This document shows positions 1 through 62,260 of a stretch of 62,260 nucleotides of DNA, one piece after another (positions within the stretch are counted from its first letter, which is position 1; the number at the start of each line of letters is the position of its first letter). The notes beneath the pieces are model-generated. The model worked only from the letters and a program-made list of their open reading frames with translations, ran no database searches and was not told where the DNA came from. This stretch comes from Phycisphaerales bacterium (GTDB lineage Bacteria; Planctomycetota; Phycisphaerae; SM23-33), in NCBI GenBank assembly GCA_018644725.1, contig JABGPZ010000036.1, positions 1 to 62,260 of the forward strand, read 5' to 3'. A program made the position numbers and the translations under genes.

Positions 1-591
1 AGAGACTCCCGCGCCAAACAATCCCGAATTTACAGAAACAAATTTACACTACCTGCTGAGTTTGAGGCACTTCACCCGTTTCTTGATGGGAATGGGCGCC
101 TAGGCCGAATGTTGATCCCTTTATTTTTGGCAAAATCGGGGCTTCTATCAAGCCCGGTATTCTATATCAGTGCGTACTTTGAAAAGAATCGGGATGAATA
201 TTATGATCGTTTATTGAGAGTATCCAGTGAAGGAGATTGGACTGGTTGGACAGAGTATTTTTTGAAAGCAGTAATCGAACAGGCTAAAGAAAATGAGGGA
301 AAAACACGTAAGATTTTGGACTTATGGAATAAAACACTACATGATCTCTCTGATTTAACCGGGTCGAAATCTGCTGTAGATGCGGTAGATTTTCTTTTTG
401 CTCGTCCCGTTTTTTCTGGTTCATCATTTACAGCGAACCCAAAAATCAAAAAACCAACGGCCCAAAGAATCCTTAAAATTATGCGAAAAAATAAGTTACT
501 TTATGAATTCCGAGAGTCCAGCGGGCGAAGTCCAGCTATTTATGGTTTTCGCAATTTGATGAATATTGTTGAAGGGGATGATGTTTTTTGA
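1..591 (+). CDS. Fic-family protein, C-terminal part (5' end outside window)
   Basis: The reading frame is open from the first base. The Fic active-site loop HPFLDGNGRLGR lies at bases 73-108. It is followed by about 160 residues including IPLFLAKSGLLSSPVFYIS and DEYYDRL, typical of the Fic-domain C-terminal helices, and then a basic tail (KKPTAQRILKIMRKNKLL) that looks like the winged-helix end of many bacterial Fic proteins. Fic enzymes transfer AMP or related groups to target proteins. The catalytic His and the phosphate-binding GNGR are intact. The roughly 20 residues before the loop do not resemble the usual helix upstream of a Fic motif, so a rearrangement near the left edge is possible. 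Base composition is clearly more AT-rich than every other gene here, which suggests recent acquisition. The substrate cannot be told. Confidence 0.85.
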   Translation, partial: RDSRAKQSRIYRNKFTLPAEFEALHPFLDGNGRLGRMLIPLFLAKSGLLSSPVFYISAYFEKNRDEYYDRLLRVSSEGDWTGWTEYFLKAVIEQAKENEGKTRKILDLWNKTLHDLSDLTGSKSAVDAVDFLFARPVFSGSSFTANPKIKKPTAQRILKIMRKNKLLYEFRESSGRSPAIYGFRNLMNIVEGDDVF

Positions 592-616
592 TGAGTATGA
601 ATGCATCACAAAAACA

Positions 617-652
617 GTTGTGACTCATTTTTCTGCAATTGTGAGTCATAAC
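617..652 (-). terminator. Inverted repeat, probable terminator of the 740-2350 transcript
   Basis: An 11-bp inverted repeat (GTTGTGACTCA / TGAGTCATAAC, one mismatch) encloses a 14-nt loop. Read on the minus strand it is followed by TGTTTTTG, so it fits a rho-independent terminator downstream of the phosphatase gene. The same palindrome could instead be an operator near the Fic gene. The rest of 592-739 shows no gene. Confidence 0.4.
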
Positions 653-739
653 CCGCTTTGTGTTCAATGTGTACCCTACAAAAGGTAATGATGGAATACT
701 GGACAACATTTTTTGGGTGTGGATGAAGGGAGAGGGCCC

Positions 740-2350
740 CTACTTTACACGGATGACGACGAGGGTGGTGTCGTCGGTGGTGGGTTCGAGTCCGACGAAT
801 CGGTGCATGTCCCACAGGCAATAATCGGCGATGGCCTCGGCGGAGTAGTCGTTGCTCGCGGCGAAGTGGAGGCTCTTGGCGATGCGCTCGGATCCGAACT
901 GTTCGGCGTTGAAGTTCGCGGCCTCGGAGAGCCCATCGGTGTAGGTCAAAATGACGTCGCCGGATTGCAGCTCGATGCGCCCGGCGGGATAGTCGAACTC
1001 CTCGAACATGCCAATCACGCCGCCACGCGCTTCGAGTTCGTGGATCGTGCGGTCGCGATAGAGCAGCGGCGGCATGTGGCCCGCGCAGCAGAAATGCATC
1101 ACGCGGCGCGGCAGGTCGATCGCGCCATAGAACATTGTCGCGAAGTCGGCGATTTCGGTATCGTGGCACATATCGCGGTTGACCTTTTCGAGGATCGTCG
1201 AGACGTCCGTGCCGCCCGACAGCGCGTGGCCGCGGAGCGAGGCGCGGACCGACGCCATCATCAGCGACGCGCGCACGCCTTTGCCGACGACGTCGGTGAC
1301 GGTGATGCCGAGCAGGTCGTCGGGCATTTGGATCAGGTCATAGAAATCGCCCGCGAGTTCCTGTTGTGGCAGATAGCGGCCGTGGATTTCGAAGCCGTCG
1401 ATGCTGGGCATGGTTTGGGGGAACATGCGCCGCTGGACTTCGCCGGCCATTTCGAGCTGGCGTTTGATCTGGCGACTTTGCGAGGCTTCGATTTCGGCCT
1501 TGGCGAGGGCGAGAGCACCTGCCGCGGCGTTGGCGACGGTGCAGGCGAGCTTGGTTTCGAACCAGTCGAACTCGTGCGGCACGTCGGTGTAGATTCGCAT
1601 CAGGCCCGAGCATTTTTCGCGATAGAGCATCGGCACGCACAGCCCGGAGACGAAGCCCTCTTTTTGCGCTTCGGCCGAGTAGAGCACACGCGGGTCGGTG
1701 GCCATGTTCGCGATGTAAACGCTCTGGCCGGTGTCGAAGGCTTCGCGGTCGATGAGGCTTTCGTCGAGGAGGATCGCGCCCTTGTTGAGGTAGTCGGGCG
1801 AGACGTTGTAGCCGGATTTGAGTTCGAGTTCTTGCCCGTTGGCGGCGAGCAGACGGACAGTCGAGCTTTTCGCGCCGACCGCGCGTGTAACGGCTGAGGT
1901 CGCCGTGTTGAGGATCGTTTGAATGTCGCGCCCGGTCGAAATTTCACCCGTGACGCGATAGAGCGCGATGGCCTGCTCGATGCGGTTTTGCAGTTGCGCG
2001 GCGTTCTGGCACAGCTCGCTCAGCGTGTTGCTCATCAGCGGCAGAATGTTCTCGACGGTGTTGCAGCTGCACTCGGTCGCACGGGTGGCCCCTTCGAGGC
2101 GCACCAGCCCCACCGGTTCGTTGGCGAGGGTGATGGTTTCCGCGCCGGGCGTGGTGGCGTGGTTGGACTTGCGCCGACGCAGTGCGGCGATGGCCTGGTT
2201 CTCGGTCGAGACGGCGGAGGCGCTGCTCGGGCGGACGATGGCAGTGCCGTCGGGCGTACAAATTTGCACAGGCTGGCCCGCGACGGCGGAAAAGTCGTCC
2301 TGGAGTTTCTGCAGCGTCGGCAGGTCAAGATAGTCGGTTAAACGCGCCAT
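740..2350 (-). CDS. PocR-like/GAF/PP2C (SpoIIE, RsbU-type) serine phosphatase
   Basis: A 536-residue cytoplasmic signalling protein. Residues about 5-105 (LTDYLDLPTLQKLQDDFSAV and TPDGTAI) resemble the start of a PocR sensory domain. About 135-290 is a GAF domain (GLCVPMLYREKCSGLMRIY). From about 315 comes the PP2C-type SpoIIE/RsbU phosphatase with metal-binding acidic motifs LAGDFYDL, TDVVGKGV, YTDGLSEA and TDDTTLVV. Such enzymes usually dephosphorylate an anti-sigma-factor antagonist in a partner-switching cascade. No STAS or anti-sigma partner lies next to it, so the output is unknown. There is no Shine-Dalgarno. A promoter 8 nt upstream fixes the start and predicts a nearly leaderless mRNA. 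Confidence 0.9.
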   Translation of the reverse strand: MARLTDYLDLPTLQKLQDDFSAVAGQPVQICTPDGTAIVRPSSASAVSTENQAIAALRRRKSNHATTPGAETITLANEPVGLVRLEGATRATECSCNTVENILPLMSNTLSELCQNAAQLQNRIEQAIALYRVTGEISTGRDIQTILNTATSAVTRAVGAKSSTVRLLAANGQELELKSGYNVSPDYLNKGAILLDESLIDREAFDTGQSVYIANMATDPRVLYSAEAQKEGFVSGLCVPMLYREKCSGLMRIYTDVPHEFDWFETKLACTVANAAAGALALAKAEIEASQSRQIKRQLEMAGEVQRRMFPQTMPSIDGFEIHGRYLPQQELAGDFYDLIQMPDDLLGITVTDVVGKGVRASLMMASVRASLRGHALSGGTDVSTILEKVNRDMCHDTEIADFATMFYGAIDLPRRVMHFCCAGHMPPLLYRDRTIHELEARGGVIGMFEEFDYPAGRIELQSGDVILTYTDGLSEAANFNAEQFGSERIAKSLHFAASNDYSAEAIADYCLWDMHRFVGLEPTTDDTTLVVIRVK

Positions 2351-2358
2351 AACTACCT

Positions 2359-2387
2359 ATCCTATCGATTCTCGCCACCCGACGCAA
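2359..2387 (-). promoter_or_regulatory. Sigma70-like promoter of the PP2C phosphatase gene
   Basis: On the minus strand TTGCGT, then 17 nt, then TAGGAT, ending 8 nt before the ATG at 2350. The expected transcription start lies 1-2 nt from the start codon. Confidence 0.5.
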
Positions 2388-2412
2388 AGAAAAACGGATT
2401 CTTCCGCGAATT

Positions 2413-3111
2413 CTACTGATATTCTACCGGATCGTCTGCTCCGGCATCGCGAAAACCAGCGAGGCGGAGTTGGCAGGCGTCGCACGTTCCGCAGGATCGT
2501 CCGGCGGCGTCGGGGTCATAGCAGGTGTGGGTCAGGCCATAGTCCACGCCGAGCGCGAGGCCGGTTTGGATGATTTCGCCCTTGGTCATTTCGATCAGCG
2601 GCGCGTGGATGTGGTAGCGTCCGCCGCCCACGCCCGCGGCCGTCGCGAGGTTCGCGAGGGTCTCGAACGCAGCGATGAATTCCGGCCGGCAGTCGGGATA
2701 GCCGGAATAGTCCACCGAGTTCACGCCGAGGAAAATGTCGAACGCGCCGAGGATTTCGGCGTAGCCCAGCGCGACGGACAGGAAGATCGTGTTGCGCGCG
2801 GGGACGTAGGTGCTGGGGATGCCCGCCTCGGAGGGGTCGTGGTCGTGGGGCACGTCGATGGAGGTGTCGGTGAGGGCGCTTCCGCCGAAGCCGGCCGGGG
2901 CCGAAAGGTCCAGCGGCACGACGGTGTGCGGCACGTTCGCCGCAGCGGCAATCGCGGCCGCGCTGGTTAGCTCAAAGGTGTGGCGCTGGCCATAGTTGAA
3001 GCTGATCGCGTGGGGCGCAAAGCCGCGGTCCTTGGCGATCGCGAGCGTCGTCGCCGAGTCCAGCCCGCCCGAGAGCAGCACGACCGCCAGTTTGGATTCG
3101 TTTGAAGTCAT
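2413..3111 (-). CDS. queC: 7-cyano-7-deazaguanine synthase QueC
   Basis: 232 residues. It converts 7-carboxy-7-deazaguanine to preQ0 with ATP and ammonia, a step of queuosine synthesis. The PP-loop ATP motif [10 protein letters not shown] is at about residues 11-20. NYGQRH, the substrate-site stretch [11 protein letters not shown], and the C-terminal zinc cysteines ([17 protein letters not shown]) are all present. The ATG at 3111 is chosen because it gives the normal N-terminus and sits 6 nt after a perfect TATAAT. An in-frame extension to 3204 would run through that promoter. No other queuosine genes are in the window. Confidence 0.95.
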
Positions 3112-3117
3112 GGAGGT

Positions 3118-3146
3118 ATTATAGGGAAAATGGGGATGGGGATCAA
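3118..3146 (-). promoter_or_regulatory. queC promoter, leaderless arrangement
   Basis: Minus strand TTGATC, 17 nt, TATAAT, then exactly 6 nt (ACCTCC) to the ATG. The predicted mRNA starts at the start codon, and no Shine-Dalgarno is present. Confidence 0.75.
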
Positions 3147-3247
3147 TTTCCGAAAATTGGGGCGGGTACCTGAAACATACAGGAAGGGAGAATGCAAGGT
3201 TCATGGCGGATTAGGGTGGCTGATTATTTCGCAGCGAGATCGTATTG

Positions 3248-3438
3248 AGCGCCGAAGGTGCGGAAGTATTTAGCCGGGGGCGTGAGCCCCCGGTAGAGTG
3301 GCCCACGAGCAGAGCCCCGAAGGGGCGAAAGAAACGTCTATCCTTCATTCTTCTTTCGCCCTTTCAGGGCTTGGTTTTCTTTCCGCCTGTCCGGGGGCTT
3401 ACGCCCCCGGCTAAACACTGTTGCCCTTTCAGGGCAAA
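3248..3438. repeat. Family A palindromic repeat, copy 1 (six-hairpin mirror element)
   Basis: An about 190-bp element made of successive hairpins: a GCGCCGAAGGTGC-type hairpin, CCGGGGGCGTGAGCCCCCGG, GCCCCGAAGGGGC, then in mirror order GCCCTTTCAGGGC, CCGGGGGCTTACGCCCCCGG and TGCCCTTTCAGGGCA. Copies 2 and 3 are at 12943-13137 and 57519-57709. It carries no coding capacity or transposase, so it is MITE- or REP-like. It fills the gap between queC and priA. Confidence 0.85.
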
Positions 3439-3452
3439 GAGAGAAACGTGTA

Positions 3453-5798
3453 CTACATCAAATTGGCGGGGTCAACATCGGCATAAACTTCGGCTCGCAG
3501 GTCGCGGGTGATTTCGTGCATGCGTCCCGCGAGGCGTTGCTGGACGAGGCCGGGTTGGGTCGTGAGGATTTGATAGAAGAAGCGGAATTGGTTGCGCAGT
3601 TTTTTGTACTCCGCCGGGTACGGGCCGATCGGTTCGTATTGCAGTCCCGCCAGCAGCGGCTGGAGGCGTTGGGCGAATTCGCGGGCGCTGTCCTGCGTGA
3701 CAGAGTTTTTCTCGTGGCGGATGATGAATCGCACGATCCGCGCGAACGGCGGCATGCGCATCGCGTTGCGGTCTTGCAGCTCGAACTCGCTGAAGGCGGT
3801 GACGTCCTGACGGCGCGCGAATTCGATGATCGGTTCTTCGGGGTGGAGCGTCTGGACGATGACCTTGCCGGGCGTATCGCCACGGCCTGCGCGGCCTGCG
3901 ACTTGGACGACGAGTTGGAAGGTGCGCTCGGCGCTGCGGAAGTCGGACTGGGTGAGGGTGGTGTCGGCCGAGACCACGCCCACGAGTGAGACGCGCGGGA
4001 AGTCCAGGCCCTTGGCGACCATCTGCGTGCCGAGGAGAATGTCGATCTCGCCGTCGGAAAATTTCGACAGCACGGTCTGGAACTGTTTCGGCGAGGTCAT
4101 CGTGTCCGAGTCCATCCGCGCCACGCGCGCGAGGGGAAACTTGCGGACCAGCTCGTCCTCGACGCGCTGGATGCCGTAGCCGAACAGGAGCAGCTTGCCT
4201 TTGCACGCGGGGCAGTGGTCCGGCAGCGCGGCCGAGTTGTTGCAGTGGTGACAGCTCGCGAGTTGGGTCGCGGTATGCCACACCATCGGCCGGTCGCAAT
4301 CCTCGCAGCTCAGCGTCCACTCGCACGACGGGCAGAAGACGTAGCTCGCATAGCCGCGGCGATTCATCAGCAGGATGATCTGCTCGTTGCGGTCGAGTGC
4401 GCCGGCCATTTCGCGGGTGAGGGTTCGCCCGAGGAGCTCGACGGTTTTTCCGTCGCGCGAGAGTTCTTTGCGAAGGTTGACAATTTGGAGTTTCGGCATG
4501 GGCAGGTGGCGCACGCGGCGGGGCAGGGAGAGGCGTTTGTATTTGCCGAGGTGCGCGTTGTGCAGCGATTCGAGCGAGGGCGTCGCCGAGCCGAGCAGTA
4601 CGGGGATGTTTTCGGTGGCGGCGCGTTTGATGGCGACATCCCGGCCGTGATAGCGCGGCTCGTTGTCCTGCTTGTAGGTCGGCTCGTGTTCCTCGTCGAC
4701 GATGATCAATCCCGTGTTCGGCGTGGGGGCGAAGACCGCGCTGCGCGGGCCGATGACGACCGACGCGTGGCCGTCGCGGATCTGCTGCCAATAGAATGCG
4801 CGCTGGGCGGCGGACAGCCCGCTGTGGAGCACCGCGACGTTGGGCAGCCGCGTGACGAGGCGCTGGAGAGTTTGCGTGGCGAGCGCGATTTCCGGCGTGA
4901 GCAGAATCGCCTGCTTGCCGGCGGCGATGACTTTGTGGATCGCGCGGATGTAGACTTCGGTCTTGCCGCTGCCGGTCACGCCATGGAGCAGCGAGACGCT
5001 GAATCCGTCGTCGAGGGCGGGGATGAATTTGTCGCAGACGGTGGTTTGATCCTCGTTGAGTTCGAACGGTGCATCGTCGAATTTGCCGCCGCCGAGGCTG
5101 TCGAGCGTGGTCGTGCGCGCTTCGGTAGAGATGAGGTCTTGGGCGGCGAGGCTGCGCAGGGAAGCGGGGGTGATCGGATGGTGGCGGCGGAGCTCATCGA
5201 GGGCGAGTTCGTCGAGGCCCTGTTTTTGCGCCTCGCGGAGTTCGTCCAGGAAGACGCGCTGATTTTTTCCGATGGTCTTCGGCCAGTCGCCCTTGGTCAC
5301 GAGCAGGCGGATGAAGGTGGTTTTGCGCGGCTTGGGTTTGCCGCCGACGACGGAGGGGACCATCGCGGCAAGGGTTTGGCCGAGCGGCGAGAGGTAGTAG
5401 CGGGAAATCCACTGGCCGAGTTCCCACAGGCCGGGCGTCAGCGGCGTGGTGGGGTCGATGACGTCGGCGATGGCCTTGAGGCGGCGCGAAGTGTGCGGCC
5501 GGTCGATCTCGACGATGAAGCCGACGATTTTCCGATTGCCTTTGCCGAACGGGACGTGGACGCGCTGGCCGAGCTGGGGTTCGCCCATCGCCAGCGGGAA
5601 GAAATAGTCGTACGGTTCCCACACGCGTGTGTTCACCGCGACGCTCACGACGTGCCCCGGCCCGGATGTGGCGGAGGGTTTCGCGGCGGATTTCTTCGCA
5701 GGCTTTGTAGTATTTGCGGCCTTTACAGAAAACCCACTGGCCGTGTCCTTCGACAGCGGCAATCCTTCGGGCTCTTCAAATAGACGGTTCAATGCCAT
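3453..5798 (-). CDS. priA: Primosomal replication-restart helicase PriA
   Basis: 781 residues. A 3'-to-5' DNA helicase that reloads the replisome at stalled forks. The N-terminal DNA-binding region is followed by Walker A GVTGSGKTE, the DEEH box (DEEHEPTYKQ), the helicase C-terminal motifs (QVAGRAGRGDTPGKV), and between the helicase lobes the two-zinc cysteine cluster CPSC..CEDC..CHHC..CPAC. The start at 5798 (MALNRLFEEPEG) is chosen because a promoter ends 6 nt before it. A 41-residue upstream extension would read through the promoter. The gene is followed directly by repeat copy A1. Confidence 0.96.
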   Translation of the reverse strand: MALNRLFEEPEGLPLSKDTASGFSVKAANTTKPAKKSAAKPSATSGPGHVVSVAVNTRVWEPYDYFFPLAMGEPQLGQRVHVPFGKGNRKIVGFIVEIDRPHTSRRLKAIADVIDPTTPLTPGLWELGQWISRYYLSPLGQTLAAMVPSVVGGKPKPRKTTFIRLLVTKGDWPKTIGKNQRVFLDELREAQKQGLDELALDELRRHHPITPASLRSLAAQDLISTEARTTTLDSLGGGKFDDAPFELNEDQTTVCDKFIPALDDGFSVSLLHGVTGSGKTEVYIRAIHKVIAAGKQAILLTPEIALATQTLQRLVTRLPNVAVLHSGLSAAQRAFYWQQIRDGHASVVIGPRSAVFAPTPNTGLIIVDEEHEPTYKQDNEPRYHGRDVAIKRAATENIPVLLGSATPSLESLHNAHLGKYKRLSLPRRVRHLPMPKLQIVNLRKELSRDGKTVELLGRTLTREMAGALDRNEQIILLMNRRGYASYVFCPSCEWTLSCEDCDRPMVWHTATQLASCHHCNNSAALPDHCPACKGKLLLFGYGIQRVEDELVRKFPLARVARMDSDTMTSPKQFQTVLSKFSDGEIDILLGTQMVAKGLDFPRVSLVGVVSADTTLTQSDFRSAERTFQLVVQVAGRAGRGDTPGKVIVQTLHPEEPIIEFARRQDVTAFSEFELQDRNAMRMPPFARIVRFIIRHEKNSVTQDSAREFAQRLQPLLAGLQYEPIGPYPAEYKKLRNQFRFFYQILTTQPGLVQQRLAGRMHEITRDLRAEVYADVDPANLM

Positions 5799-5804
5799 CT
5801 GTCC

Positions 5805-5833
5805 ATTGTCGCTTAATCCAAAGCGAATGTCAA
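5805..5833 (-). promoter_or_regulatory. priA promoter, leaderless arrangement
   Basis: Minus strand TTGACA (perfect -35), 17 nt, GACAAT, then 6 nt to the priA ATG. No ribosome-binding site is seen. Confidence 0.7.
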
Positions 5834-5924
5834 TTTTGCGAAGGGGTAAGGTGATCCTGTAATCATTGTATACGGGGTGGCATGGCCTGTGCCGAGGCGC
5901 GCAGTGTCGAGGAGCAGCCATGAT

Positions 5925-6057
5925 GAATTTGTCGCGATTGGGTTTGATGCGATACGGTCATCGTGGCTGCTTCGCTCGCAGGCTCGCTCTACAGGCCACG
6001 GCACCCTTTGAATTTTGGTTTTGGGATCACCTTGGGCACGGCATGCCGTGCCCCTAC
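5925..6057. repeat. Family E palindromic repeat (GTAGGGGC/GGGTGCCGTGG type)
   Basis: Contains the palindrome GGGCACGGCATGCCGTGCCC at 6034-6053 followed by CTAC, and next to it CCACGGCACCCTTTGAA. In reverse orientation this matches the stretch at 10838-10930 (CAAAGGGTGCCGTGG ... CCACG ... CAATCGCG). It lies between priA and the activase gene. No coding sequence is seen from 5834 to 6086. Confidence 0.55.
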
Positions 6058-6086
6058 GATCACTTTCCACTCTCTACTTTTACTCT

Positions 6087-9000
6087 CTACTCTCTCAGGA
6101 GGCCTTTGGAGTCGAGGTAGGCTTCGCACCGGGTCATCATGCCCGCGTCGTTGGAGTGGCCGTCGAACTGGAGCGAGAGGAAGGGCTTTTGCGAGGCGGT
6201 GGTGATGTAGTGCTTCACGAAGCTGTCCGGGCCGCACTTGAAATTGGTGACGTAGATGATGTGCAGGTTCTCGCGCGCGCCGACGAACTTGGCGGCCGCG
6301 ACGATTTTCCGTCCGAGATCCCAGAACATGTTCGGATTGATGTCGCGGATGTCGACGTCGTCGAGCGCCAGCGCGTCAATCGGCAGGACGTTGCAGCCGT
6401 AGTGCTCGCGGAGTTTGCGCGCGACGGACAGGTTCACGCCCGCGTCGTGGATGTTGTAGGGTCGGCCGAGGAGGATGATCCCGGGCGCGCCCGCGTCGTC
6501 GAGCGCGTCGAGGCTCGCCTGGCCGAGTGCGCGATAGGTGGCCTCGAATTGCTGCTGAGCGCGATAGGCGTCGGCCGTGGCGCGGAGGATCTGCTTCTTG
6601 GTCCAGCCGAGGCGTTTGGCCAGCGGATGGCCGAGCATTTCGTCGGCGAGTTGGCGTGCGACAAAGGCCTCGCCGCGACGAAATTCGACCGTCGGCGAAA
6701 GAAAGCGTTCGCGTCCGGCGGCAAGTTGCGGACTGCGCCGCGCGACAAACGGCAGCGTCTGGTGCCACGGGCACAGGTGCGATTCGGTGTGCTCCCACGG
6801 CGTTTCCATCGAGAGGATGTTCGGCAGCAACACCGCGTCGCAGTCGGATTCGAGCAGCGCGTCGACGTGGCCGTGGGCGACGAGGATCGGGAAGCACGGC
6901 TCGGAAACGATCGCGCTTTGGCCGGCGGTGATGATCGATTTGTTCGTCTCGTCGCTGAGGACCGACCGCGCGCCGAGGCCCGCCAGCAGGGCGCGCCAGA
7001 AGGGTTGCTGTTGCCAGGTCCACATCGCGCGCGGGATGCCGACCGTCGGAGCGTCGGGGGAAACTGCCGGAAGCTCGAGATTCGTCAGTAGCTCTTCGCG
7101 CGCAGAAAACAGGTCGTCGATCAGCGGTTGTTTGGTCGCGCGAGCGTGGCTGCGGAATTTGTCGCTGCACTTGTCGCCCCAGTAGGTGCGCTGGCCTTCG
7201 ACGTCGAATTGTTGGATCGTGCAGGCGTTGGAGCACGCGTTGCAGGTGAATTCTTTCAGGTCGTACTTGACGGCGGTGAGGTCCCAGCCGCGGAATTTTG
7301 TCGTCGCGCCCGTCGCCTGTTTGTCGCGTGCGAGAAGCGCCGCGCCCACCGCGCCCATCACGCCGTTGTGCGGCGGGACGATGATTTCTTTGCCGGTCAC
7401 GCGTGCAAAGGCCGCCGCCGTGGCATCGTTGTAGGCGGTTCCGCCCTGGAAGAAAATCGTCTCGCCGATGCGCCGGCCGCGCACGACGCGATTGATGTAG
7501 TTCTGCACCACCGAGAGGCACAGGCCCGCGAGCAGGTCGTTCTTCGTCGCGCCGCGATGGAGATAGCTGTTCACGTCGCGCTCCATGAACACGGTGCAGC
7601 GCTCGCCGAGGCGCAGCGGGGCCGCCGAGGTCAGCGCGCGAGTGGCGAATTCGTCTTTGATCGCCACGCCGAGTTCTTCCGCCCGTTCTTCGAGGAAGCT
7701 GCCCGTGCCGGCGGCGCACGCTTCGTTCATCGTGAAGTCCACCACCACGCCCTCGTCGAGCGCGATGTATTTGCTGTCCTGGCCGCCGATCTCGAAAATC
7801 GTGTCGGGCATGCGCCCACCCAGCAGCGTCTCGCCGATATAGGCCGCGCCCGTTTTGTGGCAGGTGATCTCGTCGTTGACGGTGTCCGCGCCGATCAGCT
7901 CGCCGATCAGCTCGCGTCCCGATCCCGTCGTGCCCACGCCGCAAATTCGCAATCGCGATTCATATTTTTTCGCGAGGTCCGCGAGGGACTCGGTGACGAC
8001 CTGGATCGGCCGGCCTTGGGTGCGCGTGTAGACCTCGTCGATCATCGCGCCGTCGGTGTCGAGCAGTACGAGGTTCGTCGAAACGCTGCCGATGTCGATG
8101 CCGAGCACTGCGTCGAGGGGGTTGTCGCGAGTTGCGCTTTCGGGCAATTCGCGCATGACGGCCTGGTCGCGCAAGAGCGTCACGCCGTCCATCGTCAGCG
8201 GCTCGGCCGCGGGGAAGGCCGCGCGTGTGAACTCGCCTGGCGCGTCGGAGGAGGTCGATTCGTTCGCGGCGAAGCCCTGGCCAGCGGCACCGATGGCGGG
8301 GATGTGCGCGTGGGGTTCGGGAATGGCCAGGCGCCCGGCGAGATCGAAGGTCTCTTCCATGGCCGCGACGACGGCGCGGTTGGCTGTCAGCCCGCCGAGG
8401 AAGACCACCGGCTCGGCGATGGCGTGGCTGCGGACGACGGCGGATTTGAAATTCCGCGCAACCGCTTCGCACAGGCCCCGCAACACTTCTGCTGGCGTAT
8501 AGCCTTTTTGCTGGGCGTGGATCATGTCGGATTTCGCGAAGACGCTGCAGCGGCCTGCGATTTGCGCACCGCGGTCGGCCGACGCGCAGATCTCGCCGAT
8601 TTCCTCGACGCGATATTGCAGGCGGTTGGCCTGTTGGTCGATGAAGCTGCCCGTGCCCGCGGCGCAGTCGCCGTTGGTCGAATAGTCGACGATGCCGTAG
8701 CTGCCGTCGGAGTTGCGCTCGACGTGGAGATAGTTGCTTGACTCGCCGCCGATTTCGAAGACGCTCGCGGCGTCGATGTCCAGCACCGCCAGGCCCCCAG
8801 CCGTCGCGCGGAACGCGTTGAGTACGTCGCCGCCACATGCCGCCGCACAAGTTTTCCCGGCGCTGCCGGTGAAGACGATCGCGTCGAGGGTGAGGCCTGC
8901 TTCGCCGAGTGCGTCGCGCACCGAGGTCAGAATTCCTCGGGCGGTGGCGACAGGCCGACCCTGCGTGCGCGTGTAGGCGTTGACCCACAGCCGCTGGCCG

Positions 9001-9116
9001 GAGGGGAGCTCGCGCAGGGATTCCAGCACGCCGATCTGCGGGGGCAGGTCGTCGCGGTCGGAAAGCAGCGCGGCCGTCGCGCTGACGGCGCCAATGTCGA
9101 TACCGAGCGAAAGCAT
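6087..9116 (-). CDS. Double-domain BadF/BadG/HgdC-type acyl-CoA dehydratase activase
   Basis: 1009 residues. ASKHA-fold ATPases of this family inject an electron from a [4Fe-4S] cluster into 2-hydroxyacyl-CoA dehydratases or benzoyl-CoA reductases. Two consecutive activase domains are visible: the first starts LGIDIGAVSATAALL, the second at about residue 330 with LGIDIGSVSTNLVLL. Each carries CAAGTGSF plus a downstream GRC/GERC cysteine, the cluster ligands. A DUF2229-type region follows (GIPRAMWTWQQQPFWRALL, SEPCFPILVAHGHVD), with a Cys-rich linker FTCNACSNACTI. No dehydratase subunits are adjacent, so it belongs to the large uncharacterised multidomain class. The start at 9116 is set by GATAAT 6 nt upstream and by the natural domain start. 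Confidence 0.88.
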   Translation of the reverse strand: MLSLGIDIGAVSATAALLSDRDDLPPQIGVLESLRELPSGQRLWVNAYTRTQGRPVATARGILTSVRDALGEAGLTLDAIVFTGSAGKTCAAACGGDVLNAFRATAGGLAVLDIDAASVFEIGGESSNYLHVERNSDGSYGIVDYSTNGDCAAGTGSFIDQQANRLQYRVEEIGEICASADRGAQIAGRCSVFAKSDMIHAQQKGYTPAEVLRGLCEAVARNFKSAVVRSHAIAEPVVFLGGLTANRAVVAAMEETFDLAGRLAIPEPHAHIPAIGAAGQGFAANESTSSDAPGEFTRAAFPAAEPLTMDGVTLLRDQAVMRELPESATRDNPLDAVLGIDIGSVSTNLVLLDTDGAMIDEVYTRTQGRPIQVVTESLADLAKKYESRLRICGVGTTGSGRELIGELIGADTVNDEITCHKTGAAYIGETLLGGRMPDTIFEIGGQDSKYIALDEGVVVDFTMNEACAAGTGSFLEERAEELGVAIKDEFATRALTSAAPLRLGERCTVFMERDVNSYLHRGATKNDLLAGLCLSVVQNYINRVVRGRRIGETIFFQGGTAYNDATAAAFARVTGKEIIVPPHNGVMGAVGAALLARDKQATGATTKFRGWDLTAVKYDLKEFTCNACSNACTIQQFDVEGQRTYWGDKCSDKFRSHARATKQPLIDDLFSAREELLTNLELPAVSPDAPTVGIPRAMWTWQQQPFWRALLAGLGARSVLSDETNKSIITAGQSAIVSEPCFPILVAHGHVDALLESDCDAVLLPNILSMETPWEHTESHLCPWHQTLPFVARRSPQLAAGRERFLSPTVEFRRGEAFVARQLADEMLGHPLAKRLGWTKKQILRATADAYRAQQQFEATYRALGQASLDALDDAGAPGIILLGRPYNIHDAGVNLSVARKLREHYGCNVLPIDALALDDVDIRDINPNMFWDLGRKIVAAAKFVGARENLHIIYVTNFKCGPDSFVKHYITTASQKPFLSLQFDGHSNDAGMMTRCEAYLDSKGLLRE

Positions 9117-9122
9117 CCCGCC

Positions 9123-9150
9123 ATTATCGCGAAATGGCCGCGAATTACAA
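9123..9150 (-). promoter_or_regulatory. Activase promoter, leaderless arrangement
   Basis: Minus strand TTGTAA, 16 nt, GATAAT, 6 nt, ATG. It is back-to-back with the gatB promoter. Confidence 0.6.
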
Positions 9151-9178
9151 TCCCGCACCTTCTCGCCGCCGGCCTGCC

Positions 9179-9207
9179 TTGACCCATCGCGCGATTGCGG
9201 GTATTCT
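9179..9207 (+). promoter_or_regulatory. gatB promoter
   Basis: TTGACC, 17 nt, TATTCT. A leader of about 37 nt with GAGGAA before the ATG at 9251 follows, so this gene is not leaderless. Confidence 0.65.
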
Positions 9208-9250
9208 ATAGGGCTACCTACCATTGACCTTGGCCCCCTTGAGGAACCCC

Positions 9251-10717
9251 ATGAGCTTGACCGTAAAACCCATTGTCGGCATGGAAATTCATATCGAACT
9301 TGCGACGCAGACGAAGATTTTCTGCCGCTGCCGCAATCAGTTTGGCGCGTCGCCCAATACGCACACCTGCCCGGTCTGCATTGGCCTGCCGGGCGCGCTA
9401 CCGGTTCTCAATGCCCAGGCGATCGACTATTCCATCAAGGTCGGGCTGGCGCTGGGGTGCGACATCGCGAAGTTTACCAAGTGGGACCGCAAGAATTATT
9501 ACTACCCCGACCTGCCCAAGGCTTATCAGATCAGCCAGTACGACCTGCCGCTCGCCGGGCCGGGGACGCTGGACATTCCGCTCGAATCGGGTAGCAAAAC
9601 CATCCGCGTCCTGCGTGCGCACCTCGAAGAAGATGCCGGCAAGCTCAACCACGACATCCCCGGCGGCACGGGCGTGGACCTCAACCGCGCGGGTGTGCCA
9701 CTGCTGGAAATCGTCTCCGAGCCAGACCTCAACACCGTCGAAGAAGTCGTCAGCTATGCCAAGACGATGCACCGGCTGATCCGCTGGCTGAAGGTCTCCG
9801 AGGCGAACATGCAGATGGGCCACATGCGCTTCGAGCCGAACATCAACCTCCACATCACCCAGGACGGCGTGGTCTACAAAACGCCGATCATCGAGGTGAA
9901 AAACCTCAACAGTTTCCGCAGCGTCGAGGGCGCGGTGCGCTACGAAATCCGTCGCCAATTCGAGGAATGGAAGAAGGACCCCGAGGGCTTTTCGCTCGCC
10001 AAGCGCGGCAAGCAGAATCGCGGCTTCGATCCCGATACCGAAGAGACCGTTTTTCAGCGCGACAAGGAAGAGGCGCACGATTATCGATATTTCCCCGATC
10101 CGGATTTGATGCCGGTGACGATTTCGGACGAGAAACGCGACGGGATCGCCGCGACGATTGGCGAGCTTCCCCTGGCGCGGCGCGCGCGATATATGGCCGA
10201 CTATGGCCTGGAGTTCAAGAACGCCGATGCGCTGACGATGGACGAGGCCACGGGCGATTTGCTCGACGGCGCGATTGGCCTGGGCGCGGATGCCAAGCGA
10301 TGTGTGAACTTTTTGCTGAGTCGTGGCGCGGCGATTGCTAACGAGCGTGGCTGCGCGATTGCGGCGATTGGCATCACGGCCGAGCAGCTTGCGGGACTGG
10401 CGAAATTGGTCGACGACGGCAAGGTCAGTGCGTCGGCCGCAGCGAAAGTGTTCGACGCGATGATCGAGTCGGGCGACGCGCCGGCCGCCGTGGCTGAGGC
10501 CGCCGGGCTGATGATGGTCACCGATACCGCCCAGACCGAGGCGTGGGTCGATCAGGCCATCGCCGAAAACCCCGAGGCCGTCGAGATGATCCAAACCGGC
10601 CACAAAAAAGCGGGCGCTTCGTTGGGCTTCCTCACCGGCGCGGTCATGAAACTCTCCCGCGGCGCCGCCAACGCCAAAGAGGTGCAACAAATGCTGAAAG
10701 AAAAAATTGAAAAATAG
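9251..10717 (+). CDS. gatB: Aspartyl/glutamyl-tRNA(Asn/Gln) amidotransferase subunit B
   Basis: 488 residues, the usual size. GatB binds misacylated Glu-tRNA(Gln) or Asp-tRNA(Asn) and, with GatA and GatC, makes the amide. Signature stretches: GMEIHIELATQTKIFCRC at the N-terminus, YYYPDLPKAYQISQYDLP, HLEEDAGKL, GTGVDLNRAGVPLLEIV and DYRYFPDPDLMPV. The tRNA-binding GatB/YqeY domain fills the C-terminus, ending GAVMKLSRGAANAKEVQQML. ATG 9251 is preferred to a TTG at 9224 because of the GAGGAA ribosome-binding site and the family N-terminus. gatA and gatC are not adjacent. Confidence 0.96.
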   Translation: MSLTVKPIVGMEIHIELATQTKIFCRCRNQFGASPNTHTCPVCIGLPGALPVLNAQAIDYSIKVGLALGCDIAKFTKWDRKNYYYPDLPKAYQISQYDLPLAGPGTLDIPLESGSKTIRVLRAHLEEDAGKLNHDIPGGTGVDLNRAGVPLLEIVSEPDLNTVEEVVSYAKTMHRLIRWLKVSEANMQMGHMRFEPNINLHITQDGVVYKTPIIEVKNLNSFRSVEGAVRYEIRRQFEEWKKDPEGFSLAKRGKQNRGFDPDTEETVFQRDKEEAHDYRYFPDPDLMPVTISDEKRDGIAATIGELPLARRARYMADYGLEFKNADALTMDEATGDLLDGAIGLGADAKRCVNFLLSRGAAIANERGCAIAAIGITAEQLAGLAKLVDDGKVSASAAAKVFDAMIESGDAPAAVAEAAGLMMVTDTAQTEAWVDQAIAENPEAVEMIQTGHKKAGASLGFLTGAVMKLSRGAANAKEVQQMLKEKIEK

Positions 10718-10819
10718 GCCAGAGGCTGTAGGCGATAGGTGAGAGGAAAGACAACAGAGGAACAAGAAAGAGGCCAGAGGAAAGATAAAGGGAAACCGGA
10801 GAAGGATTGGGAAACAAAT

Positions 10820-10978
10820 GTAGGGGCGGGGTTTGCTCCGTCCAAGGTGATCCGATCAAGCGTTATACAAAGGGTGCCGTGGTTTGCGAAGCGTACTCGC
10901 GACGCAACCACGCAGATTCAATCGCGTCTCGACGAATGTGTATCTATCTGTGTCGTAGGGGCGAAAAATCTTTCGCCC
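10820..10978. repeat. Family E palindromic repeats
   Basis: Two GTAGGGGC hairpins (GTAGGGGCGGGGTTTGCTCC at 10821 and GGGGCGAAAAATCTTTCGCCC ending at 10978) flank a stretch with GGGTGCCGTGG and CCACG that is related to 5925-6020 in reverse. Between gatB and the symporter gene (10718-11436) nothing coding is seen, only repeats. Confidence 0.5.
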
Positions 10979-11020
10979 GTATTGTATTCGTTTCAAAAAT
11001 CGCGGCCGGGCTTTCCTGAC

Positions 11021-11099
11021 AAAAACGGGGACAGGTACCTGACAACAGATCGAAATCGAGAAACCAGGACAGAATAAAGGGTACCAGTCCCCATTTTTT
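11021..11099. repeat. Family B1 repeat (79 bp), copy 1
   Basis: The ends form an inverted repeat: AAAAACGGGGACAGGTACC at left and GGTACCAGTCCCCATTTTT at right, around a conserved core (CGAGAAACCAGGACAGAATA). Other copies are at 11309-11387, 40667-40744 (reverse) and 51659-51736. Confidence 0.8.
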
Positions 11100-11176
11100 G
11101 CTTCGCTCCGCTCCGAGAGACTTCCGGGCCGGCCTGTGGGGCCACCGAGCGCGAAGGGGATGTGAACAAAGTATAT

Positions 11177-11301
11177 GGGAAAAACCGGGACTGGTACCGA
11201 TTTTAGTTTGATTGGAATTGGATAATTTCCTTCCGTGGGGTACTGCTGATCCTTCGATATCATTCGTCCAAGAAAACTCTGTACCTGTCCCTGCTTTTCC
11301 C
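11177..11301. repeat. Family B2 repeat (125 bp), copy 1
   Basis: The terminal inverted repeat starts GGGAAAAACCGGGACTGGTAC and ends GTACCTGTCCCTGCTTTTCCC, with 3 mismatches in 21. The interior is weakly conserved. It is followed after 7 nt by a B1 repeat. The same B2-B1 composite recurs at 51527-51736. Confidence 0.8.
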
Positions 11302-11308
11302 GTGCAAG

Positions 11309-11387
11309 AAAAAACGGGGACAGGTACCTGACAACAAACAGGAATCGAGAAACCAGGACAGAATAAAGGGTACCAGTCCCCATTTTT
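11309..11387. repeat. Family B1 repeat, copy 2
   Basis: Nearly identical to 11021-11099, same orientation, immediately after the B2 element. It ends 49 bp before the symporter stop codon. Confidence 0.8.
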
Positions 11388-11436
11388 CTAACGCCCAGTC
11401 AATCGTGTGTGCGGGCAACGTCGAGGCGGATGCGGT

Positions 11437-12849
11437 TTATTCATGCCCCGGTGCGTGGTGGGGTTCGTGTTTGTAGATGGGTTCGCCTTCGGATTTGGCG
11501 ATGAGCGCGGCGCCGACGGAGTCGCTGAAGACGTTGACGGCGGTGCGGCACATATCCAGCGGCCGGTCGAAGACCAGCAGCACGGGGATCGCCACGACGA
11601 GGGTGTTGATGCCGAGCTGGGTTTCGAGCGAGCGAAGGATCACGACGATCGCCACGAGCGATGCGCTGGGCACGCCCGCGACGCCAACGGAGGTCAGCAG
11701 GGCGGTGAGGACGACGAAGAATTGCTGTCCGGCCGAAAGCTCGACGCCCATCGCCTGGCAGAGGAACATCGCCGCGACGCATTCGTACAGCGCCGTGCCG
11801 TCCATGTTCACCGTCGCGCCCAGCGGCAGGGTGAAGCCCGCGACGCGGTTGGAAATCCCGCCGCGTTTTTCCACGCAGTCCATCGTCACGCCCAGCGTCG
11901 CCGACGAGCTGGCAGTGGAGAACGCCGTCAGCAATGCCGGTGCCATCGCGCGGTAATGTTTGATCGGATTGAACCGCCCGACGAAGAGCATCAGCAGTGG
12001 CAGCAGCACGAGGAAGTGCAGCAGCAACGCCGCGAAGGCGACGCCCGCGAAAATCACCACGCCGCGCGCGGCCGAGTCGAAACGGTTCTCCGGACCCAGC
12101 AGCGCCTGGTTCTCTGCCACCGCGCAAAAGATCAGCGCGCCGACGCCGATGGGCGCGAACTTCAGCAAGAATTCCACGCCGCGCAGGGACAATTGATAGA
12201 CCCCCTCGATGAACGATTTGACCGTCGCCGACGGGCCGGATTCGATTTTGCCCAGCAACCCGCCCGCGATCAGTGAGATGACGATTAGCCCGAGGAGGTT
12301 GCCTTCGTTGGCGGCCGAGATGATGTTGGGCGGAACCATTTTGCGGAAGACGTTGAGGAATGACGAGCCGGTGTGGTCGCCGGTCTTGGCCTCGAGGGTG
12401 GAGGTCTCGTCGCCGAACGATGTGGCGACGTCTTTGCCGACGAGGATGCCGCGGCCTTGGCTGTCGGTGCCGGGCGAAATTGCGTTGACCAGCGCGAGGC
12501 CGACGAGAATCGCGATGAGACTCGTGGCCATGTAGTAGGTGAGCGTTTTGAGCCCGAGTCGCCCGATGCCCGCGCCAGAGAGCGACGCGACGGCGAGGAC
12601 AATCGACGAAGGCACGAGCGGCAGGACGATCATTTTCAGGCCGTTGAGGAAGAGCTCGCCGATGAGCTTGATCGTCGTAAACAAGCCACTGCCGCGCACC
12701 GTGTCGATGGGTTTGACATTGGCGCCGGCCGAGTCCATCGCCGAATGTGCGACCATCGATCCGGCCAGTCCGCCGATAATCAGGCCCAACAAAATTTGCC
12801 AATGCAACGGCCAACACCACGGTTTGAGTTTCGATTTTGTAGTTGTCAT
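11437..12849 (-). CDS. Dicarboxylate/amino acid:cation symporter (DAACS, SLC1 family)
   Basis: 470 residues, polytopic inner-membrane carrier importing acidic amino acids or C4-dicarboxylates with H+ or Na+. The family signatures are the serine-rich hairpin SSSATLGVTMDCVEKRGG, the substrate/cation helix LPLGATVNMDGTALYECVAA and GVPSASLVAIVVIL. The N-terminus WQILLGLIIGGLAGSMV is the first membrane helix. The start at 12849 is chosen because TATGCT lies 6 nt upstream; 79 more in-frame residues upstream would cross repeat A2. Substrate preference between glutamate, aspartate and succinate cannot be read. Confidence 0.93.
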   Translation of the reverse strand: MTTTKSKLKPWCWPLHWQILLGLIIGGLAGSMVAHSAMDSAGANVKPIDTVRGSGLFTTIKLIGELFLNGLKMIVLPLVPSSIVLAVASLSGAGIGRLGLKTLTYYMATSLIAILVGLALVNAISPGTDSQGRGILVGKDVATSFGDETSTLEAKTGDHTGSSFLNVFRKMVPPNIISAANEGNLLGLIVISLIAGGLLGKIESGPSATVKSFIEGVYQLSLRGVEFLLKFAPIGVGALIFCAVAENQALLGPENRFDSAARGVVIFAGVAFAALLLHFLVLLPLLMLFVGRFNPIKHYRAMAPALLTAFSTASSSATLGVTMDCVEKRGGISNRVAGFTLPLGATVNMDGTALYECVAAMFLCQAMGVELSAGQQFFVVLTALLTSVGVAGVPSASLVAIVVILRSLETQLGINTLVVAIPVLLVFDRPLDMCRTAVNVFSDSVGAALIAKSEGEPIYKHEPHHAPGHE

Positions 12850-12855
12850 CGTTCC

Positions 12856-12884
12856 AGCATAGCGAATGGAGAGCAGAAGATAAA
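12856..12884 (-). promoter_or_regulatory. Symporter promoter, leaderless arrangement
   Basis: Minus strand TTTATC, 17 nt, TATGCT, 6 nt, ATG. The -35 is weak. Confidence 0.45.
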
Positions 12885-12942
12885 ACGAAAAATGTTTATG
12901 GCAGAGTAAGGGGGACTTGTTCTTATGCGACGGGATTGGTTT

Positions 12943-13137
12943 AAGCGCCGGAGGCGCGAAAGGATTTAGCCGGGGGCGTAAGCCCCCGGTAGATGATCTG
13001 TAGAAGTCAAGCCCTGAAGGGGCGAAAGAGAAATGTAGAAAGGGCGTTTCTTTCGCCCCTTCGGGGCTCTTTTCTTTTCTCCGCATTCCGGGGGCTTACG
13101 CCCCCGGCTAAATCCTGTTGCCCTTTCAGGGCAAAGA
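12943..13137. repeat. Family A palindromic repeat, copy 2
   Basis: Same order of hairpins as 3248-3438: GCGCCGGAGGCGC, CCGGGGGCGTAAGCCCCCGG, GCCCTGAAGGGGC, GCCCCTTCGGGGC, CCGGGGGCTTACGCCCCCGG, TGCCCTTTCAGGGCA. It occupies the intergenic space upstream of the symporter and downstream of xylA. Confidence 0.87.
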
Positions 13138-13188
13138 CAAGTCTGATTCAATCGGGTGTATGGCCCGCCCTGATCGATTCGAATCGGT

Positions 13189-14499
13189 TTAGATGTAATC
13201 GTTGAGTAGGTTCTCGAGCATTTCGACGCGGCCGGAGGCGTTGGCGTCGACTTCGCCCTTGTCGAGCATGTAGGCCTTGAGCGCGTCCATGTCGAGCTGG
13301 CCCGCTTCGATCTGCGCGCCGATGCCGGTGTCCCAGCTGCCGTAGCGTTCTTTCTTGAACGCGTCGAGTTTGCCGCCCGCGCGGATGGCGGCGGCGTTTT
13401 TCAGCCCGCGCGCAAACGCGTCCATCGCGCCGATGTGCGCGTGGAACAGATCGACGGGATCGATCGATTCGCGTGCGACGTGCGCGTCAAAATTCAGCCC
13501 GCCGGTGGTGAACCCGCCCGCGCCGAGAATGCTGAGCATCGCCAGAGTGGTCTCGCGAATGTCGGTGGGGAACTGGTCGGTGTCCCAGCCGAGCATCAGG
13601 TCGCCGCGGTTGGCGTCGACCGAGCCGAGGATGCCGTTGATCGCGGAAAACTCCAGCTCGTGCTGGAAATCGTGCCCGGCGAGGGTGGCGTGGTTGGCTT
13701 CGATATTCATTTTGAAATCGTTCTCGAGGCCGTACTTTTGCAGGAAGGCGAAGCACGCGGCCGCGTCGGAGTCGTACTGGTGCTTCGTCGGTTCCTTGGG
13801 CTTGGGCTCGATGTAGAACTGACCGGTGAAGCCGATCTTCTTCTTGTGCTCGACGGCCATCTTCAGCAGCGCGGCGAGGTGGTCGAGCTCGCGACCCATG
13901 TCGGTGTTCAGCAGGGTCTTGTAGCCTTCGCGTCCGCCCCAGAAGACATAGCCTTCGCCGCCGAGGGCGTGGGTGACTTCGATGGCCTTTGCGATTTTCG
14001 CGGCTGCATAGGCAAACGCGTCGGCGTTGCAGCTCGTGCCTGCGCCGTGGACAAAGCGCGGATGGCTGAAGCAATTCGCCGTGCCCCACAACAGCTTCAC
14101 GCCGGTTTCGTCTTGCTTGGCTTTGAGGTACGCGGCGATTTCGTCAAAGTTCGCGAAGCTCTCGGCGAGGGTTTCGCCTTCGGGCGCGACGTCGGTGTCG
14201 TGGAAGCAGTAGTACTCGATGCCGAGCTTGGTGCACAGTTCAAAGTTCGCGTCGACCTTGTTGCGCGCGGTCTGCATGGGGTCGGCGTCTTCCCAGGGCA
14301 TGGTGCGCGTGGGGCCGCCAAACTGGTCGGCGCAACCGTTGCAGAAGCAGTGCCAATAGGCCGCCGCAAAGCGCAGGTGCTCGCGCATGGATTTGCCTTC
14401 GACGAGTTCGTCGGCGTTGTAGTGGCGGAATGCCAGCGCGTTGTCGGTGGTCGGGCCTTCATAGGCGATGGTGTCGATGCCGGGGAAATAGTCAGTCAT
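13189..14499 (-). CDS. xylA: Xylose isomerase
   Basis: 436 residues, the longer (class II) xylose isomerase type. It interconverts D-xylose and D-xylulose with two divalent metals. Visible are the catalytic His stretch [13 protein letters not shown], the metal-site region [39 protein letters not shown] and [21 protein letters not shown] good ribosome-binding site (AGGAG) precedes the ATG, with a TATACT -10 at 14546-14551. Divergent from xylB, so the pair forms a complete xylose-to-xylulose-5-phosphate module. No local xylose regulator or transporter is seen. Confidence 0.97.
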
Positions 14500-14625
14500 G
14501 GGGATCTCCTGATAGGGGGCGTGAGAATTGAATTTGAAGGGTGCCAGTATACCGTATGCGGCGGCGGGGGGCTTTCATTTTTTTACAATTGCCGAAAATT
14601 AAACAATCTCGACCGGCCAAAATGG

Positions 14626-14631
14626 TACACT
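14626..14631 (+). promoter_or_regulatory. xylB -10 box, leaderless arrangement
   Basis: TACACT followed by exactly 6 nt (GTACGC) and the xylB ATG at 14638. No clear -35 is found 17 nt upstream, so an activator may be needed. Confidence 0.5.
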
Positions 14632-14637
14632 GTACGC

Positions 14638-16128
14638 ATGAATTATTATCTTGGATTGGACATCGGCACGAGCGGCACGAAGGCACTCGTGATGGACGCG
14701 ACCGGCGGCGTGATTGCTACGGCGGTGAAGGATCACCCGATTTATTCGCCCAAGCCTGGCTGGAGCGAGCAGGACCCGCGCGAGTGGTGGGTTTCGGCCG
14801 CCGCTGCGACGCGCGCGGTGATGCGCAAGGCCCGCGTGAAGAAGACAGCCATCGCCGGGATCGGCCTGAGCGGGCAGATGCACGGGCTGGTGCTGCTGGA
14901 TAAAGCGGGCAAGGTTCTCCGCAATGCGTTGATCTGGAACGACCAGCGCACCGCGACCGAAGCGGCCGAAATCGAAGCCGCCGTCGGTGGACGCGCCAAG
15001 CTCATCAAGCTCGTCGGAAACGCCGCGATGACCAGCTTCACGCTGACGAAATTGCTGTGGGTCCGCAAGCACGAACCGAAGATCTATGACCGCGCGGCGA
15101 CGATGCTGCTGCCGAAGGATTACATTCGCTTCTGCATGACCGGCGAGCGCATCGGCGAAGTGTCCGACATGTCGGGGACGCTGATGCTCGACCAGAAAAA
15201 ACGCGCATGGTCCAAGCCCATCATTTCGACGTTCGACCTCGACACGTCAATGCTTCCGCCCGTGGTCGAAAGTCACGAGATCACCGGCCACCTCACCGCC
15301 GAGGCCGCCAAGACCCTCGGGCTCGTCGCGGGGATTCCCGTCGTCGGTGGCGGGGGCGACCAGCCGGCCGCTGCGATTGGCAACGGCATCGTTCGCAATG
15401 GCATGGTCAGCGCGATGATGGGGACGTCGGGCGTGGTCTTCACGCATTCGAAGGAGTACCGCGTCGACCCCAAGAGCGCGGTCAACACGTTCTGCAGCTG
15501 CGTCGACGGCGAGTGGTGCATGTTCGGCTGCATCTTGTCCGCCGGCGGCAGTTTGCAATGGCTGCGCAACACGCTTGACGGCGATTACAAGACGATGGAC
15601 AAACTTGCGGCCGCGGCTGAACCCGGATGCGAAGGGCTCTTCTTTCTGCCCTATCTCACTGGCGAACGCACCCCCCATGCCGACCCGCTCGCACGCGGGA
15701 GCTTCGTCGGCCTCACCGCCCGCACGCGACAAAACGAACTCGTCCGCAGCGTGATGGAAGGCGCGACCTTCGCGATGACCGACGCGATGCGACTGATCGA
15801 AGCGCGCGGCGTGAAGGTTGGTCAGGTCCGCCTTTCTGGCGGTGGCGCACGCGGTGTGTTTTGGCGCCAGCTCCAGGCCGACATCTACGGCAAGACGTGC
15901 GTGACGATCAACTCTGAAGAGGGCGGCGCGCTGGGCGTGGCGCTTCTCGCGGCCGTCGCCAATGGGGAATATCGCGACATCCGCCAGGCGACCAAAGCGG
16001 CCATCGAAGTCACCCGCACCATCAAGCCCAACCCCGCCGCCAAGCGCCGCTACGCCAAGCTGCACGAGCAGTATGGCCGCCTCTATCCGGCCTTGAAGAA
16101 AGAGTTTGCCCGCATCGCGCAATTGTGA
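14638..16128 (+). CDS. xylB: Xylulokinase
   Basis: 496 residues, FGGY-family sugar kinase phosphorylating D-xylulose. Motifs: N-terminal phosphate loop YLGLDIGTSGTKALVMD, the substrate site GLSGQMHGLVLLD, WNDQRT, the second phosphate region GGGGDQPAAAIGNG and the C-terminal adenosine motif RLSGGGARGVFWRQLQAD. The start follows the TACACT-6-ATG arrangement, and no Shine-Dalgarno is present. A much longer in-frame reading begins inside the antisense of xylA and is rejected. Downstream sit two micro-ORFs and a TauE/SafE permease, possibly co-transcribed. Confidence 0.96.
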   Translation: MNYYLGLDIGTSGTKALVMDATGGVIATAVKDHPIYSPKPGWSEQDPREWWVSAAAATRAVMRKARVKKTAIAGIGLSGQMHGLVLLDKAGKVLRNALIWNDQRTATEAAEIEAAVGGRAKLIKLVGNAAMTSFTLTKLLWVRKHEPKIYDRAATMLLPKDYIRFCMTGERIGEVSDMSGTLMLDQKKRAWSKPIISTFDLDTSMLPPVVESHEITGHLTAEAAKTLGLVAGIPVVGGGGDQPAAAIGNGIVRNGMVSAMMGTSGVVFTHSKEYRVDPKSAVNTFCSCVDGEWCMFGCILSAGGSLQWLRNTLDGDYKTMDKLAAAAEPGCEGLFFLPYLTGERTPHADPLARGSFVGLTARTRQNELVRSVMEGATFAMTDAMRLIEARGVKVGQVRLSGGGARGVFWRQLQADIYGKTCVTINSEEGGALGVALLAAVANGEYRDIRQATKAAIEVTRTIKPNPAAKRRYAKLHEQYGRLYPALKKEFARIAQL

Positions 16129-16142
16129 TAAACTCGCGCCCT

Positions 16143-16238
16143 ATGCCGCACATCCCCATGATTTATCGCGAAAAGGGCAAGCTATATAAGCCCGATCCCT
16201 GTCAGCCGCTCAAGCAAGCGGCCGAGGTGGGAGTGTAA
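16143..16238 (+). CDS. 31-residue micro-ORF upstream of the TauE/SafE permease
   Basis: Encodes MPHIPMIYREKGKLYKPDPC and 11 more residues. TTGCCC, 17 nt, TAAACT lies 8 nt before its ATG (inside the xylB 3' end). Its stop codon shares a base with the next start (TAATG). It has no recognised family. The stop/start chain with the next two frames is the reason for calling it; it may act as a translated leader. Confidence 0.45.
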   Translation: MPHIPMIYREKGKLYKPDPCQPLKQAAEVGV

Positions 16239-16345
16239 TGATGAAGATCCTCGTCGCATTGGCCTGCGTAAATTTGCCGCTGGTGTGGGGGCTGTTGGCC
16301 CCGAAGGTGCTGCGTCGGCTCCGTGGGGAGCGGCGCGATGGATGA
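16238..16345 (+). CDS. 35-residue single-span micro-ORF coupled to the permease
   Basis: MMKILVALACVNLPLVWGLL followed by a basic tail (PKVLRRLRGERRDG): one hydrophobic segment and a positive C-terminus, consistent with a small membrane protein. It starts on the last base of the previous stop and overlaps the permease start by 8 nt, so translation is probably coupled. Function unknown. Confidence 0.5.
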   Translation: MMKILVALACVNLPLVWGLLAPKVLRRLRGERRDG

Positions 16346-17228
16346 ACTTCTGCAATGGATCAATGTCGCGCCCGACGGGTTGATTTTGCCGATGGCGTGG
16401 GCGTGTGCGCTGATGGCGGTCGCGGGCGTGGGCGTGGGAATCGCGTCGAGCATTTTCGGAGTCGGCGGGGGGTTCCTCGTCGTACCGATGTTGTATCTGC
16501 TGGGCATGCCCTATGGCCTGGTGACCGGAACGAGCATCTGTAGCATTGTCGGCACGACGGCCTCGGGGGTGGTGACGCATCACCGCGAGGGGAACGTCTG
16601 CACGCGGACGATGTGGATCCTCGGCCTGGGCGCGATGCTTGGCGGCGCGGGCGGAAAGGCGCTTCAGCTAGCATATGAACGGGCCTATCCCGCAACGTCC
16701 GAATGGGTGCTCGGAGTCGGCTGTGTGTTGGTGCTGCTGGCGTTGTCGGCGCTGGTGTTCTTCAAGCCGCACCGTCCCGAAGGCAAGTCGTTCATGCAGC
16801 GGATTTCGCTGGGCTGGCGCGTGGACCTTCCCGCCGCCAGGATCGAAGGTGTCGCGCTGTTGGGGCTGATCGCGATCGGCCTTTCTGGCGGGTTGATGGC
16901 CGGGCTGTTTGGCCTGGGCGGGGGCGCGATTTTCGTGCCGCTGATGCTCTTGCTGGTGGGCATGGACATGAAGACGACCGTGGGCACGAAGCTCGGCGTG
17001 ATCCTGATGGGGGCGCTGGCGACGACGGCATATAGCGCGTATCAGGGCCAGGTCTGCCTGCCGCTGGCGATGAGCGTTCTTGTCGGGAGCAGTGTTGGTG
17101 TGCAGCTGGGCATTCGGATCGTGCGCATTCTGCCCGAAGGAAGCCACCGCCGCGGGTTCGCCATTCTCATCGCGTCCTCCGCACTGGCCATGGCGGCCAA
17201 ACTGATCTACAAAGCCCTGACGGGGTAA
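16338..17228 (+). CDS. TauE/SafE-family membrane permease
   Basis: 296 residues with about eight predicted membrane helices. The paired glycine-rich repeats GIASSIFGVGGGFLVVPMLY and GLMAGLFGLGGGAIFVPLML are diagnostic of the family. Members export sulfite, sulfoacetate or other small anions, and the substrate here is not deducible. GGGGAG precedes the ATG at 16338. It is the last gene of the short string that begins at 16143. The following 17229-17504 holds the rex control region. Confidence 0.9.
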   Translation: MDELLQWINVAPDGLILPMAWACALMAVAGVGVGIASSIFGVGGGFLVVPMLYLLGMPYGLVTGTSICSIVGTTASGVVTHHREGNVCTRTMWILGLGAMLGGAGGKALQLAYERAYPATSEWVLGVGCVLVLLALSALVFFKPHRPEGKSFMQRISLGWRVDLPAARIEGVALLGLIAIGLSGGLMAGLFGLGGGAIFVPLMLLLVGMDMKTTVGTKLGVILMGALATTAYSAYQGQVCLPLAMSVLVGSSVGVQLGIRIVRILPEGSHRRGFAILIASSALAMAAKLIYKALTG

Positions 17229-17291
17229 AAGGGGTTTGTTTTTGAGATTGAGTCTCAATTGGTCTTTCTGGGGGAAATGTAGAGGTAGGTC

Positions 17292-17319
17292 TTGACATAT
17301 TTTTTCGGGTCGTTACACT
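17292..17319 (+). promoter_or_regulatory. Promoter of the rex-hyd region
   Basis: TTGACA, 16 nt, TACACT. The expected start point is near 17326, immediately before the Rex box. Confidence 0.6.
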
Positions 17320-17332
17320 GTCTCGGCATTGT

Positions 17333-17350
17333 TTGTGAAAATTTTCACAG
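17333..17350 (+). promoter_or_regulatory. Rex operator
   Basis: TTGTGAAAATTTTCACAG matches the Rex consensus TTGTGAAWWWWTTCACAA at 17 of 18 positions. It lies just downstream of the expected start point of the 17292 promoter and about 155 bp before the rex ATG, so Rex should repress itself, and the hydrogenase genes if they are read from here, when NADH is low. Confidence 0.85.
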
Positions 17351-17410
17351 ACAAATGTAGAAAAACATCGGAAGCTGTTCTGGAAGTCGCGGCCCCCGGG
17401 GCGCATGACC

Positions 17411-17419
17411 TGTTATAAT
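17411..17419 (+). promoter_or_regulatory. Extended -10 promoter candidate upstream of rex
   Basis: TGTTATAAT (TGn extension plus a perfect TATAAT) without a good -35, 85 nt before rex and downstream of the Rex box. Confidence 0.35.
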
Positions 17420-17504
17420 AGAGCAGGTTGTCGCCGCTCAAGAGGCGTTATCGATTTCACAGCACTAAACGAAACGACGATTCCCCCATCCAAGGATCAA
17501 AACG

Positions 17505-18140
17505 ATGGCATCGGAAAAAACCATAGGCCGATTGACGCTCTACCGACGCATCCTGAACGAAACCGTTCTGGAGGGCATCGAGAGCATTCACTCGCACACG
17601 CTGGCGGCAAAGGCTGGCGCGTCGAGTGCGCAGGTCCGCCGTGACCTGATGGAGATTGGGTATGTGGGCCATTCGCGCCGGGGCTATGACGTGATGGGGC
17701 TGATCGAAAGCCTGCGGGAATTTCTCGACGCGCCGGGCGGCCAAGGGGTCGCGCTGGTGGGGGTCGGGAACCTTGGGCGTGCGGTGCTGGCCTATTTCGC
17801 CGGTCGTCGCCCTTCGCTGGCGATTCGCGCGGCGTTCGATGTGGATTCGCAAAAGGTCGGTCGCGTGGTGCATGGGTGCCGCTGCTGGCCGATGGACAAA
17901 ATCGAAGACGTGATCGCCGAAGAGCAGATCACCACGGCCGTGATCGCGGTTCCGGTGGCGTCGGCCCAAGACGCGGCCGAGCGCGCCATCCGCGGCGGCG
18001 TTCGAGGAATCCTGAACTTCGCGCCCGTCCCCCTGGACCTGCCCGAGGACATCCACGTCGAGAACATCGACATGGGCATGGCGCTGGAAAAGGTCGCCTA
18101 TTTCAGCCGCGCCGACCAGACTACAGACCAGACTACATAA
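17505..18140 (+). CDS. rex: Redox-sensing transcriptional repressor Rex
   Basis: 211 residues. The N-terminal winged helix (residues 8-80: LTLYRRILNETVLEGIESI, AGASSAQVRRDLMEIGYVG) is followed by a Rossmann NAD(H) domain with GVGNLGRAVLAYF, and the Rex-typical end GILNFAPVPLDLPEDIHVEN plus a swapped C-terminal helix. Rex homodimers bind DNA when the NADH/NAD+ ratio is low and release on NADH. The matching operator is 155 bp upstream and the trimeric hydrogenase genes start 100 bp downstream, so both are probable targets. A CGGGCA/TGCCCG hairpin sits in the rex-hydC gap and may tune downstream expression. Confidence 0.96.
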   Translation: MASEKTIGRLTLYRRILNETVLEGIESIHSHTLAAKAGASSAQVRRDLMEIGYVGHSRRGYDVMGLIESLREFLDAPGGQGVALVGVGNLGRAVLAYFAGRRPSLAIRAAFDVDSQKVGRVVHGCRCWPMDKIEDVIAEEQITTAVIAVPVASAQDAAERAIRGGVRGILNFAPVPLDLPEDIHVENIDMGMALEKVAYFSRADQTTDQTT

Positions 18141-18239
18141 GAAGCAACATGCGGGCATTTGCCCGTCGATTCGATACAGAGTAGAACACACACGGGCGGG
18201 CTCTCAGGCCTGCCTTTACCGCAACGAAAGGATAACCGA

Positions 18240-18709
18240 ATGTTCCCCAAAGGTGTACAGGGAATTCTGGACCGCTACCCCAACGCAGGGCGCGACCAGT
18301 TGATCCCCATCCTCCAGGAAGTACAGGACTCCATGGGCTATTTGTCCAAGGGTGCTGTCGTGGCGATTGGCAAGGCGTTGAATTTGCCCGCGAGCAAAAT
18401 CTACGGCGTTGCCACGTTCTACAACCAGTTCCGCTTTGAACCCCTCGGCAAGAACCACGTTCAGGTCTGCCGCGGGACCGCCTGCCACGTCAAAGGCTCG
18501 GGCACAGTTCTCGAAGCGATGGAAAAGGAACTCGGCATCGAAGCCGGCCAAACCAGCCGCGACGGCAACTTCAGTATCGAAGTGGTCGCCTGCATCGGCG
18601 CGTGTGGCCTTGCTCCGGTGATCGCCATCAACGGCGAATTCCACGCCAAAGTCACCACCGATCAAATCAGTGGACTGCTGGCGGAGTATCGTGAAACGGA
18701 GGAACAGGC

Positions 18710-18713
<4 letters not shown>
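18240..18713 (+). CDS. hydC: [FeFe]-hydrogenase gamma subunit HydC (NuoE-like)
   Basis: 157 residues, thioredoxin-fold [2Fe-2S] protein of the NuoE family. Ligands are visible as CRGTACHVKG and CIGACGLAP. ILDRYPNAGRDQLIPILQEV and YGVATFYNQFRF are family stretches. GAAAGGA precedes the ATG at 18240. The last bases overlap the hydB start (ATGA), indicating translational coupling. As part of a HydABC complex it passes electrons between NADH/FMN in HydB and ferredoxin or the H-cluster. Confidence 0.95.
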
Positions 18714-20647
<1,934 letters not shown>

Positions 20648-20652
20648 CTGCA

Positions 20653-22386
20653 ATGAGCACCTCTATCACTATCAATGTCAATGGCCGCGATATCGAAGCC
20701 CGCAAAGGCGAGATGATCATCAAGGCCCTCGAGCGCGACGGCATTCACGTGCCCACGCTCTGCTATATGAAAGATCTCGCTCCGACCGGTGCTTGCCGGA
20801 TGTGCGTGGTCGAAATCGAAGGCCAGCGCACTCTCGCACCCAGTTGCGCGTTCCCCGTCGCCGAAGGCATGGTCATCCAGACCCACTCGCCTCGCGTGAA
20901 GATGGCGCGCAAGACCATTATCGAGCTGCTGCTGGCGGACCACCCGGACGACTGCCTCTATTGTGAGCGCAGCGGCCAGTGCCAGTTGCAAACGCTGGCG
21001 ATTGAATATGATGTTCGCCAACGTCGCGTGATGGGCTCCAAGAGCCACTGCGGGATGGACTTTTCCAGCCCGTCGCTGGTGCGCGACCCCGACAAGTGCA
21101 TCCTCTGCGGCAAATGCGTCCGTATTTGCGAAGAAGTGCAACACGTTTCGGCGATTGACTTCACCAAGCGTGGCAGCGAGTCGCTGATTTCGACGACGTT
21201 CGACCAGGGCCTGAACATTTCCAGCTGCATCAATTGCGGCCAGTGCATTACGGTGTGCCCCACGGGCGCACTGCGCGAAAAGCGCTCGATCCGCGAAGTC
21301 GCCGAGGCTCTGAACGATCCGGAAATGACCGTGGTCGTCCAACACGCTCCTGCAGTGAGTGTCGCCTTGGGCGAAGAATTCGGCATGAAGCAGGGCACCG
21401 ACGTCGTCGGCGTGATGCACACCGCGTTCCGCCGTCTGGGCTTTGACAACGTGTTCAGTACTAGCTTTACCGCTGACCTGACGATCATGGAAGAAGCGAC
21501 CGAACTGGTCCAGCGTGTCACCGGTGGTGGCGCACTGCCGATGTTCACCAGCTGTAGCCCTGGCTGGGTGAAGTTTGTCGAACAATATCACCCTGACTTC
21601 CTCAAGAATATCTCGACCTGCAAGAGCCCCCAGCAGATGATGGGCGCAGTCATCAAGACCTATTTCGCCGAGAAGAATAAGATTGACCCCGCGAAAATCT
21701 TCAGCGTTTCGGTGATGCCGTGTACCGCCAAGAAGTTCGAAATCACCCGTCCCGGCATGGGGCGCGATGGCGTTCGCGATGTGGATGCGGTTCTGACGAC
21801 CCGCGAGCTGGCGAAGATGATTCGCGCGGCCGGGCTGGACCTGTCCAAGCTCGAGCCGACTCCCGCAGACACGCCCTTCGGCAATCGTTCGACGGCCGGG
21901 AAGCTCTTTGGGGCGTCCGGCGGTGTGATGGAAGCGGCGCTTCGTACGGGCTACTTCCTGATTACGGGGAACGAACTCGAAGATCTCAAATTTGAAGCCG
22001 TCCGCGGCCTCGACGGCATCAAAGAAGCCAAGATTCCGATCACCGACGATCTGACGATCGGCGTGGCGGTGGCTTCGAGTCTTGCCAATGCCCAGACGCT
22101 CATCGAGCAGATTCGCAACGGGCGCGACGACCTGCACTTCATCGAAGTGATGACCTGCCCGGGTGGGTGTGTCAACGGTGGCGGCCAGCCGTTCTACCAG
22201 GACGAAGACGCCGTTCGCAACCGCATGGGTGCGCTGTACAAGATCGACATGGAAGGTGACATCCGCTGTAGCCACCAGAATCCCGCGATCCAGGAACTCT
22301 ACGCCGAATACCTTGGCGAGCCTTGCGGCCACAAGAGTCACGAGATTCTTCACACGCATTATACCAAACGCGAAACGACTATCTAA
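20653..22386 (+). CDS. hydA: [FeFe]-hydrogenase catalytic subunit HydA
   Basis: 577 residues. Order of domains: plant-type [2Fe-2S] (CYMKDLAPTGACRMCVVE), His-ligated [4Fe-4S] (HPDDCLYCERSGQC), two [4Fe-4S] (CILCGKCVRICEEV, CINCGQCITVCPTG), then the H-cluster domain with L1 TSCSPGW, L2 MPCTAKKFE and L3 TCPGGCVNGGGQP, and a small C-terminal HydA region. It catalyses H+ reduction or H2 oxidation. L1 has Ser where the commonest motif TSCCPGW has the second Cys. The start at 20653 is preferred because it gives the standard ferredoxin N-terminus. Its last codons are duplicated 57 bp downstream. No maturases HydEFG are in the window. Confidence 0.96.
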   Translation: MSTSITINVNGRDIEARKGEMIIKALERDGIHVPTLCYMKDLAPTGACRMCVVEIEGQRTLAPSCAFPVAEGMVIQTHSPRVKMARKTIIELLLADHPDDCLYCERSGQCQLQTLAIEYDVRQRRVMGSKSHCGMDFSSPSLVRDPDKCILCGKCVRICEEVQHVSAIDFTKRGSESLISTTFDQGLNISSCINCGQCITVCPTGALREKRSIREVAEALNDPEMTVVVQHAPAVSVALGEEFGMKQGTDVVGVMHTAFRRLGFDNVFSTSFTADLTIMEEATELVQRVTGGGALPMFTSCSPGWVKFVEQYHPDFLKNISTCKSPQQMMGAVIKTYFAEKNKIDPAKIFSVSVMPCTAKKFEITRPGMGRDGVRDVDAVLTTRELAKMIRAAGLDLSKLEPTPADTPFGNRSTAGKLFGASGGVMEAALRTGYFLITGNELEDLKFEAVRGLDGIKEAKIPITDDLTIGVAVASSLANAQTLIEQIRNGRDDLHFIEVMTCPGGCVNGGGQPFYQDEDAVRNRMGALYKIDMEGDIRCSHQNPAIQELYAEYLGEPCGHKSHEILHTHYTKRETTI

Positions 22387-22442
22387 CGAGTCCTGTCGTT
22401 CTTTGATGAAGCGATTCATTGAAAACGCGAAACGACTATCTA
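22366..22442 (+). repeat. 20-bp direct repeat duplicating the hydA 3' end
   Basis: AAACGCGAAACGACTATCTA occurs at 22366-22385 (last codons K-R-E-T-T-I and stop of hydA) and again at 22423-22442, followed by A in one copy and G in the other. 37 nt of unrelated sequence separate them. Confidence 0.9.
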
Positions 22443-22484
22443 GCAGGGTGCGGCTTTGGCCGAACTCTTTTAAGGAGACCTATT

Positions 22485-22868
22485 ATGGGTAAGACAATTA
22501 TGGTGATCGACACAGACGTCGCCTACCTCAAAATGATCAAGACCTGCTTCACCGTCGATGGCCACAAGGTGATTACCTGTGACCAGGCCGAAGGCGCGTT
22601 CGAGACGTTCCTCGAAGCCAAGCCCGACGCCGTCGTCACCGGGATCGTTCTTGAAACGGAAGATGCAGGGTTCACCCTCGCCTATCAGATCAAGAAGGCC
22701 TCGCCGACCACGCCCGTGATCATCGTCACCGACGTGATCGAAAAAACTGGCATCGAATTCGAAGCGGTCCTCGAAGAGGAAAAATCCTGGATCAAGGCCG
22801 ACGCGCTGGTCAACAAGCCCGTCCGCATGGAACAAATCGAGGCGCTCATCGAGCAACTCACCGCCTAA
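22485..22868 (+). CDS. Stand-alone receiver-like protein lacking the phospho-acceptor Asp
   Basis: 127 residues with CheY fold features: MVIDTDVAYLKMI at the acidic pocket, VIIVTD and the conserved Lys of NKPVRMEQIEALI. The strand that should carry the phosphorylated Asp reads KPDAVVTGIVLETED, leaving Gly53 (or Thr52) in its place, so normal phosphorylation is unlikely. AAGGAG precedes the ATG. It sits 98 bp after hydA and before a hybrid histidine kinase, so a structural or inhibitory role in the hydrogenase locus is plausible but not shown. Confidence 0.85.
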   Translation: MGKTIMVIDTDVAYLKMIKTCFTVDGHKVITCDQAEGAFETFLEAKPDAVVTGIVLETEDAGFTLAYQIKKASPTTPVIIVTDVIEKTGIEFEAVLEEEKSWIKADALVNKPVRMEQIEALIEQLTA

Positions 22869-22893
22869 GTTCCGACCGATTTGACAGATTCCG

Positions 22894-22934
22894 CGCACTC
22901 TATCGTCTTTTGACGGTGGAGTGCGTGTTTTTTT
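22894..22934 (+). terminator. Rho-independent terminator after the receiver gene
   Basis: CGCACTC ... GAGTGCG stem with an inner GTC/GAC pairing and a run of T. It ends the hyd transcript. Confidence 0.85.
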
Positions 22935-23138
22935 TTGTAATTGTGGAAATTTGCTAAAGATAGAGGCATGCGATGGGCGATATTCTAATTGACTGTGCAG
23001 ATGTAGCATAGTCAATGAGATGATTGCATACTTCATTGCGGGTTGGATGGACCTTGCGCGAAGAGCGGGCGTCCCTCGTGGGGCGGCATTTGTCTTATTG
23101 CTGTATGATGCACCTTAGGGATAGGAAACGAGAATTCA

Positions 23139-25010
23139 ATGACCAGCAGTACCGACGTTCTTCTCATTGAGGGCGATGCCCTGTGCCGGAAGAACCTTCG
23201 CAAGCGCCTGGAAGAACAGGGCTATTGTGTAACCGTGGCGGCAAGCCCCGAAGAGGGCTTGGCTTTTTTACGATCCCCCAAGCCGCGCTTGGTGGTCGCC
23301 GATGTGGGCCATCCTGAATTGTGTGGGTTGGAGCTGTCTCATCAACTCAACCAAGAGCCTCATACGTCCTCGCTCCCGGTGTTTCTGGTCTCGCCAGAGC
23401 ATTGTCCCACTGTTCATCACCGTGCCAATGAACTCGGCGCAGAAGTACACTGGGCCTCGCGGGACAGCGTTGATGCGCTGCTGGAGCGAATCCGCGAACA
23501 CGTCGAGCCGTCGTATCTTACGGGGAGCTTGACTCCCGAGCAGATGCACACAACATTGAATGCGATTGACGGGGCGCTTTGGCAGGTAGACCCGATTAAA
23601 AACAGCATCAGCTATTCGCCGCACTGGATGGCACGGCTAGGCCTTAAAGGCCAGACTTCCATCGGAGTTGAGGCGTGGGAATCCAGGGTTCACCCAGACG
23701 ATCTCAATGAGATTCGTGTCGCCCGAGATCTGTTTGATGTGAGCGAACTGTATGAAGTGGAATACCGCATTCGCGACGCCGAGGGCAACTGGATGTGGTG
23801 CCTGTCGTGCGGGCGCGTGACCGAAACCAACGAGCAGGGGCAATCGATTCGGATGCGTGGCTATGTGCGAAATATCACCGAGCGCAAAGAGGTCGAGGAG
23901 GCATTGTGGCACCAGGGGCGGGATCGTGAATTTATTCTCAATAACGTTACCGAAGTCATCAGCCATCTCAACACCGAAATGCGCGTGGTTTCGACCAACC
24001 GTGCTGGCATGCGCCGCGCGGGTCTTCCGCACGATGCAATCCTCGGGCGGAAATGTTACGAGGTGTTCCATCCGGGTCATGGCCCGTGTGCGGACTGTCC
24101 ATCACGCCGGGCGTTGGCGACGGGGGAAATGGAAAAAGGGGAGTTGCAACTTGACGACGGGAGCAGCTTTTTGATCACGGCTGAACCGCTTCTCGATCGC
24201 GACGAACGGATTATTGGCGTGGTCGAAAGCGTCTTGGAAATCACCGAGTACAAGAAGCTGCAACACCAGCTTCTCCAGACACAGAAAATGCAGTCCATTG
24301 GTGAACTTGCGGGAACCATGGCGCACGATTTTAAAAATATTCTTCAGGTGGTTCTTGGGTATGGCCGTTTGCTGGAGAATCATGTTGAGGGCAATGAAGA
24401 GGCCGAGACGTTCCTTCGTGAAATTATTGAAACCGCCGAGCATGGCCGGGAATATATCGGACGATTGTTGCAGGTTCAGCATCGCGGCAAACCGGAATCG
24501 TTCATTCCCATGGCCCCGTCGGAGCTTCTCGGGGAGCACTTCTATCGGATGATTGATAATATCGTGGGTGCGGGAGTTCGTCTTTCGATTACTCTCGACG
24601 CGGACCTGCCGGCCATTCGTGGCAATCTCAGCCAACTCGAACAGGTGTTGATGAATTTGTGCATCAATGCCCGCGATGCAATGGACGCCAAGGGCGATCT
24701 GACGATTCACGCGAGTTGTTCGCATCGGCATGATCCGACCATCTCGATTCCCCATCGCCCCGATGCGCGGGACTATATCTGCATTGCGGTGCGCGACACG
24801 GGGTGCGGGATTCCGCAGAGTAATCTGGACCGGATTTTCGAGCCATTTTTCACGACCAAAGACCAGAAGGGGACCGGTTTGGGGTTGGTGGGAGTGTATA
24901 CAATGATTCAGTCGCACGGCGGGTTTATTGATGTTGACAGTGTAGCCGGCGAGGGCAGTGAACTGCGGGTGTATTTGCCTGCGGAACGGTGGGACACTAC
25001 TCCCGAGTAA
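23139..25010 (+). CDS. Hybrid histidine kinase (receiver-PAS-PAS-HisKA-HATPase)
   Basis: 623 residues, no membrane segment. Receiver at 1-115 with an intact acceptor (LVVADVGHPELCG). PAS at about 135-250 ends in the PAC stretch RMRGYVRNITERKEVEEAL. A second PAS (262-375) holds a CADCPSRRA motif. The His box is AHDFKNILQVVLGYGRLL at about 398. The ATPase motifs are NLCINARDAMDAKG, DTGCGIPQSNLDRIFEPF and GTGLGLVGVYTMIQSHGG. The cysteine pair in PAS2 could bind a metal or sense redox. It follows the hydrogenase locus after a terminator, so it has its own promoter. Its 3' end overlaps the next gene tail-to-tail by 14 bp. Confidence 0.94.
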   Translation: MTSSTDVLLIEGDALCRKNLRKRLEEQGYCVTVAASPEEGLAFLRSPKPRLVVADVGHPELCGLELSHQLNQEPHTSSLPVFLVSPEHCPTVHHRANELGAEVHWASRDSVDALLERIREHVEPSYLTGSLTPEQMHTTLNAIDGALWQVDPIKNSISYSPHWMARLGLKGQTSIGVEAWESRVHPDDLNEIRVARDLFDVSELYEVEYRIRDAEGNWMWCLSCGRVTETNEQGQSIRMRGYVRNITERKEVEEALWHQGRDREFILNNVTEVISHLNTEMRVVSTNRAGMRRAGLPHDAILGRKCYEVFHPGHGPCADCPSRRALATGEMEKGELQLDDGSSFLITAEPLLDRDERIIGVVESVLEITEYKKLQHQLLQTQKMQSIGELAGTMAHDFKNILQVVLGYGRLLENHVEGNEEAETFLREIIETAEHGREYIGRLLQVQHRGKPESFIPMAPSELLGEHFYRMIDNIVGAGVRLSITLDADLPAIRGNLSQLEQVLMNLCINARDAMDAKGDLTIHASCSHRHDPTISIPHRPDARDYICIAVRDTGCGIPQSNLDRIFEPFFTTKDQKGTGLGLVGVYTMIQSHGGFIDVDSVAGEGSELRVYLPAERWDTTPE

Positions 25011-26595
25011 ACGTCGCGCGCTGGAGAACGTCGCGGTAGAATTCTTCGCCGCTGGCGGCAACGCACCACGGCTGGATCGCGCCGCGGGATTGGTAGAATT
25101 CCAATTCGGCGACTTGTTGGCAATCGACGAGACGCTGGAGCATCGTTTCGAGGAGCTCGCGTTCTGTTTGGCGGATGGCCTGGCTTTGGGTGCGGAGTGT
25201 GTCTGCGTCGCCGCCGCCGAGCGCGAGACGGCGCTGGGTTTGGCGTTGAGTTTTGAGTTGTGTGCTATGATCCGGATCGAATTGGTGGAGTTTGTCTTCG
25301 AGCGTTTTCTCGTTGCGACAGGCGGCAAGTTCGGCCTGGGCAGTTTGAATCCATTCCGGCATCGCGCCCGCGAGCTCGGCCGAGGAGAGAGTGTCCCGGC
25401 CCCCAAAGCGCTGGAGGTGGGCGGGGAGGACGATGGGAGTCTCCAATTCGCCGAGGCGATCGAGCAGATGGAAATGGACGCGGAGAATCGGCGCGACCCC
25501 GCCCGGCAGAAGCCCCGCCGAGTGAAGCAACTCGGCGAATCGGTGCGCGGTGGGCATGTAGATCGAGCCGTGGTCCGGCAGGGCGAGCGGTTCGCCGCCG
25601 GGGAGCATGCGCGCCTGAAGGACCAGTAGCAACGCTTTTCCGCAGAGCGCGATGACACCCGCGTCTTGGAGCGCGTCGACGTCGAGCGTGTTGTTCGCGC
25701 GGAGTGGCAGGCTGTGTTCGCCGAAGCACAACGCCCCTGCGTCGAGGGTGCATTCGCAGCGGACCATGCGGCCGTCGCGGCGGAGGATGGCGTAGAAGGG
25801 GAGCTCGCCCGCGTCGATGTCGAGCGGATGAACGCCGAGGGGCACGTCGGCTACGGCGCGGTTGTAGAGTCCCGCGGCGAGGTCGTAGTTCTGTGTGAAC
25901 AGTTCGAGCGCGGCGAGGTGTTCGCGCCGATGGCCGAGCGCCATGTCCGTGCTGGAGAGGGTGATGGCGGTGTCGGGCAGGGCCGGGGTGAGCCAGCGGC
26001 CATAGACCTCGGCGAGCGTCGCGGGTGATTGGGCGTAGATCGCGTCCAGCTCGCGGCGGTAGCGCGCAAAGAGTTCGGCGGTGCGGGCTTGGGCATCGGT
26101 CGCGGGGAAGCTGCCCAGCGTGTCCGCCTCGGCGAGGTCGATCATCGCGGAGAGATGTGGCCGGGTTTCGCTCGCGCCGAGGTCACCCAAGAGCCGGTGG
26201 TGATTGCGGTCGAACACGAAGCTACTGCCGACGAGGATGTGTGTGTCGCTTTGGGAAAACCGGTCGTAGAACTCTGGCGCGGTGAGGTCCAGTTGCCGGC
26301 TGAGCGTTCGCAGTGAAAGCCCCAACGAGTCCAGCAGCACGCGCGGCTCGAACGGCAGGCGGCCGAGAAATTCGCTGTAAAACAGGGACGCGCCCCACGA
26401 TTGACCGCCGGAGGGGTGGAACTGTTCGCGGCAGATCCGCAGCGTCGGATCGTCGAGCGTCGCGCCGAGATCGGTAAACGCCACGTCGATGTCTTCGACG
26501 CAGTGCCGGACGCTCTCGCCGCTGGCCGCGAGGGCGGCGAGCTTGGCGGGCGTGTCCCACAGCGGATTCGAGTTTTGATCGATACTGAGCGTCAT
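24997..26595 (-). CDS. Protein of unknown function (532 aa)
   Basis: No family recognised. It is soluble, acidic, with no signal peptide or membrane helix and no obvious catalytic motif. It contains an aromatic-rich N-terminal third (QSWGASLFYSEFLGRLPFEP), a central region with PLDIDAGELPFYAILRRDGR, and a Gln/Arg-rich helical stretch near the C-terminus (LKTQRQTQRRLALGGGDAD). GAGGGG lies before ATG 26595. It is convergent with the histidine kinase gene (14-bp overlap) and divergent from the peroxiredoxin gene. Confidence 0.85.
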   Translation of the reverse strand: MTLSIDQNSNPLWDTPAKLAALAASGESVRHCVEDIDVAFTDLGATLDDPTLRICREQFHPSGGQSWGASLFYSEFLGRLPFEPRVLLDSLGLSLRTLSRQLDLTAPEFYDRFSQSDTHILVGSSFVFDRNHHRLLGDLGASETRPHLSAMIDLAEADTLGSFPATDAQARTAELFARYRRELDAIYAQSPATLAEVYGRWLTPALPDTAITLSSTDMALGHRREHLAALELFTQNYDLAAGLYNRAVADVPLGVHPLDIDAGELPFYAILRRDGRMVRCECTLDAGALCFGEHSLPLRANNTLDVDALQDAGVIALCGKALLLVLQARMLPGGEPLALPDHGSIYMPTAHRFAELLHSAGLLPGGVAPILRVHFHLLDRLGELETPIVLPAHLQRFGGRDTLSSAELAGAMPEWIQTAQAELAACRNEKTLEDKLHQFDPDHSTQLKTQRQTQRRLALGGGDADTLRTQSQAIRQTERELLETMLQRLVDCQQVAELEFYQSRGAIQPWCVAASGEEFYRDVLQRATFTRE

Positions 26596-26642
26596 GTACC
26601 CCTCAAGATAACCGACCGTGCGCAAAGAAAAAAGGGGAGACC

Positions 26643-26672
26643 TTGAAAACACGTTCCCCTTGCGCCTACAAT
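26643..26672 (+). promoter_or_regulatory. Peroxiredoxin promoter
   Basis: TTGAAA, 18 nt, TACAAT, followed by a roughly 60-nt leader with AAGGAGAG before the ATG. Confidence 0.6.
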
Positions 26673-26737
26673 TGACAGAACCAGTTGATCTTCAAGAGGT
26701 TCTATCCACCAATTCAACTATCACCAAGGAGAGACCC

Positions 26738-27319
26738 ATGAGCGTACTCGTCAATCAACCTGCTCCCGATTTCGAAGCGACCGCCGTCGTCGATGGCCAA
26801 TTTCAGGATGTCAAACTTTCGGACTACCGCGGCAAATACGTCGTGCTGTTCTTTTACCCGCTGGACTTTACGTTCGTCTGCCCGACCGAACTGCACGCCT
26901 TCAGCGAAAAAGTGGCTGCGTTCAAAGAGCGCAATGCCGAGCTGATCGGCGTGAGCGTCGATTCGCACTTCAGCCACTTTGCATGGCTGAATACGCCCAA
27001 AAACAAGGGCGGCATCGAGGGCGTGAGCTTCCCGCTCGTCAGCGACCTCGGCAAGACGATTTCGAAGGATTACGACGTCCTTCTCGAAGACGCGGGCATT
27101 GCGTTGCGCGGGTTGTTCCTGATCGACCGCGACGGCGTGGTCCAGCATCAGGTCGTCAACAATCTCCCCCTCGGCCGCAATGTCGACGAAGTGCTCCGCC
27201 TGCTCGACGCGCTGCAGTTCACCGAAGAACACGGCGAGGTTTGCCCCGCAAACTGGACCAAGGGTGACAAGTCGATGAAGCCCGACCAGGACGGCCTGGA
27301 AGAATTTTTCGCCGAATAA
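26738..27319 (+). CDS. Typical 2-Cys peroxiredoxin (AhpC/TSA family)
   Basis: 193 residues. It reduces H2O2 and organic peroxides in the cytoplasm. The peroxidatic Cys is in DFTFVCPTELHAF (about residue 51) and the resolving Cys in HGEVCPANW near the C-terminus, the pattern of typical 2-Cys enzymes that work as obligate dimers or decamers. A strong ribosome-binding site sets the start at 26738. Monocistronic, with its own promoter and terminator. The reductase partner (AhpF, or thioredoxin) is not nearby. Presence of this gene suggests occasional oxygen exposure. Confidence 0.96.
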   Translation: MSVLVNQPAPDFEATAVVDGQFQDVKLSDYRGKYVVLFFYPLDFTFVCPTELHAFSEKVAAFKERNAELIGVSVDSHFSHFAWLNTPKNKGGIEGVSFPLVSDLGKTISKDYDVLLEDAGIALRGLFLIDRDGVVQHQVVNNLPLGRNVDEVLRLLDALQFTEEHGEVCPANWTKGDKSMKPDQDGLEEFFAE

Positions 27320-27357
27320 ATCGCGCGAAATCGAATCGAAACCCCAAAACACGATAG

Positions 27358-27390
27358 CACGGCGACTTTTTCAGGTCGTCGTGTTTTTTT
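27358..27390 (+). terminator. Terminator of the peroxiredoxin gene
   Basis: CACGGCGAC ... GTCGTCGTG stem with one mismatch and a T7 tail. Confidence 0.85.
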
Positions 27391-27423
27391 ATCCCATTCA
27401 AGAGCAATTGGGATGTGGATATC

Positions 27424-27548
27424 AAAAAGTAGGGACAGGCACTACTTTTTCAAAAATAGAATCTATTAATCTATAATTACTTTGTAAAAAAATACTTATG
27501 GAAAATCCAGTGATGTCTCATAAAAAGTAGTGCCTGTCCCTACTTTTT
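27424..27548. repeat. Family C repeat, inverted pair
   Basis: Two inverted copies of a hairpin core AGTAGTGCCTGTCCCTACT flanked by A/T runs (27424-27450 and 27522-27548) enclose about 70 bp of very AT-rich sequence. Further copies flank repeat A3 at 57425-57801. Confidence 0.8.
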
Positions 27549-27610
27549 GTTCGTGTCTCGCAACAAATTACTTTCTCGGGGATTTTTCTGCCGCCTTCCT
27601 ACAATGAATT

Positions 27611-27713
27611 GGAACGAGAGTTGGCACTAAAAGCCAGCGCTCCAATTCCGATTCCATCTCCCTCCTGAGCCGCGCCGCTGAGACTCTCCCACTCGACGGC
27701 GCGGCAGTTTTTT
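27611..27713 (+). ncRNA. Candidate small RNA with a C/U-rich (anti-SD-like) loop
   Basis: TACAAT at 27600-27605 (weak -35) precedes a stem TTGGA..TGGC/GCCA..TCCAA (27609-27645), an unpaired CTCCCTCCTGA stretch complementary to Shine-Dalgarno sequences, and a perfect 9-bp terminator stem GCCGCGCCG/CGGCGCGGC (27669-27705) followed by AGTTTTTT. No coding frame fits. Alternatively it is only a terminator remnant. Confidence 0.35.
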
Positions 27714-27801
27714 CTTTCCCATCAAGTTTCGACCCCGTACACTGAAGTTCACCCAATGGCACCACGAGACGAAATGGACACCCACGACAAAGGCACACAC
27801 G

Positions 27802-28983
27802 ATGAAACGCACAATTGGAATGATGGTATTGGCGCTGACCCTGGCTGGTTGCGGCGGGGCAGAAAACGCGTCCCAATGGGACCCCGGCAAGCCGCACTTT
27901 TCCTGGGATCGCGTTCCCGTGTCTGCTCATCTTGGGTTGGATGATGGCCTCACCCCCGAGCAGTACACCTTCCTCGCCGACCACTTCGATTTTATCACGT
28001 TCACTGGTGGTCGGATGAGTCGCGAATACCGAACCAACAAAGAGATCTCTTTCGAGAGGATCATCACCACCGCCGCGCGGACGATCAAGGCCCGCAACCC
28101 CAAGGCGCGCATTCTGTTCTACTGGTCGGGCGACTTTGGCCGGGACCATGCCAAACTGTCCAACGCGACGCTCCCCAAAGGCACGACCTTCCCCTATGAG
28201 AAGGGGTCGAAAACCGTCCAGCTGTTTGATACGCGGAACCCTGCGCTACGGAGTTGGTGGGCGGGTGTCGCGGCCAAGGCGGTGAAGGAGTATTCGTGCG
28301 ACGGGATTTATCTCGATGGCGGCACGGCCTATTCGCCGGGGTCGTCCTATGAACGCAACCTGGGCAAAGCCAAAAGCACCGAGATGGAACAGGGTATGTT
28401 TGCGATGCTCAACGAGGCCAAGACGAAGATGGGCAAGGATTCGATCATCCTGCTGAATCCGCTTCACGGCCCGAAGAAGGGGCAGGCTCAGGAAGACGCG
28501 CTGGGCTGGCGTTATCTGGATTATGTGGACGGCGCGATGGTCGACGACTTTGACCGGGCAGCGAATGTGATCAAAAAGCGTCAGAGTACGGAATACATCG
28601 CCGCGACGATCAAGACGATGTCCGTAGCCGCCAAGCGCGGCGAGATTGTCGTGTTCAAGGCCTGGCCGGGGTTCACCTGGTGGAGCGACCCGGAACTGAT
28701 GAAAAAACCGCACGCCGAACAGCTTGCCGTGGCGAAAAAGAATCTCGAATTTCCGCTGGCGTGTTTCCTTGTCGGAGCGGGCGAGCACAGTTATTTCTGC
28801 TATACATGGGGCTGGCTGGGCGAGTATGGCACGTTCGACTGGTATCCCGAGTTCGACAAGCCCCTCGGTCCGCCCAAGGGCGACGCGGTCCAGACCGGCT
28901 GGGTGTTCAAGCGCGAGTTTAAGCACGCGTCGGTGGTCGTGGACCTCGAAAAACGCTTCGGCAAAATCACCTGGAACAAATAG
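27802..28983 (+). CDS. Lipoprotein resembling glycoside-hydrolase-like (GHL) TIM-barrel proteins
   Basis: 393 residues. The signal peptide ends in the lipobox LTLAGC, so it is a surface or periplasmic lipoprotein. The body has barrel-type strands: ARILFYWSGDFG, a loop LFDTRNPALRSWWAGVAAKA, YSCDGIYLDGGTAYSPG (possible acidic residue at a strand end), and VDGAMVDDFDRA. These resemble uncharacterised putative glycosidases, but I cannot identify catalytic residues with certainty. AT-poor and native in composition, monocistronic. TACACT at about 27738 may be its -10. A role in polysaccharide use would fit the sulfatases elsewhere in the window. Confidence 0.8.
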   Translation: MKRTIGMMVLALTLAGCGGAENASQWDPGKPHFSWDRVPVSAHLGLDDGLTPEQYTFLADHFDFITFTGGRMSREYRTNKEISFERIITTAARTIKARNPKARILFYWSGDFGRDHAKLSNATLPKGTTFPYEKGSKTVQLFDTRNPALRSWWAGVAAKAVKEYSCDGIYLDGGTAYSPGSSYERNLGKAKSTEMEQGMFAMLNEAKTKMGKDSIILLNPLHGPKKGQAQEDALGWRYLDYVDGAMVDDFDRAANVIKKRQSTEYIAATIKTMSVAAKRGEIVVFKAWPGFTWWSDPELMKKPHAEQLAVAKKNLEFPLACFLVGAGEHSYFCYTWGWLGEYGTFDWYPEFDKPLGPPKGDAVQTGWVFKREFKHASVVVDLEKRFGKITWNK

Positions 28984-29017
28984 GCCGTCCCATTTTTCTT
29001 TGCTTTGTGTCGGCGGC

Positions 29018-29047
29018 TTGCAATCGCCCCCGTTCAGCGGCTACAAT
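29018..29047 (+). promoter_or_regulatory. clpC promoter
   Basis: TTGCAA, 18 nt, TACAAT. A second -10-like TATAAT is at 29055-29060. The leader is about 100 nt, with AAGGAG before the ATG. Confidence 0.55.
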
Positions 29048-29157
29048 AGTACTCTATAATGAAATTGCACGATTAAAGCATTGACGGGTGGCCTGGCCTG
29101 CGCGGCGAGCAAAGCGAGCCGAACAGCCATGCTTGACCCGATACCCAAGGAGTCCCC

Positions 29158-31704
29158 ATGTTTGAACGCTTTACAGAACGCGCACGGAAGGTGCGCTCGC
29201 TGGCGAATCAGGAAGCCCAGCACTTTAATCACGAATACATCGGCACCGAGCACATTCTCCTCGGCCTGGTCAAGGAAGGCTCTGGCGTGGGGGCGAATGT
29301 CCTCAAGCGCCTCGGCGTGGAGCTGCACAAGGTCCGCATGGAAGTCGAGAAGCTCGTCAAGCCCGGCCCGGATATGGTGACGATGGGCAAGTTGCCCCAC
29401 ACCCCGCGCGCGAAAAAAGTCTTCGAATATTCCATCGAAGAGGCCCGCGCGCTGAACCACAACTATGTCGGCACCGAGCACCTTCTGCTCGGGCTTCTGC
29501 GCGAGTCCGAAGGCATCGCCGCGCAGGTACTGCTGAACCTCGGCATTCGTCTCGACGAAGTGCGCGACGAAGTGCTCAACCTTCTCGGGGCAGGGCCCGA
29601 CGCGCCCGAGAGCATGGACGAGCTGATGGACACCGCGCCGCCGCCATCGCGCCCAGGTGGCCGAGGCCGCCGCACCAAGTCCAAGACCCCCGCGCTGGAC
29701 AGCTTCGGCCGCGATCTGACCGAACTCGCCCGCGAAGGTCAGCTCGACCCCGTCATTGGCCGCGAAGACGAAATCGAACGCGTGATCCAGGTCCTCTGCC
29801 GCCGCACGAAAAACAACCCCGTCCTCCTCGGCGAAGCAGGCGTGGGCAAAACCGCCATTGTCGAAGGCCTCGCCCAGTCCATCATCTCGGCTGAGGTCCC
29901 CGAAATTCTTCACGACCGTCGCGTCGTCGCGCTTGACCTCGCGGGTATGGTCGCCGGCACGAAATACCGCGGGCAATTTGAAGAACGCATCAAGGCCGTC
30001 ATGACCGAAGTGCGCCGGACCAAAAATGTCGTCCTCTTCATCGACGAAATGCACACCCTCGTCGGTGCTGGCGGGGCCGAGGGCGCCATGGATGCCGCCA
30101 ACGTGCTCAAGCCCGCGCTCAGCCGCGGCGAGCTCCAGTGCATCGGCGCGACGACCATGGACGAATATCGCAAGTACATCGAGAAGGACAACGCGCTCGA
30201 CCGGCGCTTCCAGACCATCATCGTCAACCCGCCCACGCGGGACATGACCATCGAAATTCTCAAGGGCCTGCGCGACCGCTATGAGGCGCACCACCGCGTG
30301 ACGATCACGGACAAGGCGCTGGCGTCGGCGGTGGAACTGTCCGACCGGTACATCAATGGCCGCGTCCAGCCCGACAAGTCCATCGACGTGATCGACGAGT
30401 CCGGTGCGCGCGTTCGGCTCAAGACGATGACCCGTCCGCCGGACCTGGCGGTGCTGGAAAAGGAAATCGAGCGTCTGTCGATCGAGAAGGACGAAGCCGT
30501 CCGCAATGCCGACTATGAACGCGCGGCTGAGCTGCGCGATGAGGCCGACCGCCTCCGCAGCGATAAAGAACTCAAAACCACCGAGTGGCGTCGCCACAAT
30601 TCCGAAACGTCCGGCGAGGTCAACGAAGAAGTGATCGCCGAGGTCGTCTCGAAGATGACCGGCGTGCCGTTGACGCGGTTGGAAAAGGAAGAGGTCAAGC
30701 GGCTGCTGGAACTTGAGGACGAGCTGCACAAAACCGTCGTCAGCCAACACGAAGCCATCGTCGCGGTCTCCAAGGCGATCCGTCGCGCCCGTGCCGGTCT
30801 GAAAGATCCGCGTCGGCCGATGGGCAGCTTTATCTTCGCCGGGCCCAGTGGTGTCGGCAAGACGCTGCTTTCCAAGGCGCTCGCGGAATTCATGTTCGGC
30901 GACTCCGACGCGATTGTCCAAATCGACATGAGCGAGTACATGGAGAAGCACGCCGTCAGCCGTCTCGTCGGCGCGCCTCCCGGGTATGTCGGCTACGAAG
31001 AGGGCGGCCAGCTCACCGAGCGGATCCGCCGCCGGCCGTACGCTGTGGTGCTGCTCGACGAAATCGAAAAGGCCCACCCCGACGTGTTCAACATGCTCCT
31101 GCAGGTCATGGAAGAAGGCCAGCTCACCGACAGCTTCGGCCGCAAGGTCGACTTCTCCAACACCGTGCTGATTCTCACGACCAACATCGGTGCCGAGCTG
31201 ATTAAGTCCGGCGGCGGGTTTGGCTTTGCCAAGCGCGACGAAGAGACGAGCTATGAAAAGACCCGCGACATGCTCCAGAAGGAGATCGAGCGGAACTTCC
31301 GCCCAGAATTTATCAACCGCCTCGACGAGACGATTGTCTTCCGCCCGCTGAATCGTACCGACCTCCAAACCATCGTCGATTACGAACTGCGCAAGGTCCG
31401 CGAACGGCTCGAAGGCATGGGCCTGTCGCTCGAACTCGACACGCCGGCGAAGGAATTTCTCATCGACAAGGGGTACAATCCCGACTTCGGCGCACGGCCG
31501 TTGCGCCGGGCGATCGGCACCTACATCGAAGACCCCATCAGCGAAGAACTGCTCCGCGGGACCTATTCCGGGATGGCGAAACTCGATGTCACCGTTCGCG
31601 GCGAGAAGATCGACGACGACGAGGACAACCGCATATTGTTCTTTGAACCCGTCCCCGACGTTCCCGCAGAAGACTCGCCCGCAGAAAACTCTTCCGAAGA
31701 ATGA
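29158..31704 (+). CDS. clpC: ATP-dependent Clp protease ATPase subunit ClpC
   Basis: 848 residues, class I Hsp100. Two N-terminal Clp repeats (1-145: [38 protein letters not shown]). AAA1 has Walker [14 protein letters not shown]-type middle domain reads [21 protein letters not shown]2 has [17 protein letters not shown] and [18 protein letters not shown] Walker B stretches, followed by the D2-small domain. It unfolds substrates for ClpP. It overlaps dapF by 4 bp (ATGA), an unexpected pairing of protein quality control with lysine/peptidoglycan precursor synthesis. The C-terminus ends in an acidic tail. Confidence 0.96.
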
Positions 31705-32576
31705 CCGACACTATTCCATTTTGGAAATACACCGCTGCCGGGAATGATTTTATTTGCATCGAGAACCTCGACGGGCGGTTTGATGCGCTGTTGGATTCGC
31801 CGCAGGTGGCGGACGTTGCCCGGCGGCTGTGCGATCGTCACAAGGGGATCGGCGGCGATGGGGTGCTGTTTTCAAATCATCCGCCGCAGGGCATGGCCGA
31901 GCATGCGGACCTCTATGCGCGGCTGTTCGAGGCGGATGGTAGCGAGTGTGAGCTGTGCGGAAATGGCACGGCGTGTTTCACACATTGGTGCATCGAGACC
32001 GAGCGCCTTGTGGCCGGCCCGGCGCGAATTTTAACGCCCGCTGGCGTGGTGATCGGCGAGATCAAGTCCGACGGCTATACGCGCGTGTGCGTTCCGGCCG
32101 TCCGGGAGATCGCGCATGACATCACGGTTGATGTGGCGGACCGATCCTTCACGGGCGATTTTTGCATCACGGGCATTCCGCATTTTGTGGTCCCGGTCGA
32201 CGACGTGATGGCCGTCGATGTTCGCCGCGATGGTCGGGCACTGCGTCATCATGACCATTTCGCGCCGCGCGGTGCGTGTATCAATTTTGTCGAGGTCGTT
32301 GCCGAGCGGGAAATTCGCCTGCGGACCTTCGAGTTCGGCGTCGAGGCCGAGACGTTCGCCTGCGGAACGGGCAGCACGTCGGCCGCCATTCTTTCGGCCA
32401 TCCGTCACGGCTGGGTCGAGCACTGCCTCGATGGTGAAACGCCCGTGCTGGTTCACGCGCTGGGTGGGACGCTGCGTATCTTTTTCGAGCGCGACGAAGA
32501 CGGTGTGTTTGACCCGTGTCTGGAGACCATGGCCCGGCCTTGTTTCACGGGCGAAGTCGACAGCTCCTGGCTGTAG
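31701..32576 (+). CDS. dapF: Diaminopimelate epimerase
   Basis: 291 residues. Converts LL- to meso-diaminopimelate without cofactor, using two Cys. Both are visible in their motifs: SECELCGNGTACF and FACGTGSTSAAIL. The N-terminus FWKYTAAGNDFICIE and HKGIGGDGVL are standard. Translation is coupled to clpC. The gene implies meso-DAP peptidoglycan or lysine synthesis. It converges on the next gene with only 17 bp between stops, with no clear terminator there. Confidence 0.95.
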   Translation: MTDTIPFWKYTAAGNDFICIENLDGRFDALLDSPQVADVARRLCDRHKGIGGDGVLFSNHPPQGMAEHADLYARLFEADGSECELCGNGTACFTHWCIETERLVAGPARILTPAGVVIGEIKSDGYTRVCVPAVREIAHDITVDVADRSFTGDFCITGIPHFVVPVDDVMAVDVRRDGRALRHHDHFAPRGACINFVEVVAEREIRLRTFEFGVEAETFACGTGSTSAAILSAIRHGWVEHCLDGETPVLVHALGGTLRIFFERDEDGVFDPCLETMARPCFTGEVDSSWL

Positions 32577-32593
32577 CGAATTCGAGCCTGTGG

Positions 32594-34942
32594 TTACTTT
32601 TGTGCAGAGGGGGTCTGGCGTTTCTTGGAATAGGTCTCAAGAGCGTCTTTCAGGGAGCACGATGATATGAGCCATGTCCCCTTTGGCCGTGGGGCGTTGG
32701 TGGGCAAAAGGCTTGCGGTCAGGGCGCGGGAAAACTGGAGGCGGAACGCTGTCGCCAACATGGGGTCCGAGGTGATCAGGTGGATGTTGGGATAGGGGTG
32801 GCCGTGGCAGCGCAGACCCATGCGGACGCTTCGTGCTGTTTGCATGGCACCCGAATTGTAGGTTACGTCGCAGAGGCAGGGCACGTCGGGCCAGAGTGTC
32901 CGCAATGCGCCGCGTTGTTGGTCGAACGCGTCGGCCGGGCCGGGGTGGACAAATGCGGTGGTTATCTCTTGGATGTGCCGGCTCAGCGGTGTCGTGCCCC
33001 GGCCTGGAAGATCGGGAAGGTCCCGCGCGTCAACCAGCAGGATCGGTTGGGTGCGCGACGTGCCGAAGAGTCGGGCGTCGGGTCTGCGCTCGTAGGCGAG
33101 TTCGCTATAGGGCGCGCCGAGGAACGTGACGTGGTTGAGCCCGGGCGCACAGGCGACGATCCGCGGGTACATGCGGTGGTGGCGGAGGCTTGTGGGGCTC
33201 CAGCCGCGCTCAATCGACAGTGGGTCGCGTTGCACGGTGACGACGGCCATGGTGAGCGAGGCCGCGCGCGAGTTGGTGGTCCCCGGCAGATAGACCGCGT
33301 CTTTGAGTGGCGTGAGTAGCCCGTCCGATACGATCAGCCTCGGCGTGTCACTCTGGCGGCGTTCTTGGCGAAGGCGGAACAGTTCCGCGCCCCAGGACCC
33401 CGCCGCCGCGAGGGCACCTCCCAGCAGGATCCCCAGTGTGGCCCATCGCAACGCGCCGACGCGCTGGTTGGGACGAGGGCGGGCGTGTCCGCGCGCGACA
33501 AGGCTCAGGCCGAAGACGAGCAACGCCGCCGCAGAGCCCCACAGGTGCGCGATCCAATCGGCGAGGTCGACCCCGCGAGAGGAGAAGAATTTTTGCGCCA
33601 GTTCCCCCGCGCCGCCCGCCAAGGCCGCGACGCCCAGCGCCACCAGTCCCAGCCAGCCCCGTTTGCGGGAGGCCAGCCACGCCATGAGCAGCGAGATCAC
33701 GAACCCCACGAACAAGTGCCCGGGCTTGTCCCCCAGGCCATAGACGATGCCCGCGTTGATCATCAATCCCGAGTCGCCGGAGATGGCGGTGAAGAACACC
33801 AATGTGCAGGCCGCTGCCGGTAGAATCCAGCCGGGCCGAGTGGGTAGCATCGAGGCTGCGCGGTGTTTTCGGCCCAGGCCCCACACCATCATCAGGCCGA
33901 TCGTCGGCAGGGGACTGACAAACCCGCCGGGCATCAGCAGGCTCGCGGTCATCAGCAACGTCGCGGCAGTCCACACGGCCTCTTGGATCAGCGCGGAATG
34001 GGACACATCGCGCGCGCGGCGGAGTTGAATCGCGCAGCATCCCAGCGTTCCGCCGATGAAAATGCCAAACCCCAGCACCCCCGTCGTCGCCGCGAGAATT
34101 GCTCCGCCATCCGAGCCGCCGAAGACGAATGCAAATCCGCGTTCCCCTTTTCCCACGAGACTCAGCGGGACGGCATCTGGATTCAGCAGGGTCCAGGCAA
34201 ACACGAGTCCGCCCGTGATCGCCCCCAAGGCCGCGATGCTCCATGCGCGGTGAGTGTGTCGGCGTGTCAGGGCATAGAGGACCCAAGTCGTTGCCACACA
34301 GCCAAGCGCAACCCCGCAAGTGGGTATGCTGGCGAATTCGAGAAGCCACGCGCCGGCGAGACCCGCCGCCGCCCATTGGCCCCATTGGAGTTTGCGCGAG
34401 AGTGTCCGGAGACTCGGTGCTAGCCAGAGGCACAGCCCGCCCGCCGCGACCAGCCAGAGCATCTCCTGTCCTGTTGTGGTGGGGCGGGACAAGGCCGCGA
34501 GGCCCCCGAGCAGAAAAACCGCCGCGACGATGTGGGTCACGATGGATCGCGTTTTGATGGTGGTGAATTGCCCTGCGAGCATCACGCCCAGCGACCCCAG
34601 CGCAAAATGAAACAGCATGGAGGTGTTCACGCCGCCTCGCAGTCCGGTCTCCGCCGAGATACCCAGGTGTCCTGCGACGATGTGTCCGGTCACAATGGCC
34701 CCCAGGCCGAGCAGGACCCACTGGAACCCGTTGGCGGGAACTCGATTCTCTCTCGCGAGAACACCCCGAATACAAAACAGCGTTAGTGCGAGCAACAGGC
34801 CCGAGGCGAGCAATGCCCAAGACGAATAGCCCGGCTGCCACAGAAGAACCCCCGCGAGCGCCACTCCCGTCAAGATGGCTGCGCTCGCCCAGTGCATCAC
34901 GGCGAGGGGTTTGGGCGCGAGATTGTCATTGCCCGGGGCCAT
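32594..34942 (-). CDS. Large polytopic membrane protein with VanZ-like segment
   Basis: 782 residues. About 14 hydrophobic segments fill residues 10-530. Residues about 420-500 (DKPGHLFVGFVISLLMAW, AGGAGELAQKFFSSRGVDLA, DWIAHLWGSAAALL) match the VanZ-like pattern of Asp-Lys-x2-His, Glu-x-x-Gln and Asp-x3-His positions. The final 230 residues are soluble and not recognised. AAGGAT precedes the ATG. It lies 8 bp after the stop of the flippase gene on the same strand, so the two are co-transcribed and it probably works in cell-surface polysaccharide production or export. No glycosyltransferase motif was seen. Confidence 0.85.
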   Translation of the reverse strand: MAPGNDNLAPKPLAVMHWASAAILTGVALAGVLLWQPGYSSWALLASGLLLALTLFCIRGVLARENRVPANGFQWVLLGLGAIVTGHIVAGHLGISAETGLRGGVNTSMLFHFALGSLGVMLAGQFTTIKTRSIVTHIVAAVFLLGGLAALSRPTTTGQEMLWLVAAGGLCLWLAPSLRTLSRKLQWGQWAAAGLAGAWLLEFASIPTCGVALGCVATTWVLYALTRRHTHRAWSIAALGAITGGLVFAWTLLNPDAVPLSLVGKGERGFAFVFGGSDGGAILAATTGVLGFGIFIGGTLGCCAIQLRRARDVSHSALIQEAVWTAATLLMTASLLMPGGFVSPLPTIGLMMVWGLGRKHRAASMLPTRPGWILPAAACTLVFFTAISGDSGLMINAGIVYGLGDKPGHLFVGFVISLLMAWLASRKRGWLGLVALGVAALAGGAGELAQKFFSSRGVDLADWIAHLWGSAAALLVFGLSLVARGHARPRPNQRVGALRWATLGILLGGALAAAGSWGAELFRLRQERRQSDTPRLIVSDGLLTPLKDAVYLPGTTNSRAASLTMAVVTVQRDPLSIERGWSPTSLRHHRMYPRIVACAPGLNHVTFLGAPYSELAYERRPDARLFGTSRTQPILLVDARDLPDLPGRGTTPLSRHIQEITTAFVHPGPADAFDQQRGALRTLWPDVPCLCDVTYNSGAMQTARSVRMGLRCHGHPYPNIHLITSDPMLATAFRLQFSRALTASLLPTNAPRPKGTWLISSCSLKDALETYSKKRQTPSAQK

Positions 34943-34950
34943 GGCGATCC

Positions 34951-36435
34951 TTATTCCGTGTCGAGTTCGTTTGTCTTCCGGCGTTTGCGTTTGGCGAGAA
35001 CCGCTCGTCCCATCCCCAGCATTTCCATGAAGATGGGGATGCGCAGCAACAGGGCGAGGCCAAACCAGATCACGCCGGCGACGAGGATCTGGAGCCCGAG
35101 CAACAGGAAGACATTCAGTGATAGCAGGCCAATCGCCCAGACTCCTGCGGCCATGATTCCTGTTACGAGGGCGGGCTTGGCCATGTCGGCGAATTGGTCT
35201 CTAAACGAGTAGTCGATGAGCTTGCGGGTTTCGTGCATGCAGATCAGAAATCCGATCAGGTTGCACAGCGCCTGGCCGGCGAGCATGATCAGAATACTAT
35301 TGAAGTGGTAGGTGATCAGGATGTTGAGAATCGTCAATCCTTTTCGGAGGATGTCAATTTTCAGATAGAGTCCCGAGTGTCCGAGGCCCATAAATTTTTG
35401 GACGTGAATGGTTTGGAGCGGCTGAATAATTCCCCAGATCGCAATAATCCGCAGGTAGGGGACGGCGGGGAGCCATTTTTCGCCGATGAGTACAGTGATC
35501 AGAACCTCGCCTGACGTGGCGAGGAACAGGATGATCGGCATATTGATCAAGCACAGCATGGAAATCGACTTGCGCATGACGACACGGATTTTTTCATGAC
35601 TGTCTTGAATGCTCGCAAACAGCGGAAACGAGACGCGCTGGACGATATTGCTGATGATCCCCGTTGGAGCCAACTGCAATCGGCGTGCTTGCGTGTAGTC
35701 GCCGAGGGTGGCGCCGACGGTGAAGAGTTTGCCGAAGAGTAACATGTAGAGGTTGGAGAAAACGGAGGTCAGCAAGCTTGAGGCAAACACGCGAGAGCCA
35801 AAGGGCAGTAGCGACTTGAGAGAGCTCCAGGAAAACCGCCACGATGGTCGCCAGGGGCTGACAATCCAAATTGCGATAGCCCATACCGTTGCGATCACGA
35901 GGGTTTGGGCGACGAGTGCCCACACTCCAAAGCCTATCGCTGCCAGTGTGATCCCGGTTGCGCCGCCGATGAGAACCGCCACCATGGTGGCCTTGAGCTG
36001 GGCTTTGAAGTTCATCGCCTTGGTGAGCAGTTGGGAGTGGTTCGTCCCGATGCTGCGGATCAGAACCGCCAGTGAGATCCAGCGGATCAGCGGGGCGAGT
36101 TGAGGCTTGCCGTAGAACGTGGCGATCCAAGGTGCCGAGAGCGCGATCCCGGCCGTGATGAGAAAGCCGACGAAAATATTGAAATAGAACACCGAACATT
36201 TGTCGGCTTCGGTGATGTCCTTCTTTTGGATCAAGGCACGGCCAAAGCCGCCGTCAACGAGGATTTTTGAGAGACTTGCGATGGCAACGGGGATTACAAG
36301 CAAGCCGAACTCTTCGCGTTCGAGTAGGCGTGCGAGAACCAGTTGAATCAGCAGCATCACGCCCTGGCGGCCGCAGCGTCCGAGGCCGGTCCAGAGAACT
36401 GCGCTAAGGGCTTGTTTTTTTAGAGTCGTTGCCAT
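34951..36435 (-). CDS. Wzx-type polysaccharide flippase (MOP superfamily)
   Basis: 494 residues and 12-14 membrane helices. N-terminal LWTGLGRCGRQGVMLLIQLVLARLLEREEFGLL and DGGFGRALIQKKDITEADK are characteristic of O-antigen/teichuronic-acid-type flippases, which move lipid-linked oligosaccharides across the inner membrane. The start at 36435 (MATTLKKQALSAVLW) is chosen because AAGGAA precedes it and it gives the family N-terminus; the longer frame is not supported. First gene of a two-gene operon with the VanZ-like protein. Confidence 0.9.
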   Translation of the reverse strand: MATTLKKQALSAVLWTGLGRCGRQGVMLLIQLVLARLLEREEFGLLVIPVAIASLSKILVDGGFGRALIQKKDITEADKCSVFYFNIFVGFLITAGIALSAPWIATFYGKPQLAPLIRWISLAVLIRSIGTNHSQLLTKAMNFKAQLKATMVAVLIGGATGITLAAIGFGVWALVAQTLVIATVWAIAIWIVSPWRPSWRFSWSSLKSLLPFGSRVFASSLLTSVFSNLYMLLFGKLFTVGATLGDYTQARRLQLAPTGIISNIVQRVSFPLFASIQDSHEKIRVVMRKSISMLCLINMPIILFLATSGEVLITVLIGEKWLPAVPYLRIIAIWGIIQPLQTIHVQKFMGLGHSGLYLKIDILRKGLTILNILITYHFNSILIMLAGQALCNLIGFLICMHETRKLIDYSFRDQFADMAKPALVTGIMAAGVWAIGLLSLNVFLLLGLQILVAGVIWFGLALLLRIPIFMEMLGMGRAVLAKRKRRKTNELDTE

Positions 36436-36622
36436 GAATTCCTTGTGCGCATCCCGCGCTGGTTGCTGGGCCCGCTGTGGTTGCTTTTGCGAAAAGACAA
36501 CACAACACCCTCTCGCCGTGGGAGTTGCGCTGGCGAGGTGTTGATTTTGGGCCAATGAGTCTCCCTACGGTAATTTATTTGCACCACGGCGGCAAGCGGA
36601 TTTTTATGCAGGGGGAAAGAAT

Positions 36623-36790
36623 CGGGACAGAGGGAAGGAGGAAACGGAGAACACGGAGAAACGCAGACCGAGTCCAACGGCTCCGGTGGAGCGTCGCAGT
36701 TGGGAAGGAATACGGACAGAGGGAAGGAGAAAACGGAGAAACACAAAAAGGCCCGAGGCGTTTCCGCTGGAGCGTCACGCTCGGGAAAGA
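36623..36790. repeat. Diverged tandem duplication, two units of about 80-90 bp
   Basis: Unit 1 begins CGGGACAGAGGGAAGGAG at 36623, unit 2 CGGACAGAGGGAAGGAG at 36713. Both continue with AAACGGAGAA and then a GCTCCGGTGGAGC / CGCTGGAGCG palindrome. No coding sense is seen in 36436-36989. Confidence 0.6.
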
Positions 36791-36825
36791 AAAGAGTGGG
36801 ACAATATTGACCGAGGGTTGTGTTT

Positions 36826-36950
36826 ACAGGATTTCGCCAACTCACCTTGCCGGCTCGCTCGCGTTGCTCGCGAGGCGTCGGCTCGTTGCCGGAATCCTGT
36901 CACAAACTCAAATTGCAGAGCAATTTGAGTTGCAGTTGCGAAGCAACTGG
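36826..36950. repeat. Cluster of short palindromes beside tRNA-Pro
   Basis: ACAGGATT (36826) is inverted at AATCCTGT (36893) around GC-rich stems. Next come CTCAAATTGC/GCAATTTGAG and CAGTTGC/GCAACTG, then the terminator hairpin at 36963. On the minus strand GTGACAGGATT here repeats 11 bp of the tRNA-Pro T-arm sequence. Confidence 0.5.
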
Positions 36951-36962
36951 CCGACAAAAAAA

Positions 36963-36987
36963 GACCAGCAAAGCTGGTCTCTTTTTT
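36963..36987 (-). terminator. tRNA-Pro terminator (bidirectional hairpin)
   Basis: GACCAGC-AAA-GCTGGTC with A-runs on one side and T-runs on the other. On the minus strand it follows the tRNA directly. Confidence 0.85.
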
Positions 36988-36989
36988 CG

Positions 36990-37063
36990 TCGGAGTGACA
37001 GGATTTGAACCTGCGGCCTCTGCGTCCCGAACGCAGCGCTCTACCAAGCTGAGCTACACTCCG
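36990..37063 (-). tRNA. tRNA-Pro(CGG)
   Basis: On the minus strand the cloverleaf is complete: acceptor CGGAGTG/CACTCCG with discriminator A, D-arm GCTC/GAGC, anticodon stem CTGCG/CGCAG around TTCGGGA (anticodon CGG), T-arm GCAGG TTCAAAT CCTGT. 74 nt, no encoded CCA. Confidence 0.95.
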
Positions 37064-37200
37064 TATTGTATCGCCATTGGGCGGCGGCAGGCCGCTGCGG
37101 GAATCCCAATGGGTCGAGGATTATACGGCCCGCTCGCGGTGTTGGCAAGGGAAATTTCGCGCGGAGCGGCGGGAAAATTTGCCCAATTCTGCACGAGCGC

Positions 37201-37229
37201 TTGACATTGATGCCCAAGGCGGTGAGAAT
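37201..37229 (+). promoter_or_regulatory. Promoter of the kinase-like gene, leaderless arrangement
   Basis: TTGACA (perfect), 17 nt, GAGAAT, then 7 nt to the ATG at 37237. Confidence 0.6.
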
Positions 37230-37236
37230 GCCTCCC

Positions 37237-38043
37237 ATGACCACGTCACCCAAGCCCAATCCCTATTTTGCCCTCCCGCACGCCCCGGCCGAAACGCTCG
37301 ACATCGCGGGCGCGACCTACCGTATCGACACCGTGTTCAAGCACGATTTCTGGGCGGCGGCGTGCCTCTATGTCACCGACGATCCGGCCGCAGAGTTCTC
37401 CAAAATCGTCGTCAAATTCGGCCGCGCCCACCGTTGGAAACTCGTCCCGTTGCGCTGGCTGGGCCGCTGGATGATCGGCCACGAATGCCGCATCTACGAA
37501 AAACTCGACGGCCTCGCTCCCGCGATCCCCGCCTACCTCGGCCGACTCGACGCGGTGAGCTTCGCGATGGAATATGTCGACGCCAACCCGCTCGATCACT
37601 GCGACACTCCGCCCGAGGGATTCTTCGACCGCCTCGTCGCGCTCTTCCAAGCTGTCCACGGCCGCAAGGTCGCCTACGTCGACTCCAACAAGCGCAGCAA
37701 CATCCTCGTGCGCCCCAGCGGCGAGCCGTGCCTGATCGACTTCCAGATTTCCCAGCGCCGCACGATTCTCAATTGGTGGTTCCTCCGCTATCTCCAGCGC
37801 AAAGACATCTACCACGCGCTGAAGCACAAGCGTCGCATGGCCCCCGACGAGCTGCGCGAAGACGAGATCGCCGCCAGCCAGCGCAGCGGCCTGTTGCACA
37901 AAATTCACGCCAAGGTCTCCAAGGGCTACCGGGCCATCCGTCGGAAATTTCTCCGCAAAAAGTACCAGTCCGGCAATCTCGACAGCCCCACGGCCGACCT
38001 CGAAACCCACCACCAGCCCGAAAAAGAGTCCTGGCGCGACTAA
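37237..38043 (+). CDS. Kinase-fold (RIO/Kdo-kinase-like) protein
   Basis: 268 residues. The C-terminal half shows protein-kinase-like catalytic elements: AVHGRKVAYVDSNKRSNILV (catalytic-loop Asp and Asn) and EPCLIDFQIS (DFG-equivalent Asp). FSKIVVKFGR may hold the ATP-binding Lys. The body is very basic at the C-terminus (GYRAIRRKFLRKKY). Such proteins include lipopolysaccharide core kinases and RIO-like kinases, and the substrate is not clear. Earlier in-frame ATGs at 37210 and 37228 lie inside the predicted promoter, so 37237 is used. Divergent from tRNA-Pro. Confidence 0.75.
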   Translation: MTTSPKPNPYFALPHAPAETLDIAGATYRIDTVFKHDFWAAACLYVTDDPAAEFSKIVVKFGRAHRWKLVPLRWLGRWMIGHECRIYEKLDGLAPAIPAYLGRLDAVSFAMEYVDANPLDHCDTPPEGFFDRLVALFQAVHGRKVAYVDSNKRSNILVRPSGEPCLIDFQISQRRTILNWWFLRYLQRKDIYHALKHKRRMAPDELREDEIAASQRSGLLHKIHAKVSKGYRAIRRKFLRKKYQSGNLDSPTADLETHHQPEKESWRD

Positions 38044-38110
38044 ATGCCGCTCGGCTGAGATCAAGGGCGCGTCTGCCACGTGGTGTGTCCCCAAGTCGAA
38101 ATGATTTGAT

Positions 38111-38139
38111 TTTGCTTTCCATCGCTCGCTCGGTATAAT
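38111..38139 (+). promoter_or_regulatory. Promoter of the 38146-40613 operon, leaderless arrangement
   Basis: TTTGCT, 17 nt (or TTGCTT with 16), TATAAT, 6 nt, ATG. No ribosome-binding site precedes the start. Confidence 0.65.
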
Positions 38140-38145
38140 ATTCAT

Positions 38146-38607
38146 ATGGAATTGAAATCAAAAATCTGTCTGTGGCTGATCCTGCTGGGCCTGGGAAACC
38201 TCTTCGCCTACACCGTGACCTACAGCGTCGTCGGCGGCGAGTCGGTCCGCGGGAAAATCGTTGAAGACCCCGCCACGGGCGAGCGGCACTATTTCCTCGA
38301 CAAGGACGTGGAAGTCTCCCGCGGCGAATTCATCTTCATGGGCGTCCACTCGATCAGCGTGTGGGTGTCCATCGGCGCGATCATGCTCGCAATGCTCACG
38401 CTCGCCAAGGACAACATTGCCGACTCGCTGAAAAACGCGGCCATGCGCGGCAGGACGCTGTGTACCGTTCTCGCGGTGCTCATCGGCGTGTGCGTCGGCG
38501 TGCAGACCTTCCGTTTCATCGATCAGTTCAGCGCGCACTTCCGTGACCCTGCCGCGCCCACCATTCCGCCCGCGCCTGCCACTCCGCCCACGGCCACATC
38601 GCGCTGA
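38146..38607 (+). CDS. Small membrane protein of unknown function
   Basis: 153 residues with an N-terminal helix (ICLWLILLGLGNLFAYTVTY) and two more hydrophobic segments (VWVSIGAIMLAMLTLA, LCTVLAVLIGVCVGVQTF), about three spans, and a Pro/Thr-rich tail (PTIPPAPATPPTATSR). No family recognised. Its stop overlaps the dinG start (TGATG), so it is probably translated together with the helicase. The link between the two is not obvious. Confidence 0.75.
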   Translation: MELKSKICLWLILLGLGNLFAYTVTYSVVGGESVRGKIVEDPATGERHYFLDKDVEVSRGEFIFMGVHSISVWVSIGAIMLAMLTLAKDNIADSLKNAAMRGRTLCTVLAVLIGVCVGVQTFRFIDQFSAHFRDPAAPTIPPAPATPPTATSR

Positions 38608-40613
38608 TGCCCACCGTAGACGATATCCTGGCCGACGGCGGGTTGATTTCCGAGCACTTCCCCGGCTATGAACCGCGCACCGAGCAGCTTGACATGGCCC
38701 ACGCCATCGACCGCGCCATCGACACCCGTCAACACATTCTCGCCGAGGCCGGCACGGGCGTGGGAAAATCGTTCGCCTATCTCGTCCCGACGATCCTCAA
38801 CCTCGCCGACTCGCAGCACAAGGCCGTCATCAGCACCTACACCATCAGCCTCCAGGAACAGCTCATCGAGAAAGACCTGCCGCTGCTCAACGACCTTCTG
38901 CCCGAGACATTCCGCGCGACGCTCGTGAAGGGCCGAAGCAACTATCTCTGCTTCCGCCGCATGGCATGGACGGTGAAAAATCGCAACAAGCTCATCGCCT
39001 CCGACCGTCACATGGACCAACTCGAAACGCTGTGCGATTGGGCGATGGAGACCGAGACCGGCGAATTGCAGGATGTCGATTTTTCGTTGGATCGGACACT
39101 GTGGTCGCGGGTGTGTGCCCAGAGCGGGCTGTGTCGCGGGAAAAAATGCAGCCATTATGACAAGTGCCATCTCATTGCCGCACGCGGGCGCATTGCCGCC
39201 TCGAATCTGCTGGTGGTGAATCACGCGATGTTCTTTTCGGACCTGAATCTCCGTCGCGACAATGAAGCGGCGACGCTGTTGGGCGATTATGACATTGCGA
39301 TTCTCGACGAAGCGCACACGGCCGAGACCGTCGCGGGCGATCACTTCGGGCTGGGCATTTCGTCCGGCTCGATTCACTTCACGCTGCGCGAAATGTACAA
39401 CACCCAGAGCGCGCGCGGGCTGCTGGCGCTGATTGGCGACCGGGACGCGATCCGGGCCGTCGAGCACGCCACCGCCTCTGCGGACCATTTTTTCGCGACG
39501 CTCGCGGACTATCAAGGCCCCGGGGTCAGCAGTTCTGGCCGCGTGAATCAGCCGGACTTCCTCCCCGACACGCTGTCGGGGCCGCTGCGTGACGCGTCGG
39601 CGCGACTCAAGGCGCTCCGCAGCAAAATCGATAACGACGACCAACGCTTCGAGCTGCTCGGCGCGGAGAGCAAACTCGTGGACTTTGCCGACCAGATCAG
39701 CGAGTTCATGGCCCAGTCGCTGCCCGAGCAGGCGTACTGGTATACGTCGCATCGTGCGCGTCGCCGCGACGGCAAGCCCGGCATGTTGACGGTGCGCCTC
39801 GCGTCGTCGCCGATTTGCGTCGGGCCGCTCCTCAAGGACGCGCTCTTTGATGCCACGCCCACGGTGGGGCTCATCAGCGCGACGCTCTCGACCGAGGGTG
39901 GGAAGCATCGCGGCTTCGACTACATCCGCAAGCGCCTCGGCCTCGACGAGGAAACGATGGAACTCCAGCTCACCAGCCCGTTCGACTATCGTCAGCAGGC
40001 GCGGCTGTATATCGAAACGCAGCTGGGCAATCCGAATCAGCTCGACAACTTTGCGCCGCGCGCGGGCGGGGCGCTGCGCCACTACATCGAAAAATCGCAA
40101 GGCCGCTGCTTCATCCTCTGCACGAGCTACCGCATGCTCGACGCGCTCTCGGCCGAGATCGAAGAGTTCGCCGCCGAGAATCAATACGAGCTGCTCGTCC
40201 AGGGTCGCGACCTTCAGCGCGGGCAGATGCTCGCGCGGTTCCGCGCCGGCGAGCGGTGCATCCTCATGGGGACGATGAGCTTTTGGCAGGGCGTCGACGT
40301 TGCGGGCGAACAGTTGTCCAACGTTATCATCGTCAAGCTGCCCTTCGCCGTGCCCGACTCGCCGCTGCTCGAAGCGCGCATTGAAACGATCCGTCGTGAC
40401 GGCGGCAACCCGTTCGGCGAGCTGCAATTGCCCCAGGCGGTGATCCTGTTCAAGCAGGGCTTCGGCCGGCTGATCCGCTCAAAGCGCGACAGCGGGTTCG
40501 TGGTGATCCTCGACCATCGCATCGTGACGAAATCGTATGGCCGGACGTTTCTCAAATCGCTCCCCGACATCGAGGTCATTCGCGATCAGTTCTCGACCAC
40601 CAGCGAAGAATAG
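38607..40613 (+). CDS. dinG: DinG-type (XPD-like) Fe-S ATP-dependent DNA helicase
   Basis: 668 residues, superfamily 2 helicase. Q-like N-terminus YEPRTEQLDMAHAI, Walker A EAGTGVGKSFAYLVP, four Fe-S cysteines between motifs Ia and II (NYLCFRR, CAQSGLCRGKKCSHYDKC), the DEAH box AILDEAHTAE, and C-terminal motif VI FGRLIRSKRDSGFVVILDHR. It resolves R-loops or other structures at forks. Translationally coupled to the small membrane protein upstream. The last 11 codons recur 454 bp downstream beyond a cluster of repeats. Confidence 0.94.
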   Translation: MPTVDDILADGGLISEHFPGYEPRTEQLDMAHAIDRAIDTRQHILAEAGTGVGKSFAYLVPTILNLADSQHKAVISTYTISLQEQLIEKDLPLLNDLLPETFRATLVKGRSNYLCFRRMAWTVKNRNKLIASDRHMDQLETLCDWAMETETGELQDVDFSLDRTLWSRVCAQSGLCRGKKCSHYDKCHLIAARGRIAASNLLVVNHAMFFSDLNLRRDNEAATLLGDYDIAILDEAHTAETVAGDHFGLGISSGSIHFTLREMYNTQSARGLLALIGDRDAIRAVEHATASADHFFATLADYQGPGVSSSGRVNQPDFLPDTLSGPLRDASARLKALRSKIDNDDQRFELLGAESKLVDFADQISEFMAQSLPEQAYWYTSHRARRRDGKPGMLTVRLASSPICVGPLLKDALFDATPTVGLISATLSTEGGKHRGFDYIRKRLGLDEETMELQLTSPFDYRQQARLYIETQLGNPNQLDNFAPRAGGALRHYIEKSQGRCFILCTSYRMLDALSAEIEEFAAENQYELLVQGRDLQRGQMLARFRAGERCILMGTMSFWQGVDVAGEQLSNVIIVKLPFAVPDSPLLEARIETIRRDGGNPFGELQLPQAVILFKQGFGRLIRSKRDSGFVVILDHRIVTKSYGRTFLKSLPDIEVIRDQFSTTSEE

Positions 40614-40666
40614 CGAAATATCACCAGCGAAAAATGAGAGAAAAATGGGGACGGCGGAAATGAGAG

Positions 40667-40744
40667 AAAAATGGGGACTGGTACCCTTTATTCTGTCTTG
40701 TTTTCTCGATTCCTATTTGTTGTCAGGTACCTGTCCCCGTTTTT
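40667..40744. repeat. Family B1 repeat, copy 3 (reverse)
   Basis: AATGGGGACTGGTACCC at left and GGTACCTGTCCCCGTTTTT at right. It is the reverse complement of the copies at 11021 and 11309. Confidence 0.8.
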
Positions 40745-40893
40745 CGTATGCCGGTTTTCGGATTTTCTCTTTTTGTAGGGGCAAATAACTATTTGCCCAT
40801 CCTTCGTTGTTTCCCTGTTTCCCTGTTTCCCTGTTTCGTAGGGGCGGAAAATCTTCCGCCCATCTTTTTGTTTCTTGTCGTCACGCGTTCCGG

Positions 40894-41018
40894 GGGAAAA
40901 GCAGGGACAGGTACAGAGTTTTCTTGGCCATTCGATATCGACGGATATCTCACATACACGGAAAAATTCTATCTACTTTCGATGCGACTGAAAATCCGTA
41001 CCAGTCCCGGTTTTTCCC
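40894..41018. repeat. Family B2 repeat, copy 2 (reverse)
   Basis: GGGAAAAGCAGGGACAGGTAC at left, GGTACCAGTCCCGGTTTTTC at right. Its last bases merge into the second copy of the dinG 3' end. Confidence 0.8.
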
Positions 41019-41066
41019 GACATTGAAGTCATTCGCGATCAGTTCTCGATGGGTGAACAGTAAGGC

Positions 41067-41978
41067 CTACTCCCAGAGGATGGATTCGGCGGGGAAGACC
41101 GGGCCATCGGAGCAGCAGAGTTTGTAGTTCCAGCCGCGTTCGGAGTCGTCCTTGATTTTGACGATGCAGCCCTGGCAGGTCCCCATGCCACATGCCATTG
41201 ACCGTTCCAGCGAGAGGAAGCATTGCGCGCCCGCGTCCGTTGTGGCGAGGCCGACATATTTCATCATGATTTCCGGCCCGCAGGAATAGACCGCCACGGC
41301 GGCGGGGTCGTCGGCCGCAGCGAGCAACTCGGCGAGCGGTTCGGTGACGAGGCCGCCCCGGCCTAGGGTTCCGTCGTCTGTGCAGAGAATGCTGTGTGCG
41401 CCGCGTGCGGAAAATTCGACGCTTTGGCCGGAGTCGTCCGTCGCGAGCGGCATGAGTCCGGCGGTGCGCGCGCCGCAGATCGCGGTGGTTTGTACGCCTG
41501 CCGCGTTGAGCGCTTTGGCGAGGTAGAGCATCGGGGGGATGCCCACGCCGCCGCCGACGAGGATGGCCTGGGAGATGGTGTCGGGGATGGGGAAGGGTGC
41601 CCCGAGCGGGCCGAGGATGGTCAGTTCGGTTCCGGCCGCAGCGCGCTGAAGCCAGCCGGTCCCTCGGCCGACGACGCGGTAGATGATGTCGAGGATGTCG
41701 CCGTCGCGCCCGGCGAGGCTCAGGGGGCGCCGCAATAAGGGTTCGCCGTCGGCAATTTCTCCGCCGGTGAGTTTCGGCGGCGCGTCGTCGGTCCAGTCCA
41801 CAACGCGGATGGCGTCGGGGATGGCATTCGGCCGGCATTGCAGCTGGACGAATTGCCCGGCTTCGGTCGCGGGAAAGCCCGGCGTCTGGAGTCGAATCAA
41901 GTAGTGTTCATCGCACAGCGGACGGTTTTCGAGAACCGTCGCCGCGAAGACGCCGCGGGTTTTGTCTGTCGTGCACAT
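41067..41978 (-). CDS. PyrK-like dihydroorotate dehydrogenase electron-transfer subunit
   Basis: 303 residues, ferredoxin-NADP reductase-like flavoprotein: FAD-binding barrel (RRPLSLAGRDGDILDIIY), NAD site (AILVGGGVGIPPMLYLAKAL, YSCGPEIMMK) and the C-terminal [2Fe-2S] ligands CGMGTCQGCIVKI..YKLCC, the arrangement of PyrK. It would pass electrons from PyrD to NAD+. pyrD is not adjacent, so a related sulfide-dehydrogenase-type or other role cannot be excluded. The start at 41978 is set by TACAAT 6 nt upstream and by the family N-terminus. Confidence 0.88.
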   Translation of the reverse strand: MCTTDKTRGVFAATVLENRPLCDEHYLIRLQTPGFPATEAGQFVQLQCRPNAIPDAIRVVDWTDDAPPKLTGGEIADGEPLLRRPLSLAGRDGDILDIIYRVVGRGTGWLQRAAAGTELTILGPLGAPFPIPDTISQAILVGGGVGIPPMLYLAKALNAAGVQTTAICGARTAGLMPLATDDSGQSVEFSARGAHSILCTDDGTLGRGGLVTEPLAELLAAADDPAAVAVYSCGPEIMMKYVGLATTDAGAQCFLSLERSMACGMGTCQGCIVKIKDDSERGWNYKLCCSDGPVFPAESILWE

Positions 41979-41984
41979 GGGCAC

Positions 41985-41990
41985 ATTGTA
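41985..41990 (-). promoter_or_regulatory. -10 box of the pyrK-like gene, leaderless arrangement
   Basis: TACAAT on the minus strand, then 6 nt (GTGCCC) to the ATG. The region 17 nt upstream is a T-run rather than a proper -35. Confidence 0.5.
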
Positions 41991-42065
41991 GAGCATCGCC
42001 GCGCAAAAAAAAAGGGCAGGCTGGAAGCCCGCACCACAAAAATGACAGCACAAAAGCAACATCAT

Positions 42066-42092
42066 AAAAACGCCCCGCCCGAAGGGGAGGCG
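42066..42092 (-). terminator. Terminator of the HzsA-like gene
   Basis: On the minus strand a CGCCTCCCC/GGGCGGGGCG hairpin followed by TTTTT, 22 bp after the stop codon. Confidence 0.75.
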
Positions 42093-42114
42093 ATTGGAGT
42101 CGGTGAGCGCGGGG

Positions 42115-45054
42115 TTACTTCGTCGGAAGATTCGCGGGCGCAGCCGGCTGGATCAGCATGTCGTCCCAGCGGGTGCGGAGTGTGCGCAGCCGGTTTTCCT
42201 GGGCGAGGTCATAGCTGCCGAGGTATTGCGCATAGGTGTCCATCCAGGTCAGCAGGCGCGCCTTGTCGTCGGCCGAGAGCTCGACCTTGCCGTGGCCGGA
42301 ATTGATCCTCGTCCACAGTGCGCTGTTGGCGGCCATCCCCTCGTGGGGGATCGAAATCGGCTTGCGGTATTGCGTCCAAACCTGGTCGTAGAGGCTGGGC
42401 TTGCCGTAGCGCGTCAGCTTGGCGTAGGCGCTCTGGGGCGTGGAGAGGTCGATGTGTTTGGCTTTGCCCGTGGGGTTGTGGCAGCCGACGCAGTGGGTGT
42501 TGAGCACGGGTTGGACGAGGGTATCGAAGCGCATCGGCCAAGAGCCTTCCGGCCCGACGGTAATTTTCGACGGCGAGCGTCGCGTCGCGAGCGAGACTTT
42601 GGCGGCGGGCGCTTCGTAGCGGTTTTCGTGGCAGCCGACGCAGGACTGACTCGTGCCGGGCTGGAGATAGGTCCCCGAGCGCATCGTCTGGATGCACACG
42701 CCGTCCTTGTCGAGCGCCTGGAAGAACAGCAGCACGCCCGACGGTGCGCGGAACATTGCCGAGCCATCTTGTTCGACGGGGACGGTTCCGAGGATGCACT
42801 TGCCGGGATCGTCGCGCGTCAGCCCCAGTACGGGTTGGTTCATCGTGGGGTGGGTCTTGGCGGGGACGGCCACGATGCGTAGCGATTTGATCGTGCCGGA
42901 TTTGACACCCTTCATGCCCTTGTAGATGTCGGAGAGGATGAACGTGCCTTCGGGTTTGGCGGCCCAGTCGACGCTGGAAGAGAGGACGGTGGGGCAGTGG
43001 CGCGGGCGCAGTGGTGCGGGGTTCATCGTCGAAATTGACGCATCGCGGTAGAGCAGATCGAGGTTGCCGAAGCGGTCATAGAGGTAGACCCCGCTGCCGT
43101 TGGTACTGGCGTTCTTGCCGGCGCGGGCGCCTTGGCGTTTCAGAGCGGTGTTGCTCCATGTGACGAGGTAATAGTCTTCCGAGAGCGGCCAGGGGTTGGA
43201 GTACCAGTTGCTCGGCCAGCCTTCGGTTTCGGGGAAGCACACGTCGGGGGTGATGCGCTCGATGGGTTCGGCGCCGTCACGGCCCTTGGTGGTGTCGATG
43301 AGGATCAAGCTGCCACCGGTGATGGCGTGGTGGCCGCAGGCGGTGGCGATGATCTTCGAGCTGCCGGGGATCGAGCGGCCTTCGAAAATGCAGTGGGGGT
43401 TGCGGGTGTAGTTGCCGTAGACGTGCATCGGATTCGTGCCATCGGGGTTGGTTGACCAGAGGCTCATGAACGGCATGTTGTCGCGATCGACATAGTCCCA
43501 GCGGCTGTAGAGCACCTTGCCGTCGGCCGCGACCGAAGGGGTCCATTCGAACATTTCCATCGGGCTGATGGCCGTGATGGTTTTGCGGTCGGTCCCGAGG
43601 GTGTGCAGCGTGTAGATGGCGCAGGGGCGATTGGGCCCGCCGCCGCAACGGACATAGATTTCGCCGAGGTCGGGTGTGGCAACGGTTTTCATCGCCGAAG
43701 CGCGGTCACACAGGACCGACTGGCTGCGGCGTGTGGAGAGGAAAATGATTTCGCCGTTGGGCAGATATCGTGCGTCGAAATCGTTGTATTTCCCGCTGGT
43801 GAGTTGCGTAAGTTTGTTGGTGGCAAGATCGAGTTCGAAGAGGTGATAGAACGAGGGTTCGGGGACGTTGGCCTTGTCGAGTTTGTTCTTTTCGGCGGCG
43901 AGGTTGGGATCGTATTTGCACCACGCGAAAAGGACTTTCTTGCCATCGAAGCTCAGCATCGGCCGCAGGAATGAGCCGGGGGTTTGGAATTGTTTGTGCG
44001 TGGTGAGAGGCGTGTATTTCGGGTTGCCGGATTTGATGCCCGTGATCGTTCCGACGCTGCCGCCGGGTCGCGACCACCAGCCGAGGTATTGGTCGGACAT
44101 GTGGTTGAAGCTGCCGTAGACGCGTTTGGTCGCGAGCATCGTGTCGAAGTTCAGCAGGGGGTTTTGCAACGCGAGTTTTCGCACGGCCTTGCGGGCGCGG
44201 AGGTAGAGCGCTTCGAGGGCGGGATCGGCTTTGGCGGTTTGGGTGGCGGTTTCGACGGCGGCGAGTTCGGCGAGTGCTGCTTGGGTGTCCAGGCCGCGCT
44301 TGGCGAGGTCGGCTGCGAGGGCCCGGCCAGAGGTCAGCGTCTTGGCGATCCCGTTCTGATAGAGGCCGTCAGCGGCATTGGCGGGATTGCCCGTGGACGA
44401 CCATTTCGACGTGCTGCACTGGGTCGCCTTGCGCCCGCGCGCGGCGTTGTACGGCTTGTCGACGCAGTAGACTTCGACCTCGTCGAGATGCATATAACCC
44501 TTGTGCGGAAGTTGCAGCCGGACGTAGCGCCCCTTCGCGTCGTTGAGTTTGGCGTTGAGCGGTTTGCCGTCGGGCTTGCCGCCGAAAACGGTGCCGTCAT
44601 TTTTGAAGGCGGTGGTCCAGCTTTTTCCGTTGGTGGAGACTTTGATTTGTAGCTTGGCCATGCGGGCGGGGGCGCTTTTGTTGTCGCAGCGATTGTAAAC
44701 GCGAACGACGTCGATGGCCTTGACACTGCCGAGGTCAACCTGCCACCAGGGCGAGGCGTTCTCGGAGGTGTGGAATCCGTAGCCGCCATTGATGATTCCG
44801 TCGCAACCGCCGGCGGCATCGAGCGCTTTGTGTGCGGACGACTGTGTCCAGGTCTTGACCGTCTTGGTAGGTTTGAAGCGGAGTGAAAGTTGCTTGAGGT
44901 AGTCCGCGCGCAATTGTTGGTTGAAGGTTTTCGGCGCGGCGGGAGTTGCCTTGGATTGCTTTTTTTTGGACACTTTCGTTTTGCCGGGCTTGGCGAGAAG
45001 GACACAGCTCAGCAGGCAAAAAAATAGAGCGGCAAAGGTCAGTCGTCGGTGCAT
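42115..45054 (-). CDS. Exported dihaem protein: discoidin domain + HzsA-like domain
   Basis: 979 residues. A signal peptide (FAALFFCLLSCVLLA) is followed by a basic linker, an F5/8 type C (discoidin) domain at about 70-195 (GYGFHTSENASPWWQVDLGS, ARMAKLQIKVSTNGKSWTTA), a helical segment and then a long beta-propeller-like region (FNDFDARYLPNGEIIFLSTR-type repeats) of the kind found in hydrazine synthase alpha subunits. The C-terminus holds two haem c motifs, CVGCHENRYE (about 802) and CVGCHNPTGKAKH (about 853). GAGGAAA precedes the ATG. Members outside anammox bacteria have no known reaction. A carbohydrate-binding, periplasmic redox role is an inference. Confidence 0.88.
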   Translation of the reverse strand: MHRRLTFAALFFCLLSCVLLAKPGKTKVSKKKQSKATPAAPKTFNQQLRADYLKQLSLRFKPTKTVKTWTQSSAHKALDAAGGCDGIINGGYGFHTSENASPWWQVDLGSVKAIDVVRVYNRCDNKSAPARMAKLQIKVSTNGKSWTTAFKNDGTVFGGKPDGKPLNAKLNDAKGRYVRLQLPHKGYMHLDEVEVYCVDKPYNAARGRKATQCSTSKWSSTGNPANAADGLYQNGIAKTLTSGRALAADLAKRGLDTQAALAELAAVETATQTAKADPALEALYLRARKAVRKLALQNPLLNFDTMLATKRVYGSFNHMSDQYLGWWSRPGGSVGTITGIKSGNPKYTPLTTHKQFQTPGSFLRPMLSFDGKKVLFAWCKYDPNLAAEKNKLDKANVPEPSFYHLFELDLATNKLTQLTSGKYNDFDARYLPNGEIIFLSTRRSQSVLCDRASAMKTVATPDLGEIYVRCGGGPNRPCAIYTLHTLGTDRKTITAISPMEMFEWTPSVAADGKVLYSRWDYVDRDNMPFMSLWSTNPDGTNPMHVYGNYTRNPHCIFEGRSIPGSSKIIATACGHHAITGGSLILIDTTKGRDGAEPIERITPDVCFPETEGWPSNWYSNPWPLSEDYYLVTWSNTALKRQGARAGKNASTNGSGVYLYDRFGNLDLLYRDASISTMNPAPLRPRHCPTVLSSSVDWAAKPEGTFILSDIYKGMKGVKSGTIKSLRIVAVPAKTHPTMNQPVLGLTRDDPGKCILGTVPVEQDGSAMFRAPSGVLLFFQALDKDGVCIQTMRSGTYLQPGTSQSCVGCHENRYEAPAAKVSLATRRSPSKITVGPEGSWPMRFDTLVQPVLNTHCVGCHNPTGKAKHIDLSTPQSAYAKLTRYGKPSLYDQVWTQYRKPISIPHEGMAANSALWTRINSGHGKVELSADDKARLLTWMDTYAQYLGSYDLAQENRLRTLRTRWDDMLIQPAAPANLPTK

Positions 45055-45284
45055 GGTTGAAGTTTCCTCGGGGAGTTGGGGGTCTATGCGGTATCAGTAT
45101 GATGGATGTCCCGCGATTTGGAAAGTGAATTTTTAGTTTCTGATGTATGATCTTTTTGTGCTCAATGTTGGAACCTAGGGCGTAGGATTTCGGATATTCC
45201 AATAATTGGTGTTCCCTATCGTTTCTCTATGGAGTAGACTCGGAATCTGAAATCTGGTTTTTCCCATGATCGAAAGGATCTCCC

Positions 45285-46823
45285 ATGCAGAGCATCACCC
45301 GCCGAGGATTTTTAACCGCCAGCGCCACGACGGCCGCATGGACAGTGGCCCCGACGCGCCTGTTCGCCCAAGCCGCCAAAGTCGCCCCCCCCGCCAATCC
45401 GAATATCGTGTTCATCATGTCCGACGATCAGGGCTACGGCGACGTCGCGTGCAACAATAAAAAAGCGAAATTCAAGACCCCCGGCATCGACCGCATCGCC
45501 CGCGAGGGAATGCGCTTTACCGACGCGCACAGCCCCTCGGCCGTCTGCACCCCCACGCGCTATGCGCTACTCACGGGCCGCTATAGCTGGCGGAGCCGGC
45601 TGCAAAATGCCGTGCTGAAGTCGGGCGTACCCCCGTTGATCGCCAAAGACTTGATGACCGTCCAGCGCTTCCTCAAGCGGAACGGCTACAAAACCGCGTG
45701 CATGGGCAAGTGGCATCTCGGGTTCAAGTATGACCTGCCCGCCGGGAAAACCATCTCCAAGGACCGGGGCAAAAAAGGTGCCATTCCCGTCGGATCAAAA
45801 ATTATAGAAGGGCCGATCGAGCGCGACTTCGACGTGTACCGCGGATTCCACCATGCCGGCGAGATGCGGACGTGGATCGAGCAGGATCGCGTGACGGAGA
45901 ACTTTGACCACCCCGAGAAGATGCTCCCGCGCATCGCCAAGTGTAGCATTGACTACATCAAAGAGCGCGGCGAAAAGAAGGACGGGCCATTCTTCCTCTA
46001 TATTCCGTTCAACTCGCCGCACGGGCCGATCGTGCCGAGCAAGGAATGGAAGGGCAAATCCAAGATCAACGCCCACGCCGATTACGTGATGCAGACCGAT
46101 GACGTGGTGCGGCGGATTGTCAAAGCGCTCGACACTGCCGGCCTCGCGAAGAACACGCTCGTGGTGTTCACGACCGATAACGGCACGTCGCCATCGGCGA
46201 ACCTCCCCCAACTGCGCAAGGCCGGACACGATTCGAGCGGCGGCCTGCGCGGGGCCAAGGCCGATGCGTGGGAAGGGGGCCATCGCGTGCCATACGTCGT
46301 GCGCTGGCCGGGGACCATCAAGCCGGGCAGTGTCTGCGACGACACGATCTGCCACACCAACTTGATGGCGACCTGTGCAGAGATCCTCGGCAAAACACTG
46401 GAAGACAATGAGGGTGTGGACAGCTTCTCGATTTTGGGTCTGCTCCAGGGCAAGGCCGATGCCGCGCCGTCGCATCCTTATGTGATTCACCATTCCATCC
46501 GCGGCCATTTCGCGATTCGCCGAGGCAAGTGGAAGTTCCTCGCGTGCAAAAATTCCGGCGGCTGGGCCAAGGGCGGCGACAACAAGCCCTCCCAACTGTA
46601 CAACATGAAGGCCGACCGCGGCGAGAAGATCAACCTCGTGTCTTCGCGTCGTGAGATCGCCGAAGAACTGACCGGCCTGCTGGAGGCCGCGATTGCCAAT
46701 GGCCGAACCCGGCCTGGGACTCCACAGAAAAACGATGTCCCCGTCGATCTGTGGAAAAAGGACAGTGAAGCCAAGGTCAAAGCCAAAAAGAAAGCCAAGG
46801 CCCGAGCCAAGGCCAAGAAATAG
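45285..46823 (+). CDS. Tat-exported type I sulfatase
   Basis: 512 residues, arylsulfatase A-like. Twin-arginine signal ITRRGFLTASATTAAW at the N-terminus. Metal site NIVFIMSDDQGYGDVACNN. Formylglycine motif SPSAVCTPTRYALLTGRYS with Cys converted in trans. Further markers are GKWHLGFKYDLPAG and TDNGTSPSANLP. It hydrolyses sulfate esters, probably on algal or host polysaccharides. The C-terminus is a very Lys/Ala-rich tail (KVKAKKKAKARAKAKK). GGATCTCCCATG gives a ribosome-binding site. The maturase is not in the window. Confidence 0.95.
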   Translation: MQSITRRGFLTASATTAAWTVAPTRLFAQAAKVAPPANPNIVFIMSDDQGYGDVACNNKKAKFKTPGIDRIAREGMRFTDAHSPSAVCTPTRYALLTGRYSWRSRLQNAVLKSGVPPLIAKDLMTVQRFLKRNGYKTACMGKWHLGFKYDLPAGKTISKDRGKKGAIPVGSKIIEGPIERDFDVYRGFHHAGEMRTWIEQDRVTENFDHPEKMLPRIAKCSIDYIKERGEKKDGPFFLYIPFNSPHGPIVPSKEWKGKSKINAHADYVMQTDDVVRRIVKALDTAGLAKNTLVVFTTDNGTSPSANLPQLRKAGHDSSGGLRGAKADAWEGGHRVPYVVRWPGTIKPGSVCDDTICHTNLMATCAEILGKTLEDNEGVDSFSILGLLQGKADAAPSHPYVIHHSIRGHFAIRRGKWKFLACKNSGGWAKGGDNKPSQLYNMKADRGEKINLVSSRREIAEELTGLLEAAIANGRTRPGTPQKNDVPVDLWKKDSEAKVKAKKKAKARAKAKK

Positions 46824-46847
46824 CGACGCGTTGTCTCTCTAAAAAAA

Positions 46848-46884
46848 TCGCCCGACGACTCGATTGAGCCGCCGGGCGTTTTTG
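46848..46884. terminator. Bidirectional terminator between sulfatase and glutamate synthase-like gene
   Basis: CGCCCG ... CGGGCG stem with inner CTC/GAG pairing, A7 on the left and T5 on the right, serving both converging genes. Confidence 0.8.
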
Positions 46885-46909
46885 TGTCCTGATGCTGAGG
46901 CGTGTTGCG

Positions 46910-48556
46910 CTAGCCCTTGATGATTTTCTTGGCGACGTCGTCGAGGGCGTCGGTCATGAAGGGGAGCTTGGTGACTTCTTCGGTTTCCCGGTTGGCCGAC
47001 ATGAGGTCGTCGCGGGAAATTTCGGAGAGCTTGAACTTGCGCGCGCCGGCCATGAACTGTTGCAGGCCGCAGGCGAGCTTGTCGGCATAGCCGTACATTG
47101 CGATCGCGCCGAAGGGGATGTTCTTCATTTCATCCGCGCCGACCTTGTTCTTGACGGCTTCCCAGCCGGCGAAGATTTCGTCGGGATAGGTGCCGATGGC
47201 CTTGACGCTCTGGGGCAGCTCGTCCCAGCGGCCGTTGTATTGGGCCTTGGTCTCGGGCTGGAAGACGCCCTGGATGTTCGAGCCGAGGTAGCCCGGAATC
47301 ATCGGCGCGCGGCCCATGCAGATCAGCTTGGTATAGGGTGCGCACATGCCGATGCCCTTGAAGAGGTGGTCTTCGCGTGCGAAGCCGCCAGCGAGGGAGA
47401 TGTCGGGGACCTTCAGGCCGGACTCTTCGAGCAGCTTGCAGTATTCGTAGGTCTTGGCGTGGAGGTGCAGCGAGGGGACGCCCCAATATTCCATCATGTT
47501 CCACGGGCTCATGCCGGTCCCACCGCCCGCGCCGTCGATGGTCAGCAGGTCGAGTTTGGCTTCGGCTGCACAGCGAATCGACAGTGCCAGTGCTTCCATG
47601 CCATACGCGCCGGTCTTGAGGGAGATGCGCTTGAAGCCCATCTCGCGCAGGTCGGCGACGGCCTTGAGGAAGCCGGCCTTGACGTCTTCGGCCGTGTCGA
47701 TGTCCGTTCCGCCCAGGCGGCTGTGGCGAGCAAACGATTTGATCGCGCGCGCTTTGTAGGCCGCTTCGGCTTCGGGGTCATACGGATTGGGGTCGACGAC
47801 ATAGCCGCGGTCCTTGAGGAATTTCGCGTATTCGATGTCGGTGACCTGAATTTCGCCGCCGATGTCTTTGGCGCCTTGGCCCCACTTGAGCTCGAGGATC
47901 ACTTGGTCGCCGAACTTGTCGAGGATGTATTGCGCGACGCCGTTGCGGGTGTCTTCGACGTTCATCTGGACGATGACCGCGCCGTAGCCGTCATAGTATT
48001 TCAGGAACGTGTTGATGCGACGGTCGAGTTCCGGCGCGTCGGTGATCTTGCCGCCGCCAAGGGTCGACTTGCGGTCGACGCCGACGACGTTTTCGCCGAT
48101 GACGATCGGGAAGCCGCACAGCGCGGCGCCGACGGCGAAGCTGTCCCAGTATTTCGCAGCGATGAACGTCGAGCCCAGCGCGCCGGTCATGATCGGCACG
48201 CGGCACTTGGTTTTGATCTCGCCGCCGAAGCTGGTTTCCACATTCACGTTCGGGAAGATGCAATCATCGGGATCGTTGGTGAGGTTCGACGGCAGGCCCT
48301 TGGCACCGTATGCGTAGCCTTGGATCCGAACGCCGTGATAGCCCGCACCGTTGGCGACGATGTTGGACGATCCGGACGTGATCTCGCCGAAGTTGCGCGG
48401 GTAGAGCATCTTGCGCCCAACCAGCGACGACATCCATGTTTCACACTTGCCCTTGCAGTCACTCGTACAGAGCGTACACAGACCGCTTTCGCAGGCGTCG
48501 CCGCGGTTGACGGTTCCAATGGCATCGTTTCGTTTGCGCCAGTCAATCATTGTCAT
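46910..48556 (-). CDS. Glutamate synthase-like FMN-binding protein
   Basis: 548 residues. An N-terminal Cys cluster (CESGLCTLCTSDCKGKC) precedes the FMN-binding TIM barrel of glutamate synthases: NVNVETSFGGEIKTKCRVPI, VILELKWGQGAKDIGGEI, LLTIDGAGGGTGMSPWNMM and DISLAGGFAREDHLFKGI. Stand-alone proteins of this type occur in archaea and anaerobic bacteria and may form glutamate synthase with separate amidotransferase and Fe-S subunits, none of which is present here. AAGGAG precedes the ATG at 48556. Divergent from an NrpR homologue with palindromes in the shared 158-bp region, so nitrogen control is likely. Confidence 0.9.
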   Translation of the reverse strand: MTMIDWRKRNDAIGTVNRGDACESGLCTLCTSDCKGKCETWMSSLVGRKMLYPRNFGEITSGSSNIVANGAGYHGVRIQGYAYGAKGLPSNLTNDPDDCIFPNVNVETSFGGEIKTKCRVPIMTGALGSTFIAAKYWDSFAVGAALCGFPIVIGENVVGVDRKSTLGGGKITDAPELDRRINTFLKYYDGYGAVIVQMNVEDTRNGVAQYILDKFGDQVILELKWGQGAKDIGGEIQVTDIEYAKFLKDRGYVVDPNPYDPEAEAAYKARAIKSFARHSRLGGTDIDTAEDVKAGFLKAVADLREMGFKRISLKTGAYGMEALALSIRCAAEAKLDLLTIDGAGGGTGMSPWNMMEYWGVPSLHLHAKTYEYCKLLEESGLKVPDISLAGGFAREDHLFKGIGMCAPYTKLICMGRAPMIPGYLGSNIQGVFQPETKAQYNGRWDELPQSVKAIGTYPDEIFAGWEAVKNKVGADEMKNIPFGAIAMYGYADKLACGLQQFMAGARKFKLSEISRDDLMSANRETEEVTKLPFMTDALDDVAKKIIKG

Positions 48557-48591
48557 TTGGTTCTCCTTGTGGCAAAAGCTAGAGGTTGTTG

Positions 48592-48607
48592 CGGTAATGA
48601 ACTTCCG
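48592..48607 (-). promoter_or_regulatory. Imperfect NrpR-type operator at the glutamate synthase-like promoter
   Basis: CGGTAATGAACTTCCG (plus strand): GGTA and TTCC half-sites separated by 6 nt, the spacing described for methanogen NrpR sites. It overlaps the expected start point of the 48608-48636 promoter. Confidence 0.35.
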
Positions 48608-48636
48608 AATGTAAACAACGGGAAACGGATCAGCAA
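48608..48636 (-). promoter_or_regulatory. Promoter of the glutamate synthase-like gene
   Basis: Minus strand TTGCTG, 17 nt, TACATT, with a leader of about 45 nt. Confidence 0.55.
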
Positions 48637-48679
48637 GGAAGGATGGATGGTAAAATCGAAGAAAAGTAAATAAATTATC

Positions 48680-48708
48680 TTGCCCTTCCGTAAGATTTCC
48701 GGCAAAAT
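48680..48708 (+). promoter_or_regulatory. nrpR-like gene promoter, leaderless arrangement
   Basis: TTGCCC, 17 nt, CAAAAT, 6 nt, ATG. The -10 lies inside the palindrome at 48700-48713. Confidence 0.5.
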
Positions 48709-48713
48709 TGCCG
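48700..48713. promoter_or_regulatory. Palindrome overlapping the nrpR-like -10 box (probable autoregulatory operator)
   Basis: CGGCAAAATTGCCG, a perfect palindrome with an AA centre. A near-identical palindrome CGGTAAAATTACCG lies at 48786-48799 inside the gene. Confidence 0.5.
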
Positions 48714-48714
48714 T

Positions 48715-49719
48715 ATGGACAGAAAACAAAAGACAAAAAACAGGATTCTCTCTACGCTTTGCGGGCATTCGGAACCGGTCTCAAGCGGTAAAATTACCGA
48801 AATGCTTCACGCGGCAGGGGTCATGGTTTCCGAACGGACGGTCCGGCTGCATTTGGTCGAGGCCGATGCCGATGGGCTCACCGAGAATCATCCACGCAAG
48901 GGGCGCACGATCACGCCGCTGGGCCTTGAGGAGATTCGCGTCTTGCAGACAGTTCAGCGGGTGGGCTATCTTTCAGCGAAGATTGACCAGATGACCTATC
49001 GCATGAGTTTCGACCTTCAGCGTCGCAGCGGCACGGTCGTGGTCAACACCTCCATCGTCGATGTCTCGCTGCTCTATCGCTACAGCCGCGAGGTGTGCGA
49101 GGTGTTTCGCCAGGGCTATGCCATGGGCACCCGCATGTGTCTGCTCGCCGAGGGCGAACGCATTGGCGACGTGACGATTCCGCCGGGCAAGGTGGGGTTC
49201 TGTACCGTTTGCACGATCACGATCAACGGCGTTCTGCTCAAGCATGGCATTCCCGTGGCGAGTCGCTTTGGGGGCTTGCTCGAATTGCGCGGCGGCGAAC
49301 CGACGCGGTTTGTCGAGGTGATTCATTATGACGGCACGAGCATCGACCCGCTGGAAGTGTTCATTCGAAGTGGCATGACGAATTATCACGGTGCGATCAC
49401 CGACGGCAATGGCCGCGTGGGGGCGTCGTTTCGGGAACTGCCTTCGGGCTGCCGTGAGGCCGTGGTCCATATTGGCGAAGAGCTGCAAGCCATCGGTCTC
49501 GGCGCAATTCAGGACATCGGCCTCGCCGACCAGGCGATCCACGGCGTGCCCGTGGCACCGGGGCGCATCGGCATGATTCTCGTCGGCGGGCTCAACCCGA
49601 TCGCGATCCTTGAAGAACGCAACCACCGCGTGGACTCGATGGCGCTCAGCGGCCTGCTCGAATTCAACCGCCTCCACAGCTACGAAGAACTGCCCAAACG
49701 CCTCAAACGATTGATGTAG
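48715..49719 (+). CDS. NrpR-family transcriptional regulator (winged helix + one NrpR domain)
   Basis: 334 residues. N-terminal winged helix (ILSTLCGHSEPVSSGKITEM, GVMVSERTVRLHLVEADADG). From about residue 80 a single NrpR (DUF128) domain: GRTITPLGLEEIRVLQTVQR, RRSGTVVVNTSIVDVSLL, VPVAPGRIGMILVGGLNPIA and a closing SGLLEFNRLHSYEELP. In methanogenic archaea NrpR represses nitrogen-assimilation genes and is released by 2-oxoglutarate. Here it faces a glutamate synthase-like gene, the expected kind of target. The start at 48715 follows the leaderless pattern. Confidence 0.9.
   Translation: MDRKQKTKNRILSTLCGHSEPVSSGKITEMLHAAGVMVSERTVRLHLVEADADGLTENHPRKGRTITPLGLEEIRVLQTVQRVGYLSAKIDQMTYRMSFDLQRRSGTVVVNTSIVDVSLLYRYSREVCEVFRQGYAMGTRMCLLAEGERIGDVTIPPGKVGFCTVCTITINGVLLKHGIPVASRFGGLLELRGGEPTRFVEVIHYDGTSIDPLEVFIRSGMTNYHGAITDGNGRVGASFRELPSGCREAVVHIGEELQAIGLGAIQDIGLADQAIHGVPVAPGRIGMILVGGLNPIAILEERNHRVDSMALSGLLEFNRLHSYEELPKRLKRLM
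48786..48799. promoter_or_regulatory. Second palindrome CGGTAAAATTACCG inside the nrpR-like gene
   Basis: A perfect 14-bp palindrome about 70 bp into the coding region, differing from the promoter copy only by one T/C (and A/G) pair. Centre-to-centre distance is 86 bp, close to eight helical turns. Confidence 0.4.
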
Positions 49720-49779
49720 ACCGGGTGCCCTTGTTTGGCCTGTGGCGTTTCAAGAATAGGGGGAATAAAAAGAGGGACA

Positions 49780-49798
49780 CGGAATTCCGTGCCCCTAC
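49780..49798. repeat. Family E hairpin
   Basis: GACACGGAATTCCGTGCCCC palindrome followed by TAC. It is the same type as at 6034 and 10821. Nothing else is seen in 49720-49850. Confidence 0.5.
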
Positions 49799-49850
49799 AG
49801 TTGCGAGATGGGATCTCGATTGCAATCGATTGCTGTGATGGTGTGGCGTA

Positions 49851-51317
49851 TTAGCCTTTGTGTTTTTTGGTGATGAGGTTGTGGTCTTTGTTGAGCAGGG
49901 TTTCATCGTAGATTTTCCCGTTGCGAATGGGCGTGTGGGCGGCTTCGGCGAAGTCGATCATCTCTTTGAGGATGGCGGGGTGCTTGCCCGCGACGTTGGT
50001 TTTCTCGGAGATGTCATTCGACAGATCAAAGAGTTGCCACGACTTGCCTCTCGGGCGGAACGCTTTGAAGTTTCCTTTGCGGACGGCCGTCTGACCGACA
50101 TATTCCCAGTAGAGCATTTCGTGTTGGGTCTGGCCAGGTTTATCGAGGAGCGTCGGCAAAAAGCTCACGCTGTCGGTGCCAGCGGGAAGTTTTGCGCCGG
50201 CAATGTCTGCAAGCGTCGCCATGACGTCCGAGAACGCGCAAAGGTGATCGCTCGTCGTGGCGGGTTTGATGGTCCCAGGCCAGCGAACGAAGTAGGGCAC
50301 GCGCAGGCCGCCTTCGGTGAGGCTACCCTTGCCGCCGCGGAACGCGGTGCCGGTTTTCGGGTCGACATTGGGTGCGAAGATCCCGCGACGGTAGAATTTT
50401 TGCCCGCGTTGGAAATAGTCCTGCCCGCCGTTGTCGCCCGTGAGGAAGATTACGGTGTTTTCTTCGAGGCCCTTTTCTTTCAGCATCGCGATCATCTCGC
50501 CGAGTTGGCGGTCGAGTTGGAACAGCATCGCGGCGTAGATCTTTGCGTCGTCTTTCTTTTTCTGCCGCGCGGTCCAGGGCTTGTCTTTGAACTCTGCCCA
50601 AGCGGGGTCGGTTTTGTCAAAGCCCCACAGGCCGTGGGGATAGGTCAGCGGCATGTAGCAGAAGAAGGGTTTCTTTTCGGCAATGTTCGTCTTGACGAAG
50701 TCCATCGCGGCGCCCCAGATTTTTCCGTGGGCGTGGGTCTTCCCGTTGTAGCAGTTGCCCGTGTTGCCCTCGAGGGGGACTTCCTTCGAGTTGCGGATGA
50801 GGTAGGGCGGGTAGTAGCTGTGGGCGTGGACCTGGTCGTAGTAGCCGAAGAATTCGTCGAAGCCGTGCTTCTCGGGTACGCCGCTGGTGCCGCGGCCGCC
50901 GATGCCCCACTTGCCATAGCCGCCGGTGGCGTAGCCGGCAGAGCGCATCACGTCGCCGACGGTTTTTTCTTCGGCGCGGATCGGGGCGCTGCCCGTGTTG
51001 GCGCGCATGGAGGTGTGGCCGGCGTGTTTGCCCGTCATCAAGCATGCACGCGTCGGGCCGCAAACCGGTGCGCCTGCGAGGCACTGGGTCATTCGCTTGC
51101 CGCCCTGGAGGAAGAGTTTGTCGATGTTGGGCGTCTTGAGTTTGGTGTGGCCCAGGCCGCTGAGTTCGTAGTAGCCCCATTCGTCGAGCATAATATAGAT
51201 GACGTTGGGTTTGCTGGACGTGGCGGGTTTGTCAGTGGCGGCGGTGGTCAGTGTCGGGCCGCAGCCGATGGCCAAGGTGGAAAGGCCAAATGCTTTCAGA
51301 AATTTGCGTCGTTGCAT
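49851..51317 (-). CDS. Tat-exported type I sulfatase (second)
   Basis: 488 residues. Tat signal MQRRKFLKAFGLSTLAIGCG. Metal site NVIYIMLDEWGYYELSGLGH. Formylglycine motif APVCGPTRACLMTGKHAGH. Downstream markers GYATGGYGKWGIGG, TGDNGGQDYFQRG and YFVRWPGTIKPATTSDHLC. Related to the sulfatase at 45285 but not close, and of the arylsulfatase A type. The start at 51317 is set by the Tat signal and a GGAGC ribosome-binding site; the longer frame to 51380 runs through the promoter. Substrate unknown. Confidence 0.95.
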   Translation of the reverse strand: MQRRKFLKAFGLSTLAIGCGPTLTTAATDKPATSSKPNVIYIMLDEWGYYELSGLGHTKLKTPNIDKLFLQGGKRMTQCLAGAPVCGPTRACLMTGKHAGHTSMRANTGSAPIRAEEKTVGDVMRSAGYATGGYGKWGIGGRGTSGVPEKHGFDEFFGYYDQVHAHSYYPPYLIRNSKEVPLEGNTGNCYNGKTHAHGKIWGAAMDFVKTNIAEKKPFFCYMPLTYPHGLWGFDKTDPAWAEFKDKPWTARQKKKDDAKIYAAMLFQLDRQLGEMIAMLKEKGLEENTVIFLTGDNGGQDYFQRGQKFYRRGIFAPNVDPKTGTAFRGGKGSLTEGGLRVPYFVRWPGTIKPATTSDHLCAFSDVMATLADIAGAKLPAGTDSVSFLPTLLDKPGQTQHEMLYWEYVGQTAVRKGNFKAFRPRGKSWQLFDLSNDISEKTNVAGKHPAILKEMIDFAEAAHTPIRNGKIYDETLLNKDHNLITKKHKG

Positions 51318-51351
51318 GATGGGGCTCCAGTTGGGGTTGAAATGAGGGCTT

Positions 51352-51380
51352 ACGATATAGCGATGGTGCGACGATGTCAA
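51352..51380 (-). promoter_or_regulatory. Promoter of the second sulfatase
   Basis: Minus strand TTGACA (perfect), 17 nt, TATCGT, with a 28-nt leader and a ribosome-binding site. Confidence 0.55.
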
Positions 51381-51500
51381 GGGGGCAAATGGGAAGCTGG
51401 GGGGGAGGAAGGAGGATAGATTGTAGTGTAGAGAAGGTAACTGCCTTGTTAGTCTGGGGTTGCGGTGGATATAACATGTATTTCCAAGGGTTCAGCGCTC

Positions 51501-51804
51501 AAAAAAAGCCCGGCGCGAAGTGCGTCGGGAAAAACCGGGACTGGTACCGATTTTCAGACGCATCAAAATTGGATTGTTTTTTTCCGCGTGTGTGAGATAT
51601 CCGCTGATATTGAACGGCTAAGAAAACTCTGTACCTGTCCCTGCTTTTCCCATGCAAGAAAAAACGGGGACAGGTACCTGGCAACAAACAGAAATCGAGA
51701 ACACAGGACAGAATAAAGGGTACCAGTCCCCATTTTCCCCTGTCCTGCTATTCCCCCGATTTTTTCGCGTACATATAAAAAAGCCCGGCGCGAAGTGCGT
51801 CGGG
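51501..51804. repeat. B2-B1 composite flanked by a 28-bp duplication of the hpf terminator
   Basis: The A-run plus GCCCGGCGCGAAGTGCGTCG (28 bp in all) is at 51502-51529 and again at 51777-51804. Between them sit a B2 repeat (51527-51651), a B1 repeat (51659-51736) and about 40 bp of other sequence. No gene is seen in 51318-51826. Confidence 0.88.
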
Positions 51805-51809
51805 CTTTT
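51783..51809 (-). terminator. hpf terminator (intact copy)
   Basis: GCCCGGCGC/GCGTCGGGC hairpin with T/A runs on both sides, 18 bp after the hpf stop. Confidence 0.8.
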
Positions 51810-51826
51810 GGTTGGTGTGGTTGGGG

Positions 51827-52123
51827 TTAGTGCGCGTGGATTTTGTCGGCGAACTTGCGGAGTTGCTTGGCGAGCTTGTCGGCGCAGTGGTCGATGCAGC
51901 TGGTCAGGTCAGAGTTTTCTTCGTCATAGTGTGCGACAAAGGTGTGCTTGGGCTTGGCGTGGAGAATAATTTCTGCTTTGGCGTGACGACCTTGGTGGTC
52001 GAGGACGACCTCGGCACTCTGGATGCCATCGTAATACTTTTCCAGTCGGCCGACTTTTTCCTCCGCATATTCGGAGATGTTGTCGTGGCTACTCATGTGA
52101 CGGAAGTTGACATTAATATTCAT
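51827..52123 (-). CDS. hpf: Ribosome hibernation-promoting factor, short form
   Basis: 98 residues, HPF/YfiA fold: MNINVNFRHMSSHDNISEYA, EEKVGRLEKYYDGIQSAEV and HDGRHAKAEIIL-type strands with KPKHTFVAHYDEENSDLTSC, ending in the basic helix LAKQLRKFADKIHAH. It binds the 30S decoding centre and helps dimerise ribosomes in stationary phase. AAAGGAT precedes the ATG. The frame stays open 113 codons upstream, but that part has no HPF similarity. The nearest good promoter is 310 bp upstream with a hairpin-T-run in between, suggesting an attenuated leader or a separate small RNA. Confidence 0.9.
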   Translation of the reverse strand: MNINVNFRHMSSHDNISEYAEEKVGRLEKYYDGIQSAEVVLDHQGRHAKAEIILHAKPKHTFVAHYDEENSDLTSCIDHCADKLAKQLRKFADKIHAH

Positions 52124-52302
52124 GCTTGAATCCTTTCCCTGTGATCCAGATCTCGAAACGGGGTTTCCAAACGGCGAGGCCAAGGCGCGTGGGGAGGTGG
52201 CTGGATCGCTCCGCCGCCACTCGCGAGCTGGTCCCATACGGGCCGGTCTGGACAATCGAACCGCGTCGGGGCGCACCACCACCCCAAAGACGCAAAAGGG
52301 GG

Positions 52303-52427
52303 AAAACTGAAAACCGGGGCGAACATCGCCCGGTCGCTGCGTCGAAGTGACGCCTTCGCAGATTGGTTTGGCTTGCATACGAAACGTTGCACTCGGCCTC
52401 CGAATCCAGCCGGGCTCCCTTGCCCGA
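52303..52427 (-). ncRNA. Candidate 125-nt small RNA or attenuator upstream of hpf
   Basis: It begins about 7 nt after a strong promoter (52434-52462) and ends at a CCGGGGCGAA/TCGCCCGG hairpin followed by two T4 tracts. Internal hairpins are visible (CGGGC/GCCCG, TGCA..TGCA with ACG/CGT, GCGTC/GACGC). It does not show the conserved elements of SRP RNA, 6S RNA, tmRNA or RNase P. It may terminate before hpf or act as its leader. Confidence 0.4.
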
Positions 52428-52433
52428 CACCCC

Positions 52434-52462
52434 ATTGTATTCCTCAGCCAGCCCCGATGCAA
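52434..52462 (-). promoter_or_regulatory. Promoter upstream of the small-RNA candidate and hpf
   Basis: Minus strand TTGCAT, 17 nt, TACAAT. Confidence 0.65.
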
Positions 52463-52508
52463 TTGATTTTTGATACTGTTTTTACGCCGCGCCGCAGAGC
52501 ATAAAAAA

Positions 52509-52540
52509 GCCCCACGGGACGGAATGTCTCGTGGGGCTTT
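52509..52540 (-). terminator. Terminator of the pyrophosphatase gene
   Basis: GCCCCACG ... CGTGGGGC stem with GAC/GTC inner pairs, A6 on one side and TTT on the other. Confidence 0.85.
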
Positions 52541-52585
52541 GATTGTCTATCGTGTCAGCGGATGCTGACGGGGCGGGTCGCTCGG

Positions 52586-55219
52586 TTACAGGCCGAGGAA
52601 TTCGCCGATCTGCGGGGCGAACTTGACGATCAGGCCCGCGAAGACCACGCTCACCATCGTCATCAGCTTGATGAGAATGTTGAGGCTCGGGCCCGAGGTG
52701 TCCTTGAACGGGTCGCCGACGGTGTCGCCAGTGATCGCCGCCTTGTGGCAGTCGGAGCCCTTGCCGCCATGCTCACCGGTTTCGATGAACTTCTTGGCGT
52801 TGTCCCACGCGCCACCGGCGTTGGACATGAAGATCGCCATCGCGAAGCCACATGCCAAGCCGCCCGCGAGCAGGCCAATCACGCCCGAGACGTCCAACAC
52901 GAGACCCACGGCCACTGGCACGCAGATCGCCAGGAGGCTCGGGAGGATCATTTCCTTCTGCGCGCCGACGGTGGAAATTTCCACACACTTTGCGTAGTCG
53001 GGTTTGCCGGTGCCTTCGAGGATGCCGGGGATTTCACGGAACTGGCGACGCACTTCGTGGACCATCGCCATGGCGGCGCGGCCAACGGCCTTCATCGTCA
53101 GAGCGCTGAAGAGGAACACCAGCAGTACGCCAGCGAACAGGCCGCAGAGCACCTTGGGGTTCATCAGGTTCACGCCGTAGAAGTCCATGTACTGGCGCAG
53201 CGAGGCCTTCGAGGCCGGAACAGCCTTGGCCGTGAGCGGATTGGCCGCGTCACCACTCGGGAGAGTGATGGTCGCAACGTAGTCGTTCTCACGCAAGCTG
53301 GCCGTGACGACCGTCGCCTTGACGTCGCCTCTGGCGAGAGTCTTGAGCTTGCCGCCGTTGGTGAGCACCATATAGGTCTTGGTGGTCGTGGCGTTGGTGA
53401 GTTTGCCTTCTTTGTCTTTTTCAGGTGTGCCGTCTTCGCCGAGTTTGGTTTCGACGATGGCGAGTTTGCCAGCACCGAGATAGTTGGCCGTGCCAACGGG
53501 GGCGGTTTCGCCCTTGGGCATGGTCGCGGTGATGGTGGTCGCACCTTCACGGACGATGCCGATGCGGACTTCTTCGACGTAGGCAGCCAGCAGAGCCAGC
53601 GCGGTCAGCGCGGCCGAGCCAATGGCGAAGCCTTTGCCCATCGCGGCGGTGGTGTTCCCCAGCGAGTCCAGCGCATCGGTGCGCTCGCGGACTTCGGGAG
53701 CTTGGCCGGACATTTCTGCATTGCCGCCCGCGTTGTCGGCGATCGGGCCGTACGCGTCGGTTGCGAGGGTGATGCCCAAGGTCGCGAGCATCGAAACTGC
53801 CGCCATGCCCACGCCGTAGAGGCCGAGCAGGGCGCTGGTGCTGCCGCCGGAAAGCATGTAGGCCGCCATGATCGCAACGATCACGGTCGCCAGTGCCATC
53901 CACGTCGACTTCATACCTTCAGCGAGGCCAGAGATGATGACCGTGCCGGGGCCGGTTTCAGCATTCTTCGCCACTTCTTTCGTCGGCTTGTAGTCGTAGC
54001 TGGTGTAAATCTCGGTCGCTTTGCCGATCACCAAGCCCGCGATCATCCCGACGCAGATCGCGCCGAAGATGCCCATCGGGTTGAGTAGCTCGACCCCGTT
54101 GGCATCGACGATGCCGCTGAGGAGGTGTTTACAGACGAAGTAGGCGGCGACGAGAATCAAGATGCTCGAACCCATCACGCCGCGCATCAGCGAGGCCATG
54201 AGTTCTTTCATGGACGCGCCGTCTTTGGTGCGGACCAGGAAGATGCCAATGATCGACAGGAAGATGCCCACACCGGCGAGAATCATCGGTGCCGAGAGCA
54301 GCTTGATGGCATTGGTCATTTCGTCGGCCTTGGACAGGCCCATGGCCGCAACGGCCGAAACGCCGAGCGCCGCGGTCGCGAGGATCGAACCACAGTACGA
54401 TTCGTAGAGGTCCGCGCCCATACCAGCAACGTCACCGACGTTGTCACCGACGTTGTCGGCGATGGTGGCGGGGTTGCGGGGATCGTCTTCGGGGATGCCC
54501 GCTTCGACTTTGCCGACGAGGTCGGCGCCGACGTCAGCGGCCTTGGTGTAGATGCCGCCGCCAACACGGGCGAACAGCGCCTGGCTCGAAGCACCCATGC
54601 CGAAGGTCAGCATGACAACGGTGATTTCGATGAGGGGCATTTCGGTGAAGTAGGTCAGGCCGTAGAACCAGCCACAGATGTCGAGCAGGCCGAGACCCAC
54701 AACCGACAGGCCCATCACGGCGCCCGCGCGGAATGCAACGGTCAGGCCACGGTTGAGGCCTTCTTTCGCGCCCTGGGTCGTACGGTTCGACGCCATCGTC
54801 GCGGTCTTCATGCCGATGTAGCCACACAGGCCGCTGAAGAAGCCACCCGTGAGGAACGCGATAAAGACGATTTCGTGCTGGAGGCCCATCTTGCCCATAA
54901 CGAACAGGATTGCCGAAACGACGACGAAGAAGATCGCCACTACTTTGTATTGGCGTTTGAGATAGGCCATCGCGCCGTCTGTGACGTGCTGTGCGATTTC
55001 CTGCATCTTCTCGTCACCGGGATTGGCGCGTTTGACTTCGCGGAAGAATTTCCACGCGAACATCAGAGCGACAATCGCGCCGGCCGGGGCGATGTACCAG
55101 AAGGGGTTGTGGTTGATGTCCTGGATGGTGGGGACAACGCCGTCGCTGGCGAGCAGGGGCGTGCCCGACAGCATGGCCATGCCGCCGAATACCATCATGG
55201 TCAGTTTACTTAATTTCAT
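52586..55219 (-). CDS. hppA: Ion-translocating membrane pyrophosphatase with inserted domain
   Basis: 877 residues, about 16 membrane helices. It pumps H+ or Na+ using PPi. The active-site loops are present: GGGIYTKAADVGADLVGKVE, GIPEDDPRNPATIADNVGDN, VGDVAGMGADLYESY and the C-terminal SNAGGAWDNAKKFIE and GDTVGDPFKDTSGPSLNIL. NTTAAMGKG carries Ala at the site where K+-independent enzymes have Lys, so it is probably K+-dependent. Between about residues 550 and 675 there is an extra, Thr/Ala/Lys-rich, beta-like hydrophilic domain absent from ordinary family members (650-770 aa). AAGGAGACCCC precedes the ATG. Confidence 0.95.
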   Translation of the reverse strand: MKLSKLTMMVFGGMAMLSGTPLLASDGVVPTIQDINHNPFWYIAPAGAIVALMFAWKFFREVKRANPGDEKMQEIAQHVTDGAMAYLKRQYKVVAIFFVVVSAILFVMGKMGLQHEIVFIAFLTGGFFSGLCGYIGMKTATMASNRTTQGAKEGLNRGLTVAFRAGAVMGLSVVGLGLLDICGWFYGLTYFTEMPLIEITVVMLTFGMGASSQALFARVGGGIYTKAADVGADLVGKVEAGIPEDDPRNPATIADNVGDNVGDVAGMGADLYESYCGSILATAALGVSAVAAMGLSKADEMTNAIKLLSAPMILAGVGIFLSIIGIFLVRTKDGASMKELMASLMRGVMGSSILILVAAYFVCKHLLSGIVDANGVELLNPMGIFGAICVGMIAGLVIGKATEIYTSYDYKPTKEVAKNAETGPGTVIISGLAEGMKSTWMALATVIVAIMAAYMLSGGSTSALLGLYGVGMAAVSMLATLGITLATDAYGPIADNAGGNAEMSGQAPEVRERTDALDSLGNTTAAMGKGFAIGSAALTALALLAAYVEEVRIGIVREGATTITATMPKGETAPVGTANYLGAGKLAIVETKLGEDGTPEKDKEGKLTNATTTKTYMVLTNGGKLKTLARGDVKATVVTASLRENDYVATITLPSGDAANPLTAKAVPASKASLRQYMDFYGVNLMNPKVLCGLFAGVLLVFLFSALTMKAVGRAAMAMVHEVRRQFREIPGILEGTGKPDYAKCVEISTVGAQKEMILPSLLAICVPVAVGLVLDVSGVIGLLAGGLACGFAMAIFMSNAGGAWDNAKKFIETGEHGGKGSDCHKAAITGDTVGDPFKDTSGPSLNILIKLMTMVSVVFAGLIVKFAPQIGEFLGL

Positions 55220-55296
55220 GGGGTCTCCTTAGAAAGAGGCCTCGGGTGGGGGCGAACCCGACCGGTACCCATTAGGGGGTCGTGCCGTGTTCTTGT

Positions 55297-55417
55297 GCAC
55301 ACCAGCCTGTCTGGTGTGCGGTGAGTTGATTCTTGACAACAGGCCGAGGATTCTTGAAAGCTCCCCCGGCCTGGTTGTGTGCATCGAATTGTCGTGACGC
55401 AACGCAAGTCGTTGCGT
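55297..55417 (-). promoter_or_regulatory. Structured 5' region of the pyrophosphatase gene
   Basis: Three successive stems: ACGCAACG/CGTTGCGT (55397-55417), CAGGCCGAGG/CCCCGGCCTG (55340-55373) and a perfect 9-bp GCACACCAG/CTGGTGTGC (55297-55319). No known riboswitch motif is recognised. No gene lies in 55220-55514. Confidence 0.4.
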
Positions 55418-55457
55418 AAAAAATACGGCGGTTGGCGCATTGCGTCGACCACCGTAT
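55418..55457 (-). terminator. rpsU terminator
   Basis: ATACGGTGGT ... ACCGCCGTAT stem followed by a T-run on the minus strand, about 60 bp after the rpsU stop. Confidence 0.75.
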
Positions 55458-55514
55458 GAATTCTGCGCTGTCTAATCATGTTGGAGTGCGCGCCGAGCCT
55501 GTCGGCAAGCGAAC

Positions 55515-55691
55515 TTACACGGGGCGGCGGCTGGCGGCCTTGCGCATCCGGCGGCGGCGCACTTCCGAGGGTTTCTCGTAGTAGCTCTTGCGCTTGATGT
55601 CCTTGGTCAGACCTTCTTTTTCACACATTTTCTTGAAACGGCGGAGCATCTGCTCGACGCTTTCACCACCGCGTGCTTTAACTTTCAGCAT
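55515..55691 (-). CDS. rpsU: 30S ribosomal protein bS21
   Basis: 58 residues, starting MLKVKARGGESVEQMLRRFK and continuing KSYYEKPSEVRRRRMRKAAS. The small basic ribosomal protein helps initiation by placing the anti-Shine-Dalgarno. It is the normal length for the family. GTGAGG precedes the ATG. Monocistronic with a strong promoter and its own terminator. In a genome with many leaderless genes the presence of bS21 is of interest, because this protein affects Shine-Dalgarno use. Confidence 0.96.
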   Translation of the reverse strand: MLKVKARGGESVEQMLRRFKKMCEKEGLTKDIKRKSYYEKPSEVRRRRMRKAASRRPV

Positions 55692-55759
55692 GTCGCCTCA
55701 CTTGTCCGTTGGGGGTTTAGAAATTGGGGTCCATTTCGCCTATTTGCGAAAGAGGGCGT

Positions 55760-55787
55760 ATCTTAGCGATATTTGCCCAACTGTCAA
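55760..55787 (-). promoter_or_regulatory. rpsU promoter
   Basis: Minus strand TTGACA, 16 nt, TAAGAT, followed by a leader of about 60 nt. Confidence 0.65.
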
Positions 55788-55848
55788 GCGATTTTTACGG
55801 GTTTTGGACCAAATTGACACTGTCGAAATAATATCGTGCAGTTTTTCA

Positions 55849-55876
55849 TTGTTCCTTTTCGGGGATCGAATATAAT
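55849..55876 (+). promoter_or_regulatory. Promoter of the M48 protease gene
   Basis: TTGTTC, 16 nt, TATAAT; leader of about 25 nt with AAGGAG. Confidence 0.6.
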
Positions 55877-55907
55877 GAACCGACAATCCCTAACGAAGGA
55901 GTTTCCT

Positions 55908-56756
55908 ATGAAGTGCAAACGATTTATGGTTTGGTTCGTTTTGGTAGCGGCGGTGGCGCTGGCGGCTTCTGGCTGCGCGGTGAATCCCACGACGGGCGGA
56001 ACAGAGCTCCGGCTGTACTCGATGGAAGAAGAAGTTGCCATCGGAGGCCAGTTGCGCGACGAGGTCTTCAAGCAACTTAAACCCTATCCCGATCCGGTGT
56101 TGATGGAATATGTCGCCGAGATCGGCCATCGCGTCGCCAAGGGTGCGGAATACAAAGTCCCGTACACGTTCCATTTCGTCGACAAGAACGAGTTCAACGC
56201 GTTCGCCATGGCCGGCGGGCAGATCTTTGTCTACAAGGGGCTCCTTGCGACCGTGGAGTCCGAAGAGCAGCTCGCGATGATCCTCGCGCACGAAGTCGCT
56301 CACGTCAGCTGTCTTCACTGCGTAGGCCTGATCGAAAAGCAGAATACCGATGCGCTGGTCTTTGCGGTGCTCGATTCCGTGTCCGAAGAGCCGCTCAGCG
56401 AAAACGTGCTCGTCCAGTTGCTCAAGGTTTCCGTCGATGCGCAATATTCCCAGGCCCACGAACATGAGGCCGACAAATATGGCACGCTGTTCCTTGCGCG
56501 CGCGGGCTACGACCCGGCCGCCTCCATTCGCACCTTCGAGCTGATGAATAAGCTTACGGGCGACCAGGAAAGCTCTACCACCCTGACCTATCTTTTCGGC
56601 AGCCACCCGCCCACGCCCGACCGCGTCGCCGCCGCCAAAGAACGCCTCGCCAAGGGAGAGATCAAAGCGGTCGCTCGACCCCGTACCGACAATTCCCGCT
56701 TCCTCCAGATGAAGGCGCGTCTGATCGCCAATGAAAAACGCCGCGCAGGGAAATAG
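55908..56756 (+). CDS. M48-family metalloprotease lipoprotein (BepA/LoiP-like)
   Basis: 282 residues. The signal peptide ends in the lipobox ALAASGC. The zinc site is LAMILAHEVAHVSCLHCVG (HEVAH), with the third ligand region HEHEADKYGTLFLARAGYD. The MEEEVAIGGQL stretch and AFAMAGGQIFVYKGLL are typical of periplasmic M48 proteases that process or degrade misassembled outer-membrane proteins. AAGGAG marks the start at 55908. Monocistronic with a terminator. No TPR repeats are attached, unlike BepA. Confidence 0.93.
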   Translation: MKCKRFMVWFVLVAAVALAASGCAVNPTTGGTELRLYSMEEEVAIGGQLRDEVFKQLKPYPDPVLMEYVAEIGHRVAKGAEYKVPYTFHFVDKNEFNAFAMAGGQIFVYKGLLATVESEEQLAMILAHEVAHVSCLHCVGLIEKQNTDALVFAVLDSVSEEPLSENVLVQLLKVSVDAQYSQAHEHEADKYGTLFLARAGYDPAASIRTFELMNKLTGDQESSTTLTYLFGSHPPTPDRVAAAKERLAKGEIKAVARPRTDNSRFLQMKARLIANEKRRAGK

Positions 56757-56780
56757 GCCCGAGTGAAACGAATTCAAAAG

Positions 56781-56807
56781 AAAGCCCGGCCGATTGGTCG
56801 GGCTTTT
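56781..56807 (+). terminator. Terminator of the M48 protease gene
   Basis: GCCCGGCC/GGTCGGGC stem followed by TTTTT. Confidence 0.85.
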
Positions 56808-56878
56808 TCATGGGCGGAGAGAGGGCGCTTTGGGCGCGTTCCAATTTTCCATGAACTTTATACTCGCGTGGGTTTGGC

Positions 56879-56908
56879 TTGCGGTGTACCCTTCTATGTA
56901 GATACAAT
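56879..56908 (+). promoter_or_regulatory. Promoter of the zinc-ribbon membrane protein gene
   Basis: TTGCGG, 18 nt, TACAAT, then AAGGAG and ATG 56923. Confidence 0.5.
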
Positions 56909-56922
56909 GTCGCCAAGGAGAA

Positions 56923-57396
56923 ATGGAGAACCGTATGACTGACTTGGACCCCCAACATCCCGCCGCGCCTCCGGCCGACAGCCCCGCCGGGCGAGTGAAG
57001 AAAAAGCTCAAACGGTTTATTCCCGCGACGGTGAAGTTCGGCATCGCCCATCTGTTTGGCCTGGCCGGAGTGCTCGGCGGGATTCTCCCTCTCGTCCATG
57101 GCGCGATGGAGCCTGCGCTGGCGATTTCCTTGATCGTTCTTGGCGCGGTGGTGGAACTGTGGGGGGTGGTCCAGTTCATCAAGGCGGTACCGAAGGAAAA
57201 ATGTCCGCAGTGTGGCCGCAGGCTGGTGGTTGGCAAGATCAACATTGGTACATACAGCAACGCCTTTCGCGCGTGTAGCAACTGCGGCGCGGACCTTTGG
57301 AAATCGGACGGCAAGACGCTGGAGGGGGACGCTTGCGAATCGTTCGCGGCCGAGGATACCCTCCAAATCGACGACGACAATCCCTACGTGGGGTGA
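56923..57396 (+). CDS. Membrane protein with C-terminal zinc ribbon, function unknown
   Basis: 157 residues. A Pro/Ala-rich, then basic N-terminus (GRVKKKLKRFIPATVKFG), two membrane helices (AHLFGLAGVLGGILPLVHG, PALAISLIVLGAVVELWGVV) and a cytoplasmic zinc ribbon KCPQCGRRLVV..ACSNCGADLW with four Cys. No family recognised. The ribbon could bind nucleic acid or protein. It stands alone between the M48 protease and a repeat cluster. Confidence 0.8.
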   Translation: MENRMTDLDPQHPAAPPADSPAGRVKKKLKRFIPATVKFGIAHLFGLAGVLGGILPLVHGAMEPALAISLIVLGAVVELWGVVQFIKAVPKEKCPQCGRRLVVGKINIGTYSNAFRACSNCGADLWKSDGKTLEGDACESFAAEDTLQIDDDNPYVG

Positions 57397-57424
57397 TTAA
57401 CCATATGTGATTTCTTTGCGGAAA

Positions 57425-57801
57425 TAAAAAAGTAGTGCCTGTCCGCTCTGTATAGAATATCAAGACTTTCCATGTAAGGAATTTCCATGACGAGATTTTT
57501 CTGTTTGTTTGTATGAATTGAGGCCTGAAAGGCCGGCCGTCGATAGCCGGGGGTGTAAGCCCCCGGACCCGTGCGAAATTCAGTCGAGCCCCGAAGGGGC
57601 GGCAGACAGTAAACCGGTGATTTTCTGTCGCCCTTTCAGGGCTCAATTGGTTGGACCGCTTACCGGGGGCTCACGCCCCCGGCTATCCACTGTCGCGCCT
57701 CCGGCGCTTACATAACCACAGAAAACAAGAAAGAAAACTATGTTCTATACAAAAGTAGTGCCTGTCCCTACTTTTCAAAAGTAGTGCCTGTCCCTACTTT
57801 T
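57425..57801. repeat. Family A copy 3 nested between Family C repeats
   Basis: Left: an incomplete C repeat (AGTAGTGCCTGTCC at 57431). Centre: A3 at 57519-57709 with GGCCTGAAAGGCC, CCGGGGGTGTAAGCCCCCGG, GCCCCGAAGGGGC, GCCCTTTCAGGGC, CCGGGGGCTCACGCCCCCGG and GCGCCTCCGGCGC. Right: two tandem C cores, AGTAGTGCCTGTCCCTACTT (57753-57801). No gene is seen in 57397-57809. Confidence 0.87.
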
Positions 57802-57809
57802 AGGGATAG

Positions 57810-58427
57810 TCATACATAGAGTATGTCTTTGCTGATCGCGGCGGCGAGCAGGGGGCGATAGTCTTCGTCGGAGAGTTCATAGAGTCCAAACTTCGCGAGG
57901 TTGTCGGTGTGCCATTGCACGTCGCAGAAGTCGAACCCGCGCTCGACGAGCCGAGCAAGGTGGGCCATCAGCGCGACCTTGCCCGCATCGGTTTTGCGGT
58001 GGAACATCGACTCGGCGAAAAACGCGCCGCCGATCTGCACGCCATACAATCCGCCGACGGGTTGGCCGCAGCCGACGCTGCCCGCCTCCCACGCTTCGAC
58101 GCTGTGGGCGAACCCGAGTTCGTGGAGCTTGGTATAGGCCGCGATGATTTCCGCGCTGATCCAATTCCCGTCGGCGCGGTCCGTGGCGCACAAGGCCATC
58201 ACGTCGGGAAATGCGCGATTGACGGTGCAGACGAATCGGCCGCTGCGGATCGTCCGTCCGAGCCGCCGAGGAATGTGGAGTCTTTCATCGAGCGGCAAAA
58301 ACGCGCGCGGGTCGGCGGTATACCACCACAGCTCGCCGTCGGTGACCATCGGGAAATAGCCACTGGCATACGCGTTGAGAAGGTTCTCCGGCGCGAGATT
58401 TTTCATGATGGTCGGATCGTGATTCAT
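57810..58427 (-). CDS. aat: Leucyl/phenylalanyl-tRNA-protein transferase
   Basis: 205 residues. It adds Leu or Phe to N-terminal Arg/Lys of proteins, marking them for ClpS-ClpAP degradation (N-end rule). Motifs: NLLNAYASGYFPM, WWYTADPRAFLPLDERLHIP, RTIRSGRFVCTVNRAFP, TKLHELGFAHSVEAWEAG, VGGLYGVQIGGAFFAESMF and the end HLARLVERGFDFCDVQ. The ATG at 58427 lies 2 nt after the stop of the SGNH gene; an alternative start is 58406. It is the last gene of the MBOAT-SGNH-aat operon. Confidence 0.94.
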   Translation of the reverse strand: MNHDPTIMKNLAPENLLNAYASGYFPMVTDGELWWYTADPRAFLPLDERLHIPRRLGRTIRSGRFVCTVNRAFPDVMALCATDRADGNWISAEIIAAYTKLHELGFAHSVEAWEAGSVGCGQPVGGLYGVQIGGAFFAESMFHRKTDAGKVALMAHLARLVERGFDFCDVQWHTDNLAKFGLYELSDEDYRPLLAAAISKDILYV

Positions 58428-58429
58428 GA

Positions 58430-59431
58430 TTACTTTGCCAGCAGCGGCTGAAGGTGGGACAGGAGCGTTTTGGTGTAGGCTTGGGCGGCGGGGTGGAGGA
58501 CATGATCGACCGTATTGCCCATCTGGTTGGCGGGCACGGCCATCGGCCCGACGATGGAAAAGTGGTCGTGGCCGAGGGTGTCGAACAGGGCGGTTTTCGT
58601 TTCGGCAATGATGCGCTGGTAGGCGGGATTCGCGTAGAGCTTGTCGTAGACGGGCGAAAATGCGAGGACGACGTGCGTGTCGTGCTGGCGCGCGAGGGAA
58701 AGGATTTCGTCCAGGATGGCCCAGTGGGGTTCGCAAATGGTCCAGTCGGTTTCGCCGGGCTTGATTTCGTTGCAGTGATCGAGGTAGTCGGTTTTGAGGT
58801 TGGCCTGATGGGGCGTTTTCGCTGCGAAATAGCCTCGGTCGTGTTCCTGCTCGAAGGCCGGGATGCCGCGCAGTTTGTCTCCGACGGCGCGGCCTTTGGT
58901 GATCAGCGGGATGACGTGATCGAAGACCAGCGTCTGTTTGCGGAGCCCGCCGAAGTTGAATTTGGCCTTGATCCCGGCAGCCTGGATCGAGCGATATTCC
59001 AGTATCGATTTGTAGGTGACTTGCCGGCGGCGGAAGATGTCATAGACGTGGACCATCAGCAGGACTTTCGGCCCGGTTTTGAATTTCTGAATGTAGCGCC
59101 GCATCGCCGCGAGGTCGCCCACGAGGAGCATGCGCCCTTGGGTGCAAAGGTTGACGCTGGAGATGCCCGCGGGGTCGAGGGTGGCGGGGTCCACGCCTTG
59201 GTTCCCGGCCGAGTCGCCCACGATCAGCACGTCCACGGGGGTGTCGAGGTCTTCCAGAATGCGGTGCTTGAGGACAATCATTGTCGATTCGGGTTCGAGG
59301 ATCAGATGTTGGCCGAAGATTCCCACCGCCAGATTCGCCACGCCGAACATCGCCAGCGAGGCGATCAACAACCACGCCAGCCGCTTGGGCGTGGTGGGGT
59401 GGATGTGTTCTTTGGTGAGTTGGGGATACAT
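58430..59431 (-). CDS. Membrane-anchored SGNH-like O-acyltransferase/esterase partner
   Basis: 333 residues. One N-terminal membrane helix (RLAWLLIASLAMFGVANLAVG) and a periplasmic domain with the SGNH-type block DVLIVGDSAGNQGVDP (candidate nucleophile Ser after Gly-Asp) and, near the C-terminus, NTVDHVLHPAAQAY with a possible catalytic Asp-x2-His. It lies 8 bp after the MBOAT gene, matching AlgI-AlgX/AlgJ-type pairs where the SGNH protein completes transfer of acyl groups to a polysaccharide. AGGAA precedes the ATG at 59431. Confidence 0.82.
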   Translation of the reverse strand: MYPQLTKEHIHPTTPKRLAWLLIASLAMFGVANLAVGIFGQHLILEPESTMIVLKHRILEDLDTPVDVLIVGDSAGNQGVDPATLDPAGISSVNLCTQGRMLLVGDLAAMRRYIQKFKTGPKVLLMVHVYDIFRRRQVTYKSILEYRSIQAAGIKAKFNFGGLRKQTLVFDHVIPLITKGRAVGDKLRGIPAFEQEHDRGYFAAKTPHQANLKTDYLDHCNEIKPGETDWTICEPHWAILDEILSLARQHDTHVVLAFSPVYDKLYANPAYQRIIAETKTALFDTLGHDHFSIVGPMAVPANQMGNTVDHVLHPAAQAYTKTLLSHLQPLLAK

Positions 59432-59439
59432 GGGCGTTC

Positions 59440-60897
59440 CTAGAATGCGAAGTAGATGAATTCGGTTTTGTCGGTGACGGCGAAGAGTGACAGGCCCAGC
59501 ATCAGCAGGGCATAGACCACGACCTGGACCCACGGGCGCGCGCAGAGGACGACCAGCAAATCGCGGCGAGTGTATTGGGCGAGTTGCATCACGACCAGCG
59601 GCAGGGAAATCCACGCGAGTTTGGCGGCCATCGGCGCGGCGGCGTCAGAGAGTCCCGCGCTGAAGAGATGGCGGGCAAACCAGCTGATCTGCTGCATGCC
59701 CGTCGCGGTGCGCACACCGTCTTCGAGAACACCGCTGCAGCGAAACAGGATCCAGCCGGCGACGGTCAGCGAGAACATCAGCGCCATTTTGCTGAGGATG
59801 CGGATGGGATTGTATTGGCCGGACCACGGGGCCTTCCAGTCCTCGCTGCGGTCGAAGAAGCGATAGAGAATCAGGATCGCGCCGTGGAACGCGCCCCAGA
59901 GAATGAAATTCCAGCTCGCGCCATGCCACAGCCCGCCCAGCAGCATTGTCAGCGAAAGATTGATGTAGGTCCGTCGCGGGCCTTTGCGGCTGCCGCCGAG
60001 GGGGATGTAGAGGTAGTCGCGCAGCCAGCTCGAGAGGGAGATGTGCCAGCGGTTCCAGAAGTCCGACGGGTTCAGCGCGAAATAGGGCAGGCGGAAGTTG
60101 ACCATCAGGTCGAAGCCCATCAGCTTGCCCAGCCCGCGGGCGATGTCGCTGTAGGCCGAGAAGTCGCAGTAGATCTGCACGGTAAACGCCAGCGCGCCCA
60201 CCAGCAGGTCGGCCCCGACGTAGCCCGTGTAGTGGTTGAAGATGTCGTTGGCGATCACGGCCGCCGTGTCGGCGATGACCATCTTCTTGAAAAAGCCCCA
60301 CAGCAGAAGGAAAATCCCCGCATTGACCTGGTCGAGGTCGATGGTGCGCGGTTTGGAAATTTGCGGCAGGAGGTGGCTGGCGCGTTCGATTGGCCCGGCG
60401 ACGAGCTGGGGGAAAAACGAGACGAACAGTGCAAAGTCGAGCATGTCGTCGACGGGTTTGAGTCGGCGGCGGTAGATGTCGATGGTGTAGCTGAGGGTTT
60501 GGAAGGTGTAGAAGCTGATGCCCACGGGCAGGATGATGTTCAGCGTCACCGCATCGGGCGTGAAGCCGATCATCCGGCAGAGGTCGACGGCGGATTCGGA
60601 GAAGAAGTTGAAATATTTAAAGAACCCCAGCATGCCCAGATTGCAGCTCAGCGAAAGCAGCAACAGTCCTTTGCGGCGGCCGGGCGAGTTGCTACGGTGC
60701 ATGGCCGCGCCGGCATAGAAGTCGACCAGCGTCGAGATCAGCAGCAGCGAGAGGAATCGGTAGTCCCACCAGCCATAAAAAAAGTAGCTCGCCACCAGAA
60801 GCATCGCGTTCTGGGCGCGCAGCACGCGCCGCAGTGCCCAGTAGGCGCTGTAGACTGCAGCGAAGAAGAGTACGAATTCGAGGGAGTTGAATAGCAT
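59440..60897 (-). CDS. MBOAT-family membrane O-acyltransferase (AlgI-like)
   Basis: 485 residues, about 11 membrane helices. Family signatures are FFYGWWDYRFLSLLLIST, ILPVGISFYTFQTLSYTIDI, FVSFFPQLVAGPIERASHLLPQ, FALNPSDFWNRWHISLSSWLRDYLY and the active-site His in LLGGLWHGASWNF. It moves acetyl groups across the membrane for modification of an exopolysaccharide. The ATG at 60897 fits the AlgI N-terminus (MLFNSLEFVLFF) and a promoter 10 nt upstream; ATG 60909 is a less likely alternative. First gene of the operon with SGNH and aat. Confidence 0.93.
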   Translation of the reverse strand: MLFNSLEFVLFFAAVYSAYWALRRVLRAQNAMLLVASYFFYGWWDYRFLSLLLISTLVDFYAGAAMHRSNSPGRRKGLLLLSLSCNLGMLGFFKYFNFFSESAVDLCRMIGFTPDAVTLNIILPVGISFYTFQTLSYTIDIYRRRLKPVDDMLDFALFVSFFPQLVAGPIERASHLLPQISKPRTIDLDQVNAGIFLLLWGFFKKMVIADTAAVIANDIFNHYTGYVGADLLVGALAFTVQIYCDFSAYSDIARGLGKLMGFDLMVNFRLPYFALNPSDFWNRWHISLSSWLRDYLYIPLGGSRKGPRRTYINLSLTMLLGGLWHGASWNFILWGAFHGAILILYRFFDRSEDWKAPWSGQYNPIRILSKMALMFSLTVAGWILFRCSGVLEDGVRTATGMQQISWFARHLFSAGLSDAAAPMAAKLAWISLPLVVMQLAQYTRRDLLVVLCARPWVQVVVYALLMLGLSLFAVTDKTEFIYFAF

Positions 60898-60907
60898 TGT
60901 CAATTGC

Positions 60908-60936
60908 ATTGTACAGGTTGGTGGCGGGGGAGTCAA
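60908..60936 (-). promoter_or_regulatory. Promoter of the MBOAT-SGNH-aat operon
   Basis: Minus strand TTGACT, 17 nt, TACAAT, 10 nt to the ATG at 60897. It predicts a leader of only 3-4 nt. Confidence 0.6.
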
Positions 60937-60976
60937 TTGGGTCGGGAAAGCGGTTTTTTCTGGCGGGGGTTTGGGG

Positions 60977-60982
60977 TATACT
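60977..60982 (+). promoter_or_regulatory. -10 box of the DUF1570-like gene, leaderless arrangement
   Basis: TATACT, 6 nt (GCGCCC), ATG. The -35 position is TTTTTT. Confidence 0.55.
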
Positions 60983-60988
60983 GCGCCC

Positions 60989-61927
60989 ATGAGAATTGCG
61001 TTCGCCATGTTGTCGGTTTTGATCCTCGCGGGGTGCGAGGTGCCCTCGGCCACGTCCGACGCGCCGCTGAAGTCGGTGCCGCTGGAGTCTGGGCGGGTCC
61101 ACAAAGAACCCTGGGACGTACACGGGATTGCCGACGGACAAATTCTCCACACCGAACACTATCGCATCTATATCACGGGATCCGGCCGGGTGTTGACCAT
61201 TTTGCCGGGCTTTCTCGAAGCGGTCTATGATCGTTGCGCGGAGACCACCGGCGTGACGTTCCCAGCCCGTACGCCGATGCCGGCCTATCTTCTTGCCACG
61301 CGTGACCAGTGGGCCGACCTCACGCGTCACATTTTCGGCCCGCAGTCTCCCGCCGCGAAAATCGATTCGGGCGGGTACACCTACAACGGCGTGACGGTCT
61401 GCTGGCGCATCGGCAACAAAGCCACCCTCGCAGTAATGGCGCACGAGGCGATGCATCAATATTTGCACTACGGGCTGATTGATCGCTTGCCGCGCTGGAT
61501 GGATGAGGCCCTGGCGACCACGGCTGAATCCTATGCCATCACCGGGAAGTCCATTCGCTTTTACGACCGGAACAGCGCGCGCCTGGCCGATCTGCGCAAC
61601 GCGCTCATTGAAGAACGATGGCTCAAGCTCGAACCTCTTCTCAGCGACCACTCCCTCAAGCACATCATTAAAGATGACAAGTCCGGCCAGCTCTATTACG
61701 CCGAGATTTACGCGCTGGGGCTGATGTTGCGCACCCATCCAATCTATCGCGAGGGCTGGGTGAAGCTGATGGACGCGGCCCGGCTGGGACGCCTCGGACC
61801 CCAGGCCACGCCATTGTCGGTCTTCCAAACCTACATCACTTCTGATCTGGAATTATTTGCCACAGAGTTTCGTGCGTTCTGCCGGACGGTCTGCCGCCTG
61901 GGGGAAGACGAGTCGCAGGGAAGTTGA
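60989..61927 (+). CDS. Lipoprotein with HEXXH site (DUF1570-like metallopeptidase)
   Basis: 312 residues. Lipoprotein signal (AMLSVLILAGC). The zinc-binding helix AVMAHEAMHQYLHYG is followed by LPRWMDEALATTAESYA, where the Glu about 20 residues further is the expected third ligand of gluzincin proteases. HTEHYRIYITGSGRVLTIL begins the domain. This arrangement matches secreted DUF1570-type proteins common in Planctomycetota. Substrate unknown. The start follows the TATACT-6-ATG pattern, with no Shine-Dalgarno. Divergent from the MBOAT operon. Confidence 0.87.
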   Translation: MRIAFAMLSVLILAGCEVPSATSDAPLKSVPLESGRVHKEPWDVHGIADGQILHTEHYRIYITGSGRVLTILPGFLEAVYDRCAETTGVTFPARTPMPAYLLATRDQWADLTRHIFGPQSPAAKIDSGGYTYNGVTVCWRIGNKATLAVMAHEAMHQYLHYGLIDRLPRWMDEALATTAESYAITGKSIRFYDRNSARLADLRNALIEERWLKLEPLLSDHSLKHIIKDDKSGQLYYAEIYALGLMLRTHPIYREGWVKLMDAARLGRLGPQATPLSVFQTYITSDLELFATEFRAFCRTVCRLGEDESQGS

Positions 61928-61963
61928 TGCCTCGGATTTGACCGCCTGGAATGGATGTTCCGC

Positions 61964-61992
61964 TGGACATGGGTATTGGGACGCGGTATACT
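61964..61992 (+). promoter_or_regulatory. Promoter of the last small gene
   Basis: TGGACA, 17 nt, TATACT, then a leader of about 38 nt containing GGGAG before the ATG. Confidence 0.55.
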
Positions 61993-62036
61993 TTTTTAGA
62001 ATTCACTCCAATACTTCCTTTCAGACGGGAGCACCC

Positions 62037-62222
62037 ATGAAGAAATTGACACTGGTCGTCGTGTTGGCGATTGCAACGTTTGCCCAGGCCGGCCCGCCCG
62101 AGCGCCACATCAAGGAAGATTACACCAGCTTTGACACCGCCTGCAACAAGCTCAAACACCCCACCGACTGGCTGTGCTTTTCGGCCGATCTGCGCCTGCG
62201 TGAAATCTATAGGGCATCTTGA
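62037..62222 (+). CDS. Small secreted protein of unknown function
   Basis: 61 residues: signal peptide KKLTLVVVLAIATFAQAG and a short mature part with two Cys (FDTACNKLKHPTDWLCFSAD). It has a convincing promoter and ribosome-binding site. It may be complete or the 5' part of a broken longer gene, since the mature part is very short. The last 38 bases of the window show nothing further. Confidence 0.55.
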   Translation: MKKLTLVVVLAIATFAQAGPPERHIKEDYTSFDTACNKLKHPTDWLCFSADLRLREIYRAS

Positions 62223-62260
62223 AAAATACCGTTTTTCGGGGTGAGGGATGTGATTGGACG

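Follow-up and report, generated by a model that had tools for sequence, protein, structure and literature searches.

We tentatively propose that the 979-aa protein described here forms the alpha part of a non-anammox redox complex resembling hydrazine synthase (HZS), to which it brings a lectin domain, and that this complex probably acts at glycans. The proposal is based on homology, fold, haem motifs, conservation of a lectin triad, and the co-occurrence and frequent proximity of a partner gene.

Domain architecture and the lectin-like domain

The window (the whole stretch of DNA analysed, 62,260 nucleotides) encodes the protein in an ORF that runs from ATG to stop, according to the ORF listing and its translation, with GAGGAA located ~10 nt 5' of the start codon (Table 1). 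Pfam searches matched an F5/8 type C domain (residues 71-187, E 9.9e-16) and HZS_alpha (PF18582, residues 720-810, E 6e-26; score 91.3 bits, cut-off 26.6). The latter corresponds to the middle (haem alphaI) domain of the HZS alpha subunit (HzsA) and not to its propeller, which was seen by fold. The initial annotation had described a discoidin domain, an HzsA-like propeller, two CXXCH motifs and a signal peptide; Pfam, fold and motif analysis confirmed the first three, and the translation reads as carrying a putative signal. Since the discoidin/propeller/HZS_alpha architecture was found again at ~50% identity in several phyla, it is not a product of chance.

Table 1. Positions in the window of the gene, its protein features and the neighbouring gene.
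Feature	Position	Strand	Basis
Lectin + HzsA-like dihaem cytochrome c, 979 aa	42115..45054	-	ORF, translation, Pfam, fold
N-terminal hydrophobic signal sequence, ~residues 1-21	44992..45054	-	Read from translation; predicted cleavage site
Discoidin domain, F-type-lectin kind, residues 71-197	44464..44844	-	PF00754/PF22633; best PDB sequence relatives
His95, fucose-type triad residue 1	44770..44772	-	31/32 orthologues with the domain; aligned with eel lectin
Arg122, fucose-type triad residue 2	44689..44691	-	32/32 orthologues with the domain
Arg131, fucose-type triad residue 3	44662..44664	-	32/32 orthologues with the domain
Helical hairpin linker, ~residues 227-296	44167..44376	-	Predicted secondary structure
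Beta-propeller, ~residues 299-705	42940..44160	-	Fold match to HzsA and TolB propellers
His575-His576	43327..43332	-	34/34 orthologues; no His there in 12 HzsA; presumed role
HZS_alpha middle domain, residues 720-810	42625..42897	-	PF18582
Haem alphaI motif CVGCH, residues 805-809	42628..42642	-	Cys, Cys, His in 34/34 orthologues
Tyr813, column of HzsA iron ligand Tyr591	42616..42618	-	Tyr in 2/34 orthologues vs 12/12 HzsA
Haem alphaII motif CVGCH, residues 855-859	42478..42492	-	Cys, Cys, His in 34/34 orthologues
His921, candidate second ligand of haem alphaII	42292..42294	-	33/34 orthologues; one alignment column from HzsA His772, the distal ligand of that haem
Intergenic stretch, 230 bases, divergent sulfatase / 979-aa gene	45055..45284	.	
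Neighbouring arylsulfatase, divergent	45285..46823	+	PF00884; not kept beside orthologues

We have compared the protein with 36 orthologue loci. The 26 named ones were found by scanning once with six peptide patterns taken from the 979-aa protein itself, so that these lean to close relatives. One paralogue (L035) and three loci that repeat others (L096, L097 and L100, repeating L012, L017 and L031) were left out of this number. The tree and the column tables covered 33 of the 36 loci (all but L034, L095 and L099) and the window protein, i.e., 34 rows; the lectin domain was present in 32 of them, being absent from L028 and placed in another frame in L029. The FastTree analysis grouped the 34 orthologues in one clade (support 100) far from HzsA, with long-branch warnings.

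The nearest solved relatives of the N-terminal domain by sequence were the F-type lectins FBP32 (3cqo), Sm-hPAF and eel agglutinin (1k12). The residues of the His-Arg-Arg fucose triad, whose roles in F-type lectins have been described (PMC5712786, in the part available), were almost invariant (Table 1). As in the eel lectin, the gap from the His to the first Arg is 26 residues, and the second Arg is retained. The window domain differs from F-type lectins in its Arg-to-Arg spacing (9 vs 7) and in its fusion to a cytochrome; the full spacing motif RXDX4(R/K) was not matched, with six residues instead of four in the window, and its Asp is not fixed, being missing in some orthologues. These departures count against our proposal. 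Taken together, the sequence relatives and the retained triad support the sugar-binding type of domain assigned by the initial annotation. Discoidin or NPCBM modules were present in four of the eight HZS_alpha proteins of the same genome (the window protein, C13, C77 and C38). A fucosidase search returned two partial GH29 matches, one of them at a contig end, which may represent one broken gene.

Relation to hydrazine synthase and the fused partner

The best fold match of the modelled protein was HzsA of Kuenenia (5c2v_A, Foldseek E 6.9e-28). VIA-align superposed 547 residues (model 299-954, chain 52-802) with a Z of 29.7 and an rmsd of 3.4, and a profile-profile alignment with HzsA (E 3.1e-25) spanned both haem motifs. 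The two proteins share CXXCH motifs for haems alphaI and alphaII, the propeller/middle/C-terminal layout by fold, a partner of HzsB-HzsC type and a His close to HzsA His772. The window protein differs in its additional lectin domain and helical hairpin, and its gene is not part of an anammox gene set.

The residues of HzsA were compared using 12 loci out of the 27 genomes, among 392 of the phylum, that passed the cut-off of the HzsA equivalog model NF052339. Neither Tyr591 nor Cys303 is retained across the orthologue family. The Tyr591 column varies freely, the window protein being one of the two orthologues with Tyr, and Tyr813 was therefore not accepted as proving that the haem is ligated as in HzsA. 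The column of the zinc ligand Cys303 holds Tyr, Phe or His in the 34 orthologue rows. Cys303 is also absent from some true HzsA, as seen in the column table and the literature. Judged from these alignments and those of the partner below, the family has lost HzsA/HzsC-specific residues. Invariant in its propeller are N317, H318 and M319, R442 and R443, C470, H484, H575 and H576, among others. Since the window protein scored 35 bits against the NF052339 cut-off of 800 and Tyr is so rare in the Tyr591 column, it is not a hydrazine synthase; on this point the residue and the model tests supported the initial annotation. A PF13447 search for HAO-like multihaem proteins, hydrazine dehydrogenase included, gave no match, but it is uninformative as its control was equally silent.

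The partner gene encodes a fused beta-propeller/dihaem-peroxidase homologous to HzsB-HzsC. It aligned with a fused anammox HzsB-HzsC over 679 positions (28% identity, E 4e-59) and was 34% identical to HzsC; the modelled propeller resembled HzsB (5c2v_B) in fold with a TMt of 0.77, the haem half of the model being of low confidence. Phylum genome counts are lower bounds, since only two or three candidates were scored per genome. Among 392 genomes, at least 11 had an orthologue and at least 31 a partner, and both were present in 11 of the 11 orthologue genomes (Planctomycetota; P ~1e-13 by genome and 4e-7 by family, with ~100 families assumed). The partner lay within 11 of the 36 orthologue loci, in nine of them upstream and on the same strand. 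Against the proposed complex stand the two partner copies of the window's own genome, which lie on other contigs that lack any HZS_alpha gene, and the possibility that the co-occurrence partly mirrors genomes rich in such cytochromes, as the C13-type paralogue co-occurs with the partner in 3 of 3 cases.

A related arrangement has been published for the non-anammox HZS homologues of clades I-IV (Hagglund et al. 2025, PMC12758564), in which, according to the available part of that paper, a fused beta-gamma-like gene accompanies the alpha-like one and, in clades I-III, Tyr591 has been lost. The same part places an FG-GAP gene beside clades I-II, whereas aldo/keto reductase or Mal s 1-like propeller genes take its place in the loci studied here. 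An aldo/keto reductase gene was counted in six orthologue loci, with a distant match in L020 (28%, 177 aa, ~8 kb off) kept outside that count. The words discoidin, carbohydrate and sulfatase do not occur in the available text of PMC12758564, and no combination of hydrazine synthase with discoidin or F5/F8 type was found in the PubMed Central literature, subscription papers being outside the scope.

The common fold and partner type, together with Tyr813, could suggest that a non-anammox bacterium has retained a hydrazine synthase-like enzyme acting on NO, hydroxylamine or ammonia, but this is very improbable given the Tyr591 and Cys303 columns, the absence of gammaCys165, gammaHis144 and gammaAsp168 from all eight partners examined, and the lack of any HzsA match at E 1e-20 in the window's own genome, whose two partner copies both lack gammaCys165 and gammaHis144. 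The initial annotation had set clustering of homologues with nitrogen-cycle genes against its own view; the orthologues do accompany HzsB-HzsC homologues, but the tested catalytic residues of these are gone.

A more serious alternative, which we consider possible but somewhat doubtful, is that the protein is a periplasmic cytochrome that carries electrons or handles peroxide, that its lectin only anchors it in the cell envelope or slime and that its haem alphaI performs no substrate chemistry. The haems would then only relay electrons, and peroxide would be reduced by the CCP-like partner. The partner does belong to the CCP/MauG family, most of the tested HzsA- and HzsC-specific residues are lost, and a canonical His-ligated haem would suit electron transfer. 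However, the invariant propeller residues appear to exceed the needs of a simple carrier.

The sulfatase neighbour

The gene adjacent to the cytochrome does encode a sulfatase (PF00884, E 5.8e-51), of the Cys type with a CTPTR motif. The initial annotation read linkage to polysaccharide enzymes as a sign of redox attack on sugars or proteins; on this view the cytochrome would be part of a sulfated-polysaccharide locus, working with this enzyme. The divergent arrangement with only 230 bases between the genes is compatible with this, as are paralogue C13, which adjoins a sulfatase, C100, which lies two genes from one, and a published idea on planctomycete-type cytochromes near sulfatases (PMC5615132, in its available part). 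With ~59 sulfatases and eight HZS_alpha genes in the genome, two of the eight lay directly beside a sulfatase gene (P 0.06 by chance) and three had one at most two genes away (P 0.04), i.e., the clustering is borderline.

The link to polysaccharide enzymes did not extend to the orthologues. An adjacent sulfatase was found in none of the 36 loci and one within the fetched flanks in 3 of the 36. The 25 commonest families among 106 neighbours included no glycosidase and no sulfatase, which also speaks against our proposal. Genes were called by codon usage, a method that may miss small ones. A close homologue of the window sulfatase was present in at least 41 of 384 phylum genomes and in 2 of the 11 orthologue genomes, one of them the window's own. 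We have rejected sulfatase linkage as a family trait, and consider joint action with the adjacent sulfatase improbable.

FGE-sulfatase domains are fused to three paralogues of the same genome and to one neighbour gene. We have also rejected these fusions as a sulfatase link, as three of the four have RGGSWRD without the cysteine pair that is a feature of the formylglycine-generating enzyme. The fourth (C38) is interrupted by a contig end.

The planctomycete-specific PSCyt/PSD cytochromes are likewise exported, have carbohydrate-binding modules and often lie near sulfatases, according to the available part of PMC5615132. The window protein differs from them in carrying HZS_alpha, with no PSCyt or PSD among its Pfam matches to E 1.

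Proposed role and significance

In the favored reading, the exported c-type dihaem protein shares descent with HzsA and would be the alpha-type partner of the fused HzsB-HzsC-like protein, in which a propeller is joined to a CCP/MauG-like dihaem domain; the two would form a non-anammox HZS-like redox assembly. The physical complex, the glycan target and the reaction are inferred. The F-type-lectin-like domain would dock the protein onto a glycan, perhaps one containing fucose, where the peroxidase-like partner and haem alphaI may act on an organic substrate by electron transfer or oxidation. This chemistry would be placed at the propeller face, where the conserved His, Cys and Arg differ from those of HzsA.

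Few known enzymes are as strange as hydrazine synthase, and where it came from is under debate. A clade of relatives that spans phyla, bears a lectin tail and repeatedly comes with a fused partner suggests that its scaffold serves other chemistry, and a defined gene pair is now at hand for testing this. Should glycans be the target, the pair would hint at haem chemistry being used to attack sugars, a question for planctomycete and verrucomicrobial cytochromes that the literature has brought up for PSCyt proteins (PMC5615132, in its available part). A bolder and rather unlikely extension is that the HZS architecture, its ligands for nitrogen chemistry lost or never present, works in several bacterial phyla as a haem oxidase or peroxygenase docked on glycans. 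The alpha-like lectin cytochrome would give the target and the fused propeller-peroxidase the oxidant or electrons. If this were true, hydrazine synthase would have branched off from a widespread family of sugar-linked cytochromes.

Architecture, fold and family of the window protein

The gene of the window protein is preceded by a plausible ribosome-binding site, and the N-terminus of its product reads as a hydrophobic signal sequence. We have modelled the protein with AlphaFold2 from 26 aligned sequences (the window protein and 25 orthologues), obtaining a mean pLDDT of 78.6. Among solved structures, the top Foldseek match was HzsA, the alpha subunit of the hydrazine synthase from Kuenenia (5c2v, E 7e-28). 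VIA-align superposed the two with a Z of 29.7 (3.4 A, 547 residues) from the propeller through the second haem domain, the runner-up being a TolB propeller (24.8). The Pfam HZS_alpha match covers the haem alphaI domain, and the propeller is evident from the fold. The intact ORF, the discoidin and HZS_alpha domains, the two CXXCH motifs and the match to 5c2v alpha thus bore out the architecture of the initial annotation (discoidin, HzsA-like propeller, two haem motifs), and the protein shares ancestry with HzsA.

Coordinates of the features discussed (L, loci compared; C, other contigs of the window genome)
Feature	Location	Coordinates	Strand	Remarks
Window protein gene	window	42115-45054	minus	intact, 979 codons
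Discoidin domain	window protein	residues 71-187		E 1e-15
HZS_alpha (Pfam)	window protein	residues 720-810		near C-terminus; 91 bits, cut-off 27
CXXCH motif 1	window protein	residues 805-809		near C-terminus
CXXCH motif 2	window protein	residues 855-859		near C-terminus
Sulfatase	window	45285		divergent from window protein gene
Glutamate-synthase-domain protein	window	46910-48736		
NrpR-type regulator	window	48715-49719		divergent from preceding entry
Acido-Lenti-1 match	window	3248-3436	both	inverted pair
Acido-Lenti-1 match	window	12944-13133	both	inverted pair
Acido-Lenti-1 match	window	57521-57708	both	inverted pair
FGE-sulfatase-fused HZS_alpha gene	L065 (C20)	7711-10881		
FGE-sulfatase-fused HZS_alpha gene	L067 (C16)	4607-7738		
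FGE-sulfatase-fused HZS_alpha gene	L068 (C38)	1-3273		
Partner with 1-3 HZS_alpha genes	L014	5722-11730		same-strand run
Partner with 1-3 HZS_alpha genes	L021	251-12829		same-strand run
Partner with 1-3 HZS_alpha genes	L029	6609-16511		same-strand run
Partner with 1-3 HZS_alpha genes	L099	7617-19811		same-strand run

One scan of public genomes gave 27 loci, 26 of them with this architecture or part of it (~50% identity), from Planctomycetota, Verrucomicrobiota, Hydrogenedentota, Armatimonadota and one bin labelled Nitrospiraceae; sampled Planctomycetota genomes added ten distinct loci. In a FastTree phylogeny, 34 orthologues formed a single clade (support 100), separate from 12 true HzsA and from the remaining seven HZS_alpha proteins encoded by the window genome (2.54 Mb, eight HZS_alpha genes, about 59 sulfatases). 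The window genome probably belongs to Planctomycetota, as the genomes sampled from its phylum include anammox ones with true HzsA. A relative from the same family as the window genome had ten matches of HZS_alpha type at E 1e-100 and, on first look, 106 candidates, a strong expansion.

Haem and metal ligands compared with HzsA

Passages of PMC12607021 and PMC12758564 describe Tyr591 as the iron ligand of the unusual HzsA haem, and Cys303 and His587 (the latter from CXXCH) as holding zinc. Counting along one HzsA sequence reproduced the published numbering (His587, Tyr591, Cys303, His689, His772). As a family, the orthologues lack the Tyr591 and Cys303 ligands. Tyr813 of the window protein occupies the Tyr591 column, where Tyr was found in 2/34 orthologues versus 12/12 HzsA, the others having Gln, Asn, His, Ser, Thr, Lys, Glu and further residues; the position of Cys303 is taken by Tyr, Phe or His. 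Their haem motif is CxGCHExR, with Glu/Asp at 810 and Arg at 812 (33/34 each). Tyr ligation of the haem alphaI iron would at best be an accident of the window protein. Since both columns vary and the true-HzsA model gave 35 bits (cut-off 800), hydrazine chemistry is very probably absent, with synthesis very unlikely. The Tyr591 loss agrees with Hagglund et al. (PMC12758564), in parts of which clades I-III are described as missing this residue.

His921, present in 33/34 orthologues and offset from HzsA His772 by one alignment column, probably supplies the second ligand to haem alphaII. In the propeller, His318, Cys470, His484, His575 and His576 are invariant (34/34), whereas HzsA is mostly devoid of them; they may line a putative active site unlike that of HzsA.

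Genomic neighbours of the orthologues

The initial annotation had linked the protein to polysaccharide enzymes. The adjacent sulfatase is real, but the linkage did not extend to the family: a sulfatase was adjacent at 0/36 orthologue loci and lay elsewhere in the flanks at three, one being a 62-residue match. In the window genome, a second HZS_alpha gene (contig C13) also adjoins a sulfatase; for an assumed total of about 2,280 genes, some 59 of them sulfatases, the chance of at least 2/8 such adjacencies was P 0.06, and that of a sulfatase within two genes for 3/8 was P 0.04. Close homologues of the window sulfatase occurred in 41/384 genomes, including the window genome and one other orthologue genome, in a draw that may not include all 11 orthologue genomes. 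The 25 commonest Pfam families of 106 neighbour proteins included aldo/keto reductase (6), CCP_MauG (6), Mala_s_1-like (5) and GFO_IDH_MocA (4), and neither sulfatase nor glycosidase. Sugar-cleaving enzymes are therefore not a conserved context; oxidoreductases are, and these belong to types that commonly have sugars as substrates.

The recurrent neighbour was, instead of a sulfatase, a fused HzsB-HzsC-like gene (the partner, ~620 aa), whose product starts with a beta-propeller and ends in a CCP/MauG-like dihaem domain. It aligned over 679 positions with a fused HzsB-HzsC from an anammox bacterium's genome (28%, E 4e-59); the values were 34% for stand-alone HzsC and 25% for HzsB, and the propeller of the window genome's partner had HzsB (5c2v_B) as its best fold match. 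GammaCys165, gammaHis144 and gammaAsp168 were changed in 8/8 partners examined. The partner was present at 11/36 loci (upstream on the same strand in nine, downstream on the same strand in one, convergent in one). At some of them it is lined up with additional HZS_alpha genes, with an aldo/keto reductase gene (6/36 loci) or with the gene for a small Mal s 1-like propeller protein whose N-terminus is hydrophobic (5/36, always adjacent). The four tabulated runs, sometimes joined by either of the latter two genes, are candidate multi-cytochrome operons.

Among 392 Planctomycetota genomes drawn, 11 had the orthologue and 31 the partner, all 11 having both (hypergeometric P 1e-13; 1.5e-12 without the window genome). 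Counted by family, the only handling of shared ancestry, P was 4e-7. The window genome has two partner genes (contigs C88 and C106), neither contig holding an HZS_alpha gene. A link between orthologue and partner is reasonably probable. Because the C13-type paralogue likewise co-occurs with the partner (3/3), the association may be with HZS-like systems generally.

Elsewhere in the window, the three pairs of Acido-Lenti-1 RNA matches have one copy per strand, with arms ~95 bases apart and identical at 34-38 of 46 positions. They look more like a dispersed inverted-repeat element than like individual genes for small RNAs. The window also encodes an NrpR-type protein, NrpR being a nitrogen regulator best known from archaea.

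A lectin-type tail and a possible glycan-tethered assembly

The closest solved sequences to the N-terminal domain were F-type lectins (FBP32, streptococcal lectin, eel agglutinin and fucolectin-related proteins). His95, Arg122 and Arg131 align with His52, Arg79 and Arg86, given as fucose contacts of the eel lectin in a passage of PMC5712786, with an equal His-to-first-Arg gap of 26 residues. They are kept in 31/32, 32/32 and 32/32 orthologues having the domain, respectively. Unlike in the F-type motif, Asp is not fixed and the window protein's second Arg is more distant, so any sugar bound may differ.

At least one discoidin, NPCBM or FGE-like module was found in 6/8 HZS_alpha proteins of the window genome, the window protein included. 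Three others carry a fused FGE-sulfatase domain; since the RGGSWRD stretch of the two complete ones has no cysteine, this domain probably serves for binding rather than for sulfatase activation.

Non-anammox HZS_alpha proteins have been described before, as has the fact that they pair with fused beta-gamma genes (PMC12758564), and PMC10732223 puts forward a wider family of enzymes acting on other substrates. Searches of the openly accessible papers in PubMed Central returned none on a lectin-tailed HZS_alpha clade. The best-supported account, which we rate as a whole slightly below even, is that the window protein is part of a periplasmic redox assembly of HZS-like type, tethered to a glycan and working outside nitrogen chemistry. 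Proteins of its type would form a periplasmic complex with the partner, the lectin-type tail would tether this assembly to a presumed glycan target, and the haems would either catalyse or carry electrons only.
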